Translations under genes and position numbers: made by a program
Origin: Pararhodobacter zhoushanensis
GTDB taxonomy: Bacteria; Pseudomonadota; Alphaproteobacteria; Rhodobacterales; Rhodobacteraceae
Assembly: GCF_003990445.1 (NCBI RefSeq)
Contig: NZ_REEZ01000011.1
Coordinates: forward strand, 1-64,000
Reading direction: 5' to 3'
DNA: 64,000 nucleotides
In this document: positions 1 to 64,000 of the stretch, one piece after another
How positions within the stretch are numbered: the first letter of the stretch is position 1
How the letters are laid out: each line of letters starts with the position of its first letter
Notes under the pieces: model-generated
Database searches by the model: none
What the model saw: only the letters and a program-made list of their open reading frames with translations
Told to the model about the DNA's origin: nothing

Positions 1-79
1 GGAAGAGAAACTGCGCTTCGCCATCCGCGAAGGCGGCCGTACCGTCGGTGCAGGCGTCGTCTCGAAGATTCTGAAGTAA
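1..79 (+). CDS. tuf: Elongation factor Tu, C-terminal end (partial)
   Basis: The window opens inside a gene. The frame reads EEKLRFAIREGGRTVGAGVV, then SKILK and a stop at 77-79, which is the highly conserved C-terminus of EF-Tu, the GTPase that delivers aminoacyl-tRNA to the ribosome. Its position just upstream of rpsJ fits the usual str/S10 order. Only about 25 codons are present. A genome may carry a second tuf copy, so this one cannot be named tufA or tufB. Confidence 0.93.
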   Translation, partial: EEKLRFAIREGGRTVGAGVVSKILK

Positions 80-82
80 CGC

Positions 83-114
83 GGTTGGGTGAGGCGCAAG
101 CCTCACCCGCAACC
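83..114 (+). promoter_or_regulatory. Hairpin between tuf and rpsJ
   Basis: GGGTGAGGC and GCCTCACCC form a perfect 9-bp stem closed by a GCAA (GNRA) tetraloop, and flanking GGTT/AACC extends it. No T-run follows, so it is more likely an mRNA processing, stability or attenuation element than a full terminator. The ribosome binding site of rpsJ (GAGGGA) lies just downstream. Confidence 0.6.
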
Positions 115-128
115 CGAGGGAAAAAACG

Positions 129-437
129 ATGGCAGGTCAAACCATTCGCATCCGGCTCAAGGCCTTCGATTACCGCGTTCTGGATGCGTCCACCGCGGAG
201 ATCGTGAATACGGCCAAGCGCACGGGCGCTCAAGTTCGCGGGCCGATCCCGCTGCCGAACAAGATCGAAAAATTCACCGTCCTGCGCGGTCCGCACATCG
301 ACAAGAAGTCGCGCGACCAGTGGGAAATCCGGACGCACAAGCGTCTGCTCGACATCGTCGATCCGACCCCGCAGACCGTGGACGCGCTCATGAAGCTCGA
401 CCTCGCTGCTGGCGTCGACGTCGAAATCAAAGTTTAA
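129..437 (+). CDS. rpsJ: 30S ribosomal protein S10
   Basis: A 102-residue protein, [20 protein letters not shown]..., with the expected S10 length and conserved N-terminus. S10 sits in the head of the 30S subunit and, as NusE, takes part in antitermination. The start is supported by GAGGGA about 8 nt upstream. It is the first gene of the S10 block and ends 12 nt before rplC. Confidence 0.98.
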
Positions 438-449
438 GGAGCCTGTCGC

Positions 450-1175
450 ATGCGCTCTGGAGTCATCGCTAAAAAGCTGGGTATGACCCGGCTGTTCATG
501 GAGGACGGTCGCCAGATCCCGGTAACCGTTCTTCAGCTCGATGCCCTGCAAGTTGTCGCTCAGCGGACCGCTGACAATGACGGCTACACGGCAGTTCAAC
601 TCGGTGCCGGCACCGCCAAAGCAAAGCGCGTCACCGCGCCGATGCGGGGCCACTACGCGAAAGCCAATGTTGCGCCCAAGCGCAAACTGGCCGAATTCCG
701 CGTCAGCCCCGACAACCTGATCGAAGTGGGCGCCGAGATTTCGGCTGACCACTACCTGGCTGGTCAATACGTTGACATCGCCGGGACCTCGATCGGTAAA
801 GGTTTTGCGGGCGTTATGAAGCGCCACAACTTCGGTGGTCTGCGCGCCTCGCACGGCGTGTCGATCAGCCACCGTTCGCATGGTTCGACCGGCCAGTGCC
901 AGGACCCCGGCAAGGTGTTCAAAGGCAAGAAGATGGCCGGCCACATGGGTGCCGCGCGCGTCACCACGCAGAACCTCGAGATCGTTCGGACCGACGCCGA
1001 CCGTGGCCTGATCATGGTCAAGGGCGCTGTTCCGGGGTCGAAAGGCGGCTGGGTCACCATCAAGGACGCGGTCAAGAAGCCCGCGCATGCCGACGCTCCG
1101 CGTCCCGCTGGCCTGAAGGCCTCGGGTGCCGCCGTTGCCGAAGCAGCGCCTGCCGCTGAAGGAGCCGATGAATGA
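450..1175 (+). CDS. rplC: 50S ribosomal protein L3
   Basis: A 241-residue L3 with the typical start [16 protein letters not shown] and the central loop [21 protein letters not shown] near the peptidyl transferase centre. The C-terminus has an Ala-rich tail (PAAEGADE) often seen in alphaproteobacterial L3. An AAGGAG precedes the start. Its stop overlaps the rplD start by 4 nt (ATGA), implying translational coupling. Confidence 0.98.
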
Positions 1176-1792
1176 AACTCGACGTGATCAAACTCGACGC
1201 CGCCAACGCAGGTGAGCTCGAGCTGAACGACGCGATCTTCGGGCTCGAGGTTCGTGTTGACCTGCTGCACCGTGTGGTGCGCTGGCAGCGTGCTCGCGCA
1301 CAGGCTGGCACCCACTCGACGCTGGGTCGTTCGGATGTGTCCTACTCGACCAAGAAGATCTATCGCCAGAAAGGCACCGGCGGCGCACGCCACGGTTCCA
1401 AGAAGGCACCGATCTTCCGCAAGGGTGGCGTCTACAAAGGCCCGACCCCGCGGTCGCACGCCTTCGATCTGCCCAAGAAGGTCCGCGCTCTGGGTCTCAA
1501 GCATGCGCTCTCGGCCAAGGCCGCAGCGGGCAAGCTGGTTATCCTGGACGTGGCCGACATGGCCGAAGCCAAGACCGCTCTGCTGGCAAAAGCAGTGACG
1601 GATCTGGGCTGGAAAAAGGTCCTGATCATCGACGGCGCCTCGGTCAACGAGAACTTCGCCGCCGCCGCCCGTAACCTCGAAGGCGTGGACATCCTGCCGT
1701 CGATGGGCGCGAACGTCTACGACATCCTCAAGCGTGAGACCCTGGTCATCACGCGGGCGGGCGTCGAAGCTCTGGAGGCTCGACTGGCATGA
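1172..1792 (+). CDS. rplD: 50S ribosomal protein L4
   Basis: A 206-residue L4 carrying the conserved exit-tunnel loop [15 protein letters not shown]. In gammaproteobacteria L4 represses its own S10 operon; whether that holds here is not shown by the sequence. It overlaps rplC and rplW by 4 nt on each side. Confidence 0.98.
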
Positions 1793-2085
1793 GCGCGAAA
1801 CCTGAACACTACGACGTGATCCGCAAGCCGATCATCACCGAGAAAGCAACCATGGCTTCCGAAGCCAACGCGGTTGTTTTCGAAGTGGCGATCGACTCGA
1901 CCAAGCCGCAGATCAAAGAGGCTGTCGAAGCCCTCTTTGGCGTCAAGGTCAAAGCGATCAACACGTTGATCACCAAAGGCAAAGTCAAGCGCTTCCGGGG
2001 CATCCTGGGCACGCGCAAAGACGTCAAGAAAGCCTATGTCTCGCTCGAAGACGGCAACGCCATCGACGTGACGACCGGTCTCTGA
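1789..2085 (+). CDS. rplW: 50S ribosomal protein L23
   Basis: A 98-residue L23 ([15 protein letters not shown]...) with the usual length. L23 lies at the tunnel exit and docks trigger factor and SRP. It is the last gene before the first break in the ribosomal operon: a small palindromic repeat, a terminator-like hairpin and a DUF2200 gene follow before rplB. Confidence 0.98.
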
Positions 2086-2093
2086 CCCTGCCT

Positions 2094-2117
2094 GGTGGGG
2101 TGAAACCCCACCCTACG
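2094..2117. repeat. Small palindromic repeat, copy 1
   Basis: The unit reads GGTGGGGTGAAACCCCACCC then TACG. GGTGGGGT pairs with ACCCCACC around a short loop. An identical 24-nt unit follows rplP at 5421, and two variants flank the rpoA-rplQ gap. All four are intergenic and inside the ribosomal superoperon. Confidence 0.8.
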
Positions 2118-2127
2118 ACATCGGAGA

Positions 2128-2162
2128 GGCCCGGGCTGGAAAGCCTGGGCCCTTTGCGTTTT
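2128..2162 (+). terminator. Terminator-like hairpin after rplW
   Basis: GGCCCGGGCT and AGCCTGGGCC form a 10-bp stem with one G-U pair and a GGAA loop, followed by CTTTGCGTTTT. The U-run is interrupted, so termination may be partial. It precedes the DUF2200 gene. Confidence 0.6.
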
Positions 2163-2181
2163 CCACCGGAGAGGGCTCGGG

Positions 2182-2532
2182 ATGTCAAAGCATCGCCTCT
2201 ACACCATGAGTTTCGGCAGCGTGTATCCGCTTTATGTGGCCAAGGCCGAGAGGAAGGGCCGTACCAAAGCCGAGGTCGATCAGGTGATCCGCTGGCTCAC
2301 CGGCTACGATCAGGCCACGCTGGAGGCCCGAATCAGTGACAAAACGGATTTAGAGACGTTCTTTGCCGACGCCCCGGCGATGAATCCCGCGCGGGTGAAG
2401 ATCACCGGCAAGATTTGCGGCGTGCAGATCGAGGAAATCGAAGAAGACACCATGCGCGAGATCCGCTATCTGGACAAACTCGTCGACGAGTTGGCCAAAG
2501 GGCGACCAATGGCGAAGATCCTGCGCAGTTGA
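2182..2532 (+). CDS. DUF2200 family protein
   Basis: A 116-residue protein, [19 protein letters not shown]..., that I recognise as DUF2200: a small, mostly alpha-helical conserved family with the internal stretch [18 protein letters not shown]-like and a basic C-terminus. Its function is not established. No signal peptide or membrane segment is visible. It sits between rplW and rplB, where no gene normally lies, in the same direction and behind a terminator-like hairpin, so it is an accessory insertion in the S10 operon. The start is supported by GGAGAGGGCTCGGG upstream. A role in ribosome assembly cannot be claimed from location alone. Confidence 0.8.
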
Positions 2533-2631
2533 GACCGGCAGGCCTGTGCGATTCCTTCAAGGAATCGAAAAAAGGCGAGCCATGGCTATGGACGCGCGGG
2601 TGGAATTCACGTAATCCCCGCCCAGTCACGC

Positions 2632-2651
2632 GCCCCGGATTCGTCCGGGGC
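2632..2651 (+). promoter_or_regulatory. UUCG tetraloop hairpin in the rplB leader
   Basis: The 239-nt gap between the DUF2200 gene and rplB (2533-2771) holds no coding region I can support. Within it GCCCCGGA-TTCG-TCCGGGGC makes a perfect 8-bp stem with a UUCG tetraloop, one of the most stable RNA hairpins. A second stem, CGATTCCTT-CA-AAGGAATCG-like, lies at about 2548-2567. No T-run follows either one, so a structured 5' leader or processing site is more likely than a terminator. No convincing promoter was seen here. Confidence 0.6.
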
Positions 2652-2771
2652 TCGTGTCTTATGGAACCAGGGTCTCGCGGGCATGCCCAAGCGACCCCTT
2701 CTATGGCCACCTTCGGGGGGCTTAACGATGGGCCGGGAAACCTGCCCGCAAAGCAACGGAAGACAGAAAGC

Positions 2772-3611
2772 ATGGCACTTAAGTCGTACAAACCGACGAC
2801 GCCTGGCCAGCGAGGGCTGGTTCTGATCGACCGTTCGGAGCTTTGGAAAGGGCGTCCGGTCAAGCACCTCACTCAGGGTTTGACCAAAACGGGCGGTCGG
2901 AACAACACCGGACGGATCACGGCATTCCACAAGGGCGGCGGCGCGAAGCGTCTGTACCGTATTGTGGACTTCAAGCGTCGCAAATTCGACATCCCCGCCA
3001 CGGTGGAGCGGATCGAATATGACCCCAACCGCACCGCGTTCATCGCGCTGATCCGCTACGCGGACGGCGAGGTCAATTACATCCTCGCGCCGCAGCGCCT
3101 GGCCGTTGGCGACCAGGTGATCTCGAGCGCGAAAACCGACGTCAAACCGGGTAACGCGATGCCGTTCTCGGGGATGCCGCTGGGTACCATCGTTCACAAC
3201 GTCGAACTGAAACCGGGCAAGGGCGGCCAGATCGCTCGCGCGGCAGGCACCTATGCCCAGTTCGTCGGTCGTGATGGTGGCTACGCACAGCTGCGTCTGT
3301 CGTCGGGCGAACTGCGCATGGTGCGCCAGGAATGCATGGCAACCCTGGGCGCTGTGTCGAACTCCGATCACTCGAACCAGAACCTCGGCAAAGCCGGCCG
3401 TCGTCGTCACATGGGCATCAAGCCGACCGTCCGCGGTGTTGCGATGAACCCGATCGACCACCCGCATGGTGGTGGTGAAGGCCGGACCTCGGGCGGCCGT
3501 ACGCCGGTTTCGCCGTGGGGTAAGGATACCAAGGGTACCCGCACCCGTTCGAACAAGGCGACGGATAAGTACATCATCCGCTCGCGTCACGCCAAGAAGA
3601 AGGGCCGCTAA
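2772..3611 (+). CDS. rplB: 50S ribosomal protein L2
   Basis: A 279-residue L2 starting [17 protein letters not shown] and ending in the conserved region around [18 protein letters not shown], which contains the peptidyl-transferase-centre histidine. The frame is open upstream to 2415, but the canonical N-terminus and AACGGAAGA upstream fix the start at 2772. rpsS follows after 3 nt. Confidence 0.98.
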
Positions 3612-3614
3612 TCC

Positions 3615-3893
3615 ATGGCACGTTCTATTTGGAAGGGCCCCTTCGTCGACGCCTATCTGCTGAAAAAAGCCGAGAAAGCGCGCGATTCCGGGCGTAACGA
3701 AGTCATCAAGATCTGGTCGCGTCGCTCGACGATCCTGCCGCAGTTTGTCGGCCTGACCTTCGGCGTCTACAACGGCAAGAAACATATTCCTGTCAACGTG
3801 ACCGAAGAAATGATCGGGCAGAAGTTCGGTGAGTATTCGCCGACCCGGACCTATTATGGTCACGCTGCCGACAAGAAAGCGAAACGGAAATAA
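3615..3893 (+). CDS. rpsS: 30S ribosomal protein S19
   Basis: A 92-residue S19 ([16 protein letters not shown]...), standard length, located in the 30S head with S13. Intergenic gaps of 3 nt on both sides show it is cotranscribed with rplB and rplV. Confidence 0.98.
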
Positions 3894-3896
3894 GCC

Positions 3897-4277
3897 ATGG
3901 GTAAAGAGCAAAATCCGCGCCGCGTGGCTGACAACGAGGCTATGGCCAAACTCCGCATGCTGCGCACCTCGCCGCAGAAGCTGAACCTGGTCGCTGGTCT
4001 CATCCGCGGCAAGAAGGTTGAGAAGGCGCTCGCCGACCTGACCTTTTCGAAAAAGCGTATCGCCATCGACGTGAAGAAATGCCTTCAGTCGGCGATTGCT
4101 AACGCCGAAAACAATCACGGCCTGGACGTCGACAATCTGATCGTCGCCGAAGCCTGGGTCGGCAAGAATCTGGTCATGAAACGCGGTCGTCCGCGGGCTC
4201 GCGGCCGTTTCGGCAAGATCATGAAGCCGTTTTCGGAGCTCACCATCACGGTGCGCGAGCGCGAGGAGCAAGCGTAA
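3897..4277 (+). CDS. rplV: 50S ribosomal protein L22
   Basis: A 126-residue L22 with the conserved core [18 protein letters not shown] and the beta-hairpin that lines the exit tunnel ([14 protein letters not shown]). Its stop overlaps the rpsC start by one base (TAATG). Confidence 0.98.
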
Positions 4278-4981
4278 TGGGACAGAAGGTAAACCCCATC
4301 GGGATGCGCCTGCAGGTCAACCGCACCTGGGACAGCCGCTGGTACGCCGACGGCAAGAACTATGGCGAGTTGCTGCTTGAAGACCTGCGCATGCGCGACT
4401 TCATCCATGAAGAGTGCAAAGCTGCCGGTATCAGCCGCGTCATCATCGAGCGTCCGCACAAGAAATGCCGTGTGACCATTCACACTGCACGTCCTGGCGT
4501 GATCATCGGCAAGAAGGGCGCGGACATTGAAGGTCTGCGCAAGAAGCTGGCGAACTTCACCGACTCGGAACTGCACCTCAACATCGTTGAAGTCCGCAAG
4601 CCCGAGCTGGACGCCCAGCTGGTTGCCGAGTCGATCGCTCAGCAGCTTGAGCGTCGTGTTTCGTTCCGTCGCGCGATGAAGCGCTCGGTGCAGAACGCGA
4701 TGCGCATCGGTGCCCTGGGTATCCGCGTGAACATCGCGGGTCGTCTGGGTGGTGCCGAGATCGCGCGTACCGAATGGTACCGCGAGGGTCGCGTTCCGCT
4801 GCACACGCTGCGCGCCGACATCGACTATGCGCTGGCCGAGGCCTCGACCCCTTACGGGATCATCGGGATCAAAGTCTGGATCTACAAGGGCGACATCATG
4901 GAGCACGACCCGCAGGCGCGCGATCGCCGGCATGCCGAGCTTCAGGAAGGCCCCAGCAGCGCCCCCCGCGGCCGCCGCTGA
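4277..4981 (+). CDS. rpsC: 30S ribosomal protein S3
   Basis: A 234-residue S3 ([20 protein letters not shown]...), with the KH domain motif [17 protein letters not shown] at about residues 75-92. S3 forms the mRNA entry site with S4 and S5. The C-terminal tail is short and Arg-rich. Confidence 0.98.
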
Positions 4982-5002
4982 TCGCCGCACAGGAGAAGAC
5001 CA

Positions 5003-5416
5003 ATGCTGCAACCAAAACGGACTAAGTTCCGCAAACAGCACAAGGGCCGTATCCACGGTCTGGCAAAAGGCGGTTCGGATCTGAACTTTGGCTCGTTCGG
5101 CCTGAAGGCTGTTGAGCCCGAGCGCGTCACCGCGCGTCAGATCGAAGCTGCTCGCCGTGCAATGACGCGTCACATGAAACGTCAAGGCCGCGTCTGGATC
5201 CGGATTTTCCCGGATGTCCCGGTTACCTCGAAGCCTACCGAAGTCCGCATGGGTAAAGGTAAGGGTTCGGTGGATTTCTGGGCGTGCAAAGTGAAGCCGG
5301 GCCGGATCATGTTCGAGCTGGACGGCGTGAGCGAAGAGATCGCTCGCGAAGCGCTGCGCCTCGCTGCCATGAAGCTGCCGATCAAGACCCGCGTCGTTCT
5401 GCGCGAAGACTGGTAA
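5003..5416 (+). CDS. rplP: 50S ribosomal protein L16
   Basis: A 137-residue L16 ([19 protein letters not shown]...), normal length, binding near the A-site tRNA elbow. It is preceded by an AGGAGAAG ribosome binding site. In most proteobacteria rpmC follows at once; here a repeat, a strong terminator and an antisense gene intervene, and rpmC begins 1.6 kb downstream. Confidence 0.98.
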
Positions 5417-5420
5417 GCGT

Positions 5421-5444
5421 GGTGGGGTGAAACCCCACCCTACG
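5421..5444. repeat. Small palindromic repeat, copy 2
   Basis: Identical over 24 nt to the unit at 2094-2117 (GGTGGGGTGAAACCCCACCC then TACG). It begins 4 nt after the rplP stop and lies directly before a Rho-independent terminator. Confidence 0.8.
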
Positions 5445-5452
5445 GAAAATCG

Positions 5453-5487
5453 AACCCCCGCCGGGCAACTGGCGGGGGTTTCTCGTT
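5453..5487 (+). terminator. Rho-independent terminator after rplP
   Basis: AACCCCCGCC-(GGGCAACT)-GGCGGGGGTTT is a GC-rich stem ending in TTTCTCGTT. It closes the S10 transcript after rplP, so rpmC and the spc genes need their own promoter (see 6867-6895). Confidence 0.85.
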
Positions 5488-5617
5488 GCGCGGGATGGCG
5501 GCACCGTTTTGCAAGTGCGCTGCCGGATGGTCTGATAGGACAACAGCCACCCTTTGGGGGCTGCTTTAGATACGCCGCGCGCGCGGGGAGGGGGATTAGG
5601 CGCCTGCCGCCGGGCCG

Positions 5618-6535
5618 TCAGTCTTCAATCCGTGACAGCAGGGCCGGGTTGATGACCAGGTTGCGCACGCCATGGGCATGGTCTTCGTCGAAAGCGTTGT
5701 CCGCCAGCCATGCATCCACCGAGCTGATGCTCACGCGCATGACCTGCGGACGCACGCTCCAGGTGACCTGAAAGGGTGAGCCGGCTTCATTATAGCTGGG
5801 GCCGGTGGTCGAGCCGGTATAGACAACGGGCGTGCCGGTATCGGTCGGCAGGTTGGGCACCTGCGCGTAGCCGTACATGGTCTGGACCTGCGCCAGACGA
5901 CCGAAGTTTGCGGCGCTGTCGTCATTGACCAACACCATGACCTGCGTTTCCACTCTCAACTGTGGATTGCCGGTCTCATCATCCAGGCACGAGCCCAGTG
6001 TGGCGCCGGGAGTTACCTGCGCTGTGCTGAAAACAAAATGCACTTCAATTGTATCGCCGGGTTCCAGCGCGCCGTGGCCGACATCGCCGACTGGATGGTC
6101 ATACGGTGTGAGCTCTGCCAGCGAGAGGGTGCCGTTATAGAGATAACCCGTTCCATAGCCGGTGCCGTCGCCATTGCCGGCGTAGGTTGTGAAGTCACCC
6201 CCACGATGCTCAGCCCCTTCGTGGAAATGGATGTTGCACAGATTCATGCGCGTGGGATCAGGGGCGAAGCCAAAGACGCGCAGATTGCTGCCGTCGTGCC
6301 GGTCAATGTCACGCGGCGACTGCGGGCCGAATCCGACGCCATCGGTGGCGCTCTGCAAAGCGGCACGCTGTGCGGCGATCACCGCATCGACCACGGCTTC
6401 ATGCGCCGTGTGCGCGGGCGCGGCCGCCTGAGGGCCAGAGTCATGCCCGCCAGCGTCCGGCGTGATCTCGGCCCCCGCGACAATCGGCGTTAGCGCCAGG
6501 GACGCAATAAGGGCGGCAAGTATTGGCTGTGACAT
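5618..6535 (-). CDS. Secreted delta-class-like carbonic anhydrase
   Basis: A 305-residue protein starting MSQPILAALIASLALTPIVA, a clear signal peptide, so periplasmic or exported. The core LCNIHFHEGAEHRGGDF (about residues 99-115), YAGNGDGTGYGTGY, and DTIEVHFVFSTAQ (161-173) resembles what I know of the bacterial delta-class carbonic anhydrase / CA_like family. His103, His105 and His166 are plausible zinc ligands, and Cys100 and Cys183 could form a disulfide. If correct it interconverts CO2 and bicarbonate in the periplasm. The start at 6535 has an AGGGGA site; the frame stays open further upstream without a signal peptide. It lies antisense inside the ribosomal superoperon between rplP and rpmC, and its promoter side is AT-richer than its neighbours, which suggests acquisition by transfer. 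Only a weak hairpin (5544-5563) follows it. Zinc ligands and class are inferred. Confidence 0.75.
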   Translation of the reverse strand: MSQPILAALIASLALTPIVAGAEITPDAGGHDSGPQAAAPAHTAHEAVVDAVIAAQRAALQSATDGVGFGPQSPRDIDRHDGSNLRVFGFAPDPTRMNLCNIHFHEGAEHRGGDFTTYAGNGDGTGYGTGYLYNGTLSLAELTPYDHPVGDVGHGALEPGDTIEVHFVFSTAQVTPGATLGSCLDDETGNPQLRVETQVMVLVNDDSAANFGRLAQVQTMYGYAQVPNLPTDTGTPVVYTGSTTGPSYNEAGSPFQVTWSVRPQVMRVSISSVDAWLADNAFDEDHAHGVRNLVINPALLSRIED

Positions 6536-7014
6536 CTGAGAATCCCCTATAAGAGAATGCGCCAAAGACGCAGAAACCCGTGGCCAATTGGCCGCCGCGG
6601 TATCGTGATCTTTGATTCCAAATCGGGCAACCCCAAGGCGAACACTAAAAACAGCGACATTTCTTAAAATGCGGGGGAACTCAATTCTATTAATTGGTGA
6701 AATATTCATGCGGAATGCGGTGGGGGTTCCAGATCCATGCGTGGCTCTGGGGTACCCCGGAGGATCGACGACGTCCGCATCCCCCGCCAATGGGCCGGCG
6801 AAACGCGGTCTGGTTACAGGCGCGCGCTGGTCAAGAAGGCGGGCAGGGCGCGGGCAAACTTCTTCCTTGCCCTTGGGGGGCAACACCCGTATAGAGCCCC
6901 ATCTCGCGGATTCCGTCGTCGGAATCAGCGGGCTTGTCATTGATCCACCAGATCACAGGTGACCCTGAGCAGACTGCAGGGGCCCTCTGGTGTTGTGAGA
7001 GAAGGAAAAGGCGC
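6536..7014. other. Intergenic region between the carbonic anhydrase gene and rpmC
   Basis: This 479-nt gap holds the divergent control regions. Near the carbonic anhydrase start is the perfect palindrome GGCCAATTGGCC (6582-6593), a possible operator. The stretch at about 6600-6720 is unusually AT-rich for this window. At 6867-6895 there is a good + strand promoter. No additional gene is convincing; small open frames here match no family I know. Confidence 0.6.
6867..6895 (+). promoter_or_regulatory. Sigma70-type promoter for rpmC and the spc block
   Basis: TTGCCC (6867-6872) and TATAGA (6890-6895) are separated by exactly 17 nt. The -10 box ends about 120 nt before rpmC. It would restart transcription after the terminator at 5453-5487 and the antisense carbonic anhydrase gene. 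Confidence 0.7.
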
Positions 7015-7218
7015 ATGAACGCCGCTGAACTGACCAACAAGACCCCGGACCAGCTGCGCGCTGATCTGGTGGCGCTGAAGAAGGAGGCCTTCAACCTCCG
7101 CTTCCAGAAAGCCACCAGCCAGCTCGAGAACACCGCACGCATCCGTCAGGTGCGCCGCGATGTCGCGCGCGTCCAGACTGTCCTGAACCAAAAAGCCGCT
7201 GCTGCGGCGGCGAACTGA
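7015..7218 (+). CDS. rpmC: 50S ribosomal protein L29
   Basis: A 67-residue L29 ([20 protein letters not shown]...), the expected helical hairpin protein at the tunnel exit. The frame is open 27 codons further upstream, but the family length and GAAGGAAAAG before the ATG select 7015. First gene of the restarted spc block. Confidence 0.97.
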
Positions 7219-7229
7219 GGATAACGACA

Positions 7230-7469
7230 ATGCCCAAACGCATCCTGCAAGGCACCGTGACCTCGGATCAGAACGAGCAGACGGTTACCGTTCTGGTCGA
7301 GCGCCGCTTCACGCACCCCGTCATGAAGAAAACGGTTCGTAGCTCGAAGAAATATCGCGCGCACGATCCGCTCAACACGTTCAAGGTCGGTGACTCTGTT
7401 CGCATTGAAGAATGCGCACCGATTTCGAAGACGAAACGCTGGCAGGTCGTGGTCGACGCCACCGCGTAA
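7230..7469 (+). CDS. rpsQ: 30S ribosomal protein S17
   Basis: A 79-residue S17 ([20 protein letters not shown]...), an OB-fold protein of the 30S body. Normal length. The 63-nt gap to rplN contains a small hairpin, TGGGCACAATGCCCA. Confidence 0.97.
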
Positions 7470-7532
7470 ACCATTGATCGATCAGTTTGATCGAAACCCT
7501 GGGCACAATGCCCAAAGGTCGGGAGTAACCCT

Positions 7533-7901
7533 ATGATCCAGATGCAGACCAATCTGGATGTTGCTGACAACTCCGGCGCTCGCCGGGTTCAGTGCATCAA
7601 GGTTCTGGGCGGTTCGCATCGCCGCTACGCTTCCGTAGGCGACATCATCGTCGTCTCGGTAAAGGAAGCGATTCCGAAAGGCCGTGTGAAAAAGGGCGAC
7701 GTGCGTAAAGCTGTTGTCGTGCGCACCGCCAAAGAAGTTCGTCGTGCCGATGGCACCGCGATTCGTTTCGACCGCAACGCCGCCGTCATCCTGAACAACC
7801 AGGGTGAGCCGGTCGGTACCCGTATCTTCGGGCCGGTCGTGCGCGAACTGCGTTCGAAGAACTTCATGAAGATCATCTCGCTGGCTCCGGAGGTGCTCTG
7901 A
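7533..7901 (+). CDS. rplN: 50S ribosomal protein L14
   Basis: A 122-residue L14 starting [20 protein letters not shown], the canonical sequence and length. Its stop overlaps the rplX start by one base (TGATG). Confidence 0.98.
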
Positions 7902-8206
7902 TGGCTGCGAAACTCAAAAAGGGTGACAAGGTTGTCGTCCTTGCTGGCAAAGACAAAGGCAAACAGGGCGAGATCTCGCTCGTGATGCCGACTGCTGGCA
8001 AAGCCATCGTCGACGGTATCAACATCTCGATCCGTCACACCAAGCCCAGCCAGACCGCTCAGGGCGGCCGCCTTCCCAAGGCAATGCCGATCCAGCTGTC
8101 GAACCTGGCGCTGATGGACTCGAACGGGAAAGCAACCCGCGTCGGCTTCCGCTTTGAAGACGGTGCGAAAGTTCGCTTCGCCAAGTCGACCGGAGAGGTG
8201 ATCTGA
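7901..8206 (+). CDS. rplX: 50S ribosomal protein L24
   Basis: A 101-residue L24 with the KOW motif [19 protein letters not shown] at the N-terminus. It initiates 50S assembly in well-studied bacteria. Overlaps rplN and rplE by one base on each side. Confidence 0.98.
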
Positions 8207-8766
8207 TGTTGGACGCTGCCACCTACACCCCGCGCTTCAAGGCCGACTACAAAGACCGCATCCGTGCGGCTCTGCGTGAAGAGTTCGCCTACAAGAACGA
8301 CATGATGATCCCTCGGCTCGACAAGATCGTGCTGAACATGGGCGTCGGCGAAGCGGTCAAGGACACCAAGAAGGTGAAGTCGGCGCAAGCTGATCTGACC
8401 CTGATCGCCGGCCAGAACGCCGTGGTGACCAAGGCCAAAACCTCGATCGCTGGTTTCCGCGTTCGTGAAGACATGCCGCTCGGCTGCAAGGTGACCCTGC
8501 GCGGTGACCGGATGTACGAATTCCTCGAGCGTCTGATCACCGTTGCACTGCCCCGCGTCCGCGACTTCCGCGGCGTCAAAGGCACGTCGTTCGATGGCCG
8601 TGGCAACTATGCCATGGGCATGAAGGAACACATCGTGTTCCCCGAAATCGACTTTGATAAAGTCGACGACGTCCTGGGCATGGACATCATCATCTGCACC
8701 ACCGCGAAGACCGACGCGGAAGCCAAGGCCCTGTTGAAGCAATTCAACATGCCCTTCACCAGCTGA
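8206..8766 (+). CDS. rplE: 50S ribosomal protein L5
   Basis: A 186-residue L5 with the conserved [16 protein letters not shown] and [19 protein letters not shown] stretches. L5 binds 5S rRNA and contacts S13 across the subunit bridge. It ends 18 nt before rpsN. Confidence 0.98.
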
Positions 8767-8784
8767 CGCGGAAGGAGAGAGAAT

Positions 8785-9090
8785 ATGGCCAAGAAATCCA
8801 TGGTCGAGCGTGAGAAGAAGCGTCAGAAGCTGGTTGCACAATATGCGACCAAGCGTGCTGCGCTGAAAGCCGTTGCGACGGACTCGACCGCCTCGATGGA
8901 AGATCGTTTTAAAGCGAACCTGAAGCTGGCTGAACTGCCGCGCAACTCGTCGGCCGTGCGTCTGCACAACCGCTGCGAGCTGACCGGTCGTCCGAAGGCT
9001 TACTATCGCAAACTGAAACTTAGCCGCATCATGCTGCGTGAGCTGTCCTCGTTTGGTCAGATCCCGGGCATGGTCAAGTCCAGCTGGTAA
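8785..9090 (+). CDS. rpsN: 30S ribosomal protein S14
   Basis: A 101-residue S14 ([17 protein letters not shown]...), the long zinc-free form typical of proteobacteria, with the [16 protein letters not shown] signature. A GAAGGAGAGAG ribosome binding site precedes it. Confidence 0.98.
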
Positions 9091-9101
9091 GGAGGAGCGC
9101 C

Positions 9102-9500
9102 ATGTCTATGAACGATCCTCTCGGCGATATGCTGACCCGTATCCGGAACGCGCAAATGCGCGGGAAGGCGACCGTCATCACGCCCGCGTCCAAGCTGCGT
9201 GCTTGGGTGCTCGATGTTCTGATCGCGGAAGGTTACATCCGCGGTTACGAGCCCAAGACCTCCGCCGCTGGTCATGCTGAGCTGGAAATCCAGCTGAAGT
9301 ATTCGTCCGGTGAACCGGCGATCCGGGAAGTGTCGCGCGTGTCCAAGCCGGGCCGCCGCGTCTACGCCGGCGTCAAAGAAATCCCGTCGGTTCGCAACGG
9401 CCTGGGCATTTCGGTGGTTTCGACCCCGAAAGGCGTCATGTCCGATGCGAATGCACGCGCTGCCAACGTTGGCGGCGAAGTGCTCTGCCGCGTGTTCTGA
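9102..9500 (+). CDS. rpsH: 30S ribosomal protein S8
   Basis: A 132-residue S8 ([20 protein letters not shown]...), ending with the conserved [20 protein letters not shown] region. S8 organises the central 16S domain and in E. coli represses the spc operon; that regulation is not visible here. Strong AAGGAGGAG site upstream. Confidence 0.98.
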
Positions 9501-9511
9501 GGAGGGCTGGC

Positions 9512-10045
9512 ATGTCTCGTATCGGCAAGAAGCCTGTCGCTGTACCTTCGGGTGTCAACGCGACGATCTCGGGCCAGACCGTTTCGGTCAAGGGTCCCAA
9601 GGGCACGCTGTCCTTCACCGCCACCGACGATGTCACCATCACCCAAGAAGATGGTGCCATCAAAGTTACGCCCCGCGGCAATTCCAAGCGGGCTCGCCAG
9701 CAGTGGGGGATGACCCGCTCGATGGTCGAGAACCTGACCGTCGGCGTTTCGACCGGTTTCAAGAAAGAAATGGAACTGGTCGGGGTTGGTTACCGTGCAG
9801 CAATGCAGGGCAAAGACCTGAAGCTGTCGCTCGGCTATAGCCACGAAGTCATCTTCGCGGTTCCTGAGGGCATCACCGTCGCAACCCCGAAACCCACCGA
9901 AATCGTGATCGAAGGTATCGACGCGCAGAAAGTGGGCCAGGTCGCCGCGAATATCCGCGAGTGGCGTTCGCCCGAGCCCTACAAGGGCAAAGGGATCCGC
10001 TACAAGGACGAGTATATCTTCCGTAAGGAAGGCAAGAAGAAGTAA
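9512..10045 (+). CDS. rplF: 50S ribosomal protein L6
   Basis: A 177-residue L6 ([20 protein letters not shown]...) with two repeated domains and the C-terminal signature [16 protein letters not shown]. Normal length. GAGGAGGGC precedes the start. Confidence 0.98.
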
Positions 10046-10056
10046 GGACGCGAACG

Positions 10057-10416
10057 ATGGCGAACACCAAGATGAAGCTGTTCCAGAAGCGTCGTCAGCG
10101 CGTCCGGAACAAACTGCGGAAGACCGCCAATGGCCGTATGCGCCTGTCGGTCCACCGTTCGAACAAGAACATCAGCGTCCAGCTGATCGACGATGCAAAC
10201 GGGACCACGGTCGCCGCAGCGTCGACGCTGGAAAAGGAACTGGGTGTGATCGGTGTGAACAACATCGACGCGGCTGCCAAGATTGGCACCACGATTGCCG
10301 AGCGCGCGAAAGCGGCCGGCGTCGAGGAGTGCTATTTCGATCGTGGCGGTTTCCTGTTCCACGGCAAGATCAAGGCTCTTGCCGATGCGGCCCGCGAGGG
10401 CGGCCTGAAGTTCTGA
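10057..10416 (+). CDS. rplR: 50S ribosomal protein L18
   Basis: A 119-residue L18 ending [20 protein letters not shown], the 5S-rRNA-binding family signature. It is followed by a perfect hairpin and a 130-nt gap to rpsE, wider than the other gaps in this block. Confidence 0.98.
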
Positions 10417-10425
10417 TTTCAGTGC

Positions 10426-10450
10426 AGGCGGCACCCCAAAGGTGCCGCCT
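10426..10450 (+). promoter_or_regulatory. Hairpin between rplR and rpsE
   Basis: AGGCGGCACC and GGTGCCGCCT form a perfect 10-bp stem with a CCAAA loop, 9 nt after the rplR stop. No T-run follows, so an RNA processing or stability element is more likely than a terminator. Confidence 0.65.
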
Positions 10451-10546
10451 CGATGATCCGGGGCGCAGGGGCCAGTGGCCTTTGCCCACCGTGATCGGGT
10501 ACCAGCGGCGCACATCAGAGCGCGCCACCTATTAAAGGATGCCTCA

Positions 10547-11110
10547 ATGGCAGAACGTGACAACCGCCGGGGAGGCCGCCGCGACGAGCGCGACGAGAAC
10601 CCCGAATTCGCCGATCGCCTGGTCGCGATCAACCGCGTGTCGAAGACCGTCAAGGGTGGTAAGCGCTTTGGCTTCGCCGCACTCGTCGTTGTCGGCGACC
10701 AAAAAGGCCGCGTAGGCTTTGGCAAGGGCAAGGCGAAAGAAGTGCCCGAGGCCGTCCGCAAGGCGACCGAACAAGCCAAACGCTCGATGATCCGCGTTCC
10801 GTTGAAAGACGGCCGCACGCTGCACCACGACATCGAGGGCCGTCATGGCGCCGGTAAAGTCGTGATGCGGACGACCGTTCCCGGTACCGGGATCATCGCT
10901 GGTGGTCCGATGCGCGCTGTGTTCGAGATGCTGGGCCTGCAAGACGTCGTGGCGAAATCGCTCGGCTCGCAGAACCCCTACAACATGATCCGCGCGACCA
11001 TGGACGGCCTGAAGAAGCAAGCCAGCCCCCGTCAGGTTGCGCAGCGTCGTAGCAAAAAGGTTGCCGATATCCTCCGCAAGGATGATGCCGCGGCCACCAC
11101 TGACGCGTAA
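10547..11110 (+). CDS. rpsE: 30S ribosomal protein S5
   Basis: A 187-residue S5 ([20 protein letters not shown]...) with the double-stranded-RNA-binding-like stretch around [20 protein letters not shown]-like residues 20-40 and the C-terminal alpha/beta domain. The frame extends 24 codons upstream, but 10547 has AAAGGATG before it and matches family length. Confidence 0.97.
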
Positions 11111-11122
11111 GGAGAGCTGAGC

Positions 11123-11308
11123 ATGGCAACCATCACCGTCAAGCAGATCGGCTCGCCGATCCGCCGCCCCGCCAAACAGCGTGACACGCTGAAAGGCCTG
11201 GGTCTGAACAAGATGCACAAAACCCGCGAACTGGAAGACACCCCTTCCGTGCGCGGCATGGTGAACTCGATCCCGCACCTGGTGCAGATCATCGAAGAAA
11301 AAGCCTGA
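11123..11308 (+). CDS. rpmD: 50S ribosomal protein L30
   Basis: A 61-residue L30 with the family core [20 protein letters not shown]. It is preceded by AAGGAGAG. Normally rplO follows directly; here a terminator, an unknown gene and a cytochrome P450 gene separate them by 2.4 kb. Confidence 0.97.
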
Positions 11309-11330
11309 GCCACGGCTTGGCGCATTTTTG

Positions 11331-11358
11331 AAAGGGCGGGGGCAACCCCGCCCTTTTG
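11331..11358 (+). terminator. Rho-independent terminator after rpmD
   Basis: GGGCGGGG-CAA-CCCCGCCC is a perfect 8-bp stem flanked by AAA and TTTTGCT, a textbook terminator. It ends the spc transcript before the accessory pair at 11507-13414. Confidence 0.88.
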
Positions 11359-11506
11359 CTATGTCCGTCACTACAGGTTCGGTGCCTGCGTGCCGGTAGC
11401 CCCGCAGCAGGACTGCTCCGTCAAAGTTGATCAGCCCTGCACCGGCAAGCTCTTCCCTTTCTTTCATGGCCCGCCTACGCCGGGGGTGCCATCTCAGGGG
11501 TGACTC

Positions 11507-12145
11507 ATGCGTTTCGCCGTATTCCTTGCCATCGCGCTGCCTGTTCTCGCGCCCATGGCGGCGCAGGCCGGGCTGTGTGACTACCGTCTTTCTCAGGTCA
11601 TTGAGCGTCGCCAATCTCCGGCCGGAGACGCGGCACGGGCTGCCAATGCTGCGCCCTCTGATCCCGGTCCGATGCTCTATCTTATGGTCAACCCCCGCAC
11701 CGGGGCGACAAGCGTGGGGGCTACGGGCGGTGCGCAGGCTCAACCCGACAGCGGCGTGCTCGTGCGCACCGCACGTCTGCTCGGGGCCGCGGTGGCAATG
11801 GTCGGCGCCGAGTCGCCCTTGCTCGGCATCAGCAGCACCGCCATTGGGGTCGGTCTGGAGGCCGTCTGTCGTTTGCAGGACGAGCGCATCAACGGATACG
11901 ATGACGTGCTCGGAGTGCTGCGTGAAGTGGACGCGAACATGCCCCCGGACCTGTTCGCGCTGATCGAACCCGGGTTAGAGCGCCGTGATGCGTTCATCCG
12001 CTTCTCTCGCAATGATGGCTACGAAATGTCCGAGTATCCGGTGAAGGATCTCTACATCGTCAACGGCCGCCTCTATCTGCGGAATTGGGGTGTCAACGAG
12101 ATCGTCGGCGACATCGCGGTGTTTATGCCTCGGGCTGCTGAGTAA
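11507..12145 (+). CDS. Secreted protein of unknown function
   Basis: A 212-residue protein. Residues 1-22 (MRFAVFLAIALPVLAPMAAQA) are a clear signal peptide with an AQA cleavage site, so the product is probably periplasmic. The mature part begins GLCDYRLSQVIERR and has a hydrophobic, Gly/Ala-rich segment at about 85-122 (LLGAAVAMVGAESPLLGISS) that could be a membrane helix or packed core, then a polar C-terminal half ending in VNGRLYLRNWGVNEIVGD. There are two cysteines. I do not recognise the family. It is preceded by CAGGGGTGAC and followed after 63 nt by the P450 gene in the same direction. The pair lies between rpmD and rplO, behind a terminator, and looks like an insertion. Confidence 0.75.
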   Translation: MRFAVFLAIALPVLAPMAAQAGLCDYRLSQVIERRQSPAGDAARAANAAPSDPGPMLYLMVNPRTGATSVGATGGAQAQPDSGVLVRTARLLGAAVAMVGAESPLLGISSTAIGVGLEAVCRLQDERINGYDDVLGVLREVDANMPPDLFALIEPGLERRDAFIRFSRNDGYEMSEYPVKDLYIVNGRLYLRNWGVNEIVGDIAVFMPRAAE

Positions 12146-12208
12146 ACGGGCTCTCTTGTCCCTGCCGTCCGGCTGCGTCACTCTCGGGTCAGCCGGGGAG
12201 GGGCCAGA

Positions 12209-13414
12209 ATGCTCGACGTGTCATCTTTCGATTTGAATGCCATTGGGATGGACTATATCCGCGATCCCTATCCGACGCTGCGTGCACTGCGTGAGCAGGC
12301 GCCGGTGCATCGCAATGGCGATGGCAGTGTCTTCCTGACCCGTCATGCCGATATCCTTAAGGTCTATCAATCGCGCGCCATGCTGTCGGACAAGACCGAG
12401 GAATTCGGCAAGAAGTTCGGCCAATGCCCGCTGCATACCCATCACACCACGTCATTGGTGTTCAACGATCCGCCTTACCACACGGTGGTGCGCAAGCTGC
12501 TGGCCTCGGCCTTTACCCCGCGCAAGCTGGCGGTGTTCGAAGGGTTGATCGAGGGCATCGTGGACCGGCTTCTGGACCGGGTCGAGGATCTGGGTGAACT
12601 GGACCTGATCGACGATTTCGCCAAGGTTCTGCCGACCGAGATCATCAGCTTCATGCTGGGCATCCCGCCCGAGTATCGCACCAAGCTGCGCGGCTATTCG
12701 CTGGCAATTCTGGGCGCGCTGGACCCGGTCGTGTCGCCTGAACGCCTGAAGGCGGGGAATGAGGCCGTGACCGAGTTCGCCGAGATCCTGAGCGACATCA
12801 TCGCCCACCGTCGCGCCCATCCTGACGGCGCGATGGAGGGTGAGGTGCTGGAGAGCCTGATTTTCGGGGATGTGGACGGGCAGCGGCTGAGCGAGGAAGA
12901 ACTGATCCAGAACTGCATCTTTCTGCTGAACGCGGGCCATGAGACGACGACCAGTCTGGTCGGCAACTCAATCGGCATTCTGCTGGGCGCACCGGGTGAG
13001 CATCGCCGGTTGATCGACGACCCGGATCTGATCACCTCGGCAGTCGAAGAATTTCTGCGGCTGGAGAGCCCCTTGCAGCAGGGTAACCGGCTGGCAGGCG
13101 AGGATATCGATCTTGGTGGGACGCTGTTGCGCAAGGGGACGTATATTCACACGTCCATCGCCGGGGCCAACCGTGATCCGGCGGTGTTCGACCAGCCCGA
13201 CCGCGTGGATCTGTCGCGCAAGCCAAACAAGCACTTGGCCTTTGCCACCGGCATCCACATCTGCCTTGGCGCGACGCTGGCGCGGGTGGAGGGGCGGCTG
13301 GCAATTGGGGGACTGGTCAAGCGCTTCCCCAAGCTGGCGGCGAATGGCGACAGCGCCATGGTGCCGCTGGCCCGGTTCCGGGGCTTTGCCACGCTCCCGG
13401 TCCGCGTGCGCTGA
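12209..13414 (+). CDS. Cytochrome P450
   Basis: A 401-residue soluble bacterial P450 monooxygenase. Visible motifs: the I-helix oxygen-activation motif AGHETT (242-247), the ExxR pair in EFLR (281-284), and the heme loop FATGIHICLGATLARVE with the proximal thiolate Cys352. The heme loop has Ala-Thr where FGxG is usual. No signal peptide or membrane anchor is visible, so it is cytosolic and needs an external ferredoxin and reductase, neither of which is encoded nearby. The substrate is not predictable. A strong GGGGAGGGG site precedes the ATG. Its place between rpmD and rplO is unusual. Confidence 0.95.
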   Translation: MLDVSSFDLNAIGMDYIRDPYPTLRALREQAPVHRNGDGSVFLTRHADILKVYQSRAMLSDKTEEFGKKFGQCPLHTHHTTSLVFNDPPYHTVVRKLLASAFTPRKLAVFEGLIEGIVDRLLDRVEDLGELDLIDDFAKVLPTEIISFMLGIPPEYRTKLRGYSLAILGALDPVVSPERLKAGNEAVTEFAEILSDIIAHRRAHPDGAMEGEVLESLIFGDVDGQRLSEEELIQNCIFLLNAGHETTTSLVGNSIGILLGAPGEHRRLIDDPDLITSAVEEFLRLESPLQQGNRLAGEDIDLGGTLLRKGTYIHTSIAGANRDPAVFDQPDRVDLSRKPNKHLAFATGIHICLGATLARVEGRLAIGGLVKRFPKLAANGDSAMVPLARFRGFATLPVRVR

Positions 13415-13558
13415 GCGGCCTCGTCGCTGCCGGGCACCGGGATGCGTCGCTGTATCCCGTTTGCGGCTTCGTCGTCGAGCGCGCCCTGTTCAGTCCTGAG
13501 GGACGCTTTGAAATGCTTGAACGCCCTGCGCGTCAGCGGTCCGCTACACTGCGTAGGC

Positions 13559-13587
13559 TTGAACCGCCGCAGCATCCCGTCTATACG
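13559..13587 (+). promoter_or_regulatory. Sigma70-type promoter for rplO-secY-adk
   Basis: TTGAAC (13559-13564) and TATACG (13582-13587) are 17 nt apart, with the -10 box about 92 nt before rplO. It lies in the 265-nt gap after the P450 gene and would restart ribosomal transcription after the insertion. Confidence 0.7.
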
Positions 13588-13679
13588 CCCCCGATCGGCA
13601 CTGTGCCGACTCAGAACCAAGAAACGCCGAGTTGCCCTTTTCCGTCGCAGGTTGGGTATTCCGGCATAGGAGATGCGAC

Positions 13680-14159
13680 ATGAAACTGAACGAACTGCAC
13701 GACAATCCCGGTGCCAACAAAACCAAAAAGCGCGTTGCTCGCGGCCCGGGTTCGGGCAAGGGCAAGACCGCTGGTCGTGGTATCAAGGGTCAGAAATCGC
13801 GTTCGGGCGTTGCGATCAACGCTTACGAGGGCGGCCAGATGCCGCTGTACCGGCGTCTGCCGAAGCGCGGCTTCAACAAGCCGAACCGTAAAGAATGGGC
13901 TGTGGTCAACCTCAGCGCCATCGTGAAATTCATCGACGCTGGCAAGATCGACGGCAAGGCCGAGATCACCGAGGACGTGCTGGTGGCCTCGGGTCTGGTG
14001 CGCCGCAAGCTGGACGGTATCCGCGTTCTGGCCAAAGGCGAGTTCAACACCGCGCTGAACATCAGCGTCACGGGCGCCTCGAAACCGGCGGTCGAAGCTG
14101 TTGCCAAAGCTGGCGGCACGCTCAAAACCAAGGTCGCGGTGGCTGAAGCAGCCGAATAA
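13680..14159 (+). CDS. rplO: 50S ribosomal protein L15
   Basis: A 159-residue L15 ([20 protein letters not shown]...) with the Gly-rich, basic N-terminal tail [20 protein letters not shown]. The frame is open 16 codons upstream, but family alignment and CATAGGAGAT before the ATG fix 13680. First gene of the third ribosomal block. Confidence 0.97.
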
Positions 14160-14210
14160 GGTGTTGTGGGCGAGCCTCTCGCCCCTTACATCTTCGGCAT
14201 GGGTTTTCCA

Positions 14211-14242
14211 GCGCCGCCAACCGGAGCCCGGTTTGGCGGCGC
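14211..14242 (+). promoter_or_regulatory. Strong hairpin in the secY leader
   Basis: GCGCCGCCAA-CCGG pairs with CCGG-TTTGGCGGCGC around an AGC-rich loop, giving about 13 pairs with one bulged base, 21 nt before the secY start. No T-run follows. A role in separating SecY output from ribosomal protein output is plausible but only inferred. Confidence 0.6.
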
Positions 14243-14263
14243 TGTCATGAAAGAGACGGGAAC

Positions 14264-15625
14264 ATGGCATCTGCTGCAGAGCAAATGGCGGCCAACACGT
14301 CGTGGGCCACCTTGGGTAAAGCCAAGGACCTGCGCCAGCGCATCTTTTTTGCGATAGGTCTGCTGATCGTTTACCGGCTGGGGACGTATATCCCCGTGCC
14401 GGGCATTGACGGGGCATCACTGCGTGAATTCATGTCGGGTGCTGCTGCCGGTCTGGGCGGCATGCTCAACATGTTCACCGGCGGCGCGATCTCGCGCATG
14501 GGGATCTTCGCCCTGGGCATCATGCCCTATATCTCGGCGTCGATCATCGTGCAGCTGGTGGCGTCGATGTACGGCCCCTGGCAAAACCTGCGCAAAGAGG
14601 GCGAGCTGGGGCGGCGCAAGCTGAACCAATACACCCGCTATGGCACGGTGTTTCTGGCGCTGGTACAGTCCTACGGTCTGGCCGTGAGCCTTGAGGCTGG
14701 CGATCTGGCGACCGATCCGGGCTGGTTCTTCCGTATTTCCACGGTGATCACGCTGGTCGGTGGTACGCTGTTCCTGATGTGGCTGGGTGAGCAGATCACC
14801 GCGCGCGGGATCGGCAACGGCACGTCGCTGATCATCTTCGTCGGCATCATCGCCGAGGTTCCGGCGCATCTGGCGCAGTTCCTCAGCCAGGGCCGTACCG
14901 GCACGATCTCGTGGCCGGTGATCATCGGCATCATGCTGATGATGATCGCGCTGGTGGCCTTCGTGGTCTTCATGGAACGAGCGCTGCGCAAGGTGCATAT
15001 CCAGTATCCGCGGCGTCAGGTTGGCATGAAGGTCTATGACGGCGGCTCGTCGCATCTGCCGATCAAGGTTAACCCGGCCAACGTGATCCCGGCGATCTTC
15101 GCGTCGTCGCTGCTGTTGCTGCCAACCACGCTGAGCACCTTCTCGGGCAGCTCGACCAACCCGATCATGGCGACGATCCTTGCCTATTTCGGTCCGGGTC
15201 AGCCGCTGTATCTGCTGTTCTTCACGGCTCTGATCATCTTTTTCACCTTCTTCTACACGCTCAACGTGTCGTTCAAGGTTGATGACGTGGCGGACAACCT
15301 CAAGAGCCAGAACGGGTTCATTCCGGGTATCCGCCCGGGCAAGCGGACTGAAGAATACCTCTACTACATCGTGACCCGTCTCACGACTGTCGGCGCCCTG
15401 TATCTGGCTGGTGTGGCGCTGATGCCGGAAATCCTGCGCGCGCAGCTGTCGATCCCGTTCTACTTCGGGGGCACGTCGGTGCTGATTATCGTCGCTGTGA
15501 CGCTGGATACGATGAGCCAGGTTCAGTCTCATCTGGTCGCGCACCAGTATGAAGGATTGCTGGAACGCTCCCAGCTGCGCGGCAAGAAGCGCGGCACGCC
15601 CAAGAAAGGACCCGCGCTGAGATGA
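14264..15625 (+). CDS. secY: Preprotein translocase subunit SecY
   Basis: A 453-residue polytopic membrane protein with the expected ten hydrophobic segments. It starts [20 protein letters not shown] and has the early signature [14 protein letters not shown] (about 31-44) and [12 protein letters not shown]. SecY forms the protein-conducting channel in the inner membrane. The stop overlaps the adk start by 4 nt, as is common in alphaproteobacteria. Confidence 0.97.
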
Positions 15626-16266
15626 ATATCATACTGCTGGGCGCCCCGGGCGCCGGCAAGGGCACACAGGCGCGTGTCCTTGTCGAAGGCCGGAACATGG
15701 TCCAACTTTCGACGGGCGACATGCTGCGGGCTGCGCGGACTTCGGGCACCGAGATGGGCAAAAAGGTTGCGGCGATCATGGACGCAGGCCAGTTGGTCAC
15801 GGACGAGATCGTTATCGGCCTGATCGCCGAGCAGCTGGACGGTGACACCAAGGGCGGCCTGATCTTTGACGGCTTCCCGCGCACGCTGGCGCAAGCCGAC
15901 GCGCTGGGGGATCTGCTGGCCGCCAAGGGCATGGAGCTGGACGCGGTGGTTGAGCTGCGGGTGGATGACGAGGCGCTCGTCGACCGCATCACCGGGCGCT
16001 TTACCTGCGGCAACTGCGGTGAGGTGTACCACGACCGCACCAAGCCGACCAAGGTTGAGGGCACCTGCGATGTCTGCGGCTCGCACGATCTCAAGCGTCG
16101 CGCCGATGACAACGAAGACAGCCTGCGCCAGCGTCTGCTGGAGTATTACAAGAAGACCTCGCCGCTGATCGGCTATTACCACTGCAAGGGCAACCTGAAC
16201 GCCGTGGATGGCTTGCAGGCGATGGAGAAAGTAACGGCCGACGTGGCCGCCGCCCTCGACGCCTGA
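15622..16266 (+). CDS. adk: Adenylate kinase
   Basis: A 214-residue long-form adenylate kinase, ATP + AMP to 2 ADP, cytosolic. The P-loop GAPGAGKGT (7-15) opens the protein. The LID domain carries CGNCGEVYH and CDVCG, a four-cysteine zinc-binding knob, so this is the zinc-containing type. It is translationally coupled to secY and followed by a terminator. Confidence 0.97.
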
Positions 16267-16645
16267 CGACCGGGCAGGCGTGTGACGGTTCGACCCCGCT
16301 GACCCCGTGTCAGCGGGGTTTTGCACGGCGAAACGCGCGCTTTGTGAAAAGTTAACGCTGCGGCCATGAAGGGCTGGATCTGACCGGCCTGAGGCGGTAA
16401 GTTTCAAAGTGAGCTGTCGATGCCCGCTGATGGCATCCGGCGAAACGCCTGTCTGCGCAAAAGACTCTTGACAGAGGCTTGCAGCCCTTGACGGCTACTG
16501 GAAAACCCCCTACCCGGTGCGACTGATACCGCGATCCGAGTCGCTTTTCGATTCGGTTCGTTCGCTTGGCACGGCCACAGACTGCGGCGCGTGTTGTGAA
16601 AAAAGGTTCTGGGACTACGGAACCGCAACAGAAGGAAGAAACCGC
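16267..16645 (+). promoter_or_regulatory. adk-rpsM intergenic region with candidate promoters
   Basis: A 379-nt gap with no gene I can support. After the adk terminator it contains TTGACA (16468-16473) and a second TTGACG (16488-16493). The second is followed after 17 nt by TACCCG (16511-16516), a weak -10 box. One of these probably drives rpsM-rpsK-rpoA-rplQ. The leader of roughly 120 nt shows no riboswitch I recognise. Confidence 0.45.
16293..16323 (+). terminator. Rho-independent terminator after adk
   Basis: ACCCCGCTGA and TCAGCGGGGT form a perfect 10-bp stem with a CCCCGTG loop, followed by TTTTGC. It separates rplO-secY-adk from rpsM. Confidence 0.85.
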
Positions 16646-17014
16646 GTGGCACGTATTGCTGGCGTTAACATCCCCACCGGAAAGCGCGTTCCCATCGCGT
16701 TGACCTATATCACTGGTATCGGTCCGTCGATCGCCAACGACATCATCACCTCTCTGAACATCGAGGCTTCGCGCCGCGTGAACCAGCTGACGGATGACGA
16801 GATCCTGGCGATCCGCGAATACATCGACGCCAACCTGACCGTCGAAGGTGACCTGCGTCGCGAAGTTCAGATGAACATCAAGCGCGCTATGGACATGGGC
16901 TCGTACCGTGGCCTGCGTCACCGTCGCAACCTGCCTGTGCGCGGCCAGCGCACCCATACCAACGCCCGTACGCGTAAGGGCCCGGCGAAGGCTATCGCCG
17001 GCAAGAAGAAGTAA
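16646..17014 (+). CDS. rpsM: 30S ribosomal protein S13 (GTG start)
   Basis: A 122-residue S13. The first codon is GTG, reading (V/M)[19 protein letters not shown], preceded by AGAAGGAAGAA; an in-frame ATG at 16517 is too far upstream for the family. The C-terminus has [21 protein letters not shown]13 contacts L5 at the subunit bridge. No infA or rpmJ lies in front of it. Confidence 0.97.
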
Positions 17015-17029
17015 GGGGAGGCAGGACCA

Positions 17030-17425
17030 ATGGCTCGGGATACCAAAACCACGCGCGTCAAGCGCAAGGAACGCAAGAACATCGCCGCTGGCGTGGCGCA
17101 TGTGAATTCGACGTTCAACAACACCAAGATTCTCATCTCGGACGTGCAGGGCAACGCCATTTCGTGGTCGTCCGCCGGCACCATGGGCTTCAAGGGTTCG
17201 CGTAAATCGACCCCTTACGCTGCCCAGCTCGCTGCTGAGGACGCTGCCAAGAAAGCTCAGGAACACGGCCTGCGCACGCTCGAAGTTGAAGTGCAGGGCC
17301 CCGGTTCGGGCCGCGAGTCGGCGCTGCGCGCTCTCGCTGCCGCCGGTCTGCAGATCACCTCGATCCGCGACGTGACCCCCCTGGCGCACAACGGCTGCCG
17401 TCCGCCGAAGCGTCGCCGCGTCTGA
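17030..17425 (+). CDS. rpsK: 30S ribosomal protein S11
   Basis: A 131-residue S11 ([20 protein letters not shown]...) with the conserved [13 protein letters not shown] and the C-terminal [12 protein letters not shown]. It lines the mRNA exit channel. Preceded by GGGGAGGC. Confidence 0.98.
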
Positions 17426-17440
17426 CGCCAGATTATCGGG

Positions 17441-17471
17441 ATCGGGCCGCGCCTTTGGGGTGCGGTCCGAT
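17441..17471 (+). promoter_or_regulatory. Hairpin between rpsK and rpoA
   Basis: ATCGGGCCGCGC pairs with GTGCGGTCCGAT (12 bp with two G-U pairs) around a CTTTGGG loop, followed by TCTGTC. It is a partial terminator or attenuator candidate that could tune rpoA relative to rpsM-rpsK. Confidence 0.5.
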
Positions 17472-17539
17472 TCTGTCATAGAGACCCTCGGGCGTGTCCG
17501 GTCTGGTCATGAACCGGTCACAAGAATGGAGGCTAATCC

Positions 17540-18556
17540 ATGATCCACAAAAACTGGCAGGAATTGATCAAGCCGGCGCAGCTTGATGTGCGCCCCGGCG
17601 CAGACCCGTCGCGCCGTGCGACCGTCGTCGCCGAGCCGCTTGAGCGCGGCTTCGGCCTGACGCTGGGCAACGCGCTGCGTCGCGTGCTGATGTCGTCGCT
17701 GCAAGGCGCTGCCATCACCTCGGTGCAGATCGACAACGTCCTGCACGAGTTCTCGTCCGTCGCTGGCGTGCGCGAAGACGTGACCGACATCGTCCTGAAC
17801 CTGAAGGGCGTCGCCCTGAAGATGGACGTTGATGGTCCCAAGCGCGTGACCATTTCGGCCCGCGGCCCTGCGGTCGTCAAGGCCGGTGACATCGCTGTCA
17901 CCGCCGGGATCGAAGTGCTGAACAAGGACCACGTTGTCTGCCACCTCGATGACGGCGCCGAGCTGTTCATGGAGCTGACGGTCAACACCGGCAAAGGCTA
18001 TGTCGGCGCCGACAAGAACCGCCCGGAAGATGCGCCCATCGGTCTGATCCCGATCGACGCGATCTATTCGCCGGTGAAGAAGGTCGCCTACGAAGTCGCC
18101 CCGACCCGCGAAGGTCAGGTGCTGGACTACGACAAGCTGACCATGAAGATCGAAACCGACGGCTCGGTCACGCCTGAGGACGCCGTGGCCTTTGCCGCGC
18201 GCATCCTGCAAGACCAGCTGCAGGTCTTCGTCAACTTCGACGAGCCGGAAGCGGCCGGTCGTGGCGATGCCGATGACGGTCTGGAATTCAACCCGCTTCT
18301 GCTGAAGAAGGTTGACGAGCTGGAACTGTCGGTGCGTTCGGCCAACTGTCTGAAGAACGACAACATCGTCTATATCGGCGACCTGATCCAGAAAACCGAA
18401 GCCGAGATGCTGCGCACCCCGAACTTCGGCCGCAAGTCGCTGAACGAGATCAAGGAAGTGCTTTCGGGCATGGGTCTGCATCTCGGGATGGAAGTCGAGG
18501 ACTGGCCGCCAGAGAACATCGAAGAACTGGCCAAGCGCTTCGAAGACCAGTTCTGA
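17540..18556 (+). CDS. rpoA: RNA polymerase alpha subunit
   Basis: A 338-residue alpha subunit. The N-terminal dimerisation domain (about 1-235) includes [20 protein letters not shown]. The C-terminal domain (about 255-338) includes [20 protein letters not shown] and [16 protein letters not shown], which bind UP elements and activators. It follows rpsK as in most proteobacteria and has GGAGGC upstream. Confidence 0.98.
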
Positions 18557-18563
18557 GGGTTCA

Positions 18564-18588
18564 GGGTGGGTTGAAAACCCACCCTACG
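18564..18588. repeat. Small palindromic repeat, copy 3
   Basis: GGGTGGGTTGAAAACCCACC-CTACG, a one-base-shorter variant of the units at 2094 and 5421, starting 8 nt after the rpoA stop. Confidence 0.7.
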
Positions 18589-18614
18589 GACCGCGCGCGC
18601 GGTTCGACGTCAAG

Positions 18615-18642
18615 GTAGGGTGGGGTTTAACCCCACCTTACG
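18615..18642. repeat. Small palindromic repeat, copy 4
   Basis: GTAGGGTGGGGTTTAACCCC-ACCTTACG, a longer, nearly perfect version of the same palindrome, 26 nt after copy 3. The paired copies could fold separately or with each other in the rpoA-rplQ mRNA. Confidence 0.75.
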
Positions 18643-18749
18643 CAAAATGCCCGGACTGCCGGGGAACATCCTGGGCTTTCAGCCCCAACGACGTGTCCTG
18701 CTACGCACAGGGCGCAACACAAAGCAAAAGACGTTAATAGGAGACTCCC

Positions 18750-19169
18750 ATGCGTCACGCCCGTGGCTATCGCCGCCTGAACCGCACCCACGAACACCGC
18801 AAAGCGCTGTTCGCCAACATGGCCGGCTCGCTCATCGAGCACGAGCAGATCAAGACCACGCTGCCGAAAGCCAAAGAACTGCGTCCGATCGTTGAAAAAC
18901 TGATCACGCTGGCCAAGCGCGGCGACCTGCACGCCCGTCGCCAAGCCGGTGCGATGCTGAAAGAAGACAAGGACGTCGCCAAGCTGTTCGAGATCCTTGG
19001 CCCGCGCTACAAGGACCGCGCCGGTGGTTACATCCGCGTCCTGAAAGCTGGCTTCCGCTATGGCGACATGGCACCGATGGCGATCATCGAATTCGTCGAG
19101 CGTGACGTGAACGCCAAAGGCGCTGCCGACAAAGCGCGTCTGGAAGCGATCGAGAACGCCGAAGACTGA
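18750..19169 (+). CDS. rplQ: 50S ribosomal protein L17
   Basis: A 139-residue L17 ([20 protein letters not shown]...) with the usual N-terminal signature. It is the last gene of the alpha block and is followed at once by a terminator. AATAGGAGAC precedes the start. Confidence 0.98.
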
Positions 19170-19194
19170 GATCTGCGCCGCAAGGCCGGATCAG

Positions 19195-19230
19195 AACCCC
19201 CGCCGCCCGGTGCTGCGGGGGTTTTTCGTT
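19195..19230 (+). terminator. Rho-independent terminator after rplQ
   Basis: AACCCCCGC and GCGGGGGTTTTT frame a CGCCCGGTGCT loop and end in TTTTTCGTT. It closes the whole ribosomal region. Confidence 0.88.
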
Positions 19231-19293
19231 GCGCGCCTGCTTGACGGCATTTGGCGCGGAGGTAAGGTCCATGTGACCAACAAGGAGGGCGCT

Positions 19294-19656
19294 ATGTCCT
19301 GGATTGCCATGGTGCCCGTCACCCTGATCGCGCTGCTGCATCTCTATATTCTGTGGCTCGAGATGTTTGCCTGGGAAACCCGCGGTCCGGCGGCGTTCAG
19401 CAGCCTGCCGCGTGATCTTTTCAAACCGACCAAGGGTCTGGCCGCCAATCAGGGACTTTATAACGGCTTTCTCGCCGCCGGGTTGATCTGGTCGCTGCTG
19501 ATCTCGGACCCGGACTGGGCGCGCAACATTGCCACCTGTTTCCTGCTGTTTGTGCTGGTTGCCGGGGCTTACGGCGCGCTGACCGCCAGCCGCCGGATCT
19601 TCCTGATCCAGGGCGTTCCGGCATTGATTGGTCTGGCGGCCGTCCAGCTGCTCTGA
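19294..19656 (+). CDS. DUF1304 family membrane protein
   Basis: A 120-residue protein with four hydrophobic segments: residues about 5-23 (VPVTLIALLHLYILWLEMF), 56-72, 78-95 and 105-120. The N-terminal block with FAWETRGPAAF matches the DUF1304 family of small inner-membrane proteins, whose function is unknown to me. CAAGGAGGGC sits just upstream of the ATG; the open frame extends further but the family starts here. It lies alone between the rplQ terminator and the HtrA gene. Confidence 0.85.
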   Translation: MSWIAMVPVTLIALLHLYILWLEMFAWETRGPAAFSSLPRDLFKPTKGLAANQGLYNGFLAAGLIWSLLISDPDWARNIATCFLLFVLVAGAYGALTASRRIFLIQGVPALIGLAAVQLL

Positions 19657-19743
19657 ACGCACCATCGCATTCGCGTGAGCCGCCTTGCATCGCTGGATGT
19701 CGGTGACCATTCTGCGGTCATCGACATAGCAGCGGAGACAGGC

Positions 19744-21240
19744 ATGCGACTCGTCGGATTGGTTCTTATCGGAACGCTCGCCGGTGCGGGGATAACCTTG
19801 GGAGCGCTTCAGGCGCTTACCCCCGTGAACGCGCAATCGACGGCCAATCCGCCGCCTCCCACTGCCTCGCCCGTGCCGCCGCTTCACAGCGCAGCGGTCG
19901 TTCCCGTGGCCGCGCCTGTTACCGCGGTTCCCGTCAGTCAGGCGCAGGTCCAGCTGTCCTTTGCCCCCGTGGTGCGCGCCACCGCGCCTGCGGTTGCGTC
20001 GATCTACGCGCGCCGCGTGGTCGAGGCACAGCAAAGCCCGTTCTTCAACGACCCTGTGTTTGGCCAGCTTTTCGGCGACCGTGGCCGCGCCGCGCCGCGC
20101 GTGCAGAACGCGCTGGGGTCGGGGGTGATCCTGTCGAGCGACGGGATCATCGTGACCAATTTCCACGTGGTCGGGAATGCTGACGACATTCGCGTGGTGC
20201 TCAACGATAGGCGCGAGTTTGCGGCGCAGGTGATCTTGCAGGACGAAGAGAGCGATCTGGCCGTGTTGCGGCTGGACGGTGCGCACGACCTGCCCGCGAT
20301 TCAGCTGGCCGACAGCGACCGGGTCGAGGTTGGCGATCTGGTGCTGGCCATCGGCAACCCGTTCGGCGTGGGGCAGACGGTGAGCAGCGGGATCGTTTCG
20401 GCGCTGGCGCGGTCAGGGATCGCGGTGGGCTCGGGGCGCGGGTATTTCATCCAGACGGATGCGGCGATCAACCCTGGCAACTCGGGCGGTGCGCTGGTGG
20501 ATATGCAAGGGCATCTGGTGGGGATCAACTCGGCGATCCTGACGCGCTCGGGCGGGTCCAACGGTATTGGGTTTGCGATCCCGGCCAATCTGGTGTCCCA
20601 GGTCGTGGCGCAGGCCGAGGACGGGCAGGGCCGCTTCCAGCGCCCGTGGATCGGCATGACCGGGCAGGCGGTGGACGCCGCGCTGGCCGACGGGCTGGGG
20701 ATGGGGATGCCGCAGGGCGTGGCGATCACAGCGCTGCACCCTGACAGCCCATTGGTGCAGGCGGGCCTGCGAGCGGGCGATGTCGTGCTGGCCGTGGACG
20801 GCGAGCCGGTGAACTCGCCGCAAGAGATGATGTTTCGGTTGGCAGCAAAGGGGATTGGCGGCAGTGCCACGCTAGACTGGCAGCGCGGAACGCAGCGCAC
20901 GACCAGCGCCGTATCCCTGATCGCGCCACCGGAGACACCCGCGCGCAACCAGCTGACCGTCCGCGGCGTCGCGCTGCGCGGGCTGGTGGCCGAGACGATC
21001 AACCCGGCAGTAGCCGCCGAGCAGGGGCTGGACCCGGCGGCCAGCGGTGTTGTCGTGGTCGAGGCGCAGGATATCGCCGCGCGGGCAGGATTGCAGGCGG
21101 GGGATGTGCTGGTCTCGGTCAACCGTATAGCGGTGAATGACACAGCAGCCCTCGACCGCGCCTTGCGCGATCCGGCTCGGTATTGGGAGGTTGAGGTGCT
21201 GCGTGATGGGCGTCGTAGCCTGCTGCGCTTCCGCCTTTGA
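19744..21240 (+). CDS. HtrA/Deg family periplasmic serine protease
   Basis: A 498-residue protein with an N-terminal hydrophobic segment (MRLVGLVLIGTLAGAGITLG, about 1-25) that is a signal anchor or signal peptide. A Pro/Ala-rich linker (35-70) follows, then the trypsin-like domain with His141 (TNFHVVGNAD), Asp171 (EESDLAVLRLD) and Ser247 (NPGNSGGAL), and two PDZ domains (about 285-375 and 400-490). It degrades or refolds damaged envelope proteins. A GTG 23 codons upstream is possible, but the ATG at 19744 has GGAGACAGGC in front and starts the signal sequence. rarA follows after a composite repeat. Confidence 0.92.
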   Translation: MRLVGLVLIGTLAGAGITLGALQALTPVNAQSTANPPPPTASPVPPLHSAAVVPVAAPVTAVPVSQAQVQLSFAPVVRATAPAVASIYARRVVEAQQSPFFNDPVFGQLFGDRGRAAPRVQNALGSGVILSSDGIIVTNFHVVGNADDIRVVLNDRREFAAQVILQDEESDLAVLRLDGAHDLPAIQLADSDRVEVGDLVLAIGNPFGVGQTVSSGIVSALARSGIAVGSGRGYFIQTDAAINPGNSGGALVDMQGHLVGINSAILTRSGGSNGIGFAIPANLVSQVVAQAEDGQGRFQRPWIGMTGQAVDAALADGLGMGMPQGVAITALHPDSPLVQAGLRAGDVVLAVDGEPVNSPQEMMFRLAAKGIGGSATLDWQRGTQRTTSAVSLIAPPETPARNQLTVRGVALRGLVAETINPAVAAEQGLDPAASGVVVVEAQDIAARAGLQAGDVLVSVNRIAVNDTAALDRALRDPARYWEVEVLRDGRRSLLRFRL

Positions 21241-21289
21241 TCCAACGGAGCGGCTGCGCCGCACACCTATGAGCGCTTCGCGCGGGGCA

Positions 21290-21470
21290 GGGGGCTTTCA
21301 GCCCCCTCTTCGGCTGACGCCGAATTCACCCCCGAGGATATTTAAGGACAGATGATAAGGTTCCGTTAACCATGCGTCATTTTCTGTCTCTAAGTATCCA
21401 CGGGGGTTTCCAAAGGGGGCGCGTGCGCCTCCTTTGGCGGGGGAGCGCGAGGGGCGAGGAGCCCCTCGCT
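21290..21470. repeat. Composite multi-hairpin repeat, copy A (complete)
   Basis: Reading left to right it contains: a GGGGGCTTTCAGCCCCC hairpin (21290-21306); a TTCGGCTGACGCCGAATTC hairpin; the arm ACCCCCGAGGATATTTAAGG then ACAGATGA; a centre with GTTAAC (21365-21370); the inverted arm ATTTTCTGTCTCTAAGTATC then CACGGGGG; and CCAAAGGGGG...CCTCCTTTGG plus GAGGGGCGAGGAGCCCCTC hairpins. It fills the 279-nt gap between the HtrA gene and rarA, whose remaining sequence shows nothing else. Confidence 0.8.
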
Positions 21471-21519
21471 TTGCCGATCGTCTCTTTCCGCCGACCAGTG
21501 CAGGGCCTAGATTGCGCCT

Positions 21520-22848
21520 ATGGCTGATCTCTTTGATTCCGATCCTTCCGAGCGCGACCTGAAAGCTGCCGAGGCGCCGCGCCCGCTGGCGGACCGGTTG
21601 CGGCCGCGGTCCTTGGCGGATGTGATCGGTCAGCAGGCTGTGCTCGGGGCGGACGGGCCGTTGGGCGCGATGCTGGGGGCGGGAGCGTTGTCTTCGCTGA
21701 TCCTGTGGGGGCCGCCCGGCGTGGGCAAGACGACCATCGCGCGGCTGCTCGCCAAGGCGACGGATCTGCATTTCATCCAGATCAGCGCGATTTTCTCCGG
21801 CGTGCCCGAACTGCGCAAGGTCTTCGAGGCGGCGAAGATGCGGCGCGGGAACGGGCAGGGGACGCTGCTTTTCGTGGATGAAATCCATCGGTTCAACAAG
21901 GCGCAGCAGGACGGTTTCCTGCCGCATATGGAGGACGGCACGATCCTGCTGGTCGGGGCGACGACCGAGAACCCTTCGTTCGAGCTGAACGCGGCGCTTT
22001 TGAGCCGGTCGCAAGTGATCGTTTTGACCCGGCTTTCGCTGGTGGATCTGGAGCATCTGGCCGAGCGGGCCGAGCGTGAGCTGGACCGCCGCCTGCCCCT
22101 GACCGGCGAGGCGCGTGAGGCGCTGTTGGAGATGGCCGATGGCGACGGGCGCGCACTGCTCAATCTGATCGAGCAGGTGATGGCCTGGAAGCTTTCGGGC
22201 AAGCTGGACACCGACGCGCTTGCCAAGCGCCTGATGCGGCGCGCGGCGAAATATGACAAGTCGGGCGACGAGCATTACAACCTGATCTCGGCCCTGCACA
22301 AATCAGTGCGCGGATCTGACCCCGATGCCGCGCTTTACTGGTTCGCGCGGATGCTGGAAGGCGGAGAAGACCCGCGCTTTCTGGCACGGCGGATCACAAG
22401 GATGGCGGTCGAGGATATTGGTCTGGCCGATCCGCAGGCGCAGACGGCCTGTCTGGACGCCTGGCAGACCTATGAGAGGCTGGGCAGCCCCGAGGGCGAG
22501 TTGGCGCTCGCGCAGGCGGTGGTTTACCTTGCCCTCGCGCCGAAATCGAACGCGGTTTACAAGGCCTACAAGGCTGCGCGGCAGCTGGCGCAGAAGACCG
22601 GCAGCACCATGCCGCCTGCGCATATCCTGAACGCGCCGACCAAGCTGATGGAGCAACAGGGCTACGGTACCGGCTATCAGTATGACCATGACGCCCAGGA
22701 CGGTTTCAGCGGCCAGAACTATTTCCCCGATGGCGTAAAGCGCCCGGTGCTCTACAGCCCGCCCGAGCGCGGCTTCGAGCGCGAGCTGAAAAAGCGGGTC
22801 GAGTATTTCGCCAAGCTGCGCACGCGGCGGGATGGCGGCGCGGGTTGA
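21520..22848 (+). CDS. rarA: Replication-associated recombination protein RarA (MgsA)
   Basis: A 442-residue AAA+ ATPase of the RarA/MgsA/WRNIP1 family, acting at stalled replication forks. The Walker A motif GPPGVGKTT is at about 68-76 and Walker B is LLFVDEIHRFNKAQQD (about 118-133). The C-terminal tetramerisation domain includes DPRFLARRITRMAVEDIGLA and the family ending YFPDGVKRPVLYSP. crcB begins 31 nt downstream. Confidence 0.95.
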   Translation: MADLFDSDPSERDLKAAEAPRPLADRLRPRSLADVIGQQAVLGADGPLGAMLGAGALSSLILWGPPGVGKTTIARLLAKATDLHFIQISAIFSGVPELRKVFEAAKMRRGNGQGTLLFVDEIHRFNKAQQDGFLPHMEDGTILLVGATTENPSFELNAALLSRSQVIVLTRLSLVDLEHLAERAERELDRRLPLTGEAREALLEMADGDGRALLNLIEQVMAWKLSGKLDTDALAKRLMRRAAKYDKSGDEHYNLISALHKSVRGSDPDAALYWFARMLEGGEDPRFLARRITRMAVEDIGLADPQAQTACLDAWQTYERLGSPEGELALAQAVVYLALAPKSNAVYKAYKAARQLAQKTGSTMPPAHILNAPTKLMEQQGYGTGYQYDHDAQDGFSGQNYFPDGVKRPVLYSPPERGFERELKKRVEYFAKLRTRRDGGAG

Positions 22849-22879
22849 CTTTGACCGGCCTCCGGTGCAGGGCAACGCG

Positions 22880-23257
22880 ATGATCTACACGCTTTTGCAA
22901 GTCGCTTTGGGGGGTGCCATTGGTGCCTCGGGCCGGTATCTGACCGGCGTTGCGTCCTTGCGTCTGATGGGGCCGGGTTTCCCTTGGGGAACGCTGACGG
23001 TCAACGTCATCGGCTCGTTCGTGATGGGCGTTGTGGTGGTGGCTCTGGGGCATCTCAGCGCCAACCGCTTCGCGCCCTTGCTGATGACCGGCGTGCTGGG
23101 TGGATTCACGACGTTTTCGGCGTTCTCGCTGGATGCGATGACGATATGGGAGCGTGGGCAGCAAGGGCTGGCCATGGTCTATGTCGGAGCCTCGGTGGTG
23201 CTGTCGCTGGCCGCCATCCTGGCGGGCTTATGGCTGGCGCGGAGCGTGGTGGCATGA
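22880..23257 (+). CDS. crcB: Fluoride efflux channel CrcB/Fluc
   Basis: A 125-residue, four-helix protein of the Fluc family: dual-topology dimers that export fluoride through the inner membrane. Conserved GGAIGASGRYL, NVIGSFVMG (Asn in the pore) and GGFTTFSAFS are all present. The frame is open 16 codons upstream, but 22880 matches the family. No fluoride riboswitch is visible; the gene is tied to rarA and overlaps rluC by 4 nt. Confidence 0.95.
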   Translation: MIYTLLQVALGGAIGASGRYLTGVASLRLMGPGFPWGTLTVNVIGSFVMGVVVVALGHLSANRFAPLLMTGVLGGFTTFSAFSLDAMTIWERGQQGLAMVYVGASVVLSLAAILAGLWLARSVVA

Positions 23258-24291
23258 GCGGTGTACAGACAGTTACGGTAGGCGTGGACGAGGGTGAGCA
23301 GCGGCTGGACCGCTGGCTGAAACGCAAGTTTCCCCAGATCACGCAAGGCATGGTCGAGAAGTTCTGCCGCAAGGGCGATCTGCGGGTCGATGGCAAGCGC
23401 GTCAAGGCTTCGGACCGTATCGACGCGGGTCAGGTGGTGCGCGTGCCGCCGCTGCCCGATACCGAAGCGCCCAAGCCCGAACGCGTGGGCAAGATCACTG
23501 CGGCGGATGCCGCCATGATCCGCGACGCGGTGATCTGGAAGGACGAGCATGTCATCGCGCTGAACAAGCCGCCGGGTCTGCCGTCGCAGGGGGGCAGCGG
23601 GCAGGGCGACCGGCATATCGACGGTCTGACCGAAGCGTTGATGTTCGGCTACAAGGAGCGCCCGGTTCTGGTGCACAGGCTGGACAAGGACACCTCGGGT
23701 GTTCTGCTGCTGGCGCGCACCCCACGGGTCGCGCGGCGGCTGAGCGAGGGATTCCGTCACCGCGCGACGCGCAAGATTTACTGGGCCATCGTCGCTGGTG
23801 TGCCGCAGCCGCTCAAGGGCACGATCAAATACGGTCTGGTCAAGGGTGGTGGTCGCGGTGAGGGCGAGAAGATGCGCTGCGTGCATCCCAATCAGGTCGA
23901 AACGACCGAGGGGGCCAAGCGCGCCACCACCGATTTCGCCGTGCTCGAACGGCTGGGCAGCCGGGCGGCCTGGGTCGCGCTGGTGCCGATTACCGGACGC
24001 ACGCACCAGCTCAGGGCGCATATGGCCGAGATGGGGCATCCGATCATCGGCGACGGCAAATACGGCGGCTCGGGGCAGGAGAACCTTGGCGATGGCTGGG
24101 GCGCGCAGCTGGGTGGTGACATCAGCCGCAAGATGCACCTGCACGCGCGGCAGATCACCTTCGAGCATCCGGTGACCGGCAAGGTCATGACCATCGTCGC
24201 CCCGCTGCCGCCACATATGGAGCGCAGCTGGAAAACGCTGGGCTGGCATGAGAATGACGTGCCCGCCGATCCCTTCTTCGACGAAGAATGA
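23254..24291 (+). CDS. rluC: 23S rRNA pseudouridine synthase, RluC type
   Basis: A 345-residue RluA-family enzyme. An S4 RNA-binding domain (about 15-65, DRWLKRKFPQITQGMVEKFC) precedes the catalytic domain with the HRLDKDTSGVLLLAR motif, whose Asp144 is the catalytic residue. RluC modifies 23S positions 955, 2504 and 2580 in E. coli; the exact sites here are assumed. It overlaps crcB by 4 nt and is followed after 4 nt by the HAD gene. Confidence 0.92.
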   Translation: MSGVQTVTVGVDEGEQRLDRWLKRKFPQITQGMVEKFCRKGDLRVDGKRVKASDRIDAGQVVRVPPLPDTEAPKPERVGKITAADAAMIRDAVIWKDEHVIALNKPPGLPSQGGSGQGDRHIDGLTEALMFGYKERPVLVHRLDKDTSGVLLLARTPRVARRLSEGFRHRATRKIYWAIVAGVPQPLKGTIKYGLVKGGGRGEGEKMRCVHPNQVETTEGAKRATTDFAVLERLGSRAAWVALVPITGRTHQLRAHMAEMGHPIIGDGKYGGSGQENLGDGWGAQLGGDISRKMHLHARQITFEHPVTGKVMTIVAPLPPHMERSWKTLGWHENDVPADPFFDEE

Positions 24292-24295
24292 TCCC

Positions 24296-24961
24296 ATGCG
24301 GCTGGTGATCTTTGATGTCGATGGCACGCTGGTCGACAGTCAGGCCGATATTCTGGCCTCGATGGCGGTTGCGTTTGCCAGCGCCGGTCTGACGGTTCCG
24401 TCAGACGATGCGGTCAAGGGCATCGTGGGGCTGTCGCTGCCGGTCGCCATGGCGCAGCTTGCACCCCTTGAGGATGCGGCGACGCAGGACGCGATGGTGG
24501 TGGCCTACAAGGCCAACTACAGCGCGCTGCGCAGGGCGAATGGCGAGAAGGGCAGCCCGCTCTACCCCGGTGCCCGCGCTGCGCTGGAGCGGTTGCGCGC
24601 CGATCCGGGTGTGACGCTGGCCGTCGCGACCGGCAAGTCGCGGCGGGGCCTGAACGGGTTGTTTGAATCGCATGGGTTGCACGACCTGTTCGCCACCAGC
24701 CATGTCGCCGATGATCACCCGTCCAAACCCGATCCGGCGATGGTGCTGGCCTGTCTGCGCGACACCGGGATTGCGGCGGCGGATGCCGTGATCGTCGGCG
24801 ATACCGAATTTGACATTGCGATGGGCCATGCCGCCGGGATCAAGGCGATTGGCGTGCGCTGGGGCTATCACCCGGACGCGCGTCTGGCGGCGGCGGATGT
24901 GTTGATCGACAGCTTTGACGCGTTGGATGCGGCGCTGGCGGAAATCTGGGGGCAGGGATGA
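24296..24961 (+). CDS. HAD-superfamily phosphatase (phosphoglycolate phosphatase-like)
   Basis: A 221-residue HAD hydrolase. Motif I is FDVDGTLVDS (Asp7 nucleophile, Asp9 acid), motif II is VATGKS, motif III Lys is in HPSKPDP, and motif IV is VGDTEFDIAMG. The cap domain sits between motifs I and II, as in Gph. Substrate is uncertain. In alphaproteobacteria this gene commonly stands between rluC and the ATP12 gene, as here. Overlaps the ATP12 gene by 4 nt. Confidence 0.88.
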   Translation: MRLVIFDVDGTLVDSQADILASMAVAFASAGLTVPSDDAVKGIVGLSLPVAMAQLAPLEDAATQDAMVVAYKANYSALRRANGEKGSPLYPGARAALERLRADPGVTLAVATGKSRRGLNGLFESHGLHDLFATSHVADDHPSKPDPAMVLACLRDTGIAAADAVIVGDTEFDIAMGHAAGIKAIGVRWGYHPDARLAAADVLIDSFDALDAALAEIWGQG

Positions 24962-25668
24962 GCGACTGGGCACCGAAGCGGTTCTGGAAAGACGCAACCG
25001 TGGTCGAAGCCCCGGGCGGTTTCACCGTCCTGCTTGACGGGCGCGGCGTGAAGACGCCCGGGAAGGCCCCGCTGGTTGTGCCGACGCGCGGCTTTGCCGA
25101 TGAGATCGCGGCGGAATGGGCGGCGCAGGGCGACAAGATCGACCCCGACACAATGCCCGCCACACGCGCGGCCAATGCTGCCATCGACAAGGTCAGCCGC
25201 CAGTTCGACGAGGTTGCCGAGTTGCTGACCGCGTATGGCGAAACCGATCTGCTGTGCTACCGCGCCACGGACCCCGCTGCGCTGATCGCGCGGCAGGCGG
25301 CGGCCTGGGATCCGCTGCTCGAATGGTCGTCCGACCGATTCGGGGTGCAATGGCGGGTGACGTCGGGTGTCATGCCGACCGAGCAACCGGCCGAGACTTT
25401 GGCTAAACTGACGGCGCATGTCGCCACGTTAACCCCGTTCCAGCTGACCGCTTTTCATGACCTTGTGGCCATGTCCGGGTCGTTGGTCATCGCGCTGGCA
25501 GTGACCGAGCAGGCCGCGCCGGTCGAAGAACTGTGGCGTGCCTCTCGAATCGATGAGGACTGGCAGATCGAGCAATGGGGCGAAGACGAGGAAGCGCAGG
25601 CTCTTGCCGCGCGCCGGCAGGATTCCTTTCTTGCTGCTGCCCGTTTTTTCGCCCTTAGCGCGTGTTAG
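24958..25668 (+). CDS. ATP12 family F1-ATPase assembly chaperone
   Basis: A 236-residue protein with the ATP12 family pattern: FTVLLDGRGVKTPGKAPLVV near the N-terminus, then FADEIAAEWAAQGDKIDPDT and YGETDLLCYRA. Mitochondrial ATP12 chaperones the F1 alpha subunit, and alphaproteobacterial homologues are its closest bacterial relatives. Cytosolic. It ends the crcB-rluC-HAD-ATP12 run. Confidence 0.93.
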   Translation: MSDWAPKRFWKDATVVEAPGGFTVLLDGRGVKTPGKAPLVVPTRGFADEIAAEWAAQGDKIDPDTMPATRAANAAIDKVSRQFDEVAELLTAYGETDLLCYRATDPAALIARQAAAWDPLLEWSSDRFGVQWRVTSGVMPTEQPAETLAKLTAHVATLTPFQLTAFHDLVAMSGSLVIALAVTEQAAPVEELWRASRIDEDWQIEQWGEDEEAQALAARRQDSFLAAARFFALSAC

Positions 25669-25752
25669 CGCGCAACAAGATTGCGCCTTAAAAACCCGGT
25701 GTTACCGATCACGCCGCCGCTTGCTTAGGCATCACGGTTCGGAATGATTGAC

Positions 25753-25781
25753 TTGACGGCCAAGGTTTCTCGGCACAAATT
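25753..25781 (+). promoter_or_regulatory. Candidate promoter of the bzt operon
   Basis: TTGACG (25753-25758) and CAAATT (about 25776-25781) are 17 nt apart in the 269-nt gap between the ATP12 gene and bztA. The -10 box is poor. No other element is recognisable in the gap; an upstream ribosome binding site, AGGAAGAGG, serves bztA. Confidence 0.45.
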
Positions 25782-25937
25782 TGCTCATGCAGCACCGAAA
25801 CAGTGCGCAAAATTGCTTTGGCAATGAATGTCCGGGTGCGGCCCGGTACCAACTCGCCCTCGCTTGGGCACAGAAATTCGCCGGAAACGGCGGGACCAGA
25901 TCGCCCGATGAGGCGACGAAAACAGGAAGAGGTAAGA

Positions 25938-26954
25938 ATGAAAAAATCAGTATTCATGGGCACGCTCGCGACCGCGGCATTGGTTGCAGGCTATGCCTCG
26001 GCCACGACGCTGGAAGATGTGCAGGCCCGCGGCTCGCTGAACTGTGGCGTGTCGACTGGCGTGAACGGCTTCTCGGCCCCGGACGCAAACGGCGTCTGGC
26101 AGGGCTTTGACGTCGCCGTTTGCCGCGCCGTCGCTGCTGCCGTGCTCGGCGATCCGATGGCGGTAAACTTTGTGCCGACCACCGGCCAGACCCGCTTTAC
26201 CGCGCTCGCCTCGGGTGAGATCGACATTCTCGCCCGCAACACCACCTGGACCCTGTCGCGTGACGTGGATCTGGGCTTCACCTTCATCGGCGTGAACTAC
26301 TACGACGGTCAGGGCTTCATGGTCGACCGTGCTCTGGGCGTCTCGTCGGCAACCGAGCTTGATGGTGCGACCGTCTGCATCCAGACCGGCACCACGACCG
26401 AGCTGAACCTTGCGGACTACTTCCGCATCAACAACATGACCTACGAGCCGGTTCCGATCGAAACCAACGCCGAAGCTCAGCAGCAGTATCTGGCTGGTGC
26501 CTGCGACGTCTACACCACCGACGCATCGGGTCTGGCTGCCACGCGCGCTTCGTTCGAAACCCCGGGCGACCACGTGATTCTGCCCGAGATCATCTCGAAA
26601 GAGCCGCTCGGTCCGCTCGTCCGTCAGGGCGACGATCAGTGGGCTGACATCGGCCGCTGGACGCTGAACGCGCTGATTGCTGCTGAAGAGCTGGGCGTGA
26701 CCTCGGCCAACCTCGAGCAGATGGCTGCCGGCACCTCGAACCCGGAAATCAACCGTCTGCTGGGCTCGGAAGGCTCGCTGGGCGAAATGCTGGGTCTCGA
26801 CCCGCAGTGGGCGATGCACGCGATTGCTGCCGGTGGCAACTATGGCGAGATCTTCGCGGCCACCATCGGTGAAGCAACCCCGATCGGGCTGGCACGCGGC
26901 CTGAACGCTCAGTGGACCCAGGGCGGTCTGCTCTACACCCCGCCGTTCCGCTAA
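25938..26954 (+). CDS. bztA: Amino acid ABC transporter substrate-binding protein (BztA/AapJ type)
   Basis: A 338-residue periplasmic binding protein. Signal peptide MKKSVFMGTLATAALVAGYASA, then TLEDVQARGSLNCGVSTGVN and GFDVAVCRAVAAAVLGD, the hallmark of the general L-amino acid family. Bzt of Rhodobacter capsulatus carries Glu, Gln, Asp and Asn; Aap of Rhizobium is broader. A strong hairpin after the stop probably attenuates the downstream permease genes. Confidence 0.93.
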   Translation: MKKSVFMGTLATAALVAGYASATTLEDVQARGSLNCGVSTGVNGFSAPDANGVWQGFDVAVCRAVAAAVLGDPMAVNFVPTTGQTRFTALASGEIDILARNTTWTLSRDVDLGFTFIGVNYYDGQGFMVDRALGVSSATELDGATVCIQTGTTTELNLADYFRINNMTYEPVPIETNAEAQQQYLAGACDVYTTDASGLAATRASFETPGDHVILPEIISKEPLGPLVRQGDDQWADIGRWTLNALIAAEELGVTSANLEQMAAGTSNPEINRLLGSEGSLGEMLGLDPQWAMHAIAAGGNYGEIFAATIGEATPIGLARGLNAQWTQGGLLYTPPFR

Positions 26955-26965
26955 GCGACGGCACC

Positions 26966-26999
26966 ACGGCGCGCGGTGACCCCACCGCGCGCCGTTTTC
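26966..26999 (+). terminator. Attenuator/terminator between bztA and bztB
   Basis: ACGGCGCGCGGTG and CACCGCGCGCCGT form a perfect 13-bp stem with an ACCC loop followed by TTTTCC (counting the last stem T). Placed after a binding-protein gene, it fits the usual excess of binding protein over permease, through partial termination or 3'-end protection. Confidence 0.82.
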
Positions 27000-27082
27000 C
27001 TATCAGACATCGCATAACCGTGCCCTCCGACGCTCTTTGAGCGCGAAGACAAAAACCAGACACGGATGCAGGGAGACAATTG

Positions 27083-28339
27083 ATGGCAATGGTGGACAGC
27101 GGGGCTCCGAAGGGGTCATTTCGCCTGAGCATGCTGCTATACGATACGCGGTATCGCTCTTACACGATCCAGATCTTTGTGCTGATCCTTCTCATGCTGG
27201 GCGCCGCCTGGCTGATCGACAACACGATCCGCAACCTCGCGGCTCTGGGCAAAGACTTTTCATTCGATTTCTTGTGGAACGTGTCGGGCTACGACATTTC
27301 GCAGCGGCCCATCGAGTATGACAGTACCTATACCCATGGTCGCGCGGCGATCGTCGGGCTGCTGAACACGCTGATCCTGGCCGTGATGGCCTGCGCCACC
27401 GCGACGGTGATCGGGGTGATCGCCGGGGTGCTGCGCCTGTCCAAGAACTGGATCATCGGCCGGTTGATGACGATCTACGTCGAGACCTTCCGCAACGTTC
27501 CCGTGCTGATCTGGATCATCGTGGTCAGCGCCATCATGTCGGAATCGATGCCGCCGCCCAGTGCGTTCCGCGGTGACGATCCGGCCAGCAGCATGTTGCT
27601 GTTCGATTCCGTCGCTGTCACCAACCGTGGCGTCTATGTCCCCGGTCCGTTGTTTGAAAACGGCCTTGGCTACTTCAATATTCTGGGTCTGGATGTCAGC
27701 CTGAACCTGATGGCGTTTCTGGTCGTTGTCGGGCTGTCGATCTGGGTGAACCGTCTGGTGCTTGCCAGCGCCACCAAGATCCAGAACGCTACCGGCGTCC
27801 GCCCCAAGACCTGGTGGAAAAGCCTGCTGATCCTGTTCGTTCCCGCCATCGCGCTGCTGACGTTTCTGGGCTTCCATCTGGAATACCCCGAACTGCGCGG
27901 GTTCAACTTTACCGGCGGCATCCAGATGCGCAACTCGCTGCTGGCCATGTGGCTGGGGCTGAGTATCTACACCGGTGCTTTCGTCGCCGAGATCGTGCGT
28001 TCAGGCATTCTGGCCATCTCGAACGGGCAAAGCGAAGCGGCCTTTGCGCTGGGGTTGCAGCCGGGCCGCACGATGCGGCTGGTCATCCTGCCGCAAGCGT
28101 TGCGCGTCATCGTGCCGCCGCTGATCTCGCAATACCTGAACATCACCAAGAACACCTCGCTGGGTCTGGCCGTGGGCTACATGGACCTGCGCTCGACACT
28201 GGGCGGGATCACCATCAACCAGACCGGCCGCGAGCTGGAAGGGATGATGTTGCTGATGCTGGTCTATCTGGTGATCAGCCTGATCATCTCGACGGTGATG
28301 AACTTCTACAACAACCGCGTAAAGCTGAGGGAGCGCTGA
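27083..28339 (+). CDS. bztB: Amino acid ABC transporter permease (BztB/AapQ type)
   Basis: A 418-residue HisM/GlnP-type permease with an N-terminal cytoplasmic tail and about eight membrane segments. The large insertion between early helices and the C-terminal EAA-type loop (EAAFALGLQPGRTMRLVILP) are typical. A TTG codon precedes the ATG at 27083; GGGAGACAATTG lies upstream. bztC starts one base after its stop. Confidence 0.93.
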   Translation: MAMVDSGAPKGSFRLSMLLYDTRYRSYTIQIFVLILLMLGAAWLIDNTIRNLAALGKDFSFDFLWNVSGYDISQRPIEYDSTYTHGRAAIVGLLNTLILAVMACATATVIGVIAGVLRLSKNWIIGRLMTIYVETFRNVPVLIWIIVVSAIMSESMPPPSAFRGDDPASSMLLFDSVAVTNRGVYVPGPLFENGLGYFNILGLDVSLNLMAFLVVVGLSIWVNRLVLASATKIQNATGVRPKTWWKSLLILFVPAIALLTFLGFHLEYPELRGFNFTGGIQMRNSLLAMWLGLSIYTGAFVAEIVRSGILAISNGQSEAAFALGLQPGRTMRLVILPQALRVIVPPLISQYLNITKNTSLGLAVGYMDLRSTLGGITINQTGRELEGMMLLMLVYLVISLIISTVMNFYNNRVKLRER

Positions 28340-28340
28340 G

Positions 28341-29639
28341 ATGAGTGATACCCATGCGCATACCGTCCGCTTTGTCCGCGAGACGATGCTCCCGCCCCAA
28401 GACCCGCCCAGCAGCCAGATCGGCATGGTGCGCTGGGGGCGTGAGAACCTGTTCGACGGCCCGCTGAACATCATCCTGACGGTGATTTCGCTGCTGGTCG
28501 TGCTGTTCCTTATCATGGAGATGGGCCCCTGGTTCGCCAACTCGATCTGGAACGCCAATTCGCTGACCGAGTGCCGGCAGATCCTCGACGGGGCTAGCGG
28601 TGCCTGCTGGGGCGTGATCAAGGATCGCTGGCCACAGCTGATGTTCGGCTTCTACCCGCCTGAGCTTTATTGGCGGCCCGTGACGGCGCTGGTCCTGCTG
28701 TTCGTCGCGATCTCGCCGGTTCTGTTCCCGTCGGTGCCCAAAAAGGTGCTGTACTTCACGATGGTCTACCCCTTCCTGGGCGTCTGGCTGCTGTGGGGCG
28801 GTACGATCTGGGGGCCGGTCTCGGTCGCTTTGGGTTTTGTGCTGGGCTATGTTCTGGTCCGGGCGACGTCGCAGCTTTCGACACTCTTGTCGGCGGCCAT
28901 CGTGGTGATCTTGCCGATTCTTTACTGGCTGTTTCTGGCCGGTCCGCTGGTCGATGCCCTCTCTGCCATCGCGCCGCTCGAAAGCCAGTCGGTGCCGTCG
29001 CGTGAATTCGGCGGCTTTCTTGTGTCGCTGGTGATCGGCGTGTCGGGCATCGCCCTGTCGCTGCCCATCGGCATCCTGCTGGCGCTGGGGCGTCAGTCCA
29101 ATATGCCGCTGATCAAGTATGTTTCGGTGATCTTCATCGAATTCATCCGCGGCGTGCCGCTGATCACACTGCTGTTCACGGCGTCCTTGCTGCTGAACTA
29201 CTTCCTGCCCCCCGGTACCAACTTTGACCTGATCTTGCGGGTTATCATCATGGTGACGCTGTTTGCGTCGGCCTACATGGCCGAGGTGATCCGCGGCGGT
29301 CTGGCTGCATTGCCACGCGGCCAATACGAGGCAGCCGACGCGCTGGGTCTGGATTACTGGAAAGCCCAACGTCTGATCATCATGCCGCAGGCGCTGAAGA
29401 TCTCGATCCCGAGCATCGTCAGCACCTTCATCGGTCTGTTCAAGGACACAACGCTGGTGGTGTTCATCGGCATTCTCGACCCGATCGGTCTGGCGAACGC
29501 GACGCGCGCAAGCTCGGATTGGCAGGGGATTTACTGGGAGCTCTTCATCTTCATCGGTGCCGTGTTCTTTATCTTCTGTTTCTCCATGTCGCGCTACTCG
29601 ATGTCTCTCGAGCGCCGTCTGAAAACTGATCATCGTTAA
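28341..29639 (+). CDS. bztC: Amino acid ABC transporter permease (BztC/AapM type)
   Basis: A 432-residue partner permease, with membrane segments at both ends and the EAA loop [20 protein letters not shown]. The length is close to BztC of Rhodobacter and longer than many AapM. It forms the membrane heterodimer with BztB. Confidence 0.93.
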
Positions 29640-29650
29640 GGAGTAGAGCC

Positions 29651-30439
29651 ATGGAAGCCACGCAAGACCGTAGCGTCAACCGCGCTCAGATGCAGGTCAG
29701 CGACGAAGTCGCGATCCAGATCACCAACATGAACAAGTGGTACGGCAGTTTTCACGTGCTGCGCGACATCGACCTGACGGTGAACCGCGGAGAGCGGATC
29801 GTCATTGCCGGGCCCTCGGGCTCGGGCAAGTCGACGCTGATCCGCTGCATCAACCGGCTTGAGGAACATCAGGCCGGGCAGATCATCGTCGACGGGACCG
29901 AACTGTCATCGGACCTGAAAAACATCGACAAGGTGCGGTCCGAGGTCGGGATGGTGTTTCAGCATTTCAACCTGTTCCCGCATCTGACCATCCTGGAGAA
30001 CCTCACGCTGGCGCCGATCTGGGTGCGCAAGACCCCCAAGCGCGAGGCCGAGGAAACAGCGATGTATTTCCTCGAAAAGGTGAAGATCCCCGAGCAGGCC
30101 AACAAGTATCCCGGCCAGCTTTCGGGCGGTCAGCAGCAGCGCGTCGCCATCGCGCGGTCGCTGTGCATGAAGCCGCGGATCATGTTGTTCGACGAGCCGA
30201 CCTCGGCGCTGGACCCCGAGATGATCAAAGAGGTGCTGGATACCATGATCCAGCTGGCCGAAGAGGGCATGACCATGCTCTGCGTGACGCACGAAATGGG
30301 CTTTGCTCAGGCCGTCGCGAACCGCGTGATCTTCATGGATCAGGGTCAGATCGTTGAGCAGAACGAACCCTACGAGTTCTTCAACAACCCGCAATCCGAG
30401 CGGACGAAACTGTTCCTGAGCCAGATCCTGGGGCACTGA
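29651..30439 (+). CDS. bztD: Amino acid ABC transporter ATP-binding protein (BztD/AapP type)
   Basis: A 262-residue ABC ATPase of the polar amino acid family. Walker [10 protein letters not shown] (54-62), signature [13 protein letters not shown], Walker [15 protein letters not shown] and the switch His in CVTHEMGFA are intact. AAGGAGTAGAGCC precedes the start. A terminator follows. Confidence 0.96.
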
Positions 30440-30459
30440 AACGCGGTGTCGCGACCACG

Positions 30460-30489
30460 AAAACGGGGGGCCTTGGCCCCCCGTTTTGC
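30460..30489 (+). terminator. Rho-independent terminator after bztD
   Basis: AAAACGGGGGGCC-TT-GGCCCCCCGTTTT is a perfect 13-bp stem with A and T tracts on both sides, so it can act in both directions. It lies between bztD and the convergent ClbS/DfsB-like gene. Confidence 0.9.
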
Positions 30490-30506
30490 TGTCTTGCACG
30501 CGCCGC

Positions 30507-31013
30507 CTAAGCGTGGTGTTTGAGCCATGCGCGGATGCGCCCGCGTGCATTGGTATAGGGTGATGATGTGTTGAGCTGGATCATCCGCCCCTTGGTCCAC
30601 GTCCGGTACCAGACCCGTCCGTAAAGCTCGTCATTCGAGCGCGCGGCAACGGTTTCGGCCAGCCGGGCCTGGACCGCGCGCAACCGGGCCAGCAACTCGG
30701 GCCACTCTACAGATTGGTAATCGGCGTAGAATTTCTGCGCCAGCTGTCCCAGTTCGGCCCAGGTGAACCCGGTTTCGGGGAAAATGACCGGCTCGCCGCG
30801 GTCGTCGCGTTCGAGCCAGGACAGAACCAGCGTATTCCAGCCCAGCAGATAGGCAACCAGATCCGCCGGGCTCATACGGGTGCCGGCGGCGTGCCCGTCC
30901 ATTGACGCCACGCGCGCCTGGTCAACGGGCACACGCTCCAGATCCGCCATAAGCTTGGCAAAACTCGTGTCTATGGCGGCCAGCAACGTGGCCTGCGATG
31001 TCGGGATGGCCAT
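30507..31013 (-). CDS. ClbS/DfsB family four-helix-bundle protein
   Basis: A 168-residue protein with the family pattern of an N-terminal helix (LLAAIDTSFAKLMADLERVP), then SPADLVAYLLGWNTLVLSWL, a conserved tail VWYRTWTKGRMIQLNTSSPY, and ARGRIRAWLKHH. Members include ClbS, a colibactin self-resistance cyclopropane hydrolase, and DfsB; most are uncharacterised. The start at 31013 has AAGGAACCCCC upstream; the open frame extends 32 codons further without family similarity. It lies downstream of deoD in the same direction, 52 nt apart. Substrate is unknown. Confidence 0.82.
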   Translation of the reverse strand: MAIPTSQATLLAAIDTSFAKLMADLERVPVDQARVASMDGHAAGTRMSPADLVAYLLGWNTLVLSWLERDDRGEPVIFPETGFTWAELGQLAQKFYADYQSVEWPELLARLRAVQARLAETVAARSNDELYGRVWYRTWTKGRMIQLNTSSPYTNARGRIRAWLKHHA

Positions 31014-31065
31014 GGGGGTTCCTTGCGGGCACCGGACCCGTGGGTCCGGCAGCCCGCTTTGCTGC

Positions 31066-31770
31066 TCAGGGGAAGGCTGCGCCCAGAGCAATCTCGACCA
31101 TATCGCCAAACGAGCGTTCGCGGTCGGCGGAGGGCAGGGCTTCCTGGGTGATCAGGTGATCCGAGATGGTCAGCACAGCCAGCCCCCGCACCCCGTGACG
31201 CGCGCACAGGTTGTAGAGCTCGGCGGCCTCCATCTCGACGCATAGCACGCCGTGGTCGGTCATGATCTTGTTCAGATCCTTGCGGTCGTCATAGAACACA
31301 TCCGACGAATAGATGTTGCCGACATGGGTGGTGACACCCTTGTCCGCCGCCGCCTTATGCGCCGCCGCCAGCAGGCCGAAATCGGCGCAGGGGGCAAAGT
31401 TGATTTCGCGGAAGAACCCGCGCGACGGCGTCGACAGCGAGGTGGCGGTCTGCGCCAGCACCACGTCGCGCAGCTTGATGCTTTCCTGCATCGCCCCGGC
31501 AGACCCGATACGGATCAGGGTCTTGACGCCATACTCACTGATCAACTCATTAGCATAGATCGACATCGACGGCATGCCCATGCCCGACCCATGGATCGTC
31601 ACCGGATTGCCGCGCCAGGTGCCGGTGAAACCCAGCATGCCGCGCACTTCGTTCACCAGAACGGGGTTGTCGAGAAAGGTCTCGGCGGCCCAACGGGCGC
31701 GATACGGGTCGCCCGGCATCAGGACGGTGGGGGCGATCTCGCCGGGTTTGGCGCCGATATGGACGGTCAT
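31066..31770 (-). CDS. deoD: Purine-nucleoside phosphorylase, DeoD type
   Basis: A 234-residue hexameric-type purine nucleoside phosphorylase: nucleoside plus phosphate to base plus ribose-1-phosphate. Seen are [13 protein letters not shown] (phosphate loop), [24 protein letters not shown] and [12 protein letters not shown], and SDHLITQE contributes the catalytic Asp. Cytosolic purine salvage. The divergent sulfatase gene begins 130 nt away. Confidence 0.95.
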
Positions 31771-31900
31771 GAGGGGCTCTCCTGTTCTTACGTTGCCGAG
31801 TTTATCATCATGCCACAGGGTGAAAAGCCCCGGCGACGCGCTTGCAACCGGCAGGGGGCTTGCGCAAGGTGCTCGCTAATCGCTTGCCTGGGGAGGCCGC

Positions 31901-33562
31901 ATGCCAGAAATCCGCAACATCCTGTTCGTTATGTATGATCAGCTGCGCCATGACTATATGTCTTGCGCGGGCCATCCGACGATGCGCACACCCAATTTCG
32001 ACCGGTTGGCAGCCAAGGGCGTGCGCTTCACGCAGGCCTATGTGCAATCCCCTGTCTGCGGTGCCAGCCGCATGTCCTATTACACCGGGCGCTATGTCGG
32101 CTCGCATGGGGCGGCATGGAACGGCTATCCGCTCAAGGTGGGCGAGGCCACGATGGGCGACCATCTGCGCAAGCTGGGAATGGACAGCTGGCTTCTGGGC
32201 AAGACCCATATGACCCCCGATACCGAGGGAATGGCGCGTCTGGGACTGACCCGTGACAGCGTGATCGGCGCGCGGGTGGCGGAATGCGGCTTTGATCTGT
32301 GGGTGCGCGAAGACGGCCTCAACCCTGAAGGTCCGGGCGGGTTCTATTATTCCACCCCGTCACCCTATAACGAATATCTCAAGGGGCTGGGTTATCCGGG
32401 CGAGAACCCGTGGCACGACAACGCGAACGCGGGCGTTGACGACGATGGCTCGATTGCCTCGGGCTGGCTGATGAAAAACGCGCGCAAGGGGGCGAACGTC
32501 AAGGAAGAGCACTCCGAGACGCCCTGGCTGACCGACCGCTGCCTCGACTTCCTCGCCTCGCCACAGGCGGCAGAACGGCCGTGGCTGGCGCATCTGAGCT
32601 ACATCAAGCCGCACTGGCCCTATATCGTGCCCGAGCCCTATGCCTCGATGTACGGCCCGCAGGATGTCGTGCCGGCTAACCGAACCGAAGCCGAACGCGA
32701 GGATCCGCAGCCGGTTTACGGCGCGTTCATGAATAACGCGATCGGCAAGGCTTTCTCGCGCGATGAGGTCCGGTCCGAAGTGGTGCCCGCGTATATGGGC
32801 CTGATCGCGCAATGCGACGACCAGTTCGGACGGCTGCTGGATCACCTTGAGGCAACGGGCCGGATGGAGGACACGATGATCGTCCTCACGGCGGATCACG
32901 GCGATTACATGGGCGATCACTGGATGGGTGAGAAAGACCTGTTCCACGACTGCTCGGTCCGCGTGCCGTTGATCATCTATGACCCGCGTCAGTCGGCAGG
33001 TAGCACGCGCGGCACGACCTGCGACGCGCTGGTCGAATCCATCGACCTGACGGCGACCTTTATCGAGGCGGCTGGCGGCGAGGTTCCCGGGCATGTGGTC
33101 GAGGGCAAATCCCTGATGCCTTTCCTGCGCGGTGACACGCCCGCCGAGTGGCGCGACGTGGCGATCAGCGAATACGATTATTCGTGCAGCGTCATGGCCG
33201 GGAAACTGGGTGTCGCGCCCAAGGATGCGGTGCTGTTCATGATCTTCGACGGGCGCTGGAAGATGATGCACGCCGAAGGTGGCTTCCGGCCGATGCTGTT
33301 CGATACGCTGAACGATCCGAAAGAACTGGTCGATCTGGGCGACGATCCGGCCTGTGCCGAGACCCGCGCGCGGCTGATGGAGCGCCTGTCAGTCTGGTCG
33401 CGCCGCGTGTCGCAACGCACGACGATCTCCAGCGACCAGATCATCGCCCGCCGCGGCAAGGCGCGCAGCAAGGGGGTGTATCTGGGGGTCTATGATGAAA
33501 GCGACCTGACGCCTGAGCTGCTGGTGCCGATCACCGGTGCGGCAAAAGGCGACTTCCGGTAG
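31901..33562 (+). CDS. Sulfatase/phosphonate monoester hydrolase-like enzyme
   Basis: A 553-residue enzyme of the alkaline phosphatase superfamily, sulfatase branch. The nucleophile motif is SPVCGASRMSYYTGR, with Cys53 and Arg57 in the C-x-A/P-x-R signature, so Cys53 should be matured to formylglycine. Metal ligands are suggested by YDQLRHD (Asp13) and LTADHGDYMGDH (Asp332, His333). No signal peptide, so cytosolic, unlike many arylsulfatases. It may hydrolyse a sulfate ester, phosphonate monoester or phosphodiester; the sequence does not decide. GGGGAGGCC precedes the ATG. No formylglycine-generating enzyme or anaerobic maturase is in the window. The convergent neighbour is the class III aminotransferase. 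Confidence 0.85.
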   Translation: MPEIRNILFVMYDQLRHDYMSCAGHPTMRTPNFDRLAAKGVRFTQAYVQSPVCGASRMSYYTGRYVGSHGAAWNGYPLKVGEATMGDHLRKLGMDSWLLGKTHMTPDTEGMARLGLTRDSVIGARVAECGFDLWVREDGLNPEGPGGFYYSTPSPYNEYLKGLGYPGENPWHDNANAGVDDDGSIASGWLMKNARKGANVKEEHSETPWLTDRCLDFLASPQAAERPWLAHLSYIKPHWPYIVPEPYASMYGPQDVVPANRTEAEREDPQPVYGAFMNNAIGKAFSRDEVRSEVVPAYMGLIAQCDDQFGRLLDHLEATGRMEDTMIVLTADHGDYMGDHWMGEKDLFHDCSVRVPLIIYDPRQSAGSTRGTTCDALVESIDLTATFIEAAGGEVPGHVVEGKSLMPFLRGDTPAEWRDVAISEYDYSCSVMAGKLGVAPKDAVLFMIFDGRWKMMHAEGGFRPMLFDTLNDPKELVDLGDDPACAETRARLMERLSVWSRRVSQRTTISSDQIIARRGKARSKGVYLGVYDESDLTPELLVPITGAAKGDFR

Positions 33563-33627
33563 GCCGGGCCTCGGAGGCATCGAGCCTCCTCGGCCCGCGC
33601 GGGCCGCGGCCCGCACCCGCTTCAAGG

Positions 33628-33773
33628 GGGACGCACGCGCCCCCCTTGAAAATCCCCCCGTGGATATTTGCAGACAGAAAATGAAACAGGGTTAACGAAA
33701 CCTTATTTTCTGTCCTTAAATATCCTGGGGGGTGAATTGGCCGTCAGGCCAAGAGGGGGGCAACGCCCCCTTT
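33628..33773. repeat. Composite multi-hairpin repeat, copy B (complete)
   Basis: Order from the left: TTCAAGGGGG...CCCCCCTTGAA hairpin; arm CCCCCCGTGGATATTTGCAG then ACAGAAAATG; centre GGGTTAACG (GTTAAC 33691-33696); inverted arm ATTTTCTGTCCTTAAATATC then CTGGGGGG; TGAATTGGCCGTCAGGCCAA; GGGGGGCAACGCCCCC. It sits between two convergent genes, 7 nt from the aminotransferase stop, and can act as a two-way terminator. GC-rich hairpins extend it to about 33580. Confidence 0.82.
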
Positions 33774-33779
33774 CGCCGC

Positions 33780-35135
33780 TCAGACCGCGCGCAGGCCCGC
33801 ATCGAGGGCGCTCAGGATCACCTGCACGTCGTCCGAGGTCAGCACCAGCCCCGGTGACAGGATGATGTTCGGCCCCGACACCCGGACCATCGCCCCTGCC
33901 TCATACGCCGTTGCCTGCACCTTGGCCGGCACGGGCTTGTCCGGGGCGGCTTTGGTCGCGCGATCTGACACCAGTTCGATCGCGATCATCAGCCCGTGGC
34001 CGCCGCGCACGTCGCCGATCACGTCATACTTGTCCATCAGCGCCTGCGCGCCCGCGAACAACTCGGCCCCGCGCGCCGCCGCGTTCTCGGCGACGTTCAG
34101 GCGTTTGGTTTCTGCAAGGCAGGCGATGGCAGCCGCCGCCCCCACCGGGTGGCCCGAATACGTATACCCATGCCCGATCGCCGCGCGGCCGGTTTCATCC
34201 TTCTCGAAGGTCTCGGCGACATGCTCGGCGATCATCACCGCGCCGAAGGGGAAATAGCCGTTGGTGATCGCCTTGGCGGTGCACATGAAGTCCGGTTGCA
34301 CGCCCCAGAGTCGGCTGCCGCTCCACGCGCCCGTCCGCCCGAAGGCCGTGATCACCTCGTCCGCGATCAGCAGGATGCCGTTCTTGCGGCAGATCTCGGC
34401 CACGCCGGGCATGAAGCTGGCATGCGGCGGGATCACGCCGCCTGCGCCCAGCACCGGCTCCATGATAAACGCGGCGATGGTGCCTGCGCCCTGAAAGGCG
34501 ATTTCGTCCTCAAGCGCCTGCAGGCAGAGCTGGGCCAGTTTGGCCGGGTCGCTTTCGTTGAACGGGTTGCGGTAGGTATAAGGCGCGGGGATGTGGTGGC
34601 AGCCGGCCAGCAACGGCTCGTAGGCCGTGCGGAAATTGGCGTTGCCATTGACCGAGGCACCGCCGAAATGCGTGCCGTGATAGCCCTTTTTCAGCGACAG
34701 GAACTTGTAGCGCCCGGCCTCGCCACGGATCTTGTGGTACTGGCGCGACAGGCGCAGCGCGGTTTCAACCGAGTCCGACCCGCCCGACGTATAGAAGGCC
34801 CGTGTCAGCCCGTCGGGGGCGAAGAAGTCCTTCAGCTCTTCGGCCAGTTCGATGACGCAATCGTTCGAGGTTCCCCGAAAGATCGAGTAATACGGCAGCT
34901 TGTCCAGCTGCGCGCTGATCGCCGCCTTGATCGGCTCGCACGAGTACCCAAGGTTGACGTTCCACAGCCCGCCGACGCCATCGACCACCTCATGCCCGTC
35001 CACATCGGTGATCCGCACGCCCTTGCCGCCGGTCACGATGGTCGGCGGGTTCTTCTGGCTGTCCGCCGGGTGGGCCATCGGGTGCCACAGGTGGCGCGCG
35101 TTGTTGGCTTTGAGGAAATTCTCGTCTTTGGGCAT
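33780..35135 (-). CDS. Class III (omega) aminotransferase
   Basis: A 451-residue PLP-dependent aminotransferase. Conserved elements are the N-terminal HLWHPMAHP, the phosphate loop YTSGGSDSVETALRL (about 115-129), the cofactor Asp259 in LLIADEVITAFGRTG, and the PLP lysine Lys288 in CTAKAITNGYFPFGAVM. It resembles omega-amino acid:pyruvate and taurine/putrescine-type aminotransferases. It probably moves the amino group of an amine or omega-amino acid to a keto acid. It lies 9 nt downstream of the iclR gene, so it is probably part of the same transcript and regulon as the transporter cluster opposite. Confidence 0.92.
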   Translation of the reverse strand: MPKDENFLKANNARHLWHPMAHPADSQKNPPTIVTGGKGVRITDVDGHEVVDGVGGLWNVNLGYSCEPIKAAISAQLDKLPYYSIFRGTSNDCVIELAEELKDFFAPDGLTRAFYTSGGSDSVETALRLSRQYHKIRGEAGRYKFLSLKKGYHGTHFGGASVNGNANFRTAYEPLLAGCHHIPAPYTYRNPFNESDPAKLAQLCLQALEDEIAFQGAGTIAAFIMEPVLGAGGVIPPHASFMPGVAEICRKNGILLIADEVITAFGRTGAWSGSRLWGVQPDFMCTAKAITNGYFPFGAVMIAEHVAETFEKDETGRAAIGHGYTYSGHPVGAAAAIACLAETKRLNVAENAAARGAELFAGAQALMDKYDVIGDVRGGHGLMIAIELVSDRATKAAPDKPVPAKVQATAYEAGAMVRVSGPNIILSPGLVLTSDDVQVILSALDAGLRAV

Positions 35136-35144
35136 GGGGTTCTC

Positions 35145-35915
35145 CTAGAGAGCAACGATGTGATGAGGGGGAATACGACCGCCCAGACCCAGCGTCGCAT
35201 CGCGCGCGGCCGGGGCGAGGGCGGCCAGTATGCCGCGCTGATAGCTGTCGGTGACGCGGGACGTGGGGATCGCCACAGCCAGCGCGCCGCAGGAAAAGCC
35301 GTCAGGGCCGAAGAGCGGTACGGCGAGGCCATGAACCTCGGCCTCATAGGTCTGATCGGCGCAGGAATAGCCGCGCTGTTGGGCGAGTGTGACCAGACCG
35401 GCCAGTGACTCGCGGGTGATCGGGGTGGTGCCGGTGATCGGTGTCAGTTTGCGTGCCAGCACCCGCTCGCGCCGCTCAGGCCGCGTGAAGGCGGTGAACG
35501 CAAGGCCCGAGGCGGTGGCGTGCAGGGGCAGGGTCAGGCCCGGTTCGATGTGAACGCGGTTGGCCCGGTTGCTTTCGACCACGCCGATATTGGCCAGATC
35601 GCGGCCTGACACAAGCGACACATGCGCGGTCTCGCCGGTCTGTTCAGCCAGTCGTTCGAGGATTGGCATCAGCACGCGGTTGACGGGTTGCGTCGCCTCG
35701 CGCAAGCGCGCCAGACGCAGGACGCCAGCCCCCAAGCGCCAGCGCTTTGACTCGGGATTTTGCTCAACCAGTCCACTTTCCGCCATGTCGTTAAGCATCC
35801 GCAAGACGGTCGCCTTATCGATTCCCGATAGGCGGGCGAGGTCTGACAGGCCAATCTCCACCACTTTGTCGGTGAAGAAATCCAGCAGTTTCAAGGCTTT
35901 TTCGACGGTTCGCAT
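35145..35915 (-). CDS. IclR family transcriptional regulator
   Basis: A 256-residue IclR protein. The winged helix (about 1-70) includes MRTVEKALKLLDFF and LSDLARLSGIDKATVLRML; the ligand domain includes AHVSLVSGRDLANIGVVES and LPLHATASGLAFTAF. The ATG at 35915 is chosen because it begins with the usual family N-terminus; a GTG 10 codons upstream (35945) is possible. The gene is divergent from the TTT transporter genes and cotranscribed with the aminotransferase, so it most likely controls both sides through the 130-nt gap. Confidence 0.93.
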   Translation of the reverse strand: MRTVEKALKLLDFFTDKVVEIGLSDLARLSGIDKATVLRMLNDMAESGLVEQNPESKRWRLGAGVLRLARLREATQPVNRVLMPILERLAEQTGETAHVSLVSGRDLANIGVVESNRANRVHIEPGLTLPLHATASGLAFTAFTRPERRERVLARKLTPITGTTPITRESLAGLVTLAQQRGYSCADQTYEAEVHGLAVPLFGPDGFSCGALAVAIPTSRVTDSYQRGILAALAPAARDATLGLGGRIPPHHIVAL

Positions 35916-35999
35916 GGGGGTGAACGGATCCCGGATGAAAAACACTCATTGCAGACGCAAGAAAAGTCTTGACCGAATCCGCCCTGTCGCGCAACCTAA

Positions 36000-36023
36000 T
36001 TTTTGAAACAACGGTGTAAATAA
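36000..36023. promoter_or_regulatory. Candidate IclR operator
   Basis: TTTTTGAAAC and GTGTAAATAA, 4 nt apart, are imperfect inverted repeats (7 of 10 positions match) in the iclR-tctC gap. An upstream TTGACC (35970-35975) may be a -35 box. Binding is inferred from position and symmetry only. Confidence 0.35.
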
Positions 36024-36045
36024 TGAACCGACAAGGAGGACGCCC

Positions 36046-36984
36046 ATGAAGATCCATGTCTCTCTCGCCCTCGCGGCGGCGCTGGCTGTGCAGGCTGGTG
36101 CAGCGCTGGCCGAGTATCCCGAAGGCCCCGTGACCTTCGTCGTTCCGTGGCCGCCGGGTGATCTGGAAGACGTGCTGACCCGCATGATCGCCGAGGACTT
36201 TCAGGAGGCCTATGGCCAGCCCGCTGCGGTGCTGAACCGCCCCGGTGGCGGCGGCGGTCCGTTCCCCGGCGCGGTTGAAGTGGCGACGGCCCCGGCTGAT
36301 GGCTCGATGGTCGGCTCGTTCGTCATCGGTGTGCCGGTGGTTGGCCCGACCCTTGGCATTGCCGAGCTGGCCCCCGATCCCTTCACCCCGGTCGGCATCT
36401 TCCTGACCTATCCTTTTGTGCTGGCCACCGCGCGCAACGCCCCGTTCCAGACGATGCAAGAACTGGCGACGTACGCGCAAGATAACGAGGTGCTGCTGGG
36501 CCATTTCGGCGCCAGCCTGACGCCGACGCAGGTCAGCTTCGCGCTGGCGCATGAGATGGGCTTTTCGTGGGGTTCGGACGCGGCCTATGACGCGCTCGAC
36601 TGCAACACGCTGGCCTCGGGCGATGTGGATGTGATCAACACCACGATCCAGCTGATCATGCCCTGTCTTGACGACGTGACCATCCTTGCCGCCGTCACCG
36701 GTGAACGTCTGGGGCAAGCGCCCGACGCGCCGACGGTGGGCGAGCTGGTGCCGGATCTGGGCATTTCGCTGTGGAACGGGCTGTTCGTGCACAAGGACAC
36801 GCCGCCCGATGTGATCGCCCGCATCGCCGAAGTGGCGCAGGCGACCATCGCCAGCGAGCGCGCGCAGACCTTCGCCGCCGAGACGGGCGCGCAGATCTAC
36901 TGGCAGGACAGTGAAGCTGCCGCCGCGCAGATCGAAAGCGACATCGCCACCATGGCGCGGATCGCCGAAACCACCGGCCAGTAA
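36046..36984 (+). CDS. TTT transporter substrate-binding protein (TctC/Bug type)
   Basis: A 312-residue periplasmic binding protein. Signal peptide MKIHVSLALAAALAVQAGAALA, then VTFVVPWPPGDLEDVLTRMI and NRPGGGGGPFPG, the Bug family fingerprint for a carboxylate or zwitterion ligand. ACAAGGAGGACGCC is a strong ribosome binding site. Bug proteins bind a wide range of carboxylates, so the ligand is open. It heads the cluster and is followed by an attenuator. Confidence 0.92.
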   Translation: MKIHVSLALAAALAVQAGAALAEYPEGPVTFVVPWPPGDLEDVLTRMIAEDFQEAYGQPAAVLNRPGGGGGPFPGAVEVATAPADGSMVGSFVIGVPVVGPTLGIAELAPDPFTPVGIFLTYPFVLATARNAPFQTMQELATYAQDNEVLLGHFGASLTPTQVSFALAHEMGFSWGSDAAYDALDCNTLASGDVDVINTTIQLIMPCLDDVTILAAVTGERLGQAPDAPTVGELVPDLGISLWNGLFVHKDTPPDVIARIAEVAQATIASERAQTFAAETGAQIYWQDSEAAAAQIESDIATMARIAETTGQ

Positions 36985-36989
36985 CCCCA

Positions 36990-37018
36990 AACCCCGGCGC
37001 GCCTGCGCCGGGGTTTTC
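36990..37018 (+). terminator. Attenuator/terminator after the TTT binding-protein gene
   Basis: ACCCCGGCGC and GCGCCGGGGT form a perfect 10-bp stem with a GCCT loop, followed by TTTCAA. It lies between the binding-protein gene and tctB, the same arrangement as bztA-bztB, and would lower expression of the membrane and enzyme genes. Confidence 0.8.
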
Positions 37019-37035
37019 AATCCGTGCGAGGGCGC

Positions 37036-37584
37036 ATGAGCGACGATCCCACCGACCTTTCAGACCTGACCCATCCGCCCCACCAGCGGGCCGAGATCGT
37101 CTTTGCCGTGACCTCGTTTCTGGCTGCCGGTGTTCTGGCGCTGTTCTGGTCCTCGCAAACCACATGGATCGACGGGCAGCCGCTGGTCCGGCAGCCCGGC
37201 CTCTGGCCGCTGATCGCCATCGTCGGCATGCTGGTTTTCGGGCTGGGCGAGCTGATCGCCTGCCTGCGCCGCAACGCGCGCCACCGGGGCAGCAGCGTGA
37301 TGGCCGAGCTTCTGCTCTGGGCCAAGGCGTTCGAGTATGTCGTCTGGTTTCTGGCTTATGTGATGGCGACGCCCTGGATCGGCTACCTGCCCGCCAGCAT
37401 GATCTTTACCACGGCGCTGGCCTTCCGGCTGGGGTATCGCGGCAGGCTGCTGGCATTCTCGCCGCTGGTCGGGCTCGGGATCGTGCTGGTCTTCAAGACC
37501 TTCCTCGACGTGCGCATGCCCGGAGGTGCGGTCTATGACCTGCTGCCCCATGGTTTGCGCAACTTCCTCGTCCTATATTTCTGA
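37036..37584 (+). CDS. TTT transporter small membrane subunit (TctB)
   Basis: A 182-residue protein with four hydrophobic segments (about 20-38, 55-72, 100-118, 128-160), the pattern of TctB/DUF1468. A GTG at 37024 is in frame, but the ATG at 37036 has GCGAGGGCGC in front. tctA follows after 12 nt. Inner membrane. Confidence 0.88.
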   Translation: MSDDPTDLSDLTHPPHQRAEIVFAVTSFLAAGVLALFWSSQTTWIDGQPLVRQPGLWPLIAIVGMLVFGLGELIACLRRNARHRGSSVMAELLLWAKAFEYVVWFLAYVMATPWIGYLPASMIFTTALAFRLGYRGRLLAFSPLVGLGIVLVFKTFLDVRMPGGAVYDLLPHGLRNFLVLYF

Positions 37585-37596
37585 AGGGGTCCAAGC

Positions 37597-39093
37597 GTGG
37601 ACGCATTCCTTGACGCGCTGGTCATCGTCTCAAGCTGGCAGGTGATCGCGGCGCTGATCGCGGGGTCTATCGGCGGGGTGATCATCGGCGCTATCCCCGG
37701 TGTCGGGCCCGCCGTGGCGATCGCCATCCTGCTGCCTGCGACCTTTGGCATGGAGCCGATCGTCGGCCTGACGCTGCTCTTGGGCATCTACGGGTCGTCA
37801 ATGTTCGGCGGTTCGATCCCGTCGATCCTGATCAACACGCCCGGCACCGCCGTGAACGCGCTGACCACCTATGACGGCTATCCGATGACGCAGGCGGGCC
37901 AAGCCCCGCGCGCGCTGGGCCTGAGCTTTGGCGCGTCCTTCTTTGGCGGGCTGTTTGCGGTGATCGCACTGGTGCTGCTCTCACCCTTGCTGGCCCGCGT
38001 CGCGCCAATGTTCGGCTCACGCGAGATCTTTCTGGCCGCGCTGTTGGGCTGTATTCTGGTCGTCGTCGCGCACCGGGGTCAATCGCTGGCGGCGGGGGCA
38101 CTGCTGATGTTCGGGCTGTTCCTGAACACCGTCGGCATGGAAGCCAACAACTATACCCAGCGCTTCACCTTCGATCTGTCGTTCCTGACCCAAGGCGTCA
38201 ATCTGATCGTCGTCGTGCTGGGCCTCTTCGCCGTGTCGCAGGCGTTCATTCTGTTGACCGGCAAGGACGACACCGGCCCTGCGCCCAGCATCTCGGGCCA
38301 TGTCGGGCGTGGGGTGATGGAGGTGTTCAAGAACAAGCGGATCGCCACTGCAGGCGCGCTGTCAGGCACGATCATGGGGATCATTCCGGGGGTGGGCGAG
38401 TTCACCTCGCAATTCCTGTCCTACACCTATGCACGCAGCACCTCCAAACGGCCCGAGCTGTTCGGCAAGGGTTCGCCCGAGGGGTTGATTGCCTCGGAAA
38501 GCGCCAACAATTCGGTCCCGCCCGCCGCCATGGTGCCGCTCCTGGCGCTGGGCATCCCCGGCGAGGCGCTCACCGCGATGATGCTGTCGGTGTTCTATGT
38601 GCACAACGTGATCCCCGGTCCCGGCCTGTTCCGCGACCACATGGATTTCGTCATGGCGCTGTATATCTGTCTGGGGCTCTTGAACCTGCTGGCGCTGCTG
38701 TTCCTGCTGGTCGCGACCAAGCCGCTGCTCAAGGTGCTGGTGATCCCCAACCGCTATCTGGGCATGATCATTCTGGCGCTCAGCTTTGTCGGCATCTATT
38801 CGCTGCGCAACTCGGTGATTGACTGCATGCTGGCGGCGGTTTTCGGGTTGCTGGGCGTGGTGCTCAAGCGGCTGAACCTGCCGATTGTGCCAATCATTCT
38901 GGGCATGGTGCTGGGCGGCATCATGGAGGCCAAGTTCCGCACCTCGCTGCCCCGTATTCGCTCACTCTATTCGTGGATCGACAGGCCGGTGGCGATGGTC
39001 ATCTTCTGTCTGATCTGCGTGGTTCTGGCGCTGCACCTCTGGGGGATGTGGCGTGACTGGAAAGGAAAGAAAGATGGATCAGTCCAGCATTGA
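37597..39093 (+). CDS. TTT transporter large permease subunit (TctA), GTG start
   Basis: A 498-residue permease with about twelve membrane segments. The family motifs GAIPGVGPAVAIAILLPATF (about 32-51) and MGIIPGVGEFTSQFLSY are present. The start is GTG, supported by GAAGGGGTCC and the family N-terminus. The stop lies 20 nt inside the aldehyde dehydrogenase gene, so transport and catabolism are cotranscribed. Confidence 0.92.
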   Translation: MDAFLDALVIVSSWQVIAALIAGSIGGVIIGAIPGVGPAVAIAILLPATFGMEPIVGLTLLLGIYGSSMFGGSIPSILINTPGTAVNALTTYDGYPMTQAGQAPRALGLSFGASFFGGLFAVIALVLLSPLLARVAPMFGSREIFLAALLGCILVVVAHRGQSLAAGALLMFGLFLNTVGMEANNYTQRFTFDLSFLTQGVNLIVVVLGLFAVSQAFILLTGKDDTGPAPSISGHVGRGVMEVFKNKRIATAGALSGTIMGIIPGVGEFTSQFLSYTYARSTSKRPELFGKGSPEGLIASESANNSVPPAAMVPLLALGIPGEALTAMMLSVFYVHNVIPGPGLFRDHMDFVMALYICLGLLNLLALLFLLVATKPLLKVLVIPNRYLGMIILALSFVGIYSLRNSVIDCMLAAVFGLLGVVLKRLNLPIVPIILGMVLGGIMEAKFRTSLPRIRSLYSWIDRPVAMVIFCLICVVLALHLWGMWRDWKGKKDGSVQH

Positions 39094-40558
39094 CGCGCTG
39101 GCCGCGGCCCCGGTGGGGCCGCAGGGCCTGTTCATTGGCGGCAAGACGGTTCTGGCGACCGGCGGCGCGACGCTGCCTGTCACCTCTCCCATCGACGGGC
39201 GGGTGCTGACGCAGATCGCGGACGCCTCGGCGGTGGATGTGGATCTGGCCGTGGCCTCGGCCCGCGCCACGTTTGACAGCGGTGTGTGGTCCCGCGCCGC
39301 GCCCGCCGAGCGCAAGAAAGTCCTGCACCGCATCGCCGACGCCATCGAGCGCGAGGCGCTGGCACTGGCGGTGCTGGGTGTGCGCGACAACGGCACCGAG
39401 ATTTCCATGGCGATCAAGGCTGAGCCGGGCAGTGCTGCCGGAACCTTCCGCTACTACGCCGAGGCGCTGGACAAGGTGGCCGGTGAAATCGCCCCCACCG
39501 CGCCCAACGTGCTGGGGCTGGTGCACCGCGAGCCGGTCGGCGTGGTTGGGGCGATCGTGCCGTGGAACTTTCCGCTGATGATCGGCGCCTGGAAGATCGC
39601 TCCGGCGCTGGCGGCGGGCAATTCGGTGGTGCTGAAACCATCCGAGGTTGCCTCGCTCACCCTGCTGCGGCTGGCCGAAATCTGTGCTGAATGCGGGCTG
39701 CCGGACGGCGTGCTGAACGTCGTGACCGGCATGGGCGCCGTGTCCGGCGAGGCGCTGGGCCTGCACGCGGATGTCGATGTGCTGGTCTTCACCGGCTCGG
39801 GCGGCGTCGGGCGCAGGCTGCTGGAGTACAGCGCGCGCTCGAACCTCAAGCGGGTCTATCTGGAGCTGGGCGGCAAATCCCCCAACGTGGTCTTCGCCGA
39901 CGCGCCCGATCTGCGGCAGGCGGCCAAGGTCAGCGCGGCGGGGATCTTCCGCAACTCGGGGCAAGTCTGCGTCGCGGGTTCGCGTCTGCTGGTCGAACGC
40001 GCGGTGCATGAGGAATTCGCCGCGATGGTCGCCGAAGAGGCCCGCAAGATTAAGGTCGGCAACCCGCTGGACCTGAGCACGCAGGCCGGGGCGATTTCCA
40101 GCGAGATGCAGCTGGCGCGGGTGCAGAGCTTTGTCGAGAAGGCGCATGAAGAGGGCGGCGCGCTGCTGGCGGGCGGCGCGCGGATCTTGTCCGAGACCGG
40201 CGGCAGCTATTTCGCCCCTACCGTCTTTGATCACGTCACCCCCGACATGACCCTGTCGCGCGAAGAGGTCTTCGGCCCGGTGCTGGCGGTGACGCCTTTT
40301 GATACCGAAGAAGACGCCGTGCGCATGGCCAATGGCACCGAGTATGGCCTTGCCTCGGCCGTGTGGACCGGCAACCTGAGCCGTGCGCACCGGATGGTCG
40401 GCGCGATCAATGCGGGCGTGGTGCATGTGAATACCTACGGCGGCGCGGATAACACCGTGCCTTTGGGCGGCCATCGCCAATCCGGCAACGGGCATGACAA
40501 GTCCCTGCATGCGCTGGATAAATACGTGAACCTCAAGACCGCATGGATTCAACTGTGA
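39074..40558 (+). CDS. Aldehyde dehydrogenase
   Basis: A 494-residue NAD(P)-dependent aldehyde dehydrogenase. Catalytic Cys299 is in NSGQVCVAGSRL, the general base Glu264 in LELGGKSPN, and the cofactor motif GSGGVG is at 241-246. ATG 39074 is chosen over 39053 because GGAAAGGAAAG precedes it. It overlaps tctA by 20 nt and the next gene by 16 nt, showing tight coupling. In the inferred pathway it oxidises the aldehyde released by the phospho-lyase-like enzyme, for example a 2-aminoadipate semialdehyde-like compound. Confidence 0.92.
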   Translation: MDQSSIDALAAAPVGPQGLFIGGKTVLATGGATLPVTSPIDGRVLTQIADASAVDVDLAVASARATFDSGVWSRAAPAERKKVLHRIADAIEREALALAVLGVRDNGTEISMAIKAEPGSAAGTFRYYAEALDKVAGEIAPTAPNVLGLVHREPVGVVGAIVPWNFPLMIGAWKIAPALAAGNSVVLKPSEVASLTLLRLAEICAECGLPDGVLNVVTGMGAVSGEALGLHADVDVLVFTGSGGVGRRLLEYSARSNLKRVYLELGGKSPNVVFADAPDLRQAAKVSAAGIFRNSGQVCVAGSRLLVERAVHEEFAAMVAEEARKIKVGNPLDLSTQAGAISSEMQLARVQSFVEKAHEEGGALLAGGARILSETGGSYFAPTVFDHVTPDMTLSREEVFGPVLAVTPFDTEEDAVRMANGTEYGLASAVWTGNLSRAHRMVGAINAGVVHVNTYGGADNTVPLGGHRQSGNGHDKSLHALDKYVNLKTAWIQL

Positions 40559-41841
40559 CCGAGACCCTGATGCAACGGCGCGAGCGGCTGCTCGGGCCCA
40601 ACATGTCCGTCTTTTACGAAGAGCCCGTGCATCTGGTGCGCGGGCAGGGCGTGAAACTGTGGGACGCCGACGGGCGCGAATACCTCGATTGCTACAACAA
40701 CGTCCCGCATGTCGGCCATTGCCACCCGCGCGTGGTCGAGGCCATCTGCCAGCAGGCGGGCACGCTGAACACCCACACCCGCTATCTGCATGAGGGGATT
40801 CTGGACTATGTCGAGGCGCTGACCGCGACCTTTGATGATCCCTTTGACACCGCGCTCTTGTGCTGCACGGGGTCCGAGGCCAACGACGTCGCCCTGCGCA
40901 TGGCGCAGGCGCTGACCGGCAAGACCGGGGTGATCGCCACCGATCACACCTATCACGGCAACACCACCGCCGTGCATCAGCTCAGCCAGACCAACCCGCC
41001 GCCGGGCGGCTATTGGGACTCGGTCGCGTTCGTGCCTGCGCCTGACAGCTACCGCCCCTTGGGCGGCGTGCCGGGCATGGCCCACGCGCAGGCCTTTGCC
41101 GATGCGGTGGCCGCGCAGATCGCGGTGCTTGAGGCGCGCGGCTGCGGGTTCTCGTCGCTGATCCTGTGTCCCTATTTCGCGAACGAGGGCTTCCCCGACC
41201 TGCCGCAAGGCTGGCTGGACCCGGTGCAAGAGGTCGTGCGCAAGGCGGGCGGCGTGATCATCGCCGATGAGGTGCAGCCCGGCTTTGGCCGCGTGGGAAC
41301 CCATTTCTGGGGGCACCAGAAGATCGGGCTGAAGCCGGACATCGTGACGATGGGCAAACCCATGGCCAACGGCCACCCGGTTGCCGCCGTTGTCGCCCCG
41401 CGTGACACGATGCAAGCCTTCCGCTCGCGCTTTCGCTATTTCAACACCTTCGGTGGCAACCCCGTCAGCTGCGCCGCCGCGATGGCGACGCTTCAGGTGC
41501 TCAAGGACGAAAACCTGCAAGAGAACGCGCGCGACGTCGGCGCCTATGCGCGCGAGGGCCTGCGCGAACTGGCCACGCGTCATGAATGCATCGGCGATGT
41601 GCGCGGCGCGGGGCTGTTCTTCGGCGCCGAAATGGTGCTGGACCGGCAGACCAAGGAACCGGCAACCGCATTCGTGAAAAAGCTGTCGAATGGTATGCGC
41701 CAAAAGGGCGTGTTGCTCAACTTTCTGGGCATCCATTACAACGTGCTGAAAATCCGCCCGCCCATGCCCTTCAGCCGCGCCAACGCTGATCAGTTGATCG
41801 AAACGCTCGACAGCGTTCTGGCCGAGACGCCGCTGGCATGA
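40543..41841 (+). CDS. Class III PLP enzyme, phospho-lyase type (ETNPPL/PHYKPL-like)
   Basis: A 432-residue class III PLP protein. NMSVFYEEPVHLVRG, YNNVPHVGHCHPRVV, NTHTRYLHEGILDY and the PLP-lysine region VTMGKPMANGHPVAAVV (Lys272; cofactor Asp242 in IIADEVQPGFGR) strongly recall human ethanolamine-phosphate phospho-lyase and 5-phosphohydroxylysine phospho-lyase, from memory of those proteins. Those enzymes remove phosphate and ammonia from a phosphorylated amino alcohol to leave an aldehyde; they do not transaminate. The next gene encodes an APH-fold kinase and the previous one an aldehyde dehydrogenase, exactly the partners such a lyase needs. Ordinary aminotransferase activity cannot be excluded. 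Confidence 0.82.
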   Translation: MDSTVTETLMQRRERLLGPNMSVFYEEPVHLVRGQGVKLWDADGREYLDCYNNVPHVGHCHPRVVEAICQQAGTLNTHTRYLHEGILDYVEALTATFDDPFDTALLCCTGSEANDVALRMAQALTGKTGVIATDHTYHGNTTAVHQLSQTNPPPGGYWDSVAFVPAPDSYRPLGGVPGMAHAQAFADAVAAQIAVLEARGCGFSSLILCPYFANEGFPDLPQGWLDPVQEVVRKAGGVIIADEVQPGFGRVGTHFWGHQKIGLKPDIVTMGKPMANGHPVAAVVAPRDTMQAFRSRFRYFNTFGGNPVSCAAAMATLQVLKDENLQENARDVGAYAREGLRELATRHECIGDVRGAGLFFGAEMVLDRQTKEPATAFVKKLSNGMRQKGVLLNFLGIHYNVLKIRPPMPFSRANADQLIETLDSVLAETPLA

Positions 41842-42782
41842 GCCGGATCGCCAAAACCGCAGCCCCCTTGTGGGGGTTCGATCCGTCCCGCGTCTCGCTG
41901 GTCGCCGCCCGCGAGAATTCCGTGTGGCGGGCCGAGGGGGAGGGCGGCGCGTATGCGTTGCGCCTGCACCGTCCCGGCTATCGCACCGAGGCCGAGCTGC
42001 TGTCCGAGTTGCACTGGATGGAGATGCTGGCCAAGGGCGGGCTGACCGTGCCACGGCCCATCCCCTCGCTTGCCGGGCGGCTGGTGGAACGGGTGGGTGA
42101 CACGTCGGTCGATGTGCTCAGCTGGATGCCGGGGCGAATGCTGGGCGAAAAGGGCGGGATGCCGGGCATCACCGACCGGCCCGGCCTGATGCGCCAGCTG
42201 GGCGCGTTGCTGGCCCGGCTGCATGATCTGTCGGACGCCTGGACGCCGCCGCCGGGGTTCTCTCGGCCCAAGTGGGACCGGGCTGGGCTGTTGGGCAAAA
42301 CCCCGCTCTGGGGGCCGTTCTGGGAGAACCCCGATCTGACCGGCGAACAGCGCGACACCGTGCTGGCGGCGCAGGCCAAGGCCATGGCGGCGCTTGCCGC
42401 TCTGGAAGGGGGGCTCGACTACGGGTTGATCCACGCCGACGCGATCACCGAGAATATCATGGTCGACGGCGACCGGCTGGTGTTGATCGACTTTGACGAC
42501 GGCGGCTGGGGCTTTCGCGATTTCGAGCTGGCGACGGTGCTGATGCGGCAACTGGACCGGCCCGACTATCCCGCCCTGCGCACCGCGCTGATCGACGGCT
42601 ATGCCGCGCGCCGCCGGGTTGACGGGCGGGTGCTGGACCTGATGCTGCTGTTGCGCGCGCTCACCTATCTGGGCTGGATCATTCCGCGCCTGTCCGAGCC
42701 GGGCGGGGCGGAACGCTCGGCCCGCGCGGTAGCGACGGCGCTGCCGCTGGCACAAGCATATCTGAGAGGACATGATGGCTGA
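41838..42782 (+). CDS. APH-fold small-molecule kinase (hydroxylysine kinase-like)
   Basis: A 314-residue aminoglycoside-phosphotransferase-family protein. The catalytic loop is IHADAITENIMV (His199, Asp201, Asn206) and the metal-binding segment IDFDDGGWG (Asp218). The N-terminal lobe includes SVWRAEGEGGAYALRLHRPG. It is coupled by a 4-nt overlap to the phospho-lyase-like gene, so it probably phosphorylates the hydroxyl group of that enzyme's substrate; human hydroxylysine kinase has the same fold and the same partner type. Choline, homoserine or another amino alcohol is also possible. Confidence 0.82.
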   Translation: MSRIAKTAAPLWGFDPSRVSLVAARENSVWRAEGEGGAYALRLHRPGYRTEAELLSELHWMEMLAKGGLTVPRPIPSLAGRLVERVGDTSVDVLSWMPGRMLGEKGGMPGITDRPGLMRQLGALLARLHDLSDAWTPPPGFSRPKWDRAGLLGKTPLWGPFWENPDLTGEQRDTVLAAQAKAMAALAALEGGLDYGLIHADAITENIMVDGDRLVLIDFDDGGWGFRDFELATVLMRQLDRPDYPALRTALIDGYAARRRVDGRVLDLMLLLRALTYLGWIIPRLSEPGGAERSARAVATALPLAQAYLRGHDG

Positions 42783-44007
42783 TCGTACCATTCTCGTCGT
42801 TGGCACCTACGACACCAAACAGGATGAGCTGGGCTATATCGCCGAGGTGATCCGCGCGCAGGGCGGGGGCGTCGTGACGATGGATGTCTCGGTGCTGGGC
42901 GACCCTGCAGGGCCGGTGGATTACAGCAAGCATCAGGTGGCCGAAGCGGGCGGCGCGTCGATTGCCGAGGCGATCGCGGGCGAGGATGAGAACCTCGCGA
43001 TGCAGATCATGGCGTGCGGATCGGCGGCGCTGGCGGCGCGGCTTTGCGCCGGAGGGGTGTTTGACGGGGTCGTGGTGCTAGGCGGCTCGATGGGCACCGA
43101 TCTGGCGCTGGACCTGTGCGCGGCGCTGCCGCTGGGCGTGCCGAAATACATCGTCTCGACCGTCAGCTTCTCACCGATGATCCCGCCGCACCGACTGGCG
43201 GCGGATGTGCAGATGATCCTGTGGGCGGGGGGGCTTTACGGGTTGAACTCGGTCTGCAAAGCCTCGCTGTCACAGGCGGCAGGGGCAGTGCTGGGCGCGG
43301 CGCGTGCGGTGGAAAAGCCGAACCGGGACCGCCCGTTGATCGGCATGACATCCTTCGGCAAGACGGTGCTGCGCTATATGGTGACGCTGAAACCGGCGCT
43401 TGAGGCGCGCGGGTTCGAGGTGGCGGTGTTCCATGCCACCGGTATGGGCGGACGGGCGTTCGAGGCGCTGGCGGCAGAAGGGGCTTTCGCCGCCGTGCTG
43501 GACTTCGCGCCGCAGGAGGTTGGAAACCATCTGCACGGCTCGGCGATCAGCGCGGGGCCGGACCGGCTGACAGCGGCGGGCAAGGCAGGCGTGCCGCAGA
43601 TCGTGTCCATCGGTTGCTATGATCTGGTGGATCTGGTCGGCTGGCACGAACTCCCGGCGGCGCTGCAGGACCGCCCGGTTCATGCGCATAACCGGCTGAT
43701 TACCTCGGTGGTGATGACGGCCGAGGAGCGGGTGGCCATGGCGCAGGCGCTCTGTGCAAAACTGGCCGAGGCGACGGGGCCGGTGGTATTTTTGCTGCCA
43801 ACACAGGGCGGAAACGAATGGGACCGCGCGGGCGGGCCGCTGTCCGACCCCGAGGCACTGGCAGCTTTTGTGGCTGCCATGCGCGACCACTGCCCGGCGA
43901 ATGTGACGTTGATCGAACTCGATGCGCATATCAACGATCCGGCGTTTTCGGAGGCGGCGCTGCGCGTCGTGGACGGATGGCTCGGTGCGGGTGATCTGAC
44001 GCTCTGA
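42775..44007 (+). CDS. Tm-1-like ATP-binding protein (UPF0261)
   Basis: A 410-residue protein with the UPF0261/Tm-1-like pattern: ILVVGTYDTKQDELGYIAEV (N-terminal Rossmann-like half), VVLGGSMGTDLAL, and LIGMTSFGKTVLRYM then FHATGMGGRAFE in the C-terminal half. The tomato Tm-1 N-terminal domain is a relative; bacterial function is unclear to me. Two ATGs occur in tandem; the second (42775) has better spacing to GAGAGGA. It overlaps the kinase gene by 8 nt. The TIM-barrel partner often found with this family is absent here. Confidence 0.85.
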   Translation: MADRTILVVGTYDTKQDELGYIAEVIRAQGGGVVTMDVSVLGDPAGPVDYSKHQVAEAGGASIAEAIAGEDENLAMQIMACGSAALAARLCAGGVFDGVVVLGGSMGTDLALDLCAALPLGVPKYIVSTVSFSPMIPPHRLAADVQMILWAGGLYGLNSVCKASLSQAAGAVLGAARAVEKPNRDRPLIGMTSFGKTVLRYMVTLKPALEARGFEVAVFHATGMGGRAFEALAAEGAFAAVLDFAPQEVGNHLHGSAISAGPDRLTAAGKAGVPQIVSIGCYDLVDLVGWHELPAALQDRPVHAHNRLITSVVMTAEERVAMAQALCAKLAEATGPVVFLLPTQGGNEWDRAGGPLSDPEALAAFVAAMRDHCPANVTLIELDAHINDPAFSEAALRVVDGWLGAGDLTL

Positions 44008-44061
44008 GGGATCAGGCGGAGCGCGCGGGCAGGCCCGCGCGCGTTGCTTTGAGTGCGATCA

Positions 44062-44127
44062 GGGGGCCTCGGCCCCCCTCTTCGGCTAAAGCCGAATTCA
44101 CCCCCGAGGATATTTTCGGACAGATGA
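44062..44127. repeat. Composite repeat, copy C (one half only)
   Basis: Contains the left modules only: GGGGGCCTCGGCCCCCC hairpin, TTCGGCTAAAGCCGAATTC hairpin, and the arm ACCCCCGAGGATATTTTCGG then ACAGATGATGA. The second arm and GTTAAC centre are missing. It lies between convergent genes (UPF0261 and the 1061-residue protein). Confidence 0.78.
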
Positions 44128-44150
44128 TGAGGCTGTGCCCGGCGCCGAGA

Positions 44151-47100
44151 TCAGCCGCCGATGCGCAGGATCTCGTTGCGGCCGTTCTTGACGTAGCGCA
44201 GTTCGGCCTCACCGATGGCGGCGACCTGACCGCCGTCGAGCCGGTCGCCGACGGCAACGCGGACAACGCGGCCGTTGGACATGCGCACCAGCGCGCGGCG
44301 GCTTTGCGGCGTGCCGAACACACCGATCAGATTGACGCGGTTGAGGCGGATGGCATCAGTTTCGGTAGCCTGTCGGGCGACCGAAGCCGAGCTGGGGATG
44401 ACCGGATCACGGGCCGAACTGGCGGTTTCACCGGCGCCTGTTTCGACGACCTCAGGGGCGCGCGGCGCAGCGGCAGCGGCGGCGAGCAGGGCGCGGGCGC
44501 GCTCGGTGATGTCATCGGGGCGCGCGCCGGGGACGGGCGATTGCGCGACGGCTTCGGCGGTGGCCCCGGCCAGATCGACCTGGGGTTCAGGCGCGGCTTC
44601 GGGCACCAGATCGGTGGGGCGGCGCTGCGGGCGCAGGGCCGCCAGCGTCACGCCGCCAGGCGACGCGGCATCCAGCGCGGTGACATCGCTGGCGGTTTCG
44701 GTGCGCGTGGCGGCTTCAGGGGCGGTGCCCTGCGCGGTTTCGATCGTCGCGGCGGCGGCGGGCGCAAGGGCAGCGGTGTCGGTCGTCGCCTCAGGCCGCG
44801 CGGGGGGGGCGAGCAGGGTCTGGTCGTCGGCGGCAGGCGTTTCCGGTGCCTGTTGTGCGCCCAGAGCGCGGACGCGCTCGCTGCGCGGACGCGGGCGGGC
44901 GTCGGCGAGCGCTGGGTCGGCGCGGGGCGTGTCGTCATAGACGACCTCGGCGCCGGGGGCTTCTGCCGCCGGGGCATCGGTGGCGGGCGCGCCAGCGGCG
45001 GGTTCTGCCGGGGTCGGCGTAATCTCGTCGATCGCTGCGTCAACGGCTTCGGCAATGGCGCTCTCGATCGCGGCTGCGACCGGCTCGGTGGCGGGCTCTG
45101 GCGTGGCCACCGGGGCGGCAGCCGCTTCTGCTGCCGGGGCGGGCTCGATGACGGTGTCGCGCGGGGCAGGCACGGCGTCAGGTCGGCCTGCAAACACGGT
45201 GACACCCGACGGGGTCAGCGCGCCTTCGGGCGTCGCTTCGACAAGGCCGCGCTCGTCAAAGTTGAACTGCGTACCAAAGGGCGGTGGCGGGGGCGGCGAG
45301 GCAAAGGCGACCTCGGCCGCAGGCGGAACGGTGATCCCGCGCGGCAGGGACAGGCGTTGCACCGGCGTCGCTGTGGTGGCGACCTGCGGGGTGTCCGAGC
45401 TTTGCTCGGCGGCGATCTGCGGCGACCCCTGTGCGTTGGTGGCGTCGGCGGACGGCGGGCTGTCGGTGGCGGCAATCGCTGCGGGTTCCGAAGCGTTCTC
45501 AACCGCTTGCCCCAGCGTTTCGGTCGGCAGAGTTTCGTCCAGCGCCTCAGCAACCAGCGACTCCAACAGGGCAGCCGGGTCGGTCGACGCTGGCGTCTCT
45601 GGCATCCCCGAGGTGTCGGGCAGCGCGTTGTCGGATTCGGCCGGTGCGGCGGTATCGGGCAGTGCCGCCGGGGCGGTCACACCGGTGTCGGCAGTGGCGA
45701 CCTGCGTTGGGGCTTCGATGCCGGGCAGCGGTTCAGTGGTGACGGCAGCCGGTTCGCCGGCCAGTTGCGAGGTCGAGTCCGACCCGTTGAAATACAGCGC
45801 CCAGACGGCCACCGCGACCAGCAGCAGCAACAGGCCGCCGGCGGCCATTAGGCCGCGCTGGGCAAGGCCAGCGCCGGAGGGCTGCATGCCGCGCGCGCCG
45901 AAAATCGTCATGGCTTCGGCTTCGCGCACCTTGTCGCGTTCGTTTGCGGGTGGGCGCGAGGCGGGAACGATCGGTTCGGGCAGCGCGGAGGCGGCGCTGC
46001 GGCTTGCCGGTGCCTCGGGCTTGTCGGTGGCAGCGTCGGCTTTACGGCTGGTGCCGATCCGGGCCATGGCCTGCTGCAGGCCTGTGCGCGCGTTGCCCAA
46101 CAAGCGTTGCGCAGGACCGGGGGTTGCGGTGCTGCTTGCAAGCACGGCCAGACGGCCCCCCGGCGGTGTGGCGGGCGGTGGCGTCGGGGTGTTGGTGGTG
46201 ACAACGGGCGTCGCACGGCGGCTGGCAAAGGCGACGGGTGCGGCATCGGCACTGTCGGGCACCGGGCGCGGCGCCGTGGGAGGCGGGGCTTTCACCGCCG
46301 CAACCGGCGGCACGGTCGGCGCCGGGGTGAGCGTTGGTGCGGGGCGCGGGGCGGCGGCGGCATCCTTGGCGGGCGCTGTGCTGCCGAAGGGATTTGCCGG
46401 GGGCTCTGCCTTGGCCTGTTCGCGGCGCAGGCGGGTGCCCATGCGGCGCACGAGGTTGCCGACCTTGGACTTAGCCTCGCCGACACCGGCGCTCAGATCG
46501 GGTTTGCTGCGGGTGGCTGGGGCGGCAGACGGTGCCGCCGGGGCGGTTTGCGACGTTGGCGCATCAACGCTGGTGGGCGCGGGCTTTGCGGGATCGGGCT
46601 TTGGTGCCTCGGCTTTCGTCGCGGCGGTTTTAGCCGCAGAGACCGGTGGTGTCGCCGGCGAGGCCGGGGCGGGGCGCTGGGTGCTTGCCACAGGCGCGGT
46701 TGGCGCAGGGGCCGGTGGCGACTTTGGCGCAGCCTTCGCGGGCTCGACCGGCGCGCTGGGGGCTGCAACGGGGGCTTCGGGCTTGCGCGCGGGCTTCAGC
46801 AACCGGATCGCTTCCGCATCGGGCTGCACATGCGCGCCTGCGGGCAGAAGCGATGGGGCAACCATGGTTTCGCCAAAGAATGGCTCACCCAGAAACTGTC
46901 CGCCCTCAGGCAGAGCGACAAAGGCCACGGGGTTGAACCCGTAGCCTTCGGCAAATGTCTCGGCTTCGATCAGGGTCTCGCGGGCGCAGATCACCACAAG
47001 GGCAGTGTCGTCCTCGACCGACCAATCGTAAGCCAGTTCATCGACTTTGTAGGGCGTGAGCCGTTCGATTTCGGCTTCGATCTGATAGCGCCGTGCTTCA

Positions 47101-47336
47101 TCCGTCGGGCCGGGGGCCGAAACGGCCTCGTAGCGGACCTCGGAATCCGGGATCACCAGCTTGGTGCGGACGTTTCCGGGCTCGATCTTCTCGGCCACGG
47201 CGACCAGGGCCGCGCAGCCGGCGGCGATGTCATCGCTGTCAAAGGAAACCGAGCCGACCGGCGACCAACCACCGGGGACACGATGCAACAGCTCGGCGCT
47301 GTCGTTCGACAGCTTCAGGGCAAAATTCGGTTTCAT
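44151..47336 (-). CDS. Large Ala/Pro-rich membrane protein with GspL/PilM-like start and GspC/PilP-like end
   Basis: A 1061-residue protein in four parts. Residues 1-180 form a compact domain whose stretch EAEIERLTPYKVDELAYDW (about 87-105) resembles GspL/PilM-type proteins. Residues about 180-490 are an Ala/Pro/Lys-rich linker. One membrane helix follows (LLLLLVAVAVWALYF, about 496-516). Residues 520-995 are a long Ala/Pro/Glu-rich region. The last 65 residues (NLIGVFGTPQSRRALVRMSN, ...VRVAVGDRLDGG) resemble the GspC/PilP homology region. It could be a scaffold linking a cytosolic and a periplasmic part of an envelope machine. No secretion or pilus genes lie nearby. Relatives are sometimes mislabelled as translation initiation factor because of Ala/Pro bias. 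Domain calls are by eye. Confidence 0.65.
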   Translation of the reverse strand: MKPNFALKLSNDSAELLHRVPGGWSPVGSVSFDSDDIAAGCAALVAVAEKIEPGNVRTKLVIPDSEVRYEAVSAPGPTDEARRYQIEAEIERLTPYKVDELAYDWSVEDDTALVVICARETLIEAETFAEGYGFNPVAFVALPEGGQFLGEPFFGETMVAPSLLPAGAHVQPDAEAIRLLKPARKPEAPVAAPSAPVEPAKAAPKSPPAPAPTAPVASTQRPAPASPATPPVSAAKTAATKAEAPKPDPAKPAPTSVDAPTSQTAPAAPSAAPATRSKPDLSAGVGEAKSKVGNLVRRMGTRLRREQAKAEPPANPFGSTAPAKDAAAAPRPAPTLTPAPTVPPVAAVKAPPPTAPRPVPDSADAAPVAFASRRATPVVTTNTPTPPPATPPGGRLAVLASSTATPGPAQRLLGNARTGLQQAMARIGTSRKADAATDKPEAPASRSAASALPEPIVPASRPPANERDKVREAEAMTIFGARGMQPSGAGLAQRGLMAAGGLLLLLVAVAVWALYFNGSDSTSQLAGEPAAVTTEPLPGIEAPTQVATADTGVTAPAALPDTAAPAESDNALPDTSGMPETPASTDPAALLESLVAEALDETLPTETLGQAVENASEPAAIAATDSPPSADATNAQGSPQIAAEQSSDTPQVATTATPVQRLSLPRGITVPPAAEVAFASPPPPPPFGTQFNFDERGLVEATPEGALTPSGVTVFAGRPDAVPAPRDTVIEPAPAAEAAAAPVATPEPATEPVAAAIESAIAEAVDAAIDEITPTPAEPAAGAPATDAPAAEAPGAEVVYDDTPRADPALADARPRPRSERVRALGAQQAPETPAADDQTLLAPPARPEATTDTAALAPAAAATIETAQGTAPEAATRTETASDVTALDAASPGGVTLAALRPQRRPTDLVPEAAPEPQVDLAGATAEAVAQSPVPGARPDDITERARALLAAAAAAPRAPEVVETGAGETASSARDPVIPSSASVARQATETDAIRLNRVNLIGVFGTPQSRRALVRMSNGRVVRVAVGDRLDGGQVAAIGEAELRYVKNGRNEILRIGG

Positions 47337-47421
47337 ACGGCGCGTTTATCACAGCCTTTAGGGATGAGCCGAGTCACCGACTCGTGCTCAACTTTTCCTA
47401 TAGCAGGATTCCGCCGATGAA

Positions 47422-47452
47422 TACAAAAAGCCCGGCAGTGATGCTGCCGGGC
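47422..47452 (-). terminator. Rho-independent terminator after metY
   Basis: On the - strand GCCCGGCAG and CTGCCGGGC pair over 9 bp and are followed by TTTTTGTATT. It lies between the metY stop and the start of the 1061-residue protein gene. Confidence 0.85.
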
Positions 47453-47474
47453 CACATTTTGTACCAGTCTGTGA

Positions 47475-48761
47475 TCAGGCAGAGGCTTTGGCCAGCGCCT
47501 GTTCCAGATCGGCAATGATATCCTCGGGGTTCTCGATGCCGATGGACAAACGGACCACATTCGGCGCGGCCCCGGCGGCGACCTGCTGCTCGGGCGTCAG
47601 CTGGCGGTGCGTGGTGCTGGCCGAGTGGATGACCAGACTGCGCGCATCGCCAAGGTTGGCGACATGGCTGAACAATTCCAGCGAATCGACCAGCTTGACG
47701 CAGGCGTCATAGCCACCCTTGAGCGCGATGGTGAACAGCGCTCCGGCCCCTTTGGGCAGCAGGCGCTCGGCGCGGGCCTTGTAGGGCGATGAGTCGAGAC
47801 CCGGATAGGTTACAGCCTCGACCGCCGGGTGCTTTTCAAGCCAGGCGGCGACCTTGCCGGCGTTGGCCACGTGCTTTTCCATGCGCAGGCTCAGCGTTTC
47901 CACGCCCATCAGCGTGTAATGCGCGGCTTGCGGGTTCATCGTCATGCCCAGATCGCGCAGGCCGATGGCGATGGAGAAGAACGTATAGGCCAGCGAGCCG
48001 AAGGTCTCATGGAACTTGAGGCCGTGATAGGCGGGCTCGGGCGCGCTGAGTGAGGGGAACTTGTCGTTCTGCGACCAGTCGAATTTGCCCGAATCGATGA
48101 TCGCGCCGCCGGTGACCGTGCCGTTGCCGGTCAGGTATTTGGTGGTCGAATGCACGACCAGCGTCGCCCCCATGGCGATGGGGTTACACAGGTAGGGCGT
48201 GGCAGTGGTGTTGTCGACGACCAGCGGGATGCCGTGCTTGTCGGCAATCGCGGCCAGCGCCGGGATGTCGGTGACATAGCCGCCGGGGTTGGCGATGGTC
48301 TCGCAGAAGATGGCGCGCGTGTTCTCGTCAATCGCGGCTTCGACAGCGGCCAGATCGTCGGTGTCGACGAAATTGGTCGACCAGCCGAAGCGTTTGAACA
48401 CCTGCGTGAACTGGGTGATCGTGCCGCCGTAGAGACGGGTCGAGGAGACGATGTTCTTGCCCGGTCCCATCAGCGGATAGAGCGCCATCAGCTGCGCGGC
48501 ATGGCCCGACGAAGTGCACACAGCCCCCGCGCCGCCTTCCAGCGCCGCCAGACGCTCGCCCAGAGCGGCAACGGTCGGGTTGGTCAGGCGCGAATAGATG
48601 TAGCCGACCTCTTGCAGGTTAAACAGTGCCGCGGCGTGATCCGCATCGCGGAATACATAGGCGGTGGTCTGGTAAATCGGCACCTGCCGCGCGCCGGTGG
48701 CCGGATCGGGCCGCGCGCCGGCGTGGATTTGCAGGGTGTCGAAGCCAAAGCTCTGGGTCAT
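47475..48761 (-). CDS. metY: O-acetylhomoserine aminocarboxypropyltransferase
   Basis: A 428-residue Cys/Met-metabolism PLP enzyme that joins O-acetylhomoserine with sulfide (or methanethiol) to give homocysteine (or methionine). FGFDTLQIHAGARPDPATGA at the start, SRLTNPT, SSGHAAQ and VHSTTKYLTGNG (PLP Lys208) are typical of MetY. The length fits MetY better than the shorter cystathionine enzymes. GAGGGAGGC lies upstream of the ATG. No SAM or SAH riboswitch was recognised in the leader. Confidence 0.94.
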   Translation of the reverse strand: MTQSFGFDTLQIHAGARPDPATGARQVPIYQTTAYVFRDADHAAALFNLQEVGYIYSRLTNPTVAALGERLAALEGGAGAVCTSSGHAAQLMALYPLMGPGKNIVSSTRLYGGTITQFTQVFKRFGWSTNFVDTDDLAAVEAAIDENTRAIFCETIANPGGYVTDIPALAAIADKHGIPLVVDNTTATPYLCNPIAMGATLVVHSTTKYLTGNGTVTGGAIIDSGKFDWSQNDKFPSLSAPEPAYHGLKFHETFGSLAYTFFSIAIGLRDLGMTMNPQAAHYTLMGVETLSLRMEKHVANAGKVAAWLEKHPAVEAVTYPGLDSSPYKARAERLLPKGAGALFTIALKGGYDACVKLVDSLELFSHVANLGDARSLVIHSASTTHRQLTPEQQVAAGAAPNVVRLSIGIENPEDIIADLEQALAKASA

Positions 48762-48962
48762 GAATGCCTCCCTCTGAAGTTGCCGCGACGCTAGTGCATT
48801 GGCGGGTCTCAGGCAACGGGCAGCGGCAATGCGGGACCGGGCGCGCCGCGAACAGACGTTCGCGGGCGGTCACGGCGGGTGGAACTTTGTCACGCTGCAA
48901 TGGTCGGGTGGGGAACGATGAACGCGCCGCAATGCCCGGCTCGGCGCGGGCGTTCTTTCGCA

Positions 48963-49000
48963 GATAAAAATGACGCCCCGAAGCAGGGCTTCGAGGCGTC
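48963..49000 (-). terminator. Minus-strand terminator T3
   Basis: On the - strand GACGCCTCGAAGC pairs with GCTTCGGGGCGTC over 13 bp (one G-U pair) around a CCT loop, followed by ATTTTTATC. This is a strong terminator with no protein gene ending before it, so it may end a small RNA. Confidence 0.82.
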
Positions 49001-49142
49001 GGATCGTGCAAAGGTCTGGAACAGGATTTGGTACTGAAAGCCGGATAAACACGCCCGGGTATTGGAGGAAACAGGCACAGGCTCTGGTCGCTCAATGCCG
49101 ATCAGATGCCCGTAGGTCGTGTGAGCGGGACGGCCGGTTCAA

Positions 49143-49182
49143 AGAAAAATCACGCGAGAGGGGATTTTCTCGTCGGTCGTGA
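49143..49182 (-). terminator. Minus-strand terminator T2
   Basis: On the - strand TCACG...CGAGA pairs with TCTCG-CGTGA, with a 5-nt bulge on one side, followed by TTTTTC. Weaker than its neighbours T1 and T3. Confidence 0.55.
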
Positions 49183-49193
49183 AAAGCGGACAG

Positions 49194-49221
49194 AAAAAGG
49201 CCCCGGAGCGAACTCCGGGGC
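49194..49221 (-). terminator. Minus-strand terminator T1 with UUCG loop
   Basis: On the - strand GCCCCGGAG-TTCG-CTCCGGGGC is a perfect 9-bp stem with a UUCG tetraloop, followed by CTTTTTCTG. It probably ends transcripts from the subtilase operon. Confidence 0.82.
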
Positions 49222-49380
49222 AAGGTTTGGGACAAGACACGCTGCGAGATCCAAGGCTGGCTGGGAACGAGGGAGAACCGAGCCGGACAAACCAGGGACT
49301 GCACGCGGGGTGCGGTCGCATCGTGCGTATGTGTCGCGCAGGAGTGGCGGAGGGTTCAAAGAAAACGGCGGGCGAGGGGC

Positions 49381-49581
49381 GGGGCGCGGCCCCCATCGAG
49401 GGGGCCGCGCCCCGCGCGGGTTGCCACCCGCACCCGCTCGGGAGGATTTTCCATCCTCCCGAACCCTCCTGGAGGATATTTAGGGACAGAAAATGCGGTT
49501 AACGAAGGGTTAATGCCCCTCGTTGCTCCGCATAGATCCTTGGGGGGGAGGTGGTCAGGCTAATGGGGGCAACGGCCCCTG
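49381..49581. repeat. Composite multi-hairpin repeat, copy D (one arm degraded)
   Basis: It begins with GGGGCGCGGCCCCC-ATCGA-GGGGGCCGCGCCCC, a perfect 14-bp stem. Then come GCGGGTTGCCACCCGC, GGGAGGAT-TTTCC-ATCCTCCC, the arm CTGGAGGATATTTAGGGACA then GAAAATG, GTTAAC (49499-49504), and a decayed inverted arm (GCATAGATCCTTGGGGGGG) with GGGGGCAACGGCCCC at the end. It lies downstream of the subtilase stop. Confidence 0.75.
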
Positions 49582-49602
49582 TTCATCTGGCCACCGTGGC
49601 GA

Positions 49603-50865
49603 TCAGCAGCCGCCCGAGCGCACCAGTCCGTAGCCGAAATCGGTGTTGCGCGTGCCGGGGCCCAGCGTTTCGACCGAGCCACGCAGCGCCGCGCGCACGG
49701 CCTCTGCCGATCCTGCGCCCTGTGCCATATGGCGGGCGGCCAGGGCGGTCACGATCGGCGCGGCAAAGGAGGTTCCGCTGACATAGCCTGCACCGCGGGT
49801 GCGGGCCGCGTAGACATCCACGCCGGGGGCGGCGAATTCCAGTTCTGCCCCGGTGTTTGCCATACGAAAGCGCCGCCGTGCCGCGTCGATGGCGGTGACG
49901 GCGATGACTTCGGGCGCGGCGGCGGGCCAGGCGACGACCGGGCGGCGCTCGTTGCCCGAGGCGGCGATCAGGATCGCGCCATGCGCCGCCGCAGCGGTGA
50001 TGGCGCGCCCCAGCGCTTCATTCTGCGGGCCCGCCAGCGACAGGTTGATCAGCTGCACCCCGCGCCCGACCAGATGGTCGATGGCGGTGACGATACGCTC
50101 GACATTGGCCTCTTCGGTGCCGTCGCGGCTGGCAAAGACCGACACCGCATCCAGCCGGGCACCCTGCGCGAAGCCGGACAACAGCCCGGAGGGATCCTGA
50201 CCGACCATCAGCACGGCGACAGCCGTGCCATGGTCCGCCTGCGGGATGTTGTGGCTGTCGACCAGCGTTTCATAGCGTACCGATGCACCGGACAGCGCCG
50301 GGTGATCGGGGTTCACCGGGCCGTCGATCATGCCGATGGTGACCGAGCCCGAGACCCGGCATCGCCCCGGCGCGGCGTCGCCGATCAGAGTCGGCGCATA
50401 GATCCGCGGGTTGCCGGTGGATTGCGCAAAACCAAAGATATGGTGCAGCGCCATCGAGGATTGCGGTGCCAAAGCGCGCAAGGCCGCGACCGTGCGGTCA
50501 TAGGCATCCTGACTGGGGAAGATCGCAATGTGCTGCGTCTGACCCAAGGCGTCCAGCTCGCTGGAGCGGATCACCCGGCCGCCGCTCTCTTCGATCGCGC
50601 GCAGCACGGCCGCCGCTTCGGATTGCGGGCCGATCACGATCCACTCATAGCGTGCGCCCTCGGTGCGCTGCACGCGGATCGGGCGGCTGCTATGGCCGCC
50701 AACGGGTTCGCCGCCAAGGAAGTGATCCTCAACCTCATACCCGGTCGGCGGATACTCGGAGATTTGTGCGCGCACGGCCGAGGCGTTTGCCATCAGCATC
50801 AGCACCACCGAGACGAGCGCGGTCAGTGAAGGTCGGCCCCGTCGGGCGCTGTCACGGTTCGACAT
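49603..50865 (-). CDS. Secreted S8 (subtilisin-like) serine protease
   Basis: A 420-residue subtilase. An N-terminal hydrophobic segment (TALVSVVLMLMANASAVRA, about 15-33) is a signal peptide. A prodomain-like region (about 65-135, EWIVIGPQSEAAAVLRAIEE) precedes the catalytic domain with Asp181 (IGMIDGPVNPDH), His212 (QADHGTAVAVLM), Asn305 (AASGN, oxyanion hole) and Ser366 (SGTSFAAPIV). Exported; substrate unknown. The start 50865 fits the signal peptide; a codon 6 residues upstream is possible. It overlaps the anti-sigma gene by 14 nt and is the third gene of an ECF sigma operon, which suggests that it serves, or responds in, an envelope stress circuit. Confidence 0.9.
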   Translation of the reverse strand: MSNRDSARRGRPSLTALVSVVLMLMANASAVRAQISEYPPTGYEVEDHFLGGEPVGGHSSRPIRVQRTEGARYEWIVIGPQSEAAAVLRAIEESGGRVIRSSELDALGQTQHIAIFPSQDAYDRTVAALRALAPQSSMALHHIFGFAQSTGNPRIYAPTLIGDAAPGRCRVSGSVTIGMIDGPVNPDHPALSGASVRYETLVDSHNIPQADHGTAVAVLMVGQDPSGLLSGFAQGARLDAVSVFASRDGTEEANVERIVTAIDHLVGRGVQLINLSLAGPQNEALGRAITAAAAHGAILIAASGNERRPVVAWPAAAPEVIAVTAIDAARRRFRMANTGAELEFAAPGVDVYAARTRGAGYVSGTSFAAPIVTALAARHMAQGAGSAEAVRAALRGSVETLGPGTRNTDFGYGLVRSGGC

Positions 50866-51442
50866 TCTCCACACTCTCCACAATCTGAGGGGCGCGGCGC
50901 AGCGCGGCTGCCGCTGCCGTCAGGTCACCGCCATCGACGACATCCAGCCGGTAAAGGCCCAGCGCCGAAGGACCGGCGACGATTTCCAGATCCTGCCCGA
51001 CCAGCAGCATGCGGATCGTTTCTTCGGTTGCATCGGGGGCAAAGCTGACCACCAGCGCACCGGGCATATCTGCACTGGCCAGGGCATAGCGCGTCTCGCT
51101 CTCGCCGGTATCGCGCTGATAGAAGGTCTGCGCCAGCAGGCCGACGACGGCCACCGCCGCCACCGCCTGCCACATCCAGCTGCGCGAGGGGGCGCGGGTC
51201 GGGACCGTTGCCTCGCTCTCGCGGCCCACATCACGCATCAGCCGGGCCAGACCGAACGCGCCGGGGCTGCGGATCTCTTCGGCCTGCATTTCGCTGCGGA
51301 TGGCGGCCAGCGCGTCATGCTCGGCGGCGAGCAGCGCATCCTCGGCCATCAGCGACTCGATCTCGGCCTTGTCGGCTTCCGACAGCGTGCCGTTGATCAG
51401 GAAGGGCAGGTCCAGCGCGATCTCTTCGGGGGAACGGGTCAT
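50852..51442 (-). CDS. Anti-sigma factor with prodomain-like periplasmic domain
   Basis: A 196-residue membrane protein. The cytoplasmic part (1-85) is acidic and helical (LDLPFLINGTLSEADKAEIE), as in many ECF anti-sigma factors, but without the Cys/His zinc motif. One membrane helix follows (about 89-107, WMWQAVAAVAVVGLLAQTF). The periplasmic domain (128-196) contains VVSFAPDATEETIRMLLVGQ and LEIVAGPSALGLYRLDV, a pattern I associate with subtilase propeptides of the fervidolysin/thermitase type. It probably holds the sigma factor at the membrane until a signal, possibly proteolysis. Overlaps both neighbours (4 nt with sigma, 14 nt with the subtilase). Confidence 0.78.
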   Translation of the reverse strand: MTRSPEEIALDLPFLINGTLSEADKAEIESLMAEDALLAAEHDALAAIRSEMQAEEIRSPGAFGLARLMRDVGRESEATVPTRAPSRSWMWQAVAAVAVVGLLAQTFYQRDTGESETRYALASADMPGALVVSFAPDATEETIRMLLVGQDLEIVAGPSALGLYRLDVVDGGDLTAAAAALRRAPQIVESVENVEP

Positions 51443-51993
51443 GCCACGGCCCTCCCTTTGATGCGGCCCGACAGGCAATGCAGCAGCAGTTTCTTGGCGT
51501 GGTGCAGGCGTGACTTGATGGTGCCCTCGGGCACGCCTGCGATCTCGGCGATCTCGGCGCAGGTCATGTCCTCGTAGAACGCCAGCGAAATGGCGCTGCG
51601 GTGCTCGTCTTTCAGCGTGCCCATGCAGACACGCAGATGCTCGGCCTCTTGTCGCGCGGCATAGCCGGCGTCAGCGGCCTCGGCCACGTCGCCGGTTTCG
51701 GGCACTTCGTCGGTCACGGTGACGCGCGCACGCTTGCGGTGCACGTCGATGACCTTGCGATAGGCAATTCCGAATATCCAGGTTCGCACTTGGCTTCTCC
51801 CCTCGAAGCTGGCGGCAACCCGCCAGATGTCCATGAAGACTTCGTGGAGTATGTCGGATGCTTCGTGCGGATCGTTCAATCGCGAGACGATAAACTTGTA
51901 AACCGGCCGCTCATAGGCGCGATACAGCGCAGCAAGGGCTTCCTTGTCCCCCTTGCCGACTTGCTGAACCAGGAAATGATGGTTCTCGGTCAT
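51439..51993 (-). CDS. ECF-type RNA polymerase sigma factor
   Basis: A 184-residue sigma factor with region 2 (about 20-90: ASDILHEVFMDIWRVAASFE, then RTWIFGIAYRKVIDVHRKR) and region 4 (about 120-178: SLAFYEDMTCAEIAEIAGVP, then EGTIKSRLHHAKKLL). Regions 1 and 3 are absent, as in ECF factors. The ATG at 51993 matches the family; the frame is open far upstream inside hpaH, antisense-free but unrelated. It heads a coupled operon with its anti-sigma factor and a subtilase. The 71-nt gap to hpaH shows no clear terminator, so some read-through from the hpa operon is possible. Confidence 0.92.
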   Translation of the reverse strand: MTENHHFLVQQVGKGDKEALAALYRAYERPVYKFIVSRLNDPHEASDILHEVFMDIWRVAASFEGRSQVRTWIFGIAYRKVIDVHRKRARVTVTDEVPETGDVAEAADAGYAARQEAEHLRVCMGTLKDEHRSAISLAFYEDMTCAEIAEIAGVPEGTIKSRLHHAKKLLLHCLSGRIKGRAVA

Positions 51994-52064
51994 GTCCAAA
52001 CGCGCCTTGTTCAATGCGCCGGACGCTACACCATGGATATCGCTGAGGGAAGCACCCGCACCCG

Positions 52065-52871
52065 TCAGCCGGGGGCAAAGCTGAGGGAAACCTGACCAAA
52101 GCTGCCAAAATCGGCATCGAACCGGCTGCCCGGGGGTGCCTCGACCGGACGCACGAACGACCCCGAGAGCACGACGTCGCCCGCCGCAAGCCCCTGACCG
52201 TACTGCGCGAGTCGCCGGACCAGCCAGACGATCCCCGTTGCGGGATCGTCCAGCACCCCCGCGCCCAGCCCGGTTTCCTCGACCACGCCATCGCGTTTCA
52301 GGATGGCCCCGGCCCAACGCAGATCCGTGCTGCGCGGGTCGTGGCGTTGCGGGCCCAGCACGATGCCCGCGTTCGCGGCATTGTCGGCGATGGTGTCGGT
52401 CACCTTGCGCAGTGCGCCGGTTTCAGGGTCGGCGCGCAGGATGCGGGTGTCCAGGATCTCCAGCGCCGGGGCGACATAGTCGGTCGCTTCCAGCACCTGA
52501 TCGCGGGTCACATCGGCCCCGGCCAGCGGCGCACGCAGGATGAAGGCGATCTCGGCCTCGATCCGTGGCTGGATGAAGCGCCCTTTGGGCACCTCGGCCC
52601 CGTCGGCAAAGAGCATATCATCGAACAGCACACCCGAATCCGGCGTGTCGATCTTCAGCGCATCCTGCATGGCGCGGCTGGTCAGGCCGATTTTCCAGCC
52701 GATCACCCGGCGTCCGGCGGCGCGCTTGTGCGCCACCAGCGCGGCCTGCACGGCATAGGCATCATCCAGCCCCATACCGGGATGCGCGCGTGACAGCAGG
52801 CCGATCTGTGACCCGCTCTGTTCAGCCGCAAACAGCGCGGCGGCGGCGGCCTTGTGCTGGTCCGGCGTCAT
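52065..52871 (-). CDS. hpaH: 2-oxo-hept-4-ene-1,7-dioate hydratase
   Basis: A 268-residue hydratase/decarboxylase-family enzyme of the homoprotocatechuate meta pathway, adding water to the dienol acid before aldol cleavage. RRVIGWKIGLTSRAMQDAL, IDTPDSGVLFDDML and PRIEAEIAFIL contain the acidic metal ligands typical of the MhpD/HpaH family. It overlaps the upstream FAH-family gene by 4 nt. The aldolase gene hpaI that should act next is not in the window. Confidence 0.9.
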   Translation of the reverse strand: MTPDQHKAAAAALFAAEQSGSQIGLLSRAHPGMGLDDAYAVQAALVAHKRAAGRRVIGWKIGLTSRAMQDALKIDTPDSGVLFDDMLFADGAEVPKGRFIQPRIEAEIAFILRAPLAGADVTRDQVLEATDYVAPALEILDTRILRADPETGALRKVTDTIADNAANAGIVLGPQRHDPRSTDLRWAGAILKRDGVVEETGLGAGVLDDPATGIVWLVRRLAQYGQGLAAGDVVLSGSFVRPVEAPPGSRFDADFGSFGQVSLSFAPG

Positions 52872-53734
52872 TCGTCCACCACGCCGTTGCGCAGCGTGCC
52901 GATGCCCGCGACCTCAACCTCGACGACATCGCCGGGCACCAGATATTTCGGCGGATCGAACCGCGCGCCCGCGCCGGTCGGCGTGCCGGTGACGATCATG
53001 TCGCCGGGCATCAGCGTGGTGAAGGTGCTGATATAGGCGATTTCCTCGCGGATAGAGAACATCATCCGCGCCAGCACATCCTCTTGCCGGACCTCGCCAT
53101 TCACCCGCGTGACAAGCCGCGCGCCGTCCAGCTGTGCGGCGTCCTCGAAGGCCACCATCCACGGCCCGATCGCGCCCGAGGCATCCCAGTTCTTGCCCTG
53201 CGTCACGTTGAACTTCGCGTGCCGCACCCAGTCGCGGATCGTGCCCTCGTTGCACAGGCTCAGGCCGGCGATGTGGTCATAGGCATCGGCCGCCGCAATC
53301 CGCCGCCCGCCCTTGCCGATCACCACGACCACCTCACCCTCGTAATCCAGCGTGTGGTTCTCCGGCGGGCGCACCAAAGGCCGCCCGTGGCCGGTAAAGC
53401 TCCGCGCAAAGCGCGGGAAGAGTGACATGTATTTGGGCTGCGCGCTGCCATCCTTGTACTCGGCGTTGCGGTCGGGGAAATTCACGCCCACGCACAGGAT
53501 CTTCTCGGGGTCTGGCACCGGGATCTCCCAGTCGAACGACCCGTCCGCATGCGTCGCCGTACGCCCCTCGGCCGCCGCAGCCAGTGCGCCCAACCCGTCC
53601 GCCGCGATCACATCGCGCAGCGTTCGCCACTGCGCAAACTCCCCCGACAGCGCCATCACGCCGCCCTCGACCACCACCCCGTACAGCTGCTGGCCCTCAG
53701 CCCGGATCGTCGCATACCGCGTTCTCGTCATCAT
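52868..53734 (-). CDS. Fumarylacetoacetate hydrolase family protein (probable HpaG-type decarboxylase/isomerase)
   Basis: A 288-residue FAH-fold enzyme. ILCVGVNFPDRNAEY, HTLDYEGEVVVVIGKGGRRI (with the metal-binding Glu pair) and SIREEIAYISTFTTLMPGDM are typical. In this operon it most likely converts 5-carboxymethyl-2-oxo-hex-3-ene-1,6-dioate by decarboxylation, the HpaG step. It has one FAH domain, while E. coli HpaG has two. Its start codon lies in an arm of composite repeat E: GAGGACAG-ATG-ATG supplies the ribosome binding site. Two tandem ATGs leave the exact start open. Confidence 0.82.
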   Translation of the reverse strand: MMTRTRYATIRAEGQQLYGVVVEGGVMALSGEFAQWRTLRDVIAADGLGALAAAAEGRTATHADGSFDWEIPVPDPEKILCVGVNFPDRNAEYKDGSAQPKYMSLFPRFARSFTGHGRPLVRPPENHTLDYEGEVVVVIGKGGRRIAAADAYDHIAGLSLCNEGTIRDWVRHAKFNVTQGKNWDASGAIGPWMVAFEDAAQLDGARLVTRVNGEVRQEDVLARMMFSIREEIAYISTFTTLMPGDMIVTGTPTGAGARFDPPKYLVPGDVVEVEVAGIGTLRNGVVDE

Positions 53735-53826
53735 CTGTCCTCAAATATCCACGGGGGGTGTCCAGAGGGGGGAGCGTGCTCCCCCCTTGGGCGAGGGGGT
53801 GCGGGGGGCGAGCAGCCCCCCGCCTC
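53729..53826. repeat. Composite repeat, copy E (one half, overlapping a start codon)
   Basis: The arm CATCATCTGTCCTCAAATAT then CCACGGGGGG runs into AGAGGGGGGAGCGTGCTCCC then CCCTT and GCGGGGGGCGAGCAGCCCCC then CGC hairpins. It fills the 98-nt gap between hpaD and the FAH-family gene inside one operon; its outer end contains the start codon of that gene. Confidence 0.8.
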
Positions 53827-53832
53827 ACCCCG

Positions 53833-54813
53833 TCACGGTGCAATGATCGGCTGCGCTTTCAACGTTGACGCCACCAACTCAGCCCCCTCGAAAACCGACC
53901 CCTCTTCGAACCACGAGCGCGGTGCAGGCGCCCCCCACAGGGTCTGGCGCTGCGGGTCTTTCAGATCCCAGCGGATCGGTTCCAGATCGGGGTCTACGGT
54001 CATGTAGTCCGAGCAATAGATCTCGATCCGATGCCCGTCAGGGTCGCGGACATAAAGGAAAAACGCGTTGGAAATCCCGTGCCGCCCCGGCCCGCGCTCG
54101 ATATTGGGCAGGTAGCCGGTGGTCGACATCAGATCGAGCAGGTCGATGATGTTCAACGGCGTCGGCACCCAGAAGGCCGTGTGATGCAGCCGCGGGCCGG
54201 TGCCGTTGGTAAAGGCCACGTCATGCACGCCGCCCTTGCGGTGCAGCCACGCCGCCCAGACTTTCCCGCTCTCGCTGTCCTCGGTGTATTCGGTCACCCG
54301 GAAGCCGATCGAATTATAGAACGCGACCGACGCATCGACGTCCGACGAGAACATGTTGAAATGGTCGATCCTGAGCGGCTTCACGCCCCGGTACAGCTTG
54401 TATTGCTGATGAATCGGCGCCAACCGGTCCATGCGGCAGTAAAATTCCAGCGGAATGCCAAAGGGATCGCGGGTGCGGAACGCCCGGCCGATGAACGGCC
54501 GCTTCACCCATTCGACCGGCAGGTCTTGTGCTGCGAACCACGCGGCGGCCTTGTCCAGCTCCTCCTCGTCGAACACCTTGAAACCCAACCCGCCGACCGA
54601 GGCTTCCTCGGCCTTCAGCAGCGCGATGCAATGATGCCCACGTTCCTCCATCGCCCGAAGATAGATGATCGAGTCATCTTCATCCGTGACCTGCAGGCCC
54701 AGCGTATCGACATAAAACGCGCGCGAAGCGGCAAGATCGGTCACGCGGTATTCGACATGGCTGAGCCGGACGATGTTGAACGGCGGGTACAGGTTCGGTG
54801 CCGGAATGGGCAT
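53833..54813 (-). CDS. hpaD: 3,4-dihydroxyphenylacetate 2,3-dioxygenase
   Basis: A 326-residue type I extradiol dioxygenase of the vicinal-oxygen-chelate fold, opening the homoprotocatechuate ring. Two VOC repeats are visible: RLSHVEYRVTDLAASRAFYV and RIDHFNMFSSDVDASVAFYN. The iron or manganese ligands are probably His151 (DHFNMF), His210 or His211 (RLHHTAFWV) and Glu264 (GHRIEIYCSDY), matching the known 2-His-1-Glu spacing. Start ATG has CGAGAGGAACCGCC upstream. It lies 42 nt after hpaE. Confidence 0.93.
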   Translation of the reverse strand: MPIPAPNLYPPFNIVRLSHVEYRVTDLAASRAFYVDTLGLQVTDEDDSIIYLRAMEERGHHCIALLKAEEASVGGLGFKVFDEEELDKAAAWFAAQDLPVEWVKRPFIGRAFRTRDPFGIPLEFYCRMDRLAPIHQQYKLYRGVKPLRIDHFNMFSSDVDASVAFYNSIGFRVTEYTEDSESGKVWAAWLHRKGGVHDVAFTNGTGPRLHHTAFWVPTPLNIIDLLDLMSTTGYLPNIERGPGRHGISNAFFLYVRDPDGHRIEIYCSDYMTVDPDLEPIRWDLKDPQRQTLWGAPAPRSWFEEGSVFEGAELVASTLKAQPIIAP

Positions 54814-54855
54814 GGCGGTTCCTCTCGGACGAAAAACTAGGGGGGAGGCGAGGGC

Positions 54856-56364
54856 TTACGCCCCCAGCCGCTGGATCTTGTGCTGGCCCAGCGCAAAGGC
54901 GGTGTTCTTGGTTTCCATGTAGAAATCGAACGACCAGTCGCCGCCATCGCGGCCCACGCCGCTGGCCTTGACCCCGCCAAAGGGCGACGGCAGGTGGCGC
55001 ACGTTGTCGCTGTTGACCCAGATCATCCCGGCCTCCAGCGCCTCCGAGAACCGCAGCGCGCGGGTCAGATCATTGGTCCACAGATAGCCAGTCAGCCCGT
55101 ATGCCACCCCATTGGCGATGCGCAGCGCCTCGTCCTCATCCTTGAAGGTGATCGAGGTCAGGAAGGGCCCGAACACCTCCTCCTGCGCGATGCGCATGTC
55201 GGGCGTGGCACCGGTGAACAGGGTCGGCGTGACGAACCAGCCTTTGTCGCCCAGCCGCTCGCCCCCGGCGCGGCAGACAGCACCCTCGTCCTTGCCGATG
55301 CCGACATAGGACATGACCTTGTCAAAGTGGGTCTTGTGAATCAGCGGCCCGACCTCGGTTGCCGGGTCCAGCGGATGCCCGACCTTGATGCGCTTGATGC
55401 GCGCGGCCAGCTTTTCGTGGAACTCTTCGGCAATCGACTCCTGCACCAGCAGACGCGAAGACGAGGTGCAACGCTCGCCGTTGAGCGAGTAGATCATGAA
55501 GATCACCGCATCCAGCGCGCGCTCCAGATCGGCGTCTTCAAACACGATCACCGGGTTCTTCCCGCCCAGCTCGAAATGCACACGCTTCAGGGTGTCAGCA
55601 CCCTGTTTCATGATCATCGAGCCGGTCTTCGACTCGCCGACAAAGGCGATCGCCTTGATGTCGGGATGTTCGGTCAGGGCTTTGCCCGCATCCTCGCCAA
55701 AGCCGTTGACGAGGTTCAGCACCCCATCCGGCAGACCGGCATCGCGGCAGATCTCGGCCAGCAGTCGCGCGGTCAGCGGGCTGAACTCGGCGGGCTTGTG
55801 TACCACCGTGCAGCCCGAGGCCAGCGCCGGCGCGATTTTCCAGGTCGACAGCATGAAGGGCGTGTTCCACGGCGTGATGACGCCGACCGGCCCGATGGGA
55901 TTGCGACTGGTCATGTTCAGCTGACCGGGGGCCTGCAGCGTCTGGCCGTCCCGGGCGCCGGGCGCCATGTCGGCGAAATAGCGAAAGTTTTCGGCGGCGC
56001 GCAGCGCGGCCTTGGACATGAAACGCCAGGCCTGACCGGTGTCCCAGCATTCGCACAGCGCGATTTCGTCAGCGCGGGCGACGATTGCATCCGCGATCTT
56101 GTGCAACAACGCCTTACGCTCTTTACCCGGCATCGCGGCCCATGCGGGGAAAGCGGCTTTCGCGGCCCTGGCGGCAGTGTCCACATCCGCGGCGGTCGAG
56201 CGCGAGACCGAGCAGATCAGCGAATTGTCCACCGGAGAATGGGTGTCAAAGCTGCCCCCCGAGCCGGGCACATCCTGTCCGTTGATCAGATTGACGATCC
56301 CGGCATCGCGGAACCGGGCGAGATGGCTGTCGAGCTGGGCGAGGCGGGTGGCGAGATCGGTCAT
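54856..56364 (-). CDS. hpaE: 5-carboxymethyl-2-hydroxymuconate semialdehyde dehydrogenase
   Basis: A 502-residue aldehyde dehydrogenase that oxidises the ring-cleavage semialdehyde made by HpaD. Catalytic Cys299 lies in NGERCTSSSRLLV and Glu265 in FELGGKNPV; ITPWNTPFMLSTWKIAPA binds cofactor. Its place between hpaF and hpaD supports the specific role. It overlaps hpaF by 4 nt. Confidence 0.93.
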   Translation of the reverse strand: MTDLATRLAQLDSHLARFRDAGIVNLINGQDVPGSGGSFDTHSPVDNSLICSVSRSTAADVDTAARAAKAAFPAWAAMPGKERKALLHKIADAIVARADEIALCECWDTGQAWRFMSKAALRAAENFRYFADMAPGARDGQTLQAPGQLNMTSRNPIGPVGVITPWNTPFMLSTWKIAPALASGCTVVHKPAEFSPLTARLLAEICRDAGLPDGVLNLVNGFGEDAGKALTEHPDIKAIAFVGESKTGSMIMKQGADTLKRVHFELGGKNPVIVFEDADLERALDAVIFMIYSLNGERCTSSSRLLVQESIAEEFHEKLAARIKRIKVGHPLDPATEVGPLIHKTHFDKVMSYVGIGKDEGAVCRAGGERLGDKGWFVTPTLFTGATPDMRIAQEEVFGPFLTSITFKDEDEALRIANGVAYGLTGYLWTNDLTRALRFSEALEAGMIWVNSDNVRHLPSPFGGVKASGVGRDGGDWSFDFYMETKNTAFALGQHKIQRLGA

Positions 56365-56756
56365 GCTTGCATGTCTCCGGGCAGGAAGCGGCGGATGGAG
56401 CTGGTCTTGGGGCTGAGCGCGGGGTCGATGTCACGCATTTCCAGCGAGAGCATCAGCGAGTTGGCGGCGAGGTCGTCGGCGCAGAACGCCTCGGCAGCGG
56501 CAAAAACTGCGGCGGTGGCGCGGGCCTTGTCCTCAGGGCTGCGACCGCCCCGCAGACGGATGCCGATGTCGATGAAAGCGTGATCGGATTGGCCATCGGC
56601 GATCAGGACATGATCGGCGGCGAAGGCGCGCACCCGGATACCGGCAGGCGGGAAGACGCCGGTCTGCACCGCCGCATCCCGCACCACGCGCAGAAAGCCG
56701 GGCATATCGAGCCGCGCCTCCAGATTGCGCGAGTATTCGATCGAGATATGGGGCAC
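56361..56756 (-). CDS. hpaF: 5-carboxymethyl-2-hydroxymuconate delta-isomerase
   Basis: A 131-residue tautomerase-superfamily protein that isomerises the hydroxymuconate acid. Pro2 after removal of Met (MPHISIEYSRNLEARLDM) is the expected catalytic base. Family length and the ending MRDIDPALSPKTSSIR fit HpaF/CHMI. It is the first gene of the operon, with GGAGGAGGAACC as ribosome binding site, and is divergent from hpaR. Confidence 0.93.
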   Translation of the reverse strand: MPHISIEYSRNLEARLDMPGFLRVVRDAAVQTGVFPPAGIRVRAFAADHVLIADGQSDHAFIDIGIRLRGGRSPEDKARATAAVFAAAEAFCADDLAANSLMLSLEMRDIDPALSPKTSSIRRFLPGDMQA

Positions 56757-56770
56757 GGTTCCTCCTCCGT

Positions 56771-56810
56771 TATTAATTGCTTTGTTAAGTTATTGCGCGC
56801 CCTCTGTCAA
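56771..56810 (-). promoter_or_regulatory. hpaF promoter with candidate HpaR operator
   Basis: On the - strand TTGACA (56810-56805) is followed by an AT-rich stretch, TTAACAAAGCAATTAATAAC, that covers the expected -10 region. TTAA occurs at both ends of TTAACAAAGCAATTAA, giving weak dyad symmetry. A MarR-type repressor bound here would block hpaF and could also regulate hpaR. Confidence 0.5.
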
Positions 56811-56861
56811 GCCTGCAGCAAAATGCTTGATTTGTTCAGCGCGATCCGCCAGAGCAGCGCC

Positions 56862-57305
56862 ATGAGCAAGACGCCCCTGCGCCAGACCTCCCGTTCTCTG
56901 CCCATCGCGCTCTTGCGGGCGCGCGAAACCGTCATGGGTCCAGTGCGTGAAATGCTGTCCGCCAGCGGCGTGAACGAGCAGAAATGGCGCGTGCTGCGCG
57001 TGCTCGATGAATCAGGCCCGCTGGATCAGAGCCTGCTGGCAGAAAAAGCCTGCCTGCAACTGCCCTCGCTGACCCGGATTCTGAAGGCGATGGACGAACA
57101 GGCGCTGGTCACACGGGCCACGGATCCTGATGACAGACGCCGCTCGATCGTAACCCTGTCCGAGGCCGGACGACAGGTCATCGAAGACCATGTCGACGCC
57201 AACCGCGCGCTGTTTCAGCGTCTTGAAGCCGCCTTCGGTGCTGAGCGGATGGAAACTTTGCTCGACCTGCTGGAAGACCTCAACCGGACCGACCTCAAAG
57301 GGTGA
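56862..57305 (+). CDS. hpaR: Homoprotocatechuate operon repressor HpaR (MarR family)
   Basis: A 147-residue MarR protein: SLPIALLRARETVMGPVREM, NEQKWRVLRVLDESG, CLQLPSLTRILKAMDEQALV (recognition helix) and DPDDRRRSIVTLSEAG (wing) match the HpaR subgroup. The ATG at 56862 gives the usual length; an ATG at 56823 would add 13 residues. It is divergent from the hpaF-E-D operon, as in E. coli, where HpaR represses and hydroxyphenylacetates relieve. Confidence 0.92.
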   Translation: MSKTPLRQTSRSLPIALLRARETVMGPVREMLSASGVNEQKWRVLRVLDESGPLDQSLLAEKACLQLPSLTRILKAMDEQALVTRATDPDDRRRSIVTLSEAGRQVIEDHVDANRALFQRLEAAFGAERMETLLDLLEDLNRTDLKG

Positions 57306-57348
57306 GCAAGGGAAGGGCGGCGCTCGGCCCCATCGAGGGGTCTCGCGC

Positions 57349-57515
57349 CGCTCGGGGGCGCTGCCCCCGCCGGGCCGTTCCGGCCCGCCCCCGGGATATT
57401 TAGAGACAGAAAATGGGGGCGTTTACGTTTGGTTAACCGCCCCCATTTTCTGTCTTCAAATATCCTCGGGGGGTGAATTCGCTGAAAGCGAAGAGGGGGG
57501 CAGAAAGCCCCCTTA
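57349..57515. repeat. Composite multi-hairpin repeat, copy F (complete, near-perfect)
   Basis: GGGGGCGCTGCCCCC and GGGCCGTTCCGGCCC hairpins lead into the arm CCCCGGGATATTTAGAGACA then GAAAATGGGGGC (57389-57420). The centre contains GGTTAACC, and the inverted arm GCCCCCATTTTCTGTCTTCA then AATATCCTCGGGGGG is at 57439-57472. It ends with GAATTCGCTGAAAGCGAA and GGGGGGCAGAAAGCCCCC. The arms pair over about 28 bp. It separates convergent hpaR and metF. Confidence 0.87.
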
Positions 57516-57568
57516 GAACGCACAGAAAGCAACGCGCGCGGGCGTGCCCGCGCGCTCCGCTGGAATCG

Positions 57569-58438
57569 TCAGGCAACTTTTTGCAAGGCCACTGTCGGCG
57601 TCACACCCAGCGCGTGGCACACGTCGCGGGTAAGGTGCGCGTGGTTCAGCGTGTAGAAATGGAGGGCATCCACGCCCTCGCCCAGCAGCGCGTCGCAAAG
57701 TTCGGTGCACAGCGCTGTTGCCAGAAGCTGCTCGCGCCCGTCGCGTGCCGCCTTCTCGAACGCGTCGTCCATCCAGCCCGGCACCGTTGCCCCGGTGGCC
57801 AGCGCAAAACGGCGGATGCCGTGCCAGTTCTCGATCGGGATGATCCCCGGCAGGATCTTGTCGCCATCGATCCCCGCCTTTTCCGCCTTGTCGCGAAAGC
57901 GCAGGAAGGTTTCCGCCTCAAAGAAGAACTGGGTGATCGCGCTATCCGCCCCCGCCTCGAACTTGCGCTTGAGCCAGGCGATATCCGCGTCGTCATTCCC
58001 GGCTTCGGGGTGGCGCTCGGGATACGCGCCGACACGCAGGGTGAAATCACCCTCGGCCTTCAGCGCCTCAATCAATTCCAGCGAGCTGGCGAACCCGTCC
58101 TCGCGCGGCTGGAACCGACCCTGACCCTTCGGCGGATCGCCGCGAAGCGCGACGATCTCGCTGACCCCCGCCGCCGCATAGGCCCGCGCGATCTCGAGCG
58201 TTTCGGCCCGCGAGGCGTCGACGCAGGTCAGATGCGCCGCCACGTTCAGCCCGAACGAGCGCCCGATGGTGGTGACCGCCTCATGCGTCAGCTGGCGCGT
58301 GGTGCCGCCCGCGCCATAGGTGACCGACACGAAGTCGGGGCGCAGCGGGGCCAGCATGCGCGTGGTCTCCCACAGCCGAAAGCTGGCATCCAGCGTTTTG
58401 GGCGGGAAGAACTCGAACGAAATGCGCGGTGCGGGCAT
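57569..58438 (-). CDS. metF: 5,10-methylenetetrahydrofolate reductase
   Basis: A 289-residue TIM-barrel flavoprotein supplying 5-methyl-THF for methionine synthesis. FEFFPPKT near the start (catalytic Glu), VSVTYGAGGTTR, AHLTCVDASR and LRGDPPKGQG are the standard motifs. AGGAGTTTGCC precedes the ATG. It is divergent from metR with a MetR box in the gap. Confidence 0.96.
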   Translation of the reverse strand: MPAPRISFEFFPPKTLDASFRLWETTRMLAPLRPDFVSVTYGAGGTTRQLTHEAVTTIGRSFGLNVAAHLTCVDASRAETLEIARAYAAAGVSEIVALRGDPPKGQGRFQPREDGFASSLELIEALKAEGDFTLRVGAYPERHPEAGNDDADIAWLKRKFEAGADSAITQFFFEAETFLRFRDKAEKAGIDGDKILPGIIPIENWHGIRRFALATGATVPGWMDDAFEKAARDGREQLLATALCTELCDALLGEGVDALHFYTLNHAHLTRDVCHALGVTPTVALQKVA

Positions 58439-58480
58439 GGCAAACTCCTGTGTTGCCCTCTTGTTGCATGCGCTCCATTG

Positions 58481-58493
58481 TGAGACAAATTCA
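58481..58493. promoter_or_regulatory. MetR binding site
   Basis: TGAGACAAATTCA matches the E. coli MetR consensus TGAA-N5-TTCA at seven of eight defined positions, with the preferred central A/T. It lies mid-way in the 89-nt metF-metR gap, where MetR would activate metF and control itself. Confidence 0.65.
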
Positions 58494-58527
58494 TTGTTTT
58501 CATCATCTCCATGAGGCTGAGCGCATA

Positions 58528-59433
58528 ATGCATCTGGAATTCCGGCACCTGCGCACCATCCGCGCGATCCATCAGGCGGGCGGCGTCGGGCGCGCGGCCG
58601 ATATCCTCAACATCACCCAATCGGCGCTCAGCCATCAACTCAAAGGCCTTGAAGAGCAGGCCGGGGTCGAGCTTTTTGTACGCCGGACCAAGCCCTTGCG
58701 CCTGTCCGCCGCCGGAATGAAGATGCTGCGGCTGGCCGAAGAAGTGTTGCCGCGGATCGAGGCGCTCGAGGAAGAATTCCGCGCGCTGATCTCGGGCAAG
58801 TCGGGCCGTCTGCACATCGCCATCGAGTGCCACGCCTGTTTCGAATGGCTGTTCCCGGTGCTCGAACGCTTCCGACATGCCTTTCCCGATGTGGATGTCG
58901 ATATCCGCCCCGGCCTTGCCTTCTCGGCACTGCCCGCGCTGGCGCGCGAAGAGGTGGATGTGGTGATTTCGTCGGACCCGGAGTCGCTGGACGGCGTCAC
59001 CTTTACCCCGCTCTTTGATTACGAGCCGCGTTTCATCGCAGCGTCCAGCCATCCGCTGGCGCAAAAGCCCTTTGTCGTGGCCGAGGATTTCCGCGACGAG
59101 GTGCTGATCACCTATCCGATGGACCGCACGCGGCTGGACATTTTCACCGGCCTGCTCAACCCCGCGCGTGTCGAACCGCGCCTTGTGCGTCCGGTCGAGC
59201 TGACGGCGGTGATCCTGTTGCTGGTTGCCTCGGGGCGGGGCGTGTCGGTGCTGCCCGACTGGGTGCTGCGCGAGGTCAAGCATTCGGCCGATTACGTGAC
59301 CCTGCCGGTGACCGAGCACGGGCTGACCAAACGGCTCTACGCCGCCACCCGCGCCGATGAAGTGACCAAGCCCTATATGGCGCAATTCCTGCGGCTGGCG
59401 CGCACCGAGCCGGTCAAGCTGCAACGGGGGTGA
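58528..59433 (+). CDS. metR: LysR-type regulator MetR
   Basis: A 301-residue LysR protein. MHLEFRHLRTIRAIHQAGGV, TQSALSHQLKGLEEQAGVEL and FVRRTKPLRLSAAG closely follow E. coli MetR from memory, as do LHIAIECHACFEWLFPVLER and EVLITYPMDRTRLDIF. Homocysteine is the known coinducer of MetR. The frame is open upstream, but 58528 matches the family. The sirtuin gene starts 3 nt after its stop. Confidence 0.93.
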   Translation: MHLEFRHLRTIRAIHQAGGVGRAADILNITQSALSHQLKGLEEQAGVELFVRRTKPLRLSAAGMKMLRLAEEVLPRIEALEEEFRALISGKSGRLHIAIECHACFEWLFPVLERFRHAFPDVDVDIRPGLAFSALPALAREEVDVVISSDPESLDGVTFTPLFDYEPRFIAASSHPLAQKPFVVAEDFRDEVLITYPMDRTRLDIFTGLLNPARVEPRLVRPVELTAVILLLVASGRGVSVLPDWVLREVKHSADYVTLPVTEHGLTKRLYAATRADEVTKPYMAQFLRLARTEPVKLQRG

Positions 59434-59436
59434 GCG

Positions 59437-60129
59437 ATGCGGATCGTCATTCTGACCGGCGCGGGGATCTCGGCGGAAAGCGGGCTGGGGACGTTTCGCG
59501 ATGTCGACGGGCTGTGGACGCGTTATGATCTCAACGACGTCGCTACGCCCGAAGGGTTTGCACGCAACCCGCAGCTTGTGACGGATTTCTACAACGCCCG
59601 CCGCGCCAATTGCGCCGCCGCTGAGCCGAACGCAGCGCATGTCGCCTTGGCGAAGCTGGAAGCGGCGCTGCCAGGCGAGGTGCTGATCGTCACGCAGAAT
59701 GTCGACGATCTGCACCAGCGCGCCGGGTCGCAAGCGGTCATCCAGATGCACGGCGCTCTGATGTCGGCGCTCTGCGCGGGCTGCGGGCACCGCTGGCCCG
59801 CGCCGCCACAGATGGCGTTGACGGACCTGTGCCCGGCCTGCGGAAAGGCCCGGACCCGGCCCGATGTCGTCTGGTTCGGCGAGATCCCCTACCACATGGA
59901 CGCCATCGTTGACGCCGTCACCGGCTGCGAGATTTTCGCCGCTATCGGCACCTCGGGGCAGGTCTATCCCGCTGCCGGTCTGGCGGCTGAGGCCCGCCGG
60001 GCGGGGGCAAAGTGCGTTGAACTCAATCTTGAGCGCTCCGAGGTCTCAAGCGCCTTCCATGAGCGCCATTTCGGCCCGGCGACCCTTGTCGTGCCCGAGT
60101 GGGTGGATAGGCTGCTGGCTCAATCCTGA
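59437..60129 (+). CDS. cobB: NAD-dependent protein deacylase (sirtuin, CobB-like)
   Basis: A 230-residue class III sirtuin. NAD site GAGISAESGLGTFRD (8-22), TQNVDDLH (86-93), catalytic His105 (QMHGAL), and zinc cysteines 113, 116, 132 and 135 are all present. Tyr52 and Arg55 (YNAR) form the Tyr-x-x-Arg motif that lets SIRT5/CobB-type enzymes take succinyl or malonyl lysine. It is 3 nt after metR, so probably cotranscribed. Confidence 0.93.
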   Translation: MRIVILTGAGISAESGLGTFRDVDGLWTRYDLNDVATPEGFARNPQLVTDFYNARRANCAAAEPNAAHVALAKLEAALPGEVLIVTQNVDDLHQRAGSQAVIQMHGALMSALCAGCGHRWPAPPQMALTDLCPACGKARTRPDVVWFGEIPYHMDAIVDAVTGCEIFAAIGTSGQVYPAAGLAAEARRAGAKCVELNLERSEVSSAFHERHFGPATLVVPEWVDRLLAQS

Positions 60130-60144
60130 GCGAGGAACCTTTCC

Positions 60145-60540
60145 ATGTCCACCGTCCCCCTGCTGACCGACGCCGACGCCAGCCCCGAGGCGCGCGCTGT
60201 CTTCGACGACATCCGCGCCAAACGCCACACTGACTACGTCAACAACTTCTGGCGCGCGCTGGCGCATGATCCGGCGCAGCTGTCGGCAACATGGGAGCGC
60301 CTGCAACAGGTGATGGGGCCGGGCGCGCTGGACCCGCTGGTCAAGGAGCTGATCTATGTCGCGGTCAGTGTGGCGAATGGCTGCAGCTATTGCGTTCATT
60401 CCCACACGGCAGCGGCCAAGGCCAAGGGCATGACCCCCGAAATGCATGGCGAACTGCTGTCCGTCATCGCCATGGCGTCGCAGACCAACGCCCTCGCCAC
60501 CGCCCTGCAAGTCCCGACAGACGACCGCTTCACCGCCTGA
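60145..60540 (+). CDS. AhpD-like carboxymuconolactone decarboxylase-family protein
   Basis: A 131-residue, all-helical protein of the CMD/AhpD superfamily. The redox motif NGCSYCVHSHTAAA has Cys80, Cys83 and His87, the AhpD arrangement for peroxide reduction. No alkyl hydroperoxide reductase partner is visible. It starts 15 nt after the sirtuin gene. Confidence 0.85.
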   Translation: MSTVPLLTDADASPEARAVFDDIRAKRHTDYVNNFWRALAHDPAQLSATWERLQQVMGPGALDPLVKELIYVAVSVANGCSYCVHSHTAAAKAKGMTPEMHGELLSVIAMASQTNALATALQVPTDDRFTA

Positions 60541-60548
60541 CGCGCGAT

Positions 60549-60638
60549 CATCTGTCTCTAAATATCCACGGGGGGTTTCCAAAGGGGGGAGCGTGCTCTC
60601 CCCTTTGGGCAGGGGTGCGGGGGCGGCAGCCCCCGCCA
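60549..60638. repeat. Composite repeat, copy G (one half only)
   Basis: The arm CATCTGTCTCTAAATATCCA then CGGGGGG is followed by CCAAAGGGGGGAGCGTGCTC then TCCCCTTTGG and GCGGGGGCGGCAGCCCCCGC hairpins. It separates the convergent AhpD-like and quinone oxidoreductase genes and is almost the same as copy E over its full length. Confidence 0.8.
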
Positions 60639-60643
60639 CCGAC

Positions 60644-61618
60644 TCACACCGTCAGGATCGTGGACCCCGTCGTCTTGCGCGCTTCCAGCGCGCGGTGCGC
60701 GTCCTGCACCTGATCGAGCGGGAAGCGCTGGTCGATCTGGATCTTCACATCGCCTGCCAGCACCTTGCCAAACAGTTGTTTGGCCATCGCCTGACAATCC
60801 TCATGCCTGGCAATATGCACAAAGAGCGTCGGACGGGTGATCTGCAGCGAGCCTTTGGCGGCCAGTTTGCCCAGATCAAACGGCGGCACCGGGCCGGAGG
60901 CATTGCCGAACGAGATCATCATGCCCACCGGCCGCAGGCAGTCGAGCGAGCCTTCAAAGGTCGAGGCGCCGATGGAATCCATCACCACATCCACGCCGCG
61001 CCCGTCGGTCAGTTCGCGCACGCGCTTGGCGAAGTCCTCGGTGGTGTAGTTGATCGCGTGGGTCGCGCCATGCTCCAGTGCCATCTGGCATTTCGCGTCC
61101 GACCCGGCGGTGGCGATCAGCGTGATGCCTTCGCTCTTTGCCCATTGGCAGGCGATCAGCCCGACGCCCCCGGCGGCCGCGTGGAAGAGCACGGTGTCCC
61201 CGGCTTTCAGCGGCACGGTGCGGTGGAAAAGGTATTGCACGGTCATGCCCTTGAGCATCATCGCCGCCCCTTCCTCGAACGAGATGCCGTCGGGCAGCGG
61301 GCAGACCTGGGCTGCGGGCATCACGCGGGCTTCTGTATAGGCACCCGGCGGCTGGCAGGCATAGGCGGCGCGGTCGCCGGGTTTGAGATGGGTCACACCC
61401 TCACCAACCGCTTCAACCACGCCCGCCGCTTCCATCCCCAGCGCATGCGGCAACGCCATCTTGTAGAGGCCCGAGCGCTGGTAGCAGTCGATGAAATTGA
61501 GCCCGACGGCGTGGTGACGGATGCGGATTTCGCCTGGTCCCGGTTCGCCCACGGGGCGGTCGGTGACGGTCAGGACCTCGGGTCCGCCTTGCGTTTTGAT
61601 GATGACGGTTTTGACCAT
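60644..61618 (-). CDS. NADPH:quinone oxidoreductase (zeta-crystallin-like MDR)
   Basis: A 324-residue medium-chain reductase without zinc ligands. GPGEIRIRHHAVGLNFIDCY, the nucleotide motif HAAAGGVGLIACQWAK, and DGRGVDVVMDSIGAST are typical of quinone oxidoreductase QorA. It probably reduces quinones or reactive enals in the cytosol. GGGAGAGCACC precedes the ATG. Confidence 0.92.
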   Translation of the reverse strand: MVKTVIIKTQGGPEVLTVTDRPVGEPGPGEIRIRHHAVGLNFIDCYQRSGLYKMALPHALGMEAAGVVEAVGEGVTHLKPGDRAAYACQPPGAYTEARVMPAAQVCPLPDGISFEEGAAMMLKGMTVQYLFHRTVPLKAGDTVLFHAAAGGVGLIACQWAKSEGITLIATAGSDAKCQMALEHGATHAINYTTEDFAKRVRELTDGRGVDVVMDSIGASTFEGSLDCLRPVGMMISFGNASGPVPPFDLGKLAAKGSLQITRPTLFVHIARHEDCQAMAKQLFGKVLAGDVKIQIDQRFPLDQVQDAHRALEARKTTGSTILTV

Positions 61619-61672
61619 GGTGCTCTCCCTGTGATGGGGGGAAGATGGTCTGGGCTACCGCTGGTGGCAAGG

Positions 61673-61772
61673 GGCAAGCCGGGGGGCTGCCGCCCCCCGG
61701 ACCCCCTGCCCAGAGGAGGGGGCACGCCCCCTCCTCTGGACTCCTCCCGTGGATATTTGCGGACAGATGATG
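61673..61772. repeat. Composite repeat, copy H (one half only)
   Basis: GGGGGGCTGCCGCCCCCC, then CAGAGGAGGGGGC-AC-GCCCCCTCCTCTG (perfect 13-bp stem), then the arm CTCCCGTGGATATTTGCGGA then CAGATGATG, which ends at the stop codon of the thioesterase gene. The other arm and GTTAAC are absent. It lies between two minus-strand genes. Confidence 0.8.
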
Positions 61773-62165
61773 TCAGAGCGGCGCGCGTTTGAAGGTGCCG
61801 GTGGATTGGGCGATCAGGGTGCCGGTCTCGTTGCGCGCTTCGCCCTCAACAAAGACGGTCTTGAAGCCACCGCCCAGAATGCGGGCGGTGGCGGTGATTG
61901 TGCCCAGCGGCATCGGTGCGATGAAGTTGACTGTCATCGAGAGGGTGGAGAAAGGGATCTTGCCCCCCTCGCCACGCTCAAGGCTGGCCGTCGCCCCCAT
62001 GGCCGTGTCGAGCACGGTCGAGATCAGCCCGCCGTGCATGTTGCCGTGCCGGTTGGTGTGGTCTTGCGTGACGCGCATCGACACCGCCGGGCGTTCGCCG
62101 CTGGTGTCAATGCGCAGGCCCAGCAGTTTCGCTGTGCCGGTGGCATCATGCCAGGGACCGCTCAT
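61773..62165 (-). CDS. PaaI family thioesterase (hotdog fold)
   Basis: A 130-residue hotdog-fold protein. HGNMHGGLISTVLDTAMGAT carries the Gly-Gly/Asp catalytic segment of PaaI/YbgC-like acyl-CoA thioesterases, and STLSMTVNFIAPMPLGT follows. The substrate is unknown; the coupled acyl-CoA dehydrogenase genes upstream suggest a CoA ester from the same pathway. Its start overlaps the preceding stop by 4 nt. Confidence 0.88.
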   Translation of the reverse strand: MSGPWHDATGTAKLLGLRIDTSGERPAVSMRVTQDHTNRHGNMHGGLISTVLDTAMGATASLERGEGGKIPFSTLSMTVNFIAPMPLGTITATARILGGGFKTVFVEGEARNETGTLIAQSTGTFKRAPL

Positions 62166-63175
62166 GCACTCAGGCGCATGAAGCGGGCGAGGTGCCAGTC
62201 CTCATCGCCAAAGCGGTGATCGACGGCGATCAGACGGCGGGCGATCGGGGCCAGCGCGTATTCCTCGGTCATGGCGATGCCGCCGTGCATCTGGATCGCC
62301 TCTTCGGCGACCAGATGCGCGGTGCGGCCCACCAGGTTCTTGGCGGCGCTGACGTGGCGGTCGCGGGTCGGGCCGTGGTCATGCAGGTGACCGGCGAGGT
62401 TGATCACCGCCGAGCGTGCCATCTCGATCTCGATCGCGACATCGGCCATGCGGTGCTGCAGCGCCTGAAAGCTGCCAATAGGCCGGCCGAACTGGGTGCG
62501 GGTGCGCAGGTAGTCCAGCGTCATCGCCTTGGCGGTTTCCATCGCACCCAGTGCTTCGGCGCAGACCGCCAGCGTGGCGGCGGCGATGCGGGCGTCGAGT
62601 GTCTCGGCGCTGCCCAGTTTCTCGGCCTTCGCGCGGTCGAAGGTGATCTCGCTGATCGAGCCGCCCATCAGCGCGGGTGTGGTGTGCAGCGTCACGCCCG
62701 GGTCCGCCGGATCGACGGCGAACAGGCAGGGTTTGGCGTCTTCCAGCGCCGTGACCAACAGCAGATCACAGCCCTCGGCATTAGTGACAAAGCTTTTGCG
62801 TCCGCTGATCGTGCCGCCGTCCATGCTGGTGGTGATCGGCCCGGTATCATAGCGCAGCCCCGGCTCGGCATAGGCCAGCGCCGGTTTCAGCGCGCCGCTG
62901 ATCACCGCCTCGACCCGTTCGGACTGGCCGCAATCGGCCAGCAAGCCGCCTGCCAGTCCGGCCTCGATCACCGGGGCGGTGGCACCGGCGCGGCCCAGTT
63001 CCTCGAACACCACGGCGATGTCGAAGCCGTTGCCGCCAAAGCCGCCCTCTTCCTCGGTAAACAGCGCGCCCAGCACGCCCAGATCTGCCAGTGCTGCCCA
63101 GTCAGCCCCGCGCGTCAGCGTGCGGCGCAGCGAGTCGGCGAGCATCGTGCGCTCTTCGGTATGTTTGAAATCCAT
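62162..63175 (-). CDS. Acyl-CoA dehydrogenase, small-subunit (PimD-like) type
   Basis: A 337-residue, slightly short acyl-CoA dehydrogenase. MDFKHTEERTMLADSLRRTL and LGALFTEEEGGFGGNGFDIA open it. The C-terminal half has RTQFGRPIGSFQALQHRMAD and QMHGGIAMTEEYALAPIARR. The MHGG(I)AMTEE stretch differs from the usual catalytic-Glu loop, as in the small partner of paired pimeloyl/dicarboxyl-CoA dehydrogenases. It lies 11 nt after the large partner and is coupled to the thioesterase. Confidence 0.88.
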   Translation of the reverse strand: MDFKHTEERTMLADSLRRTLTRGADWAALADLGVLGALFTEEEGGFGGNGFDIAVVFEELGRAGATAPVIEAGLAGGLLADCGQSERVEAVISGALKPALAYAEPGLRYDTGPITTSMDGGTISGRKSFVTNAEGCDLLLVTALEDAKPCLFAVDPADPGVTLHTTPALMGGSISEITFDRAKAEKLGSAETLDARIAAATLAVCAEALGAMETAKAMTLDYLRTRTQFGRPIGSFQALQHRMADVAIEIEMARSAVINLAGHLHDHGPTRDRHVSAAKNLVGRTAHLVAEEAIQMHGGIAMTEEYALAPIARRLIAVDHRFGDEDWHLARFMRLSA

Positions 63176-63186
63176 GGTCGTTTTCC

Positions 63187-64000
63187 TCAGAGCCCGAGAA
63201 TTGCTTTGGTGATGATGCCGCGCTGCACCTCGTTCGAGCCGCCGTAGATCGAGATCTTGCGGTTGTTGAGATACGTGTTCGTGGTGCGGGCGGCGTATTC
63301 AGGGCCCGGGTGGTAGAGGTTGGTGTCGTCCAGCCCCTCGGCCACGAAAGGCTGCGCCCAGGGGCCGATCGCCCGGCGGGCCAGATCGTTGATCTGCTGG
63401 CGCAGGATCGAGCCCTTGACCTTGAGCATCGAGCTTTCCGCCCCCGGTGCCTTGCCGCCATCCGCCGCTGCAACGACGCGCAGGTTGGTGGTGGCCATGG
63501 CCATCAGGTCGATCTCGATCCGGGCAAGGCGCGCGGCAAAGAGCGGGTCTTCGATCAGCGGGCGGCCGTTTTGCAGCTCACTATGCGCCATGCGCTTGAG
63601 GGCCTGCAGCCCGGCATTGGCAAAGCCGACGCCCGCGATGCCGGTCCGCTCATGCGTCAGCAGGTATTTGGCATAGGTCCAGCCCTTGTTCTCTTCGCCG
63701 ACCAGATTCTCGACCGGGACTTTCACGTCGGTGAACCAGACCTCGTTCACCTCATGCACGCCGTCGATCAGGATGATCGGGCGGACCTCGATGCCGGGTG
63801 TGTCCATGTCGATCAACAGGAAGCTGATGCCCTGCTGGGCCTTGGCATCGGGGTCGGTGCGGACCAGACAGAAAATCATGTTGGCGAACTGACCCAGCGT
63901 GGTCCAGGTCTTCTGGCCGTTGACGATATAATGGTCGCCATCGCGCACGGCGCGGGTCTTGAGCGAGGCCAGATCCGAGCCAGCGCCCGGTTCGGAATAG
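63187..64000 (-). CDS. Acyl-CoA dehydrogenase, large-subunit (PimC-like) type, N-terminus missing
   Basis: The frame runs off the right edge of the window. The visible 271 residues begin YSEPGAGSDLASLKTRAVRD, the FAD/substrate segment of acyl-CoA dehydrogenases, and continue with NGQKTWTTLGQFANMIFCLV. They end YLNNRKISIYGGSNEVQRGI, the family C-terminal signature, then ITKAILGL. The pairing with the small homologue downstream suggests a heteromeric enzyme for a dicarboxyl- or branched-CoA substrate. Confidence 0.92.
   Translation of the reverse strand, partial: YSEPGAGSDLASLKTRAVRDGDHYIVNGQKTWTTLGQFANMIFCLVRTDPDAKAQQGISFLLIDMDTPGIEVRPIILIDGVHEVNEVWFTDVKVPVENLVGEENKGWTYAKYLLTHERTGIAGVGFANAGLQALKRMAHSELQNGRPLIEDPLFAARLARIEIDLMAMATTNLRVVAAADGGKAPGAESSMLKVKGSILRQQINDLARRAIGPWAQPFVAEGLDDTNLYHPGPEYAARTTNTYLNNRKISIYGGSNEVQRGIITKAILGL

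Follow-up and report, generated by a model that had tools for sequence, protein, structure and literature searches.

What could a bacterium degrade with a closely packed run of transporter, dehydrogenase, PLP-enzyme and kinase genes? Nine genes fill positions 33780-44007 of the window (the whole 64,000-nt stretch of DNA analyzed), just as a reading of the sequence alone had described them, with seven genes on the + strand facing an iclR-aminotransferase pair on the − strand. We abbreviate the class III aminotransferase as AT, the aldehyde dehydrogenase as ALDH, the phospho-lyase as PLY and the APH kinase as KIN. The − strand pair comprises AT (33780..35135), a class III omega-aminotransferase of the PRK07481 subfamily (NF005683, 731 bits above a cut-off of 575; closest PDB entry the omega-transaminase 5lh9, 446 bits), and an IclR-family regulator (35145..35945; IclR_C and HTH_IclR). 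The + strand run opens with a tripartite tricarboxylate transporter (TTT), made up of the substrate-binding protein TctC (36046..36984; PF03401, 68.7 bits), the small membrane subunit TctB (37024..37584, with an alternative start at 37036; PF07331, 47.8 bits) and the large membrane subunit TctA (37597..39093; PF01970, 417 bits). It continues with ALDH (39074..40558; PF00171, 530 bits; closest PDB entry KauB, 540 bits), the class III PLP enzyme PLY (40543..41841), the APH-fold small-molecule kinase KIN (41838..42782; PF01636, 112 bits; closest PDB entry 6ef6, 104 bits) and a Tm-1-like/UPF0261 protein (42772..44007; NF002676, 612 bits above 556). Gaps from TctC to TctA measure 12 to 51 nt, neighbors from TctA to the Tm-1-like gene overlap by 4 to 20 nt, and the Pfam families TctC, TctB, TctA, Aldedh, Aminotran_3 (twice), APH, UPF0261 and IclR all score above their cut-offs. 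The KIN translation contains HADAITEN and DFDD, taken to be kinase motifs. Directly 3' of the last operon gene lies a terminator-like hairpin of nine G-C pairs (44021..44042, + strand), found in a scan whose overall yield was not above that of shuffles (8 observed versus 6.4 expected); a promoter scan returned nothing exceeding chance. The layout of this block is not due to chance, because homologues of KIN, AT, ALDH and the Tm-1-like protein recur in the same stretch in 76, 37, 36 and 37, respectively, of 86 sources (the window plus loci L068-L152). These presences were counted by tblastn, since gene calling yielded few genes, or none at all, at some loci (for instance L079, L081, L086, L101 and L139).

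A homoprotocatechuate (Hpa) ring-cleavage cluster, absent from the sequence-only reading, lies at 52065-57305 of the same window, 10 to 15 kb from PLY, and suggests a different substrate for the operon. Its − strand genes encode HpaH, the 2-oxo-hept-4-ene-1,7-dioate hydratase (52065..52871; TIGR02312, 382 above 351.5); an HpaG-like isomerase/decarboxylase (52868..53734), in cluster position but at 160 bits under the TIGR02303 cut-off of 276; HpaD, the 3,4-dihydroxyphenylacetate 2,3-dioxygenase (53833..54813; TIGR02295, 413 above 321); HpaE, the 5-carboxymethyl-2-hydroxymuconate semialdehyde dehydrogenase (54856..56364; TIGR02299, 770 above 638); and an HpaF-like delta-isomerase (56361..56756), likewise in cluster position and at 75 bits under the NF011605 cut-off of 215. 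The MarR-family regulator HpaR (56823..57305; TIGR02337, 130 above 121) is on the + strand. HpaI is encoded elsewhere in the genome, its best score of 351 falling below the cut-off of 369. A search of the genome for the canonical 4-hydroxyphenylacetate 3-monooxygenase HpaB found none (best scores 327 against 480 for HpaB-1 and 299 against 885 for HpaB-2); a substrate with a single ring hydroxyl would therefore depend on some other hydroxylase.

We consider it quite probable that the operon serves as a module for breaking down beta-hydroxyphenethylamines of the octopamine or noradrenaline type, whose ring bears a 4-hydroxy or 3,4-dihydroxy pattern, and that it feeds Hpa ring cleavage; N-methyl forms such as synephrine and adrenaline may also serve as substrates where an N-demethylase-like gene occurs. 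KIN would phosphorylate the benzylic hydroxyl, PLY would then eliminate phosphate and ammonia to give a (di)hydroxyphenylacetaldehyde, and ALDH, the proposed (di)hydroxyphenylacetaldehyde dehydrogenase, would oxidize this to the (di)hydroxyphenylacetate. HpaBC would install the second ring hydroxyl where needed, after which HpaDEFGHI would cleave the ring and process the product. AT, likely an amine transaminase of the tyramine/dopamine type, would convert tyramine or dopamine to the same aldehyde, and an aromatic amino acid decarboxylase in several relatives could be a source of such amines. We infer these reactions and their substrate, together with the parts played by the transporter and by the Tm-1-like protein, from family membership, gene linkage and a common operator-like site, all of which are observed. 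TTT transporters carry mostly carboxylates, so that a cationic amine would be an unusual cargo, which counts against the proposal. If it is true, phospho-lyase chemistry on aromatic amines is a new entry to the homoprotocatechuate pathway, a conserved block so far annotated as just aminotransferase, phosphotransferase and Tm-1-like protein is explained, and soil, plant-associated and marine bacteria may be seen to feed in this way on animal and plant signaling amines. The prediction is concrete enough for testing with two purified proteins.

Comparison with relatives ties the gene set to aromatic catabolism. PLY and HpaD lie within 16 kb of each other in 13 of 295 family genomes, representing 13 different genera, where random placement within 20 kb would give 0.45. 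Among the 30 genomes whose PLYs rank closest, 25 have a homoprotocatechuate 2,3-dioxygenase (both types counted), as do 79 of the 265 others; five of those 30 carry neither dioxygenase, and two of the five are less than 90% complete. Aromatic markers (hpa structural genes, HpaD_Fe or aromatic decarboxylase, scored up to 10 kb on each side of PLY at the loci and across the whole of the window) occur in 23 of the 41 sources that have AT, ALDH or the Tm-1-like gene, against 1 of the 45 that have none of the three. The remaining 18 of those 41 show no marker in the stretch examined, including all four with a DMGDH-type protein (DAO plus GCV_T). That this protein sits inside the operon of L106 and L108, with homologues in L095 and L086, is itself counted for the proposal. 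A Rhizobium brockwellii plasmid (L160) carries within 21 kb HpaB, HpaC, ALDH, an APC permease, IclR, Tm-1, HAD, AT, PLY, kinase, HpaR/F/E/D, decarboxylase, SSADH and HpaG/H/I, with the hpa homologies seen by tblastn as well; the aromatic amino acid decarboxylase there has its nearest relatives among DOPA and tyrosine decarboxylases.

The sequence-only reading had pointed to hydroxylysine or another amino alcohol, which we dropped as the main substrate owing to the linkage to hpa and aromatic amino acid decarboxylase genes; that linkage points instead to an aromatic beta-hydroxy amine. The leading alternative, unlikely in our estimation, is that AT and ALDH create the hpa link by breaking down tyramine or dopamine while KIN and PLY serve a small amino alcohol (ethanolamine or 1-amino-2-propanol) that is co-imported or co-induced by happenstance. 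AT and ALDH alone could indeed account for part of the hpa linkage. An aromatic role does not hold for the PLY subfamily at large, because genomes with lower-identity PLYs carry the dioxygenase at near the background rate (23 of 63, versus 56 of 202 without PLY) and 44 of the 45 sources lacking AT, ALDH and Tm-1 are free of aromatic markers. Four more distant PLY-kinase pairs (Sinorhizobium meliloti L156, Rahnella L157, Klebsiella L158 and Agrobacterium L159) adjoin ABC transporters and in part SDR or GntR genes, and have no annotated hpa gene within 8 kb. The characterized relative 6tor acts, going by its name, on phosphoethanolamine, which is presumably the substrate of 5g4i too. Against a coincidental pairing stand two runs in which the kinase and phospho-lyase genes themselves join hpa genes, with gaps of at most 77 nt. 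L174 carries the co-directional run TctA-ALDH-Tm1-HpaF-E-D-G-H-PLY-KIN, and no AT match appears in the 19.9 kb examined; L177, a contig of just 7.2 kb that ends about 0.5 kb upstream of PLY, carries PLY-KIN-HpaF-E-D(Fe)-G-H as one run and has no AT. Moreover, the HPA-linked PLYs are spread over several sub-clades with differing gene orders.

By descent, the 40543-41841 protein is a phospho-lyase. Its best PDB matches are 5g4i, titled 'phospholyase' (381 bits), and 6tor, the ethanolamine-phosphate phospho-lyase (356 bits), with the next enzyme at 190 bits. A tree built by a quick method, with no bootstrap and with long-branch warnings, placed it with human ETNPPL (6tor) and 5g4i in a clade of 100 rows at an SH-aLRT support of 100. 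AT (which groups with transaminases) and six other class III proteins of the same genome fell outside this clade; the six were taken from eight such matches, L008 and L010 being left out, and PHYKPL was not included. The firm grouping with ordinary transaminases that would have refuted the sequence-only reading did not appear among the transaminases included. The blocks NNVPHVGH, LNTHTRYLH, GKPMANGHP and FNTFGGNPVS match their 5g4i and 6tor counterparts exactly or nearly so, the three proteins having NNVxHVGH, N-x-x-(S/T)-R-(Y/F)-L, GKPMxNGHP and FNTxxGNPVS in common, and are unlike dialkylglycine decarboxylase. K272, presumed to be the PLP lysine of the class III family, is invariant in 26 of 26 alignment rows. 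Although 33 alignment columns set the HPA-linked PLYs apart from ETNPPL and 5g4i, we rejected them as an aromatic-pocket signature, as most also hold in non-aromatic PLYs. It is very improbable that PLY is just an ordinary transaminase, with KIN working on some other cellular substrate. PMC6620236 does call the protein beside the Aut-locus phosphotransferase an aminotransferase, but the PDB scores and tree placement led us to reject that identity here, and the finding that 76 of the 86 sources have a kinase homologue in the stretch with PLY speaks against it as well. Phospho-lyase descent and this kinase association lend support to the kinase-lyase chemistry first suggested for the locus. Hydroxylysine degradation by hydroxylysine kinase, phosphohydroxylysine phospho-lyase and semialdehyde oxidation to 2-aminoadipate is scarcely credible, since, although the enzyme classes match those of the human pathway that Veiga-da-Cunha reportedly described in 2012, the annotated recurrent neighbor families include no lysine or aminoadipate gene, whereas genes of the hpa set and for aromatic decarboxylases turn up often.

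How much of this is new? Phospho-lyase chemistry has been characterized for phosphoethanolamine and phosphohydroxylysine, and in the human ETNPPL/PHYKPL system with hydroxylysine kinase a kinase acts before a class III PLP ammonio-phospho-lyase yields an aldehyde. The window PLY shares the ETNPPL clade but differs in its likely substrate class and in its setting, a bacterial operon with a transporter, ALDH and a nearby ring-cleavage cluster. Its closest solved structure, 5g4i/5g4j, we take to be Arthrobacter A1RDF1, and the closest kinase structure, 6ef6, titled 'Aminoglycoside phosphotransferase', we assume to be the aminopropanol kinase of the Aut/RMM microcompartment. That 1-amino-2-propanol locus, which combines an APH-family phosphotransferase, an aminotransferase, an ALDH and a permease (PMC6620236 and PMC4207490), is already published. 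The sequence-only view that no known bacterial pathway has this set must therefore be narrowed, and it holds insofar as PMC6620236 proposes no kinase-lyase route. The window operon likewise has phosphotransferase, aminotransferase and ALDH but is tied to homoprotocatechuate catabolism, and we rejected a microcompartment reading because the genome has no shell gene (0 PF00936 matches at E ≤ 0.001). PMC8154272 names phosphoethanolamine phospho-lyase and 'a closely related enzyme', and describes PbfA, an (R)-1-hydroxy-2-aminoethylphosphonate ammonia-lyase of bacterial catabolic clusters that performs a class III PLP 1,2-elimination directly on the hydroxy compound; by score the window PLY is not PbfA (NF049939, 194 bits against a cut-off of 525). 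From the known hpaBCDEFGHI pathway, of which HpaD, HpaE, HpaH and HpaR exceed curated cut-offs in the window, the locus differs in the proposed phosphorylation-elimination entry coupled to ring cleavage. None of the matches listed (titles and beginnings of abstracts in the open-licence literature) reports octopamine, noradrenaline or synephrine being degraded through a kinase and a phospho-lyase, and none of them couples the Hpa pathway to such an entry. The aromatic use of the kinase-phospho-lyase set appears new.

On balance, we think it likely that a widespread alphaproteobacterial pathway, in marine roseobacters and rhizobia, takes catecholamine-type and trace amines (octopamine and noradrenaline and, via N-demethylation, synephrine or adrenaline) through ATP-dependent phosphorylation, PLP-dependent elimination of phosphate and ammonia and meta-cleavage under a dedicated IclR operator. 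We propose that the IclR protein regulates the operon, controlling the gene set through a predicted operator, AAACAACGGTGTAAATAATGAACCGA (36006..36031, + strand; consensus core GGTTCANATAATGAACC). A first guess, TTGC-N4-GCAA at 35949, was set aside for the conserved GGTTCANATAATGAACC site, as its pattern occurs in 0 of the other 26 IclR regions. The chosen site, itself among the 25 training sites, has a matrix score of 34.8, and the next best in the window reaches 11.6. Allowing up to three mismatches, the core matches its own genome 17 times, with one mismatch at the window site and three at each of the other 16; a reversed-pattern control gave 11. The operator is missing from L174, L175 and L177. 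An operator-like site is kept ahead of the IclR gene in relatives from both the Rhodobacterales and the Rhizobiales, and it is common to the two orders despite their differing transporters (TTT or APC).

By descent, the class III PLP protein encoded at 40543-41841 (+) is a phospho-lyase, as judged from its phylogeny and its matches in the PDB. A phmmer search returned 381 bits against 5g4i, described as a phospholyase, and 356 bits against the ethanolamine-phosphate phospho-lyase 6tor, and the next match after the phospho-lyases was dialkylglycine decarboxylase at 190 bits. In a maximum-likelihood tree of 113 rows (a quick method without bootstrap, with long-branch warnings on several outgroup rows and on 5g4i), the protein falls with 5g4i and 6tor in a 100-row clade with an SH-aLRT value of 100. 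The clade excludes six of the eight remaining class III proteins of the same genome (L002-L006 and L009; L008 and L010 were left out of the tree, as was PHYKPL), the adjacent aminotransferase (AT; 33780-35135, -) and five relatives of that aminotransferase, with dialkylglycine decarboxylase as outgroup. The sequence-only reading had named firm grouping with ordinary transaminases as the first result that would refute its proposal; in the tree the protein groups instead with the phospho-lyases.

The nine tightly spaced genes described in that reading were all borne out in position, spacing and family, with 39074 as the most likely start of the aldehyde dehydrogenase (ALDH) gene. That gene block stands, but the reading overlooked a cluster of homoprotocatechuate ring-cleavage (hpa) genes at 52 to 57 kb, which neighbor clustering showed to recur next to the phospho-lyase (PLY) gene in other loci. 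The sample comprised named relatives (the best 80 of 583) and five plasmid loci (L068-L072), hand-picked from the 40 matches listed, at a stage when the aromatic link had yet to emerge. NCBIfam models identified HpaH, HpaD, HpaE and HpaR above cut-off in this cluster, and HpaG and HpaF below it. A Pro/Ala-rich open frame of 1061 aa (44151-47336, -) adjoins the operon.

Linkage of PLY to homoprotocatechuate cleavage was quantified at identity thresholds that we set. Across 295 genomes of the family, PLY (at least 55% identity) occurs in 93, HpaD in 93 and both in 40; the two genes lie no more than 16 kb apart in 13 of the 295, against an expectation of 0.45 if genes were placed at random (within 20 kb in 4 Mb). 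A second dioxygenase type, HpaD_Fe, is present in 36 of the 295 and, counted from coordinates, adds three linked genomes (G095, G178 and G270). Among the 30 genomes whose PLYs are closest, 25 have a dioxygenase of either type, compared with 79 of the 265 others, the cut at 30 being the number of loci returned by the PLY search; for HpaD alone, cuts at 13, 20, 40, 60 and 93 gave the same direction. The other 63 PLY genomes (23 with a dioxygenase) are near the rate of those lacking PLY (56/202). Related species are not independent samples, yet gene arrangements differ between loci, and the hpa-linked PLY rows are spread over several sub-clades of the tree.

Among 86 sources (the window, taken whole, and L068-L152, most spanning no more than 10 kb per side, L068 12 kb, and many shorter at contig ends), tblastn placed at least two hpa structural genes in 16, and these carry the APH-fold kinase (KIN; 41838-42782, + in the window) in 16/16, ALDH in 15/16 and AT in 14/16. 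An aromatic marker, counted as hpa genes, HpaD_Fe or an aromatic decarboxylase, occurs in 23 of the 41 sources that have AT, ALDH or the Tm-1-like gene, versus 1 of the 45 that have none of the three. The Tm-1-like/UPF0261 protein (42772-44007, +, and relatives) accompanies the block in 37 of the 86 sources, and is the sole PF06792 match in its own genome.

Among the strongest single loci is L174 (G104), in which TctA-ALDH-Tm1-HpaF-HpaE-HpaD-HpaG-HpaH-PLY-KIN run on one strand with overlaps or with gaps no longer than 77 nt, measured from tblastn matches; tblastn found no AT in the 19.9-kb stretch covered. On a 7.2-kb contig of G095, L177 reads PLY-KIN-HpaF-HpaE-HpaD_Fe-HpaG-HpaH, its gaps no larger than 50 nt. 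Within 20 kb, L176 and L179 each combine an aromatic decarboxylase with AT, IclR, the TTT transporter genes, ALDH, PLY, kinase, Tm-1 and hpa genes; L178 has a similar set minus the decarboxylase, and L175 only PLY, kinase, HpaR and HpaD_Fe. A gene island of ~21 kb on the Rhizobium brockwellii plasmid pRltCC275eF (L160), excluded from the 86 sources because it was picked as an example, carries HpaB, HpaC, ALDH, an APC permease, IclR, Tm-1, HAD, AT, PLY and KIN, together with HpaR, HpaF, HpaE, HpaD, a PLP decarboxylase, SSADH, HpaG (a tblastn match whose annotation reads fumarylacetoacetate hydrolase family protein), HpaH and HpaI. Its decarboxylase is closest to the DOPA decarboxylase 7xin (377 bits), then to the tyrosine decarboxylase 6eei (324 bits).

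We infer from protein families and linkage every reaction of a route for octopamine- or noradrenaline-type amines. The kinase would phosphorylate the beta-hydroxyl, the phospho-lyase would eliminate phosphate and ammonia, ALDH would oxidize the resulting arylacetaldehyde, and the Hpa enzymes would cleave the ring; AT would handle non-hydroxylated amines. Of all the parts, the TTT transporter fits this route least comfortably. HpaB or HpaC was found by tblastn in several rhizobial loci; the window's own genome has no HpaB above cut-off, which favors a catechol substrate or an unrecognized hydroxylase in this organism. DMGDH/sarcosine-dehydrogenase-type proteins with DAO and GCV_T domains lie in the operons of L106 (3976-6498) and L108 (1689-4121), and tblastn places homologues in or beside those of L095 (4075-6531) and L086. 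These proteins point to N-demethylation of the kind that synephrine or adrenaline would call for, with the DMGDH-type protein as candidate enzyme, but the stretches covered at these four loci contain no aromatic marker (0/4).

Synephrinase is known from Arthrobacter, and amino alcohol phosphate lyase biochemistry from Erwinia and Pseudomonas; we take 6ef6 to be an aminopropanol kinase. Among the literature matches listed, none describes a kinase-phospho-lyase route for octopamine or noradrenaline. Like the window operon, the Aut locus, with its APH-family phosphotransferase (PMC6620236), and the RMM loci (PMC4207490) combine a phosphotransferase with an aminotransferase and an ALDH; the passages describing these loci do not assign kinase-lyase chemistry to them.

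About half of the sources (45/86) lack AT, ALDH and Tm-1 altogether, 44 of these 45 without an aromatic link, and the four distant PLY-kinase pairs inspected (L156-L159, on S. meliloti, Rahnella, Klebsiella and Agrobacterium plasmids) adjoin ABC transporters, some also with SDR and GntR genes, as candidate aliphatic amino alcohol modules. The pair therefore appears to be a general module for amino alcohols in bacteria, with aromatic use as one of its branches. A second PLY type, likewise paired with a kinase, lies close to arfB or to genes for nicotinate phosphoribosyltransferase/nicotinamidase, and its loci lack AT, ALDH and hpa (L097, L112, L113, L118, L119, L121, L129, L132-L136, L138, L141 and L146-L148).

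An inverted repeat, GGTTCANATAATGAACC, precedes the IclR gene in Rhodobacterales and Rhizobiales, with TTT or APC transporters alike. Trained on 25 of 27 regions (L095 and L106 fell below our limit), a matrix scores the predicted operator at 36006-36031 of the window at 34.8. Of the AT loci, 33 of 36 have a predicted site above 14, many of these being training sites of the matrix, versus 3 of 49 loci without AT; two of these three (L079 and L111) carry ALDH, IclR and TTT genes. Non-training sites score 29.0 (L068), 31.1 (L079), 29.1 (L105), 30.0 (L176), 20.2 (L178) and 25.0 (L179); the matrix scan found no site above 9 in L174, L175 or L177. The core pattern, at up to three mismatches, has 17 matches in the window's own genome (the window site with one mismatch, the remaining 16 with three), and a reversed-pattern control has 11. 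In the stretch 618-2319 of L087, a second predicted operator (score 20.9) lies just upstream of an Amidohydro_3 gene, whose product may release amine from N-acyl conjugates, and L111 has a weaker second site upstream of PLY.

Convergent with the aminotransferase gene is one for a PehA-like sulfatase/phosphoesterase (31901-33562, +; 290 bits against a cut-off of 900), with a homologue clustered in one other locus only, L106. Farther upstream, a cytochrome P450 gene (12209-13414, +; Cyp119-like, 174 bits against a cut-off of 680) occupies an unusual place, two called genes before secY (14285-15625).
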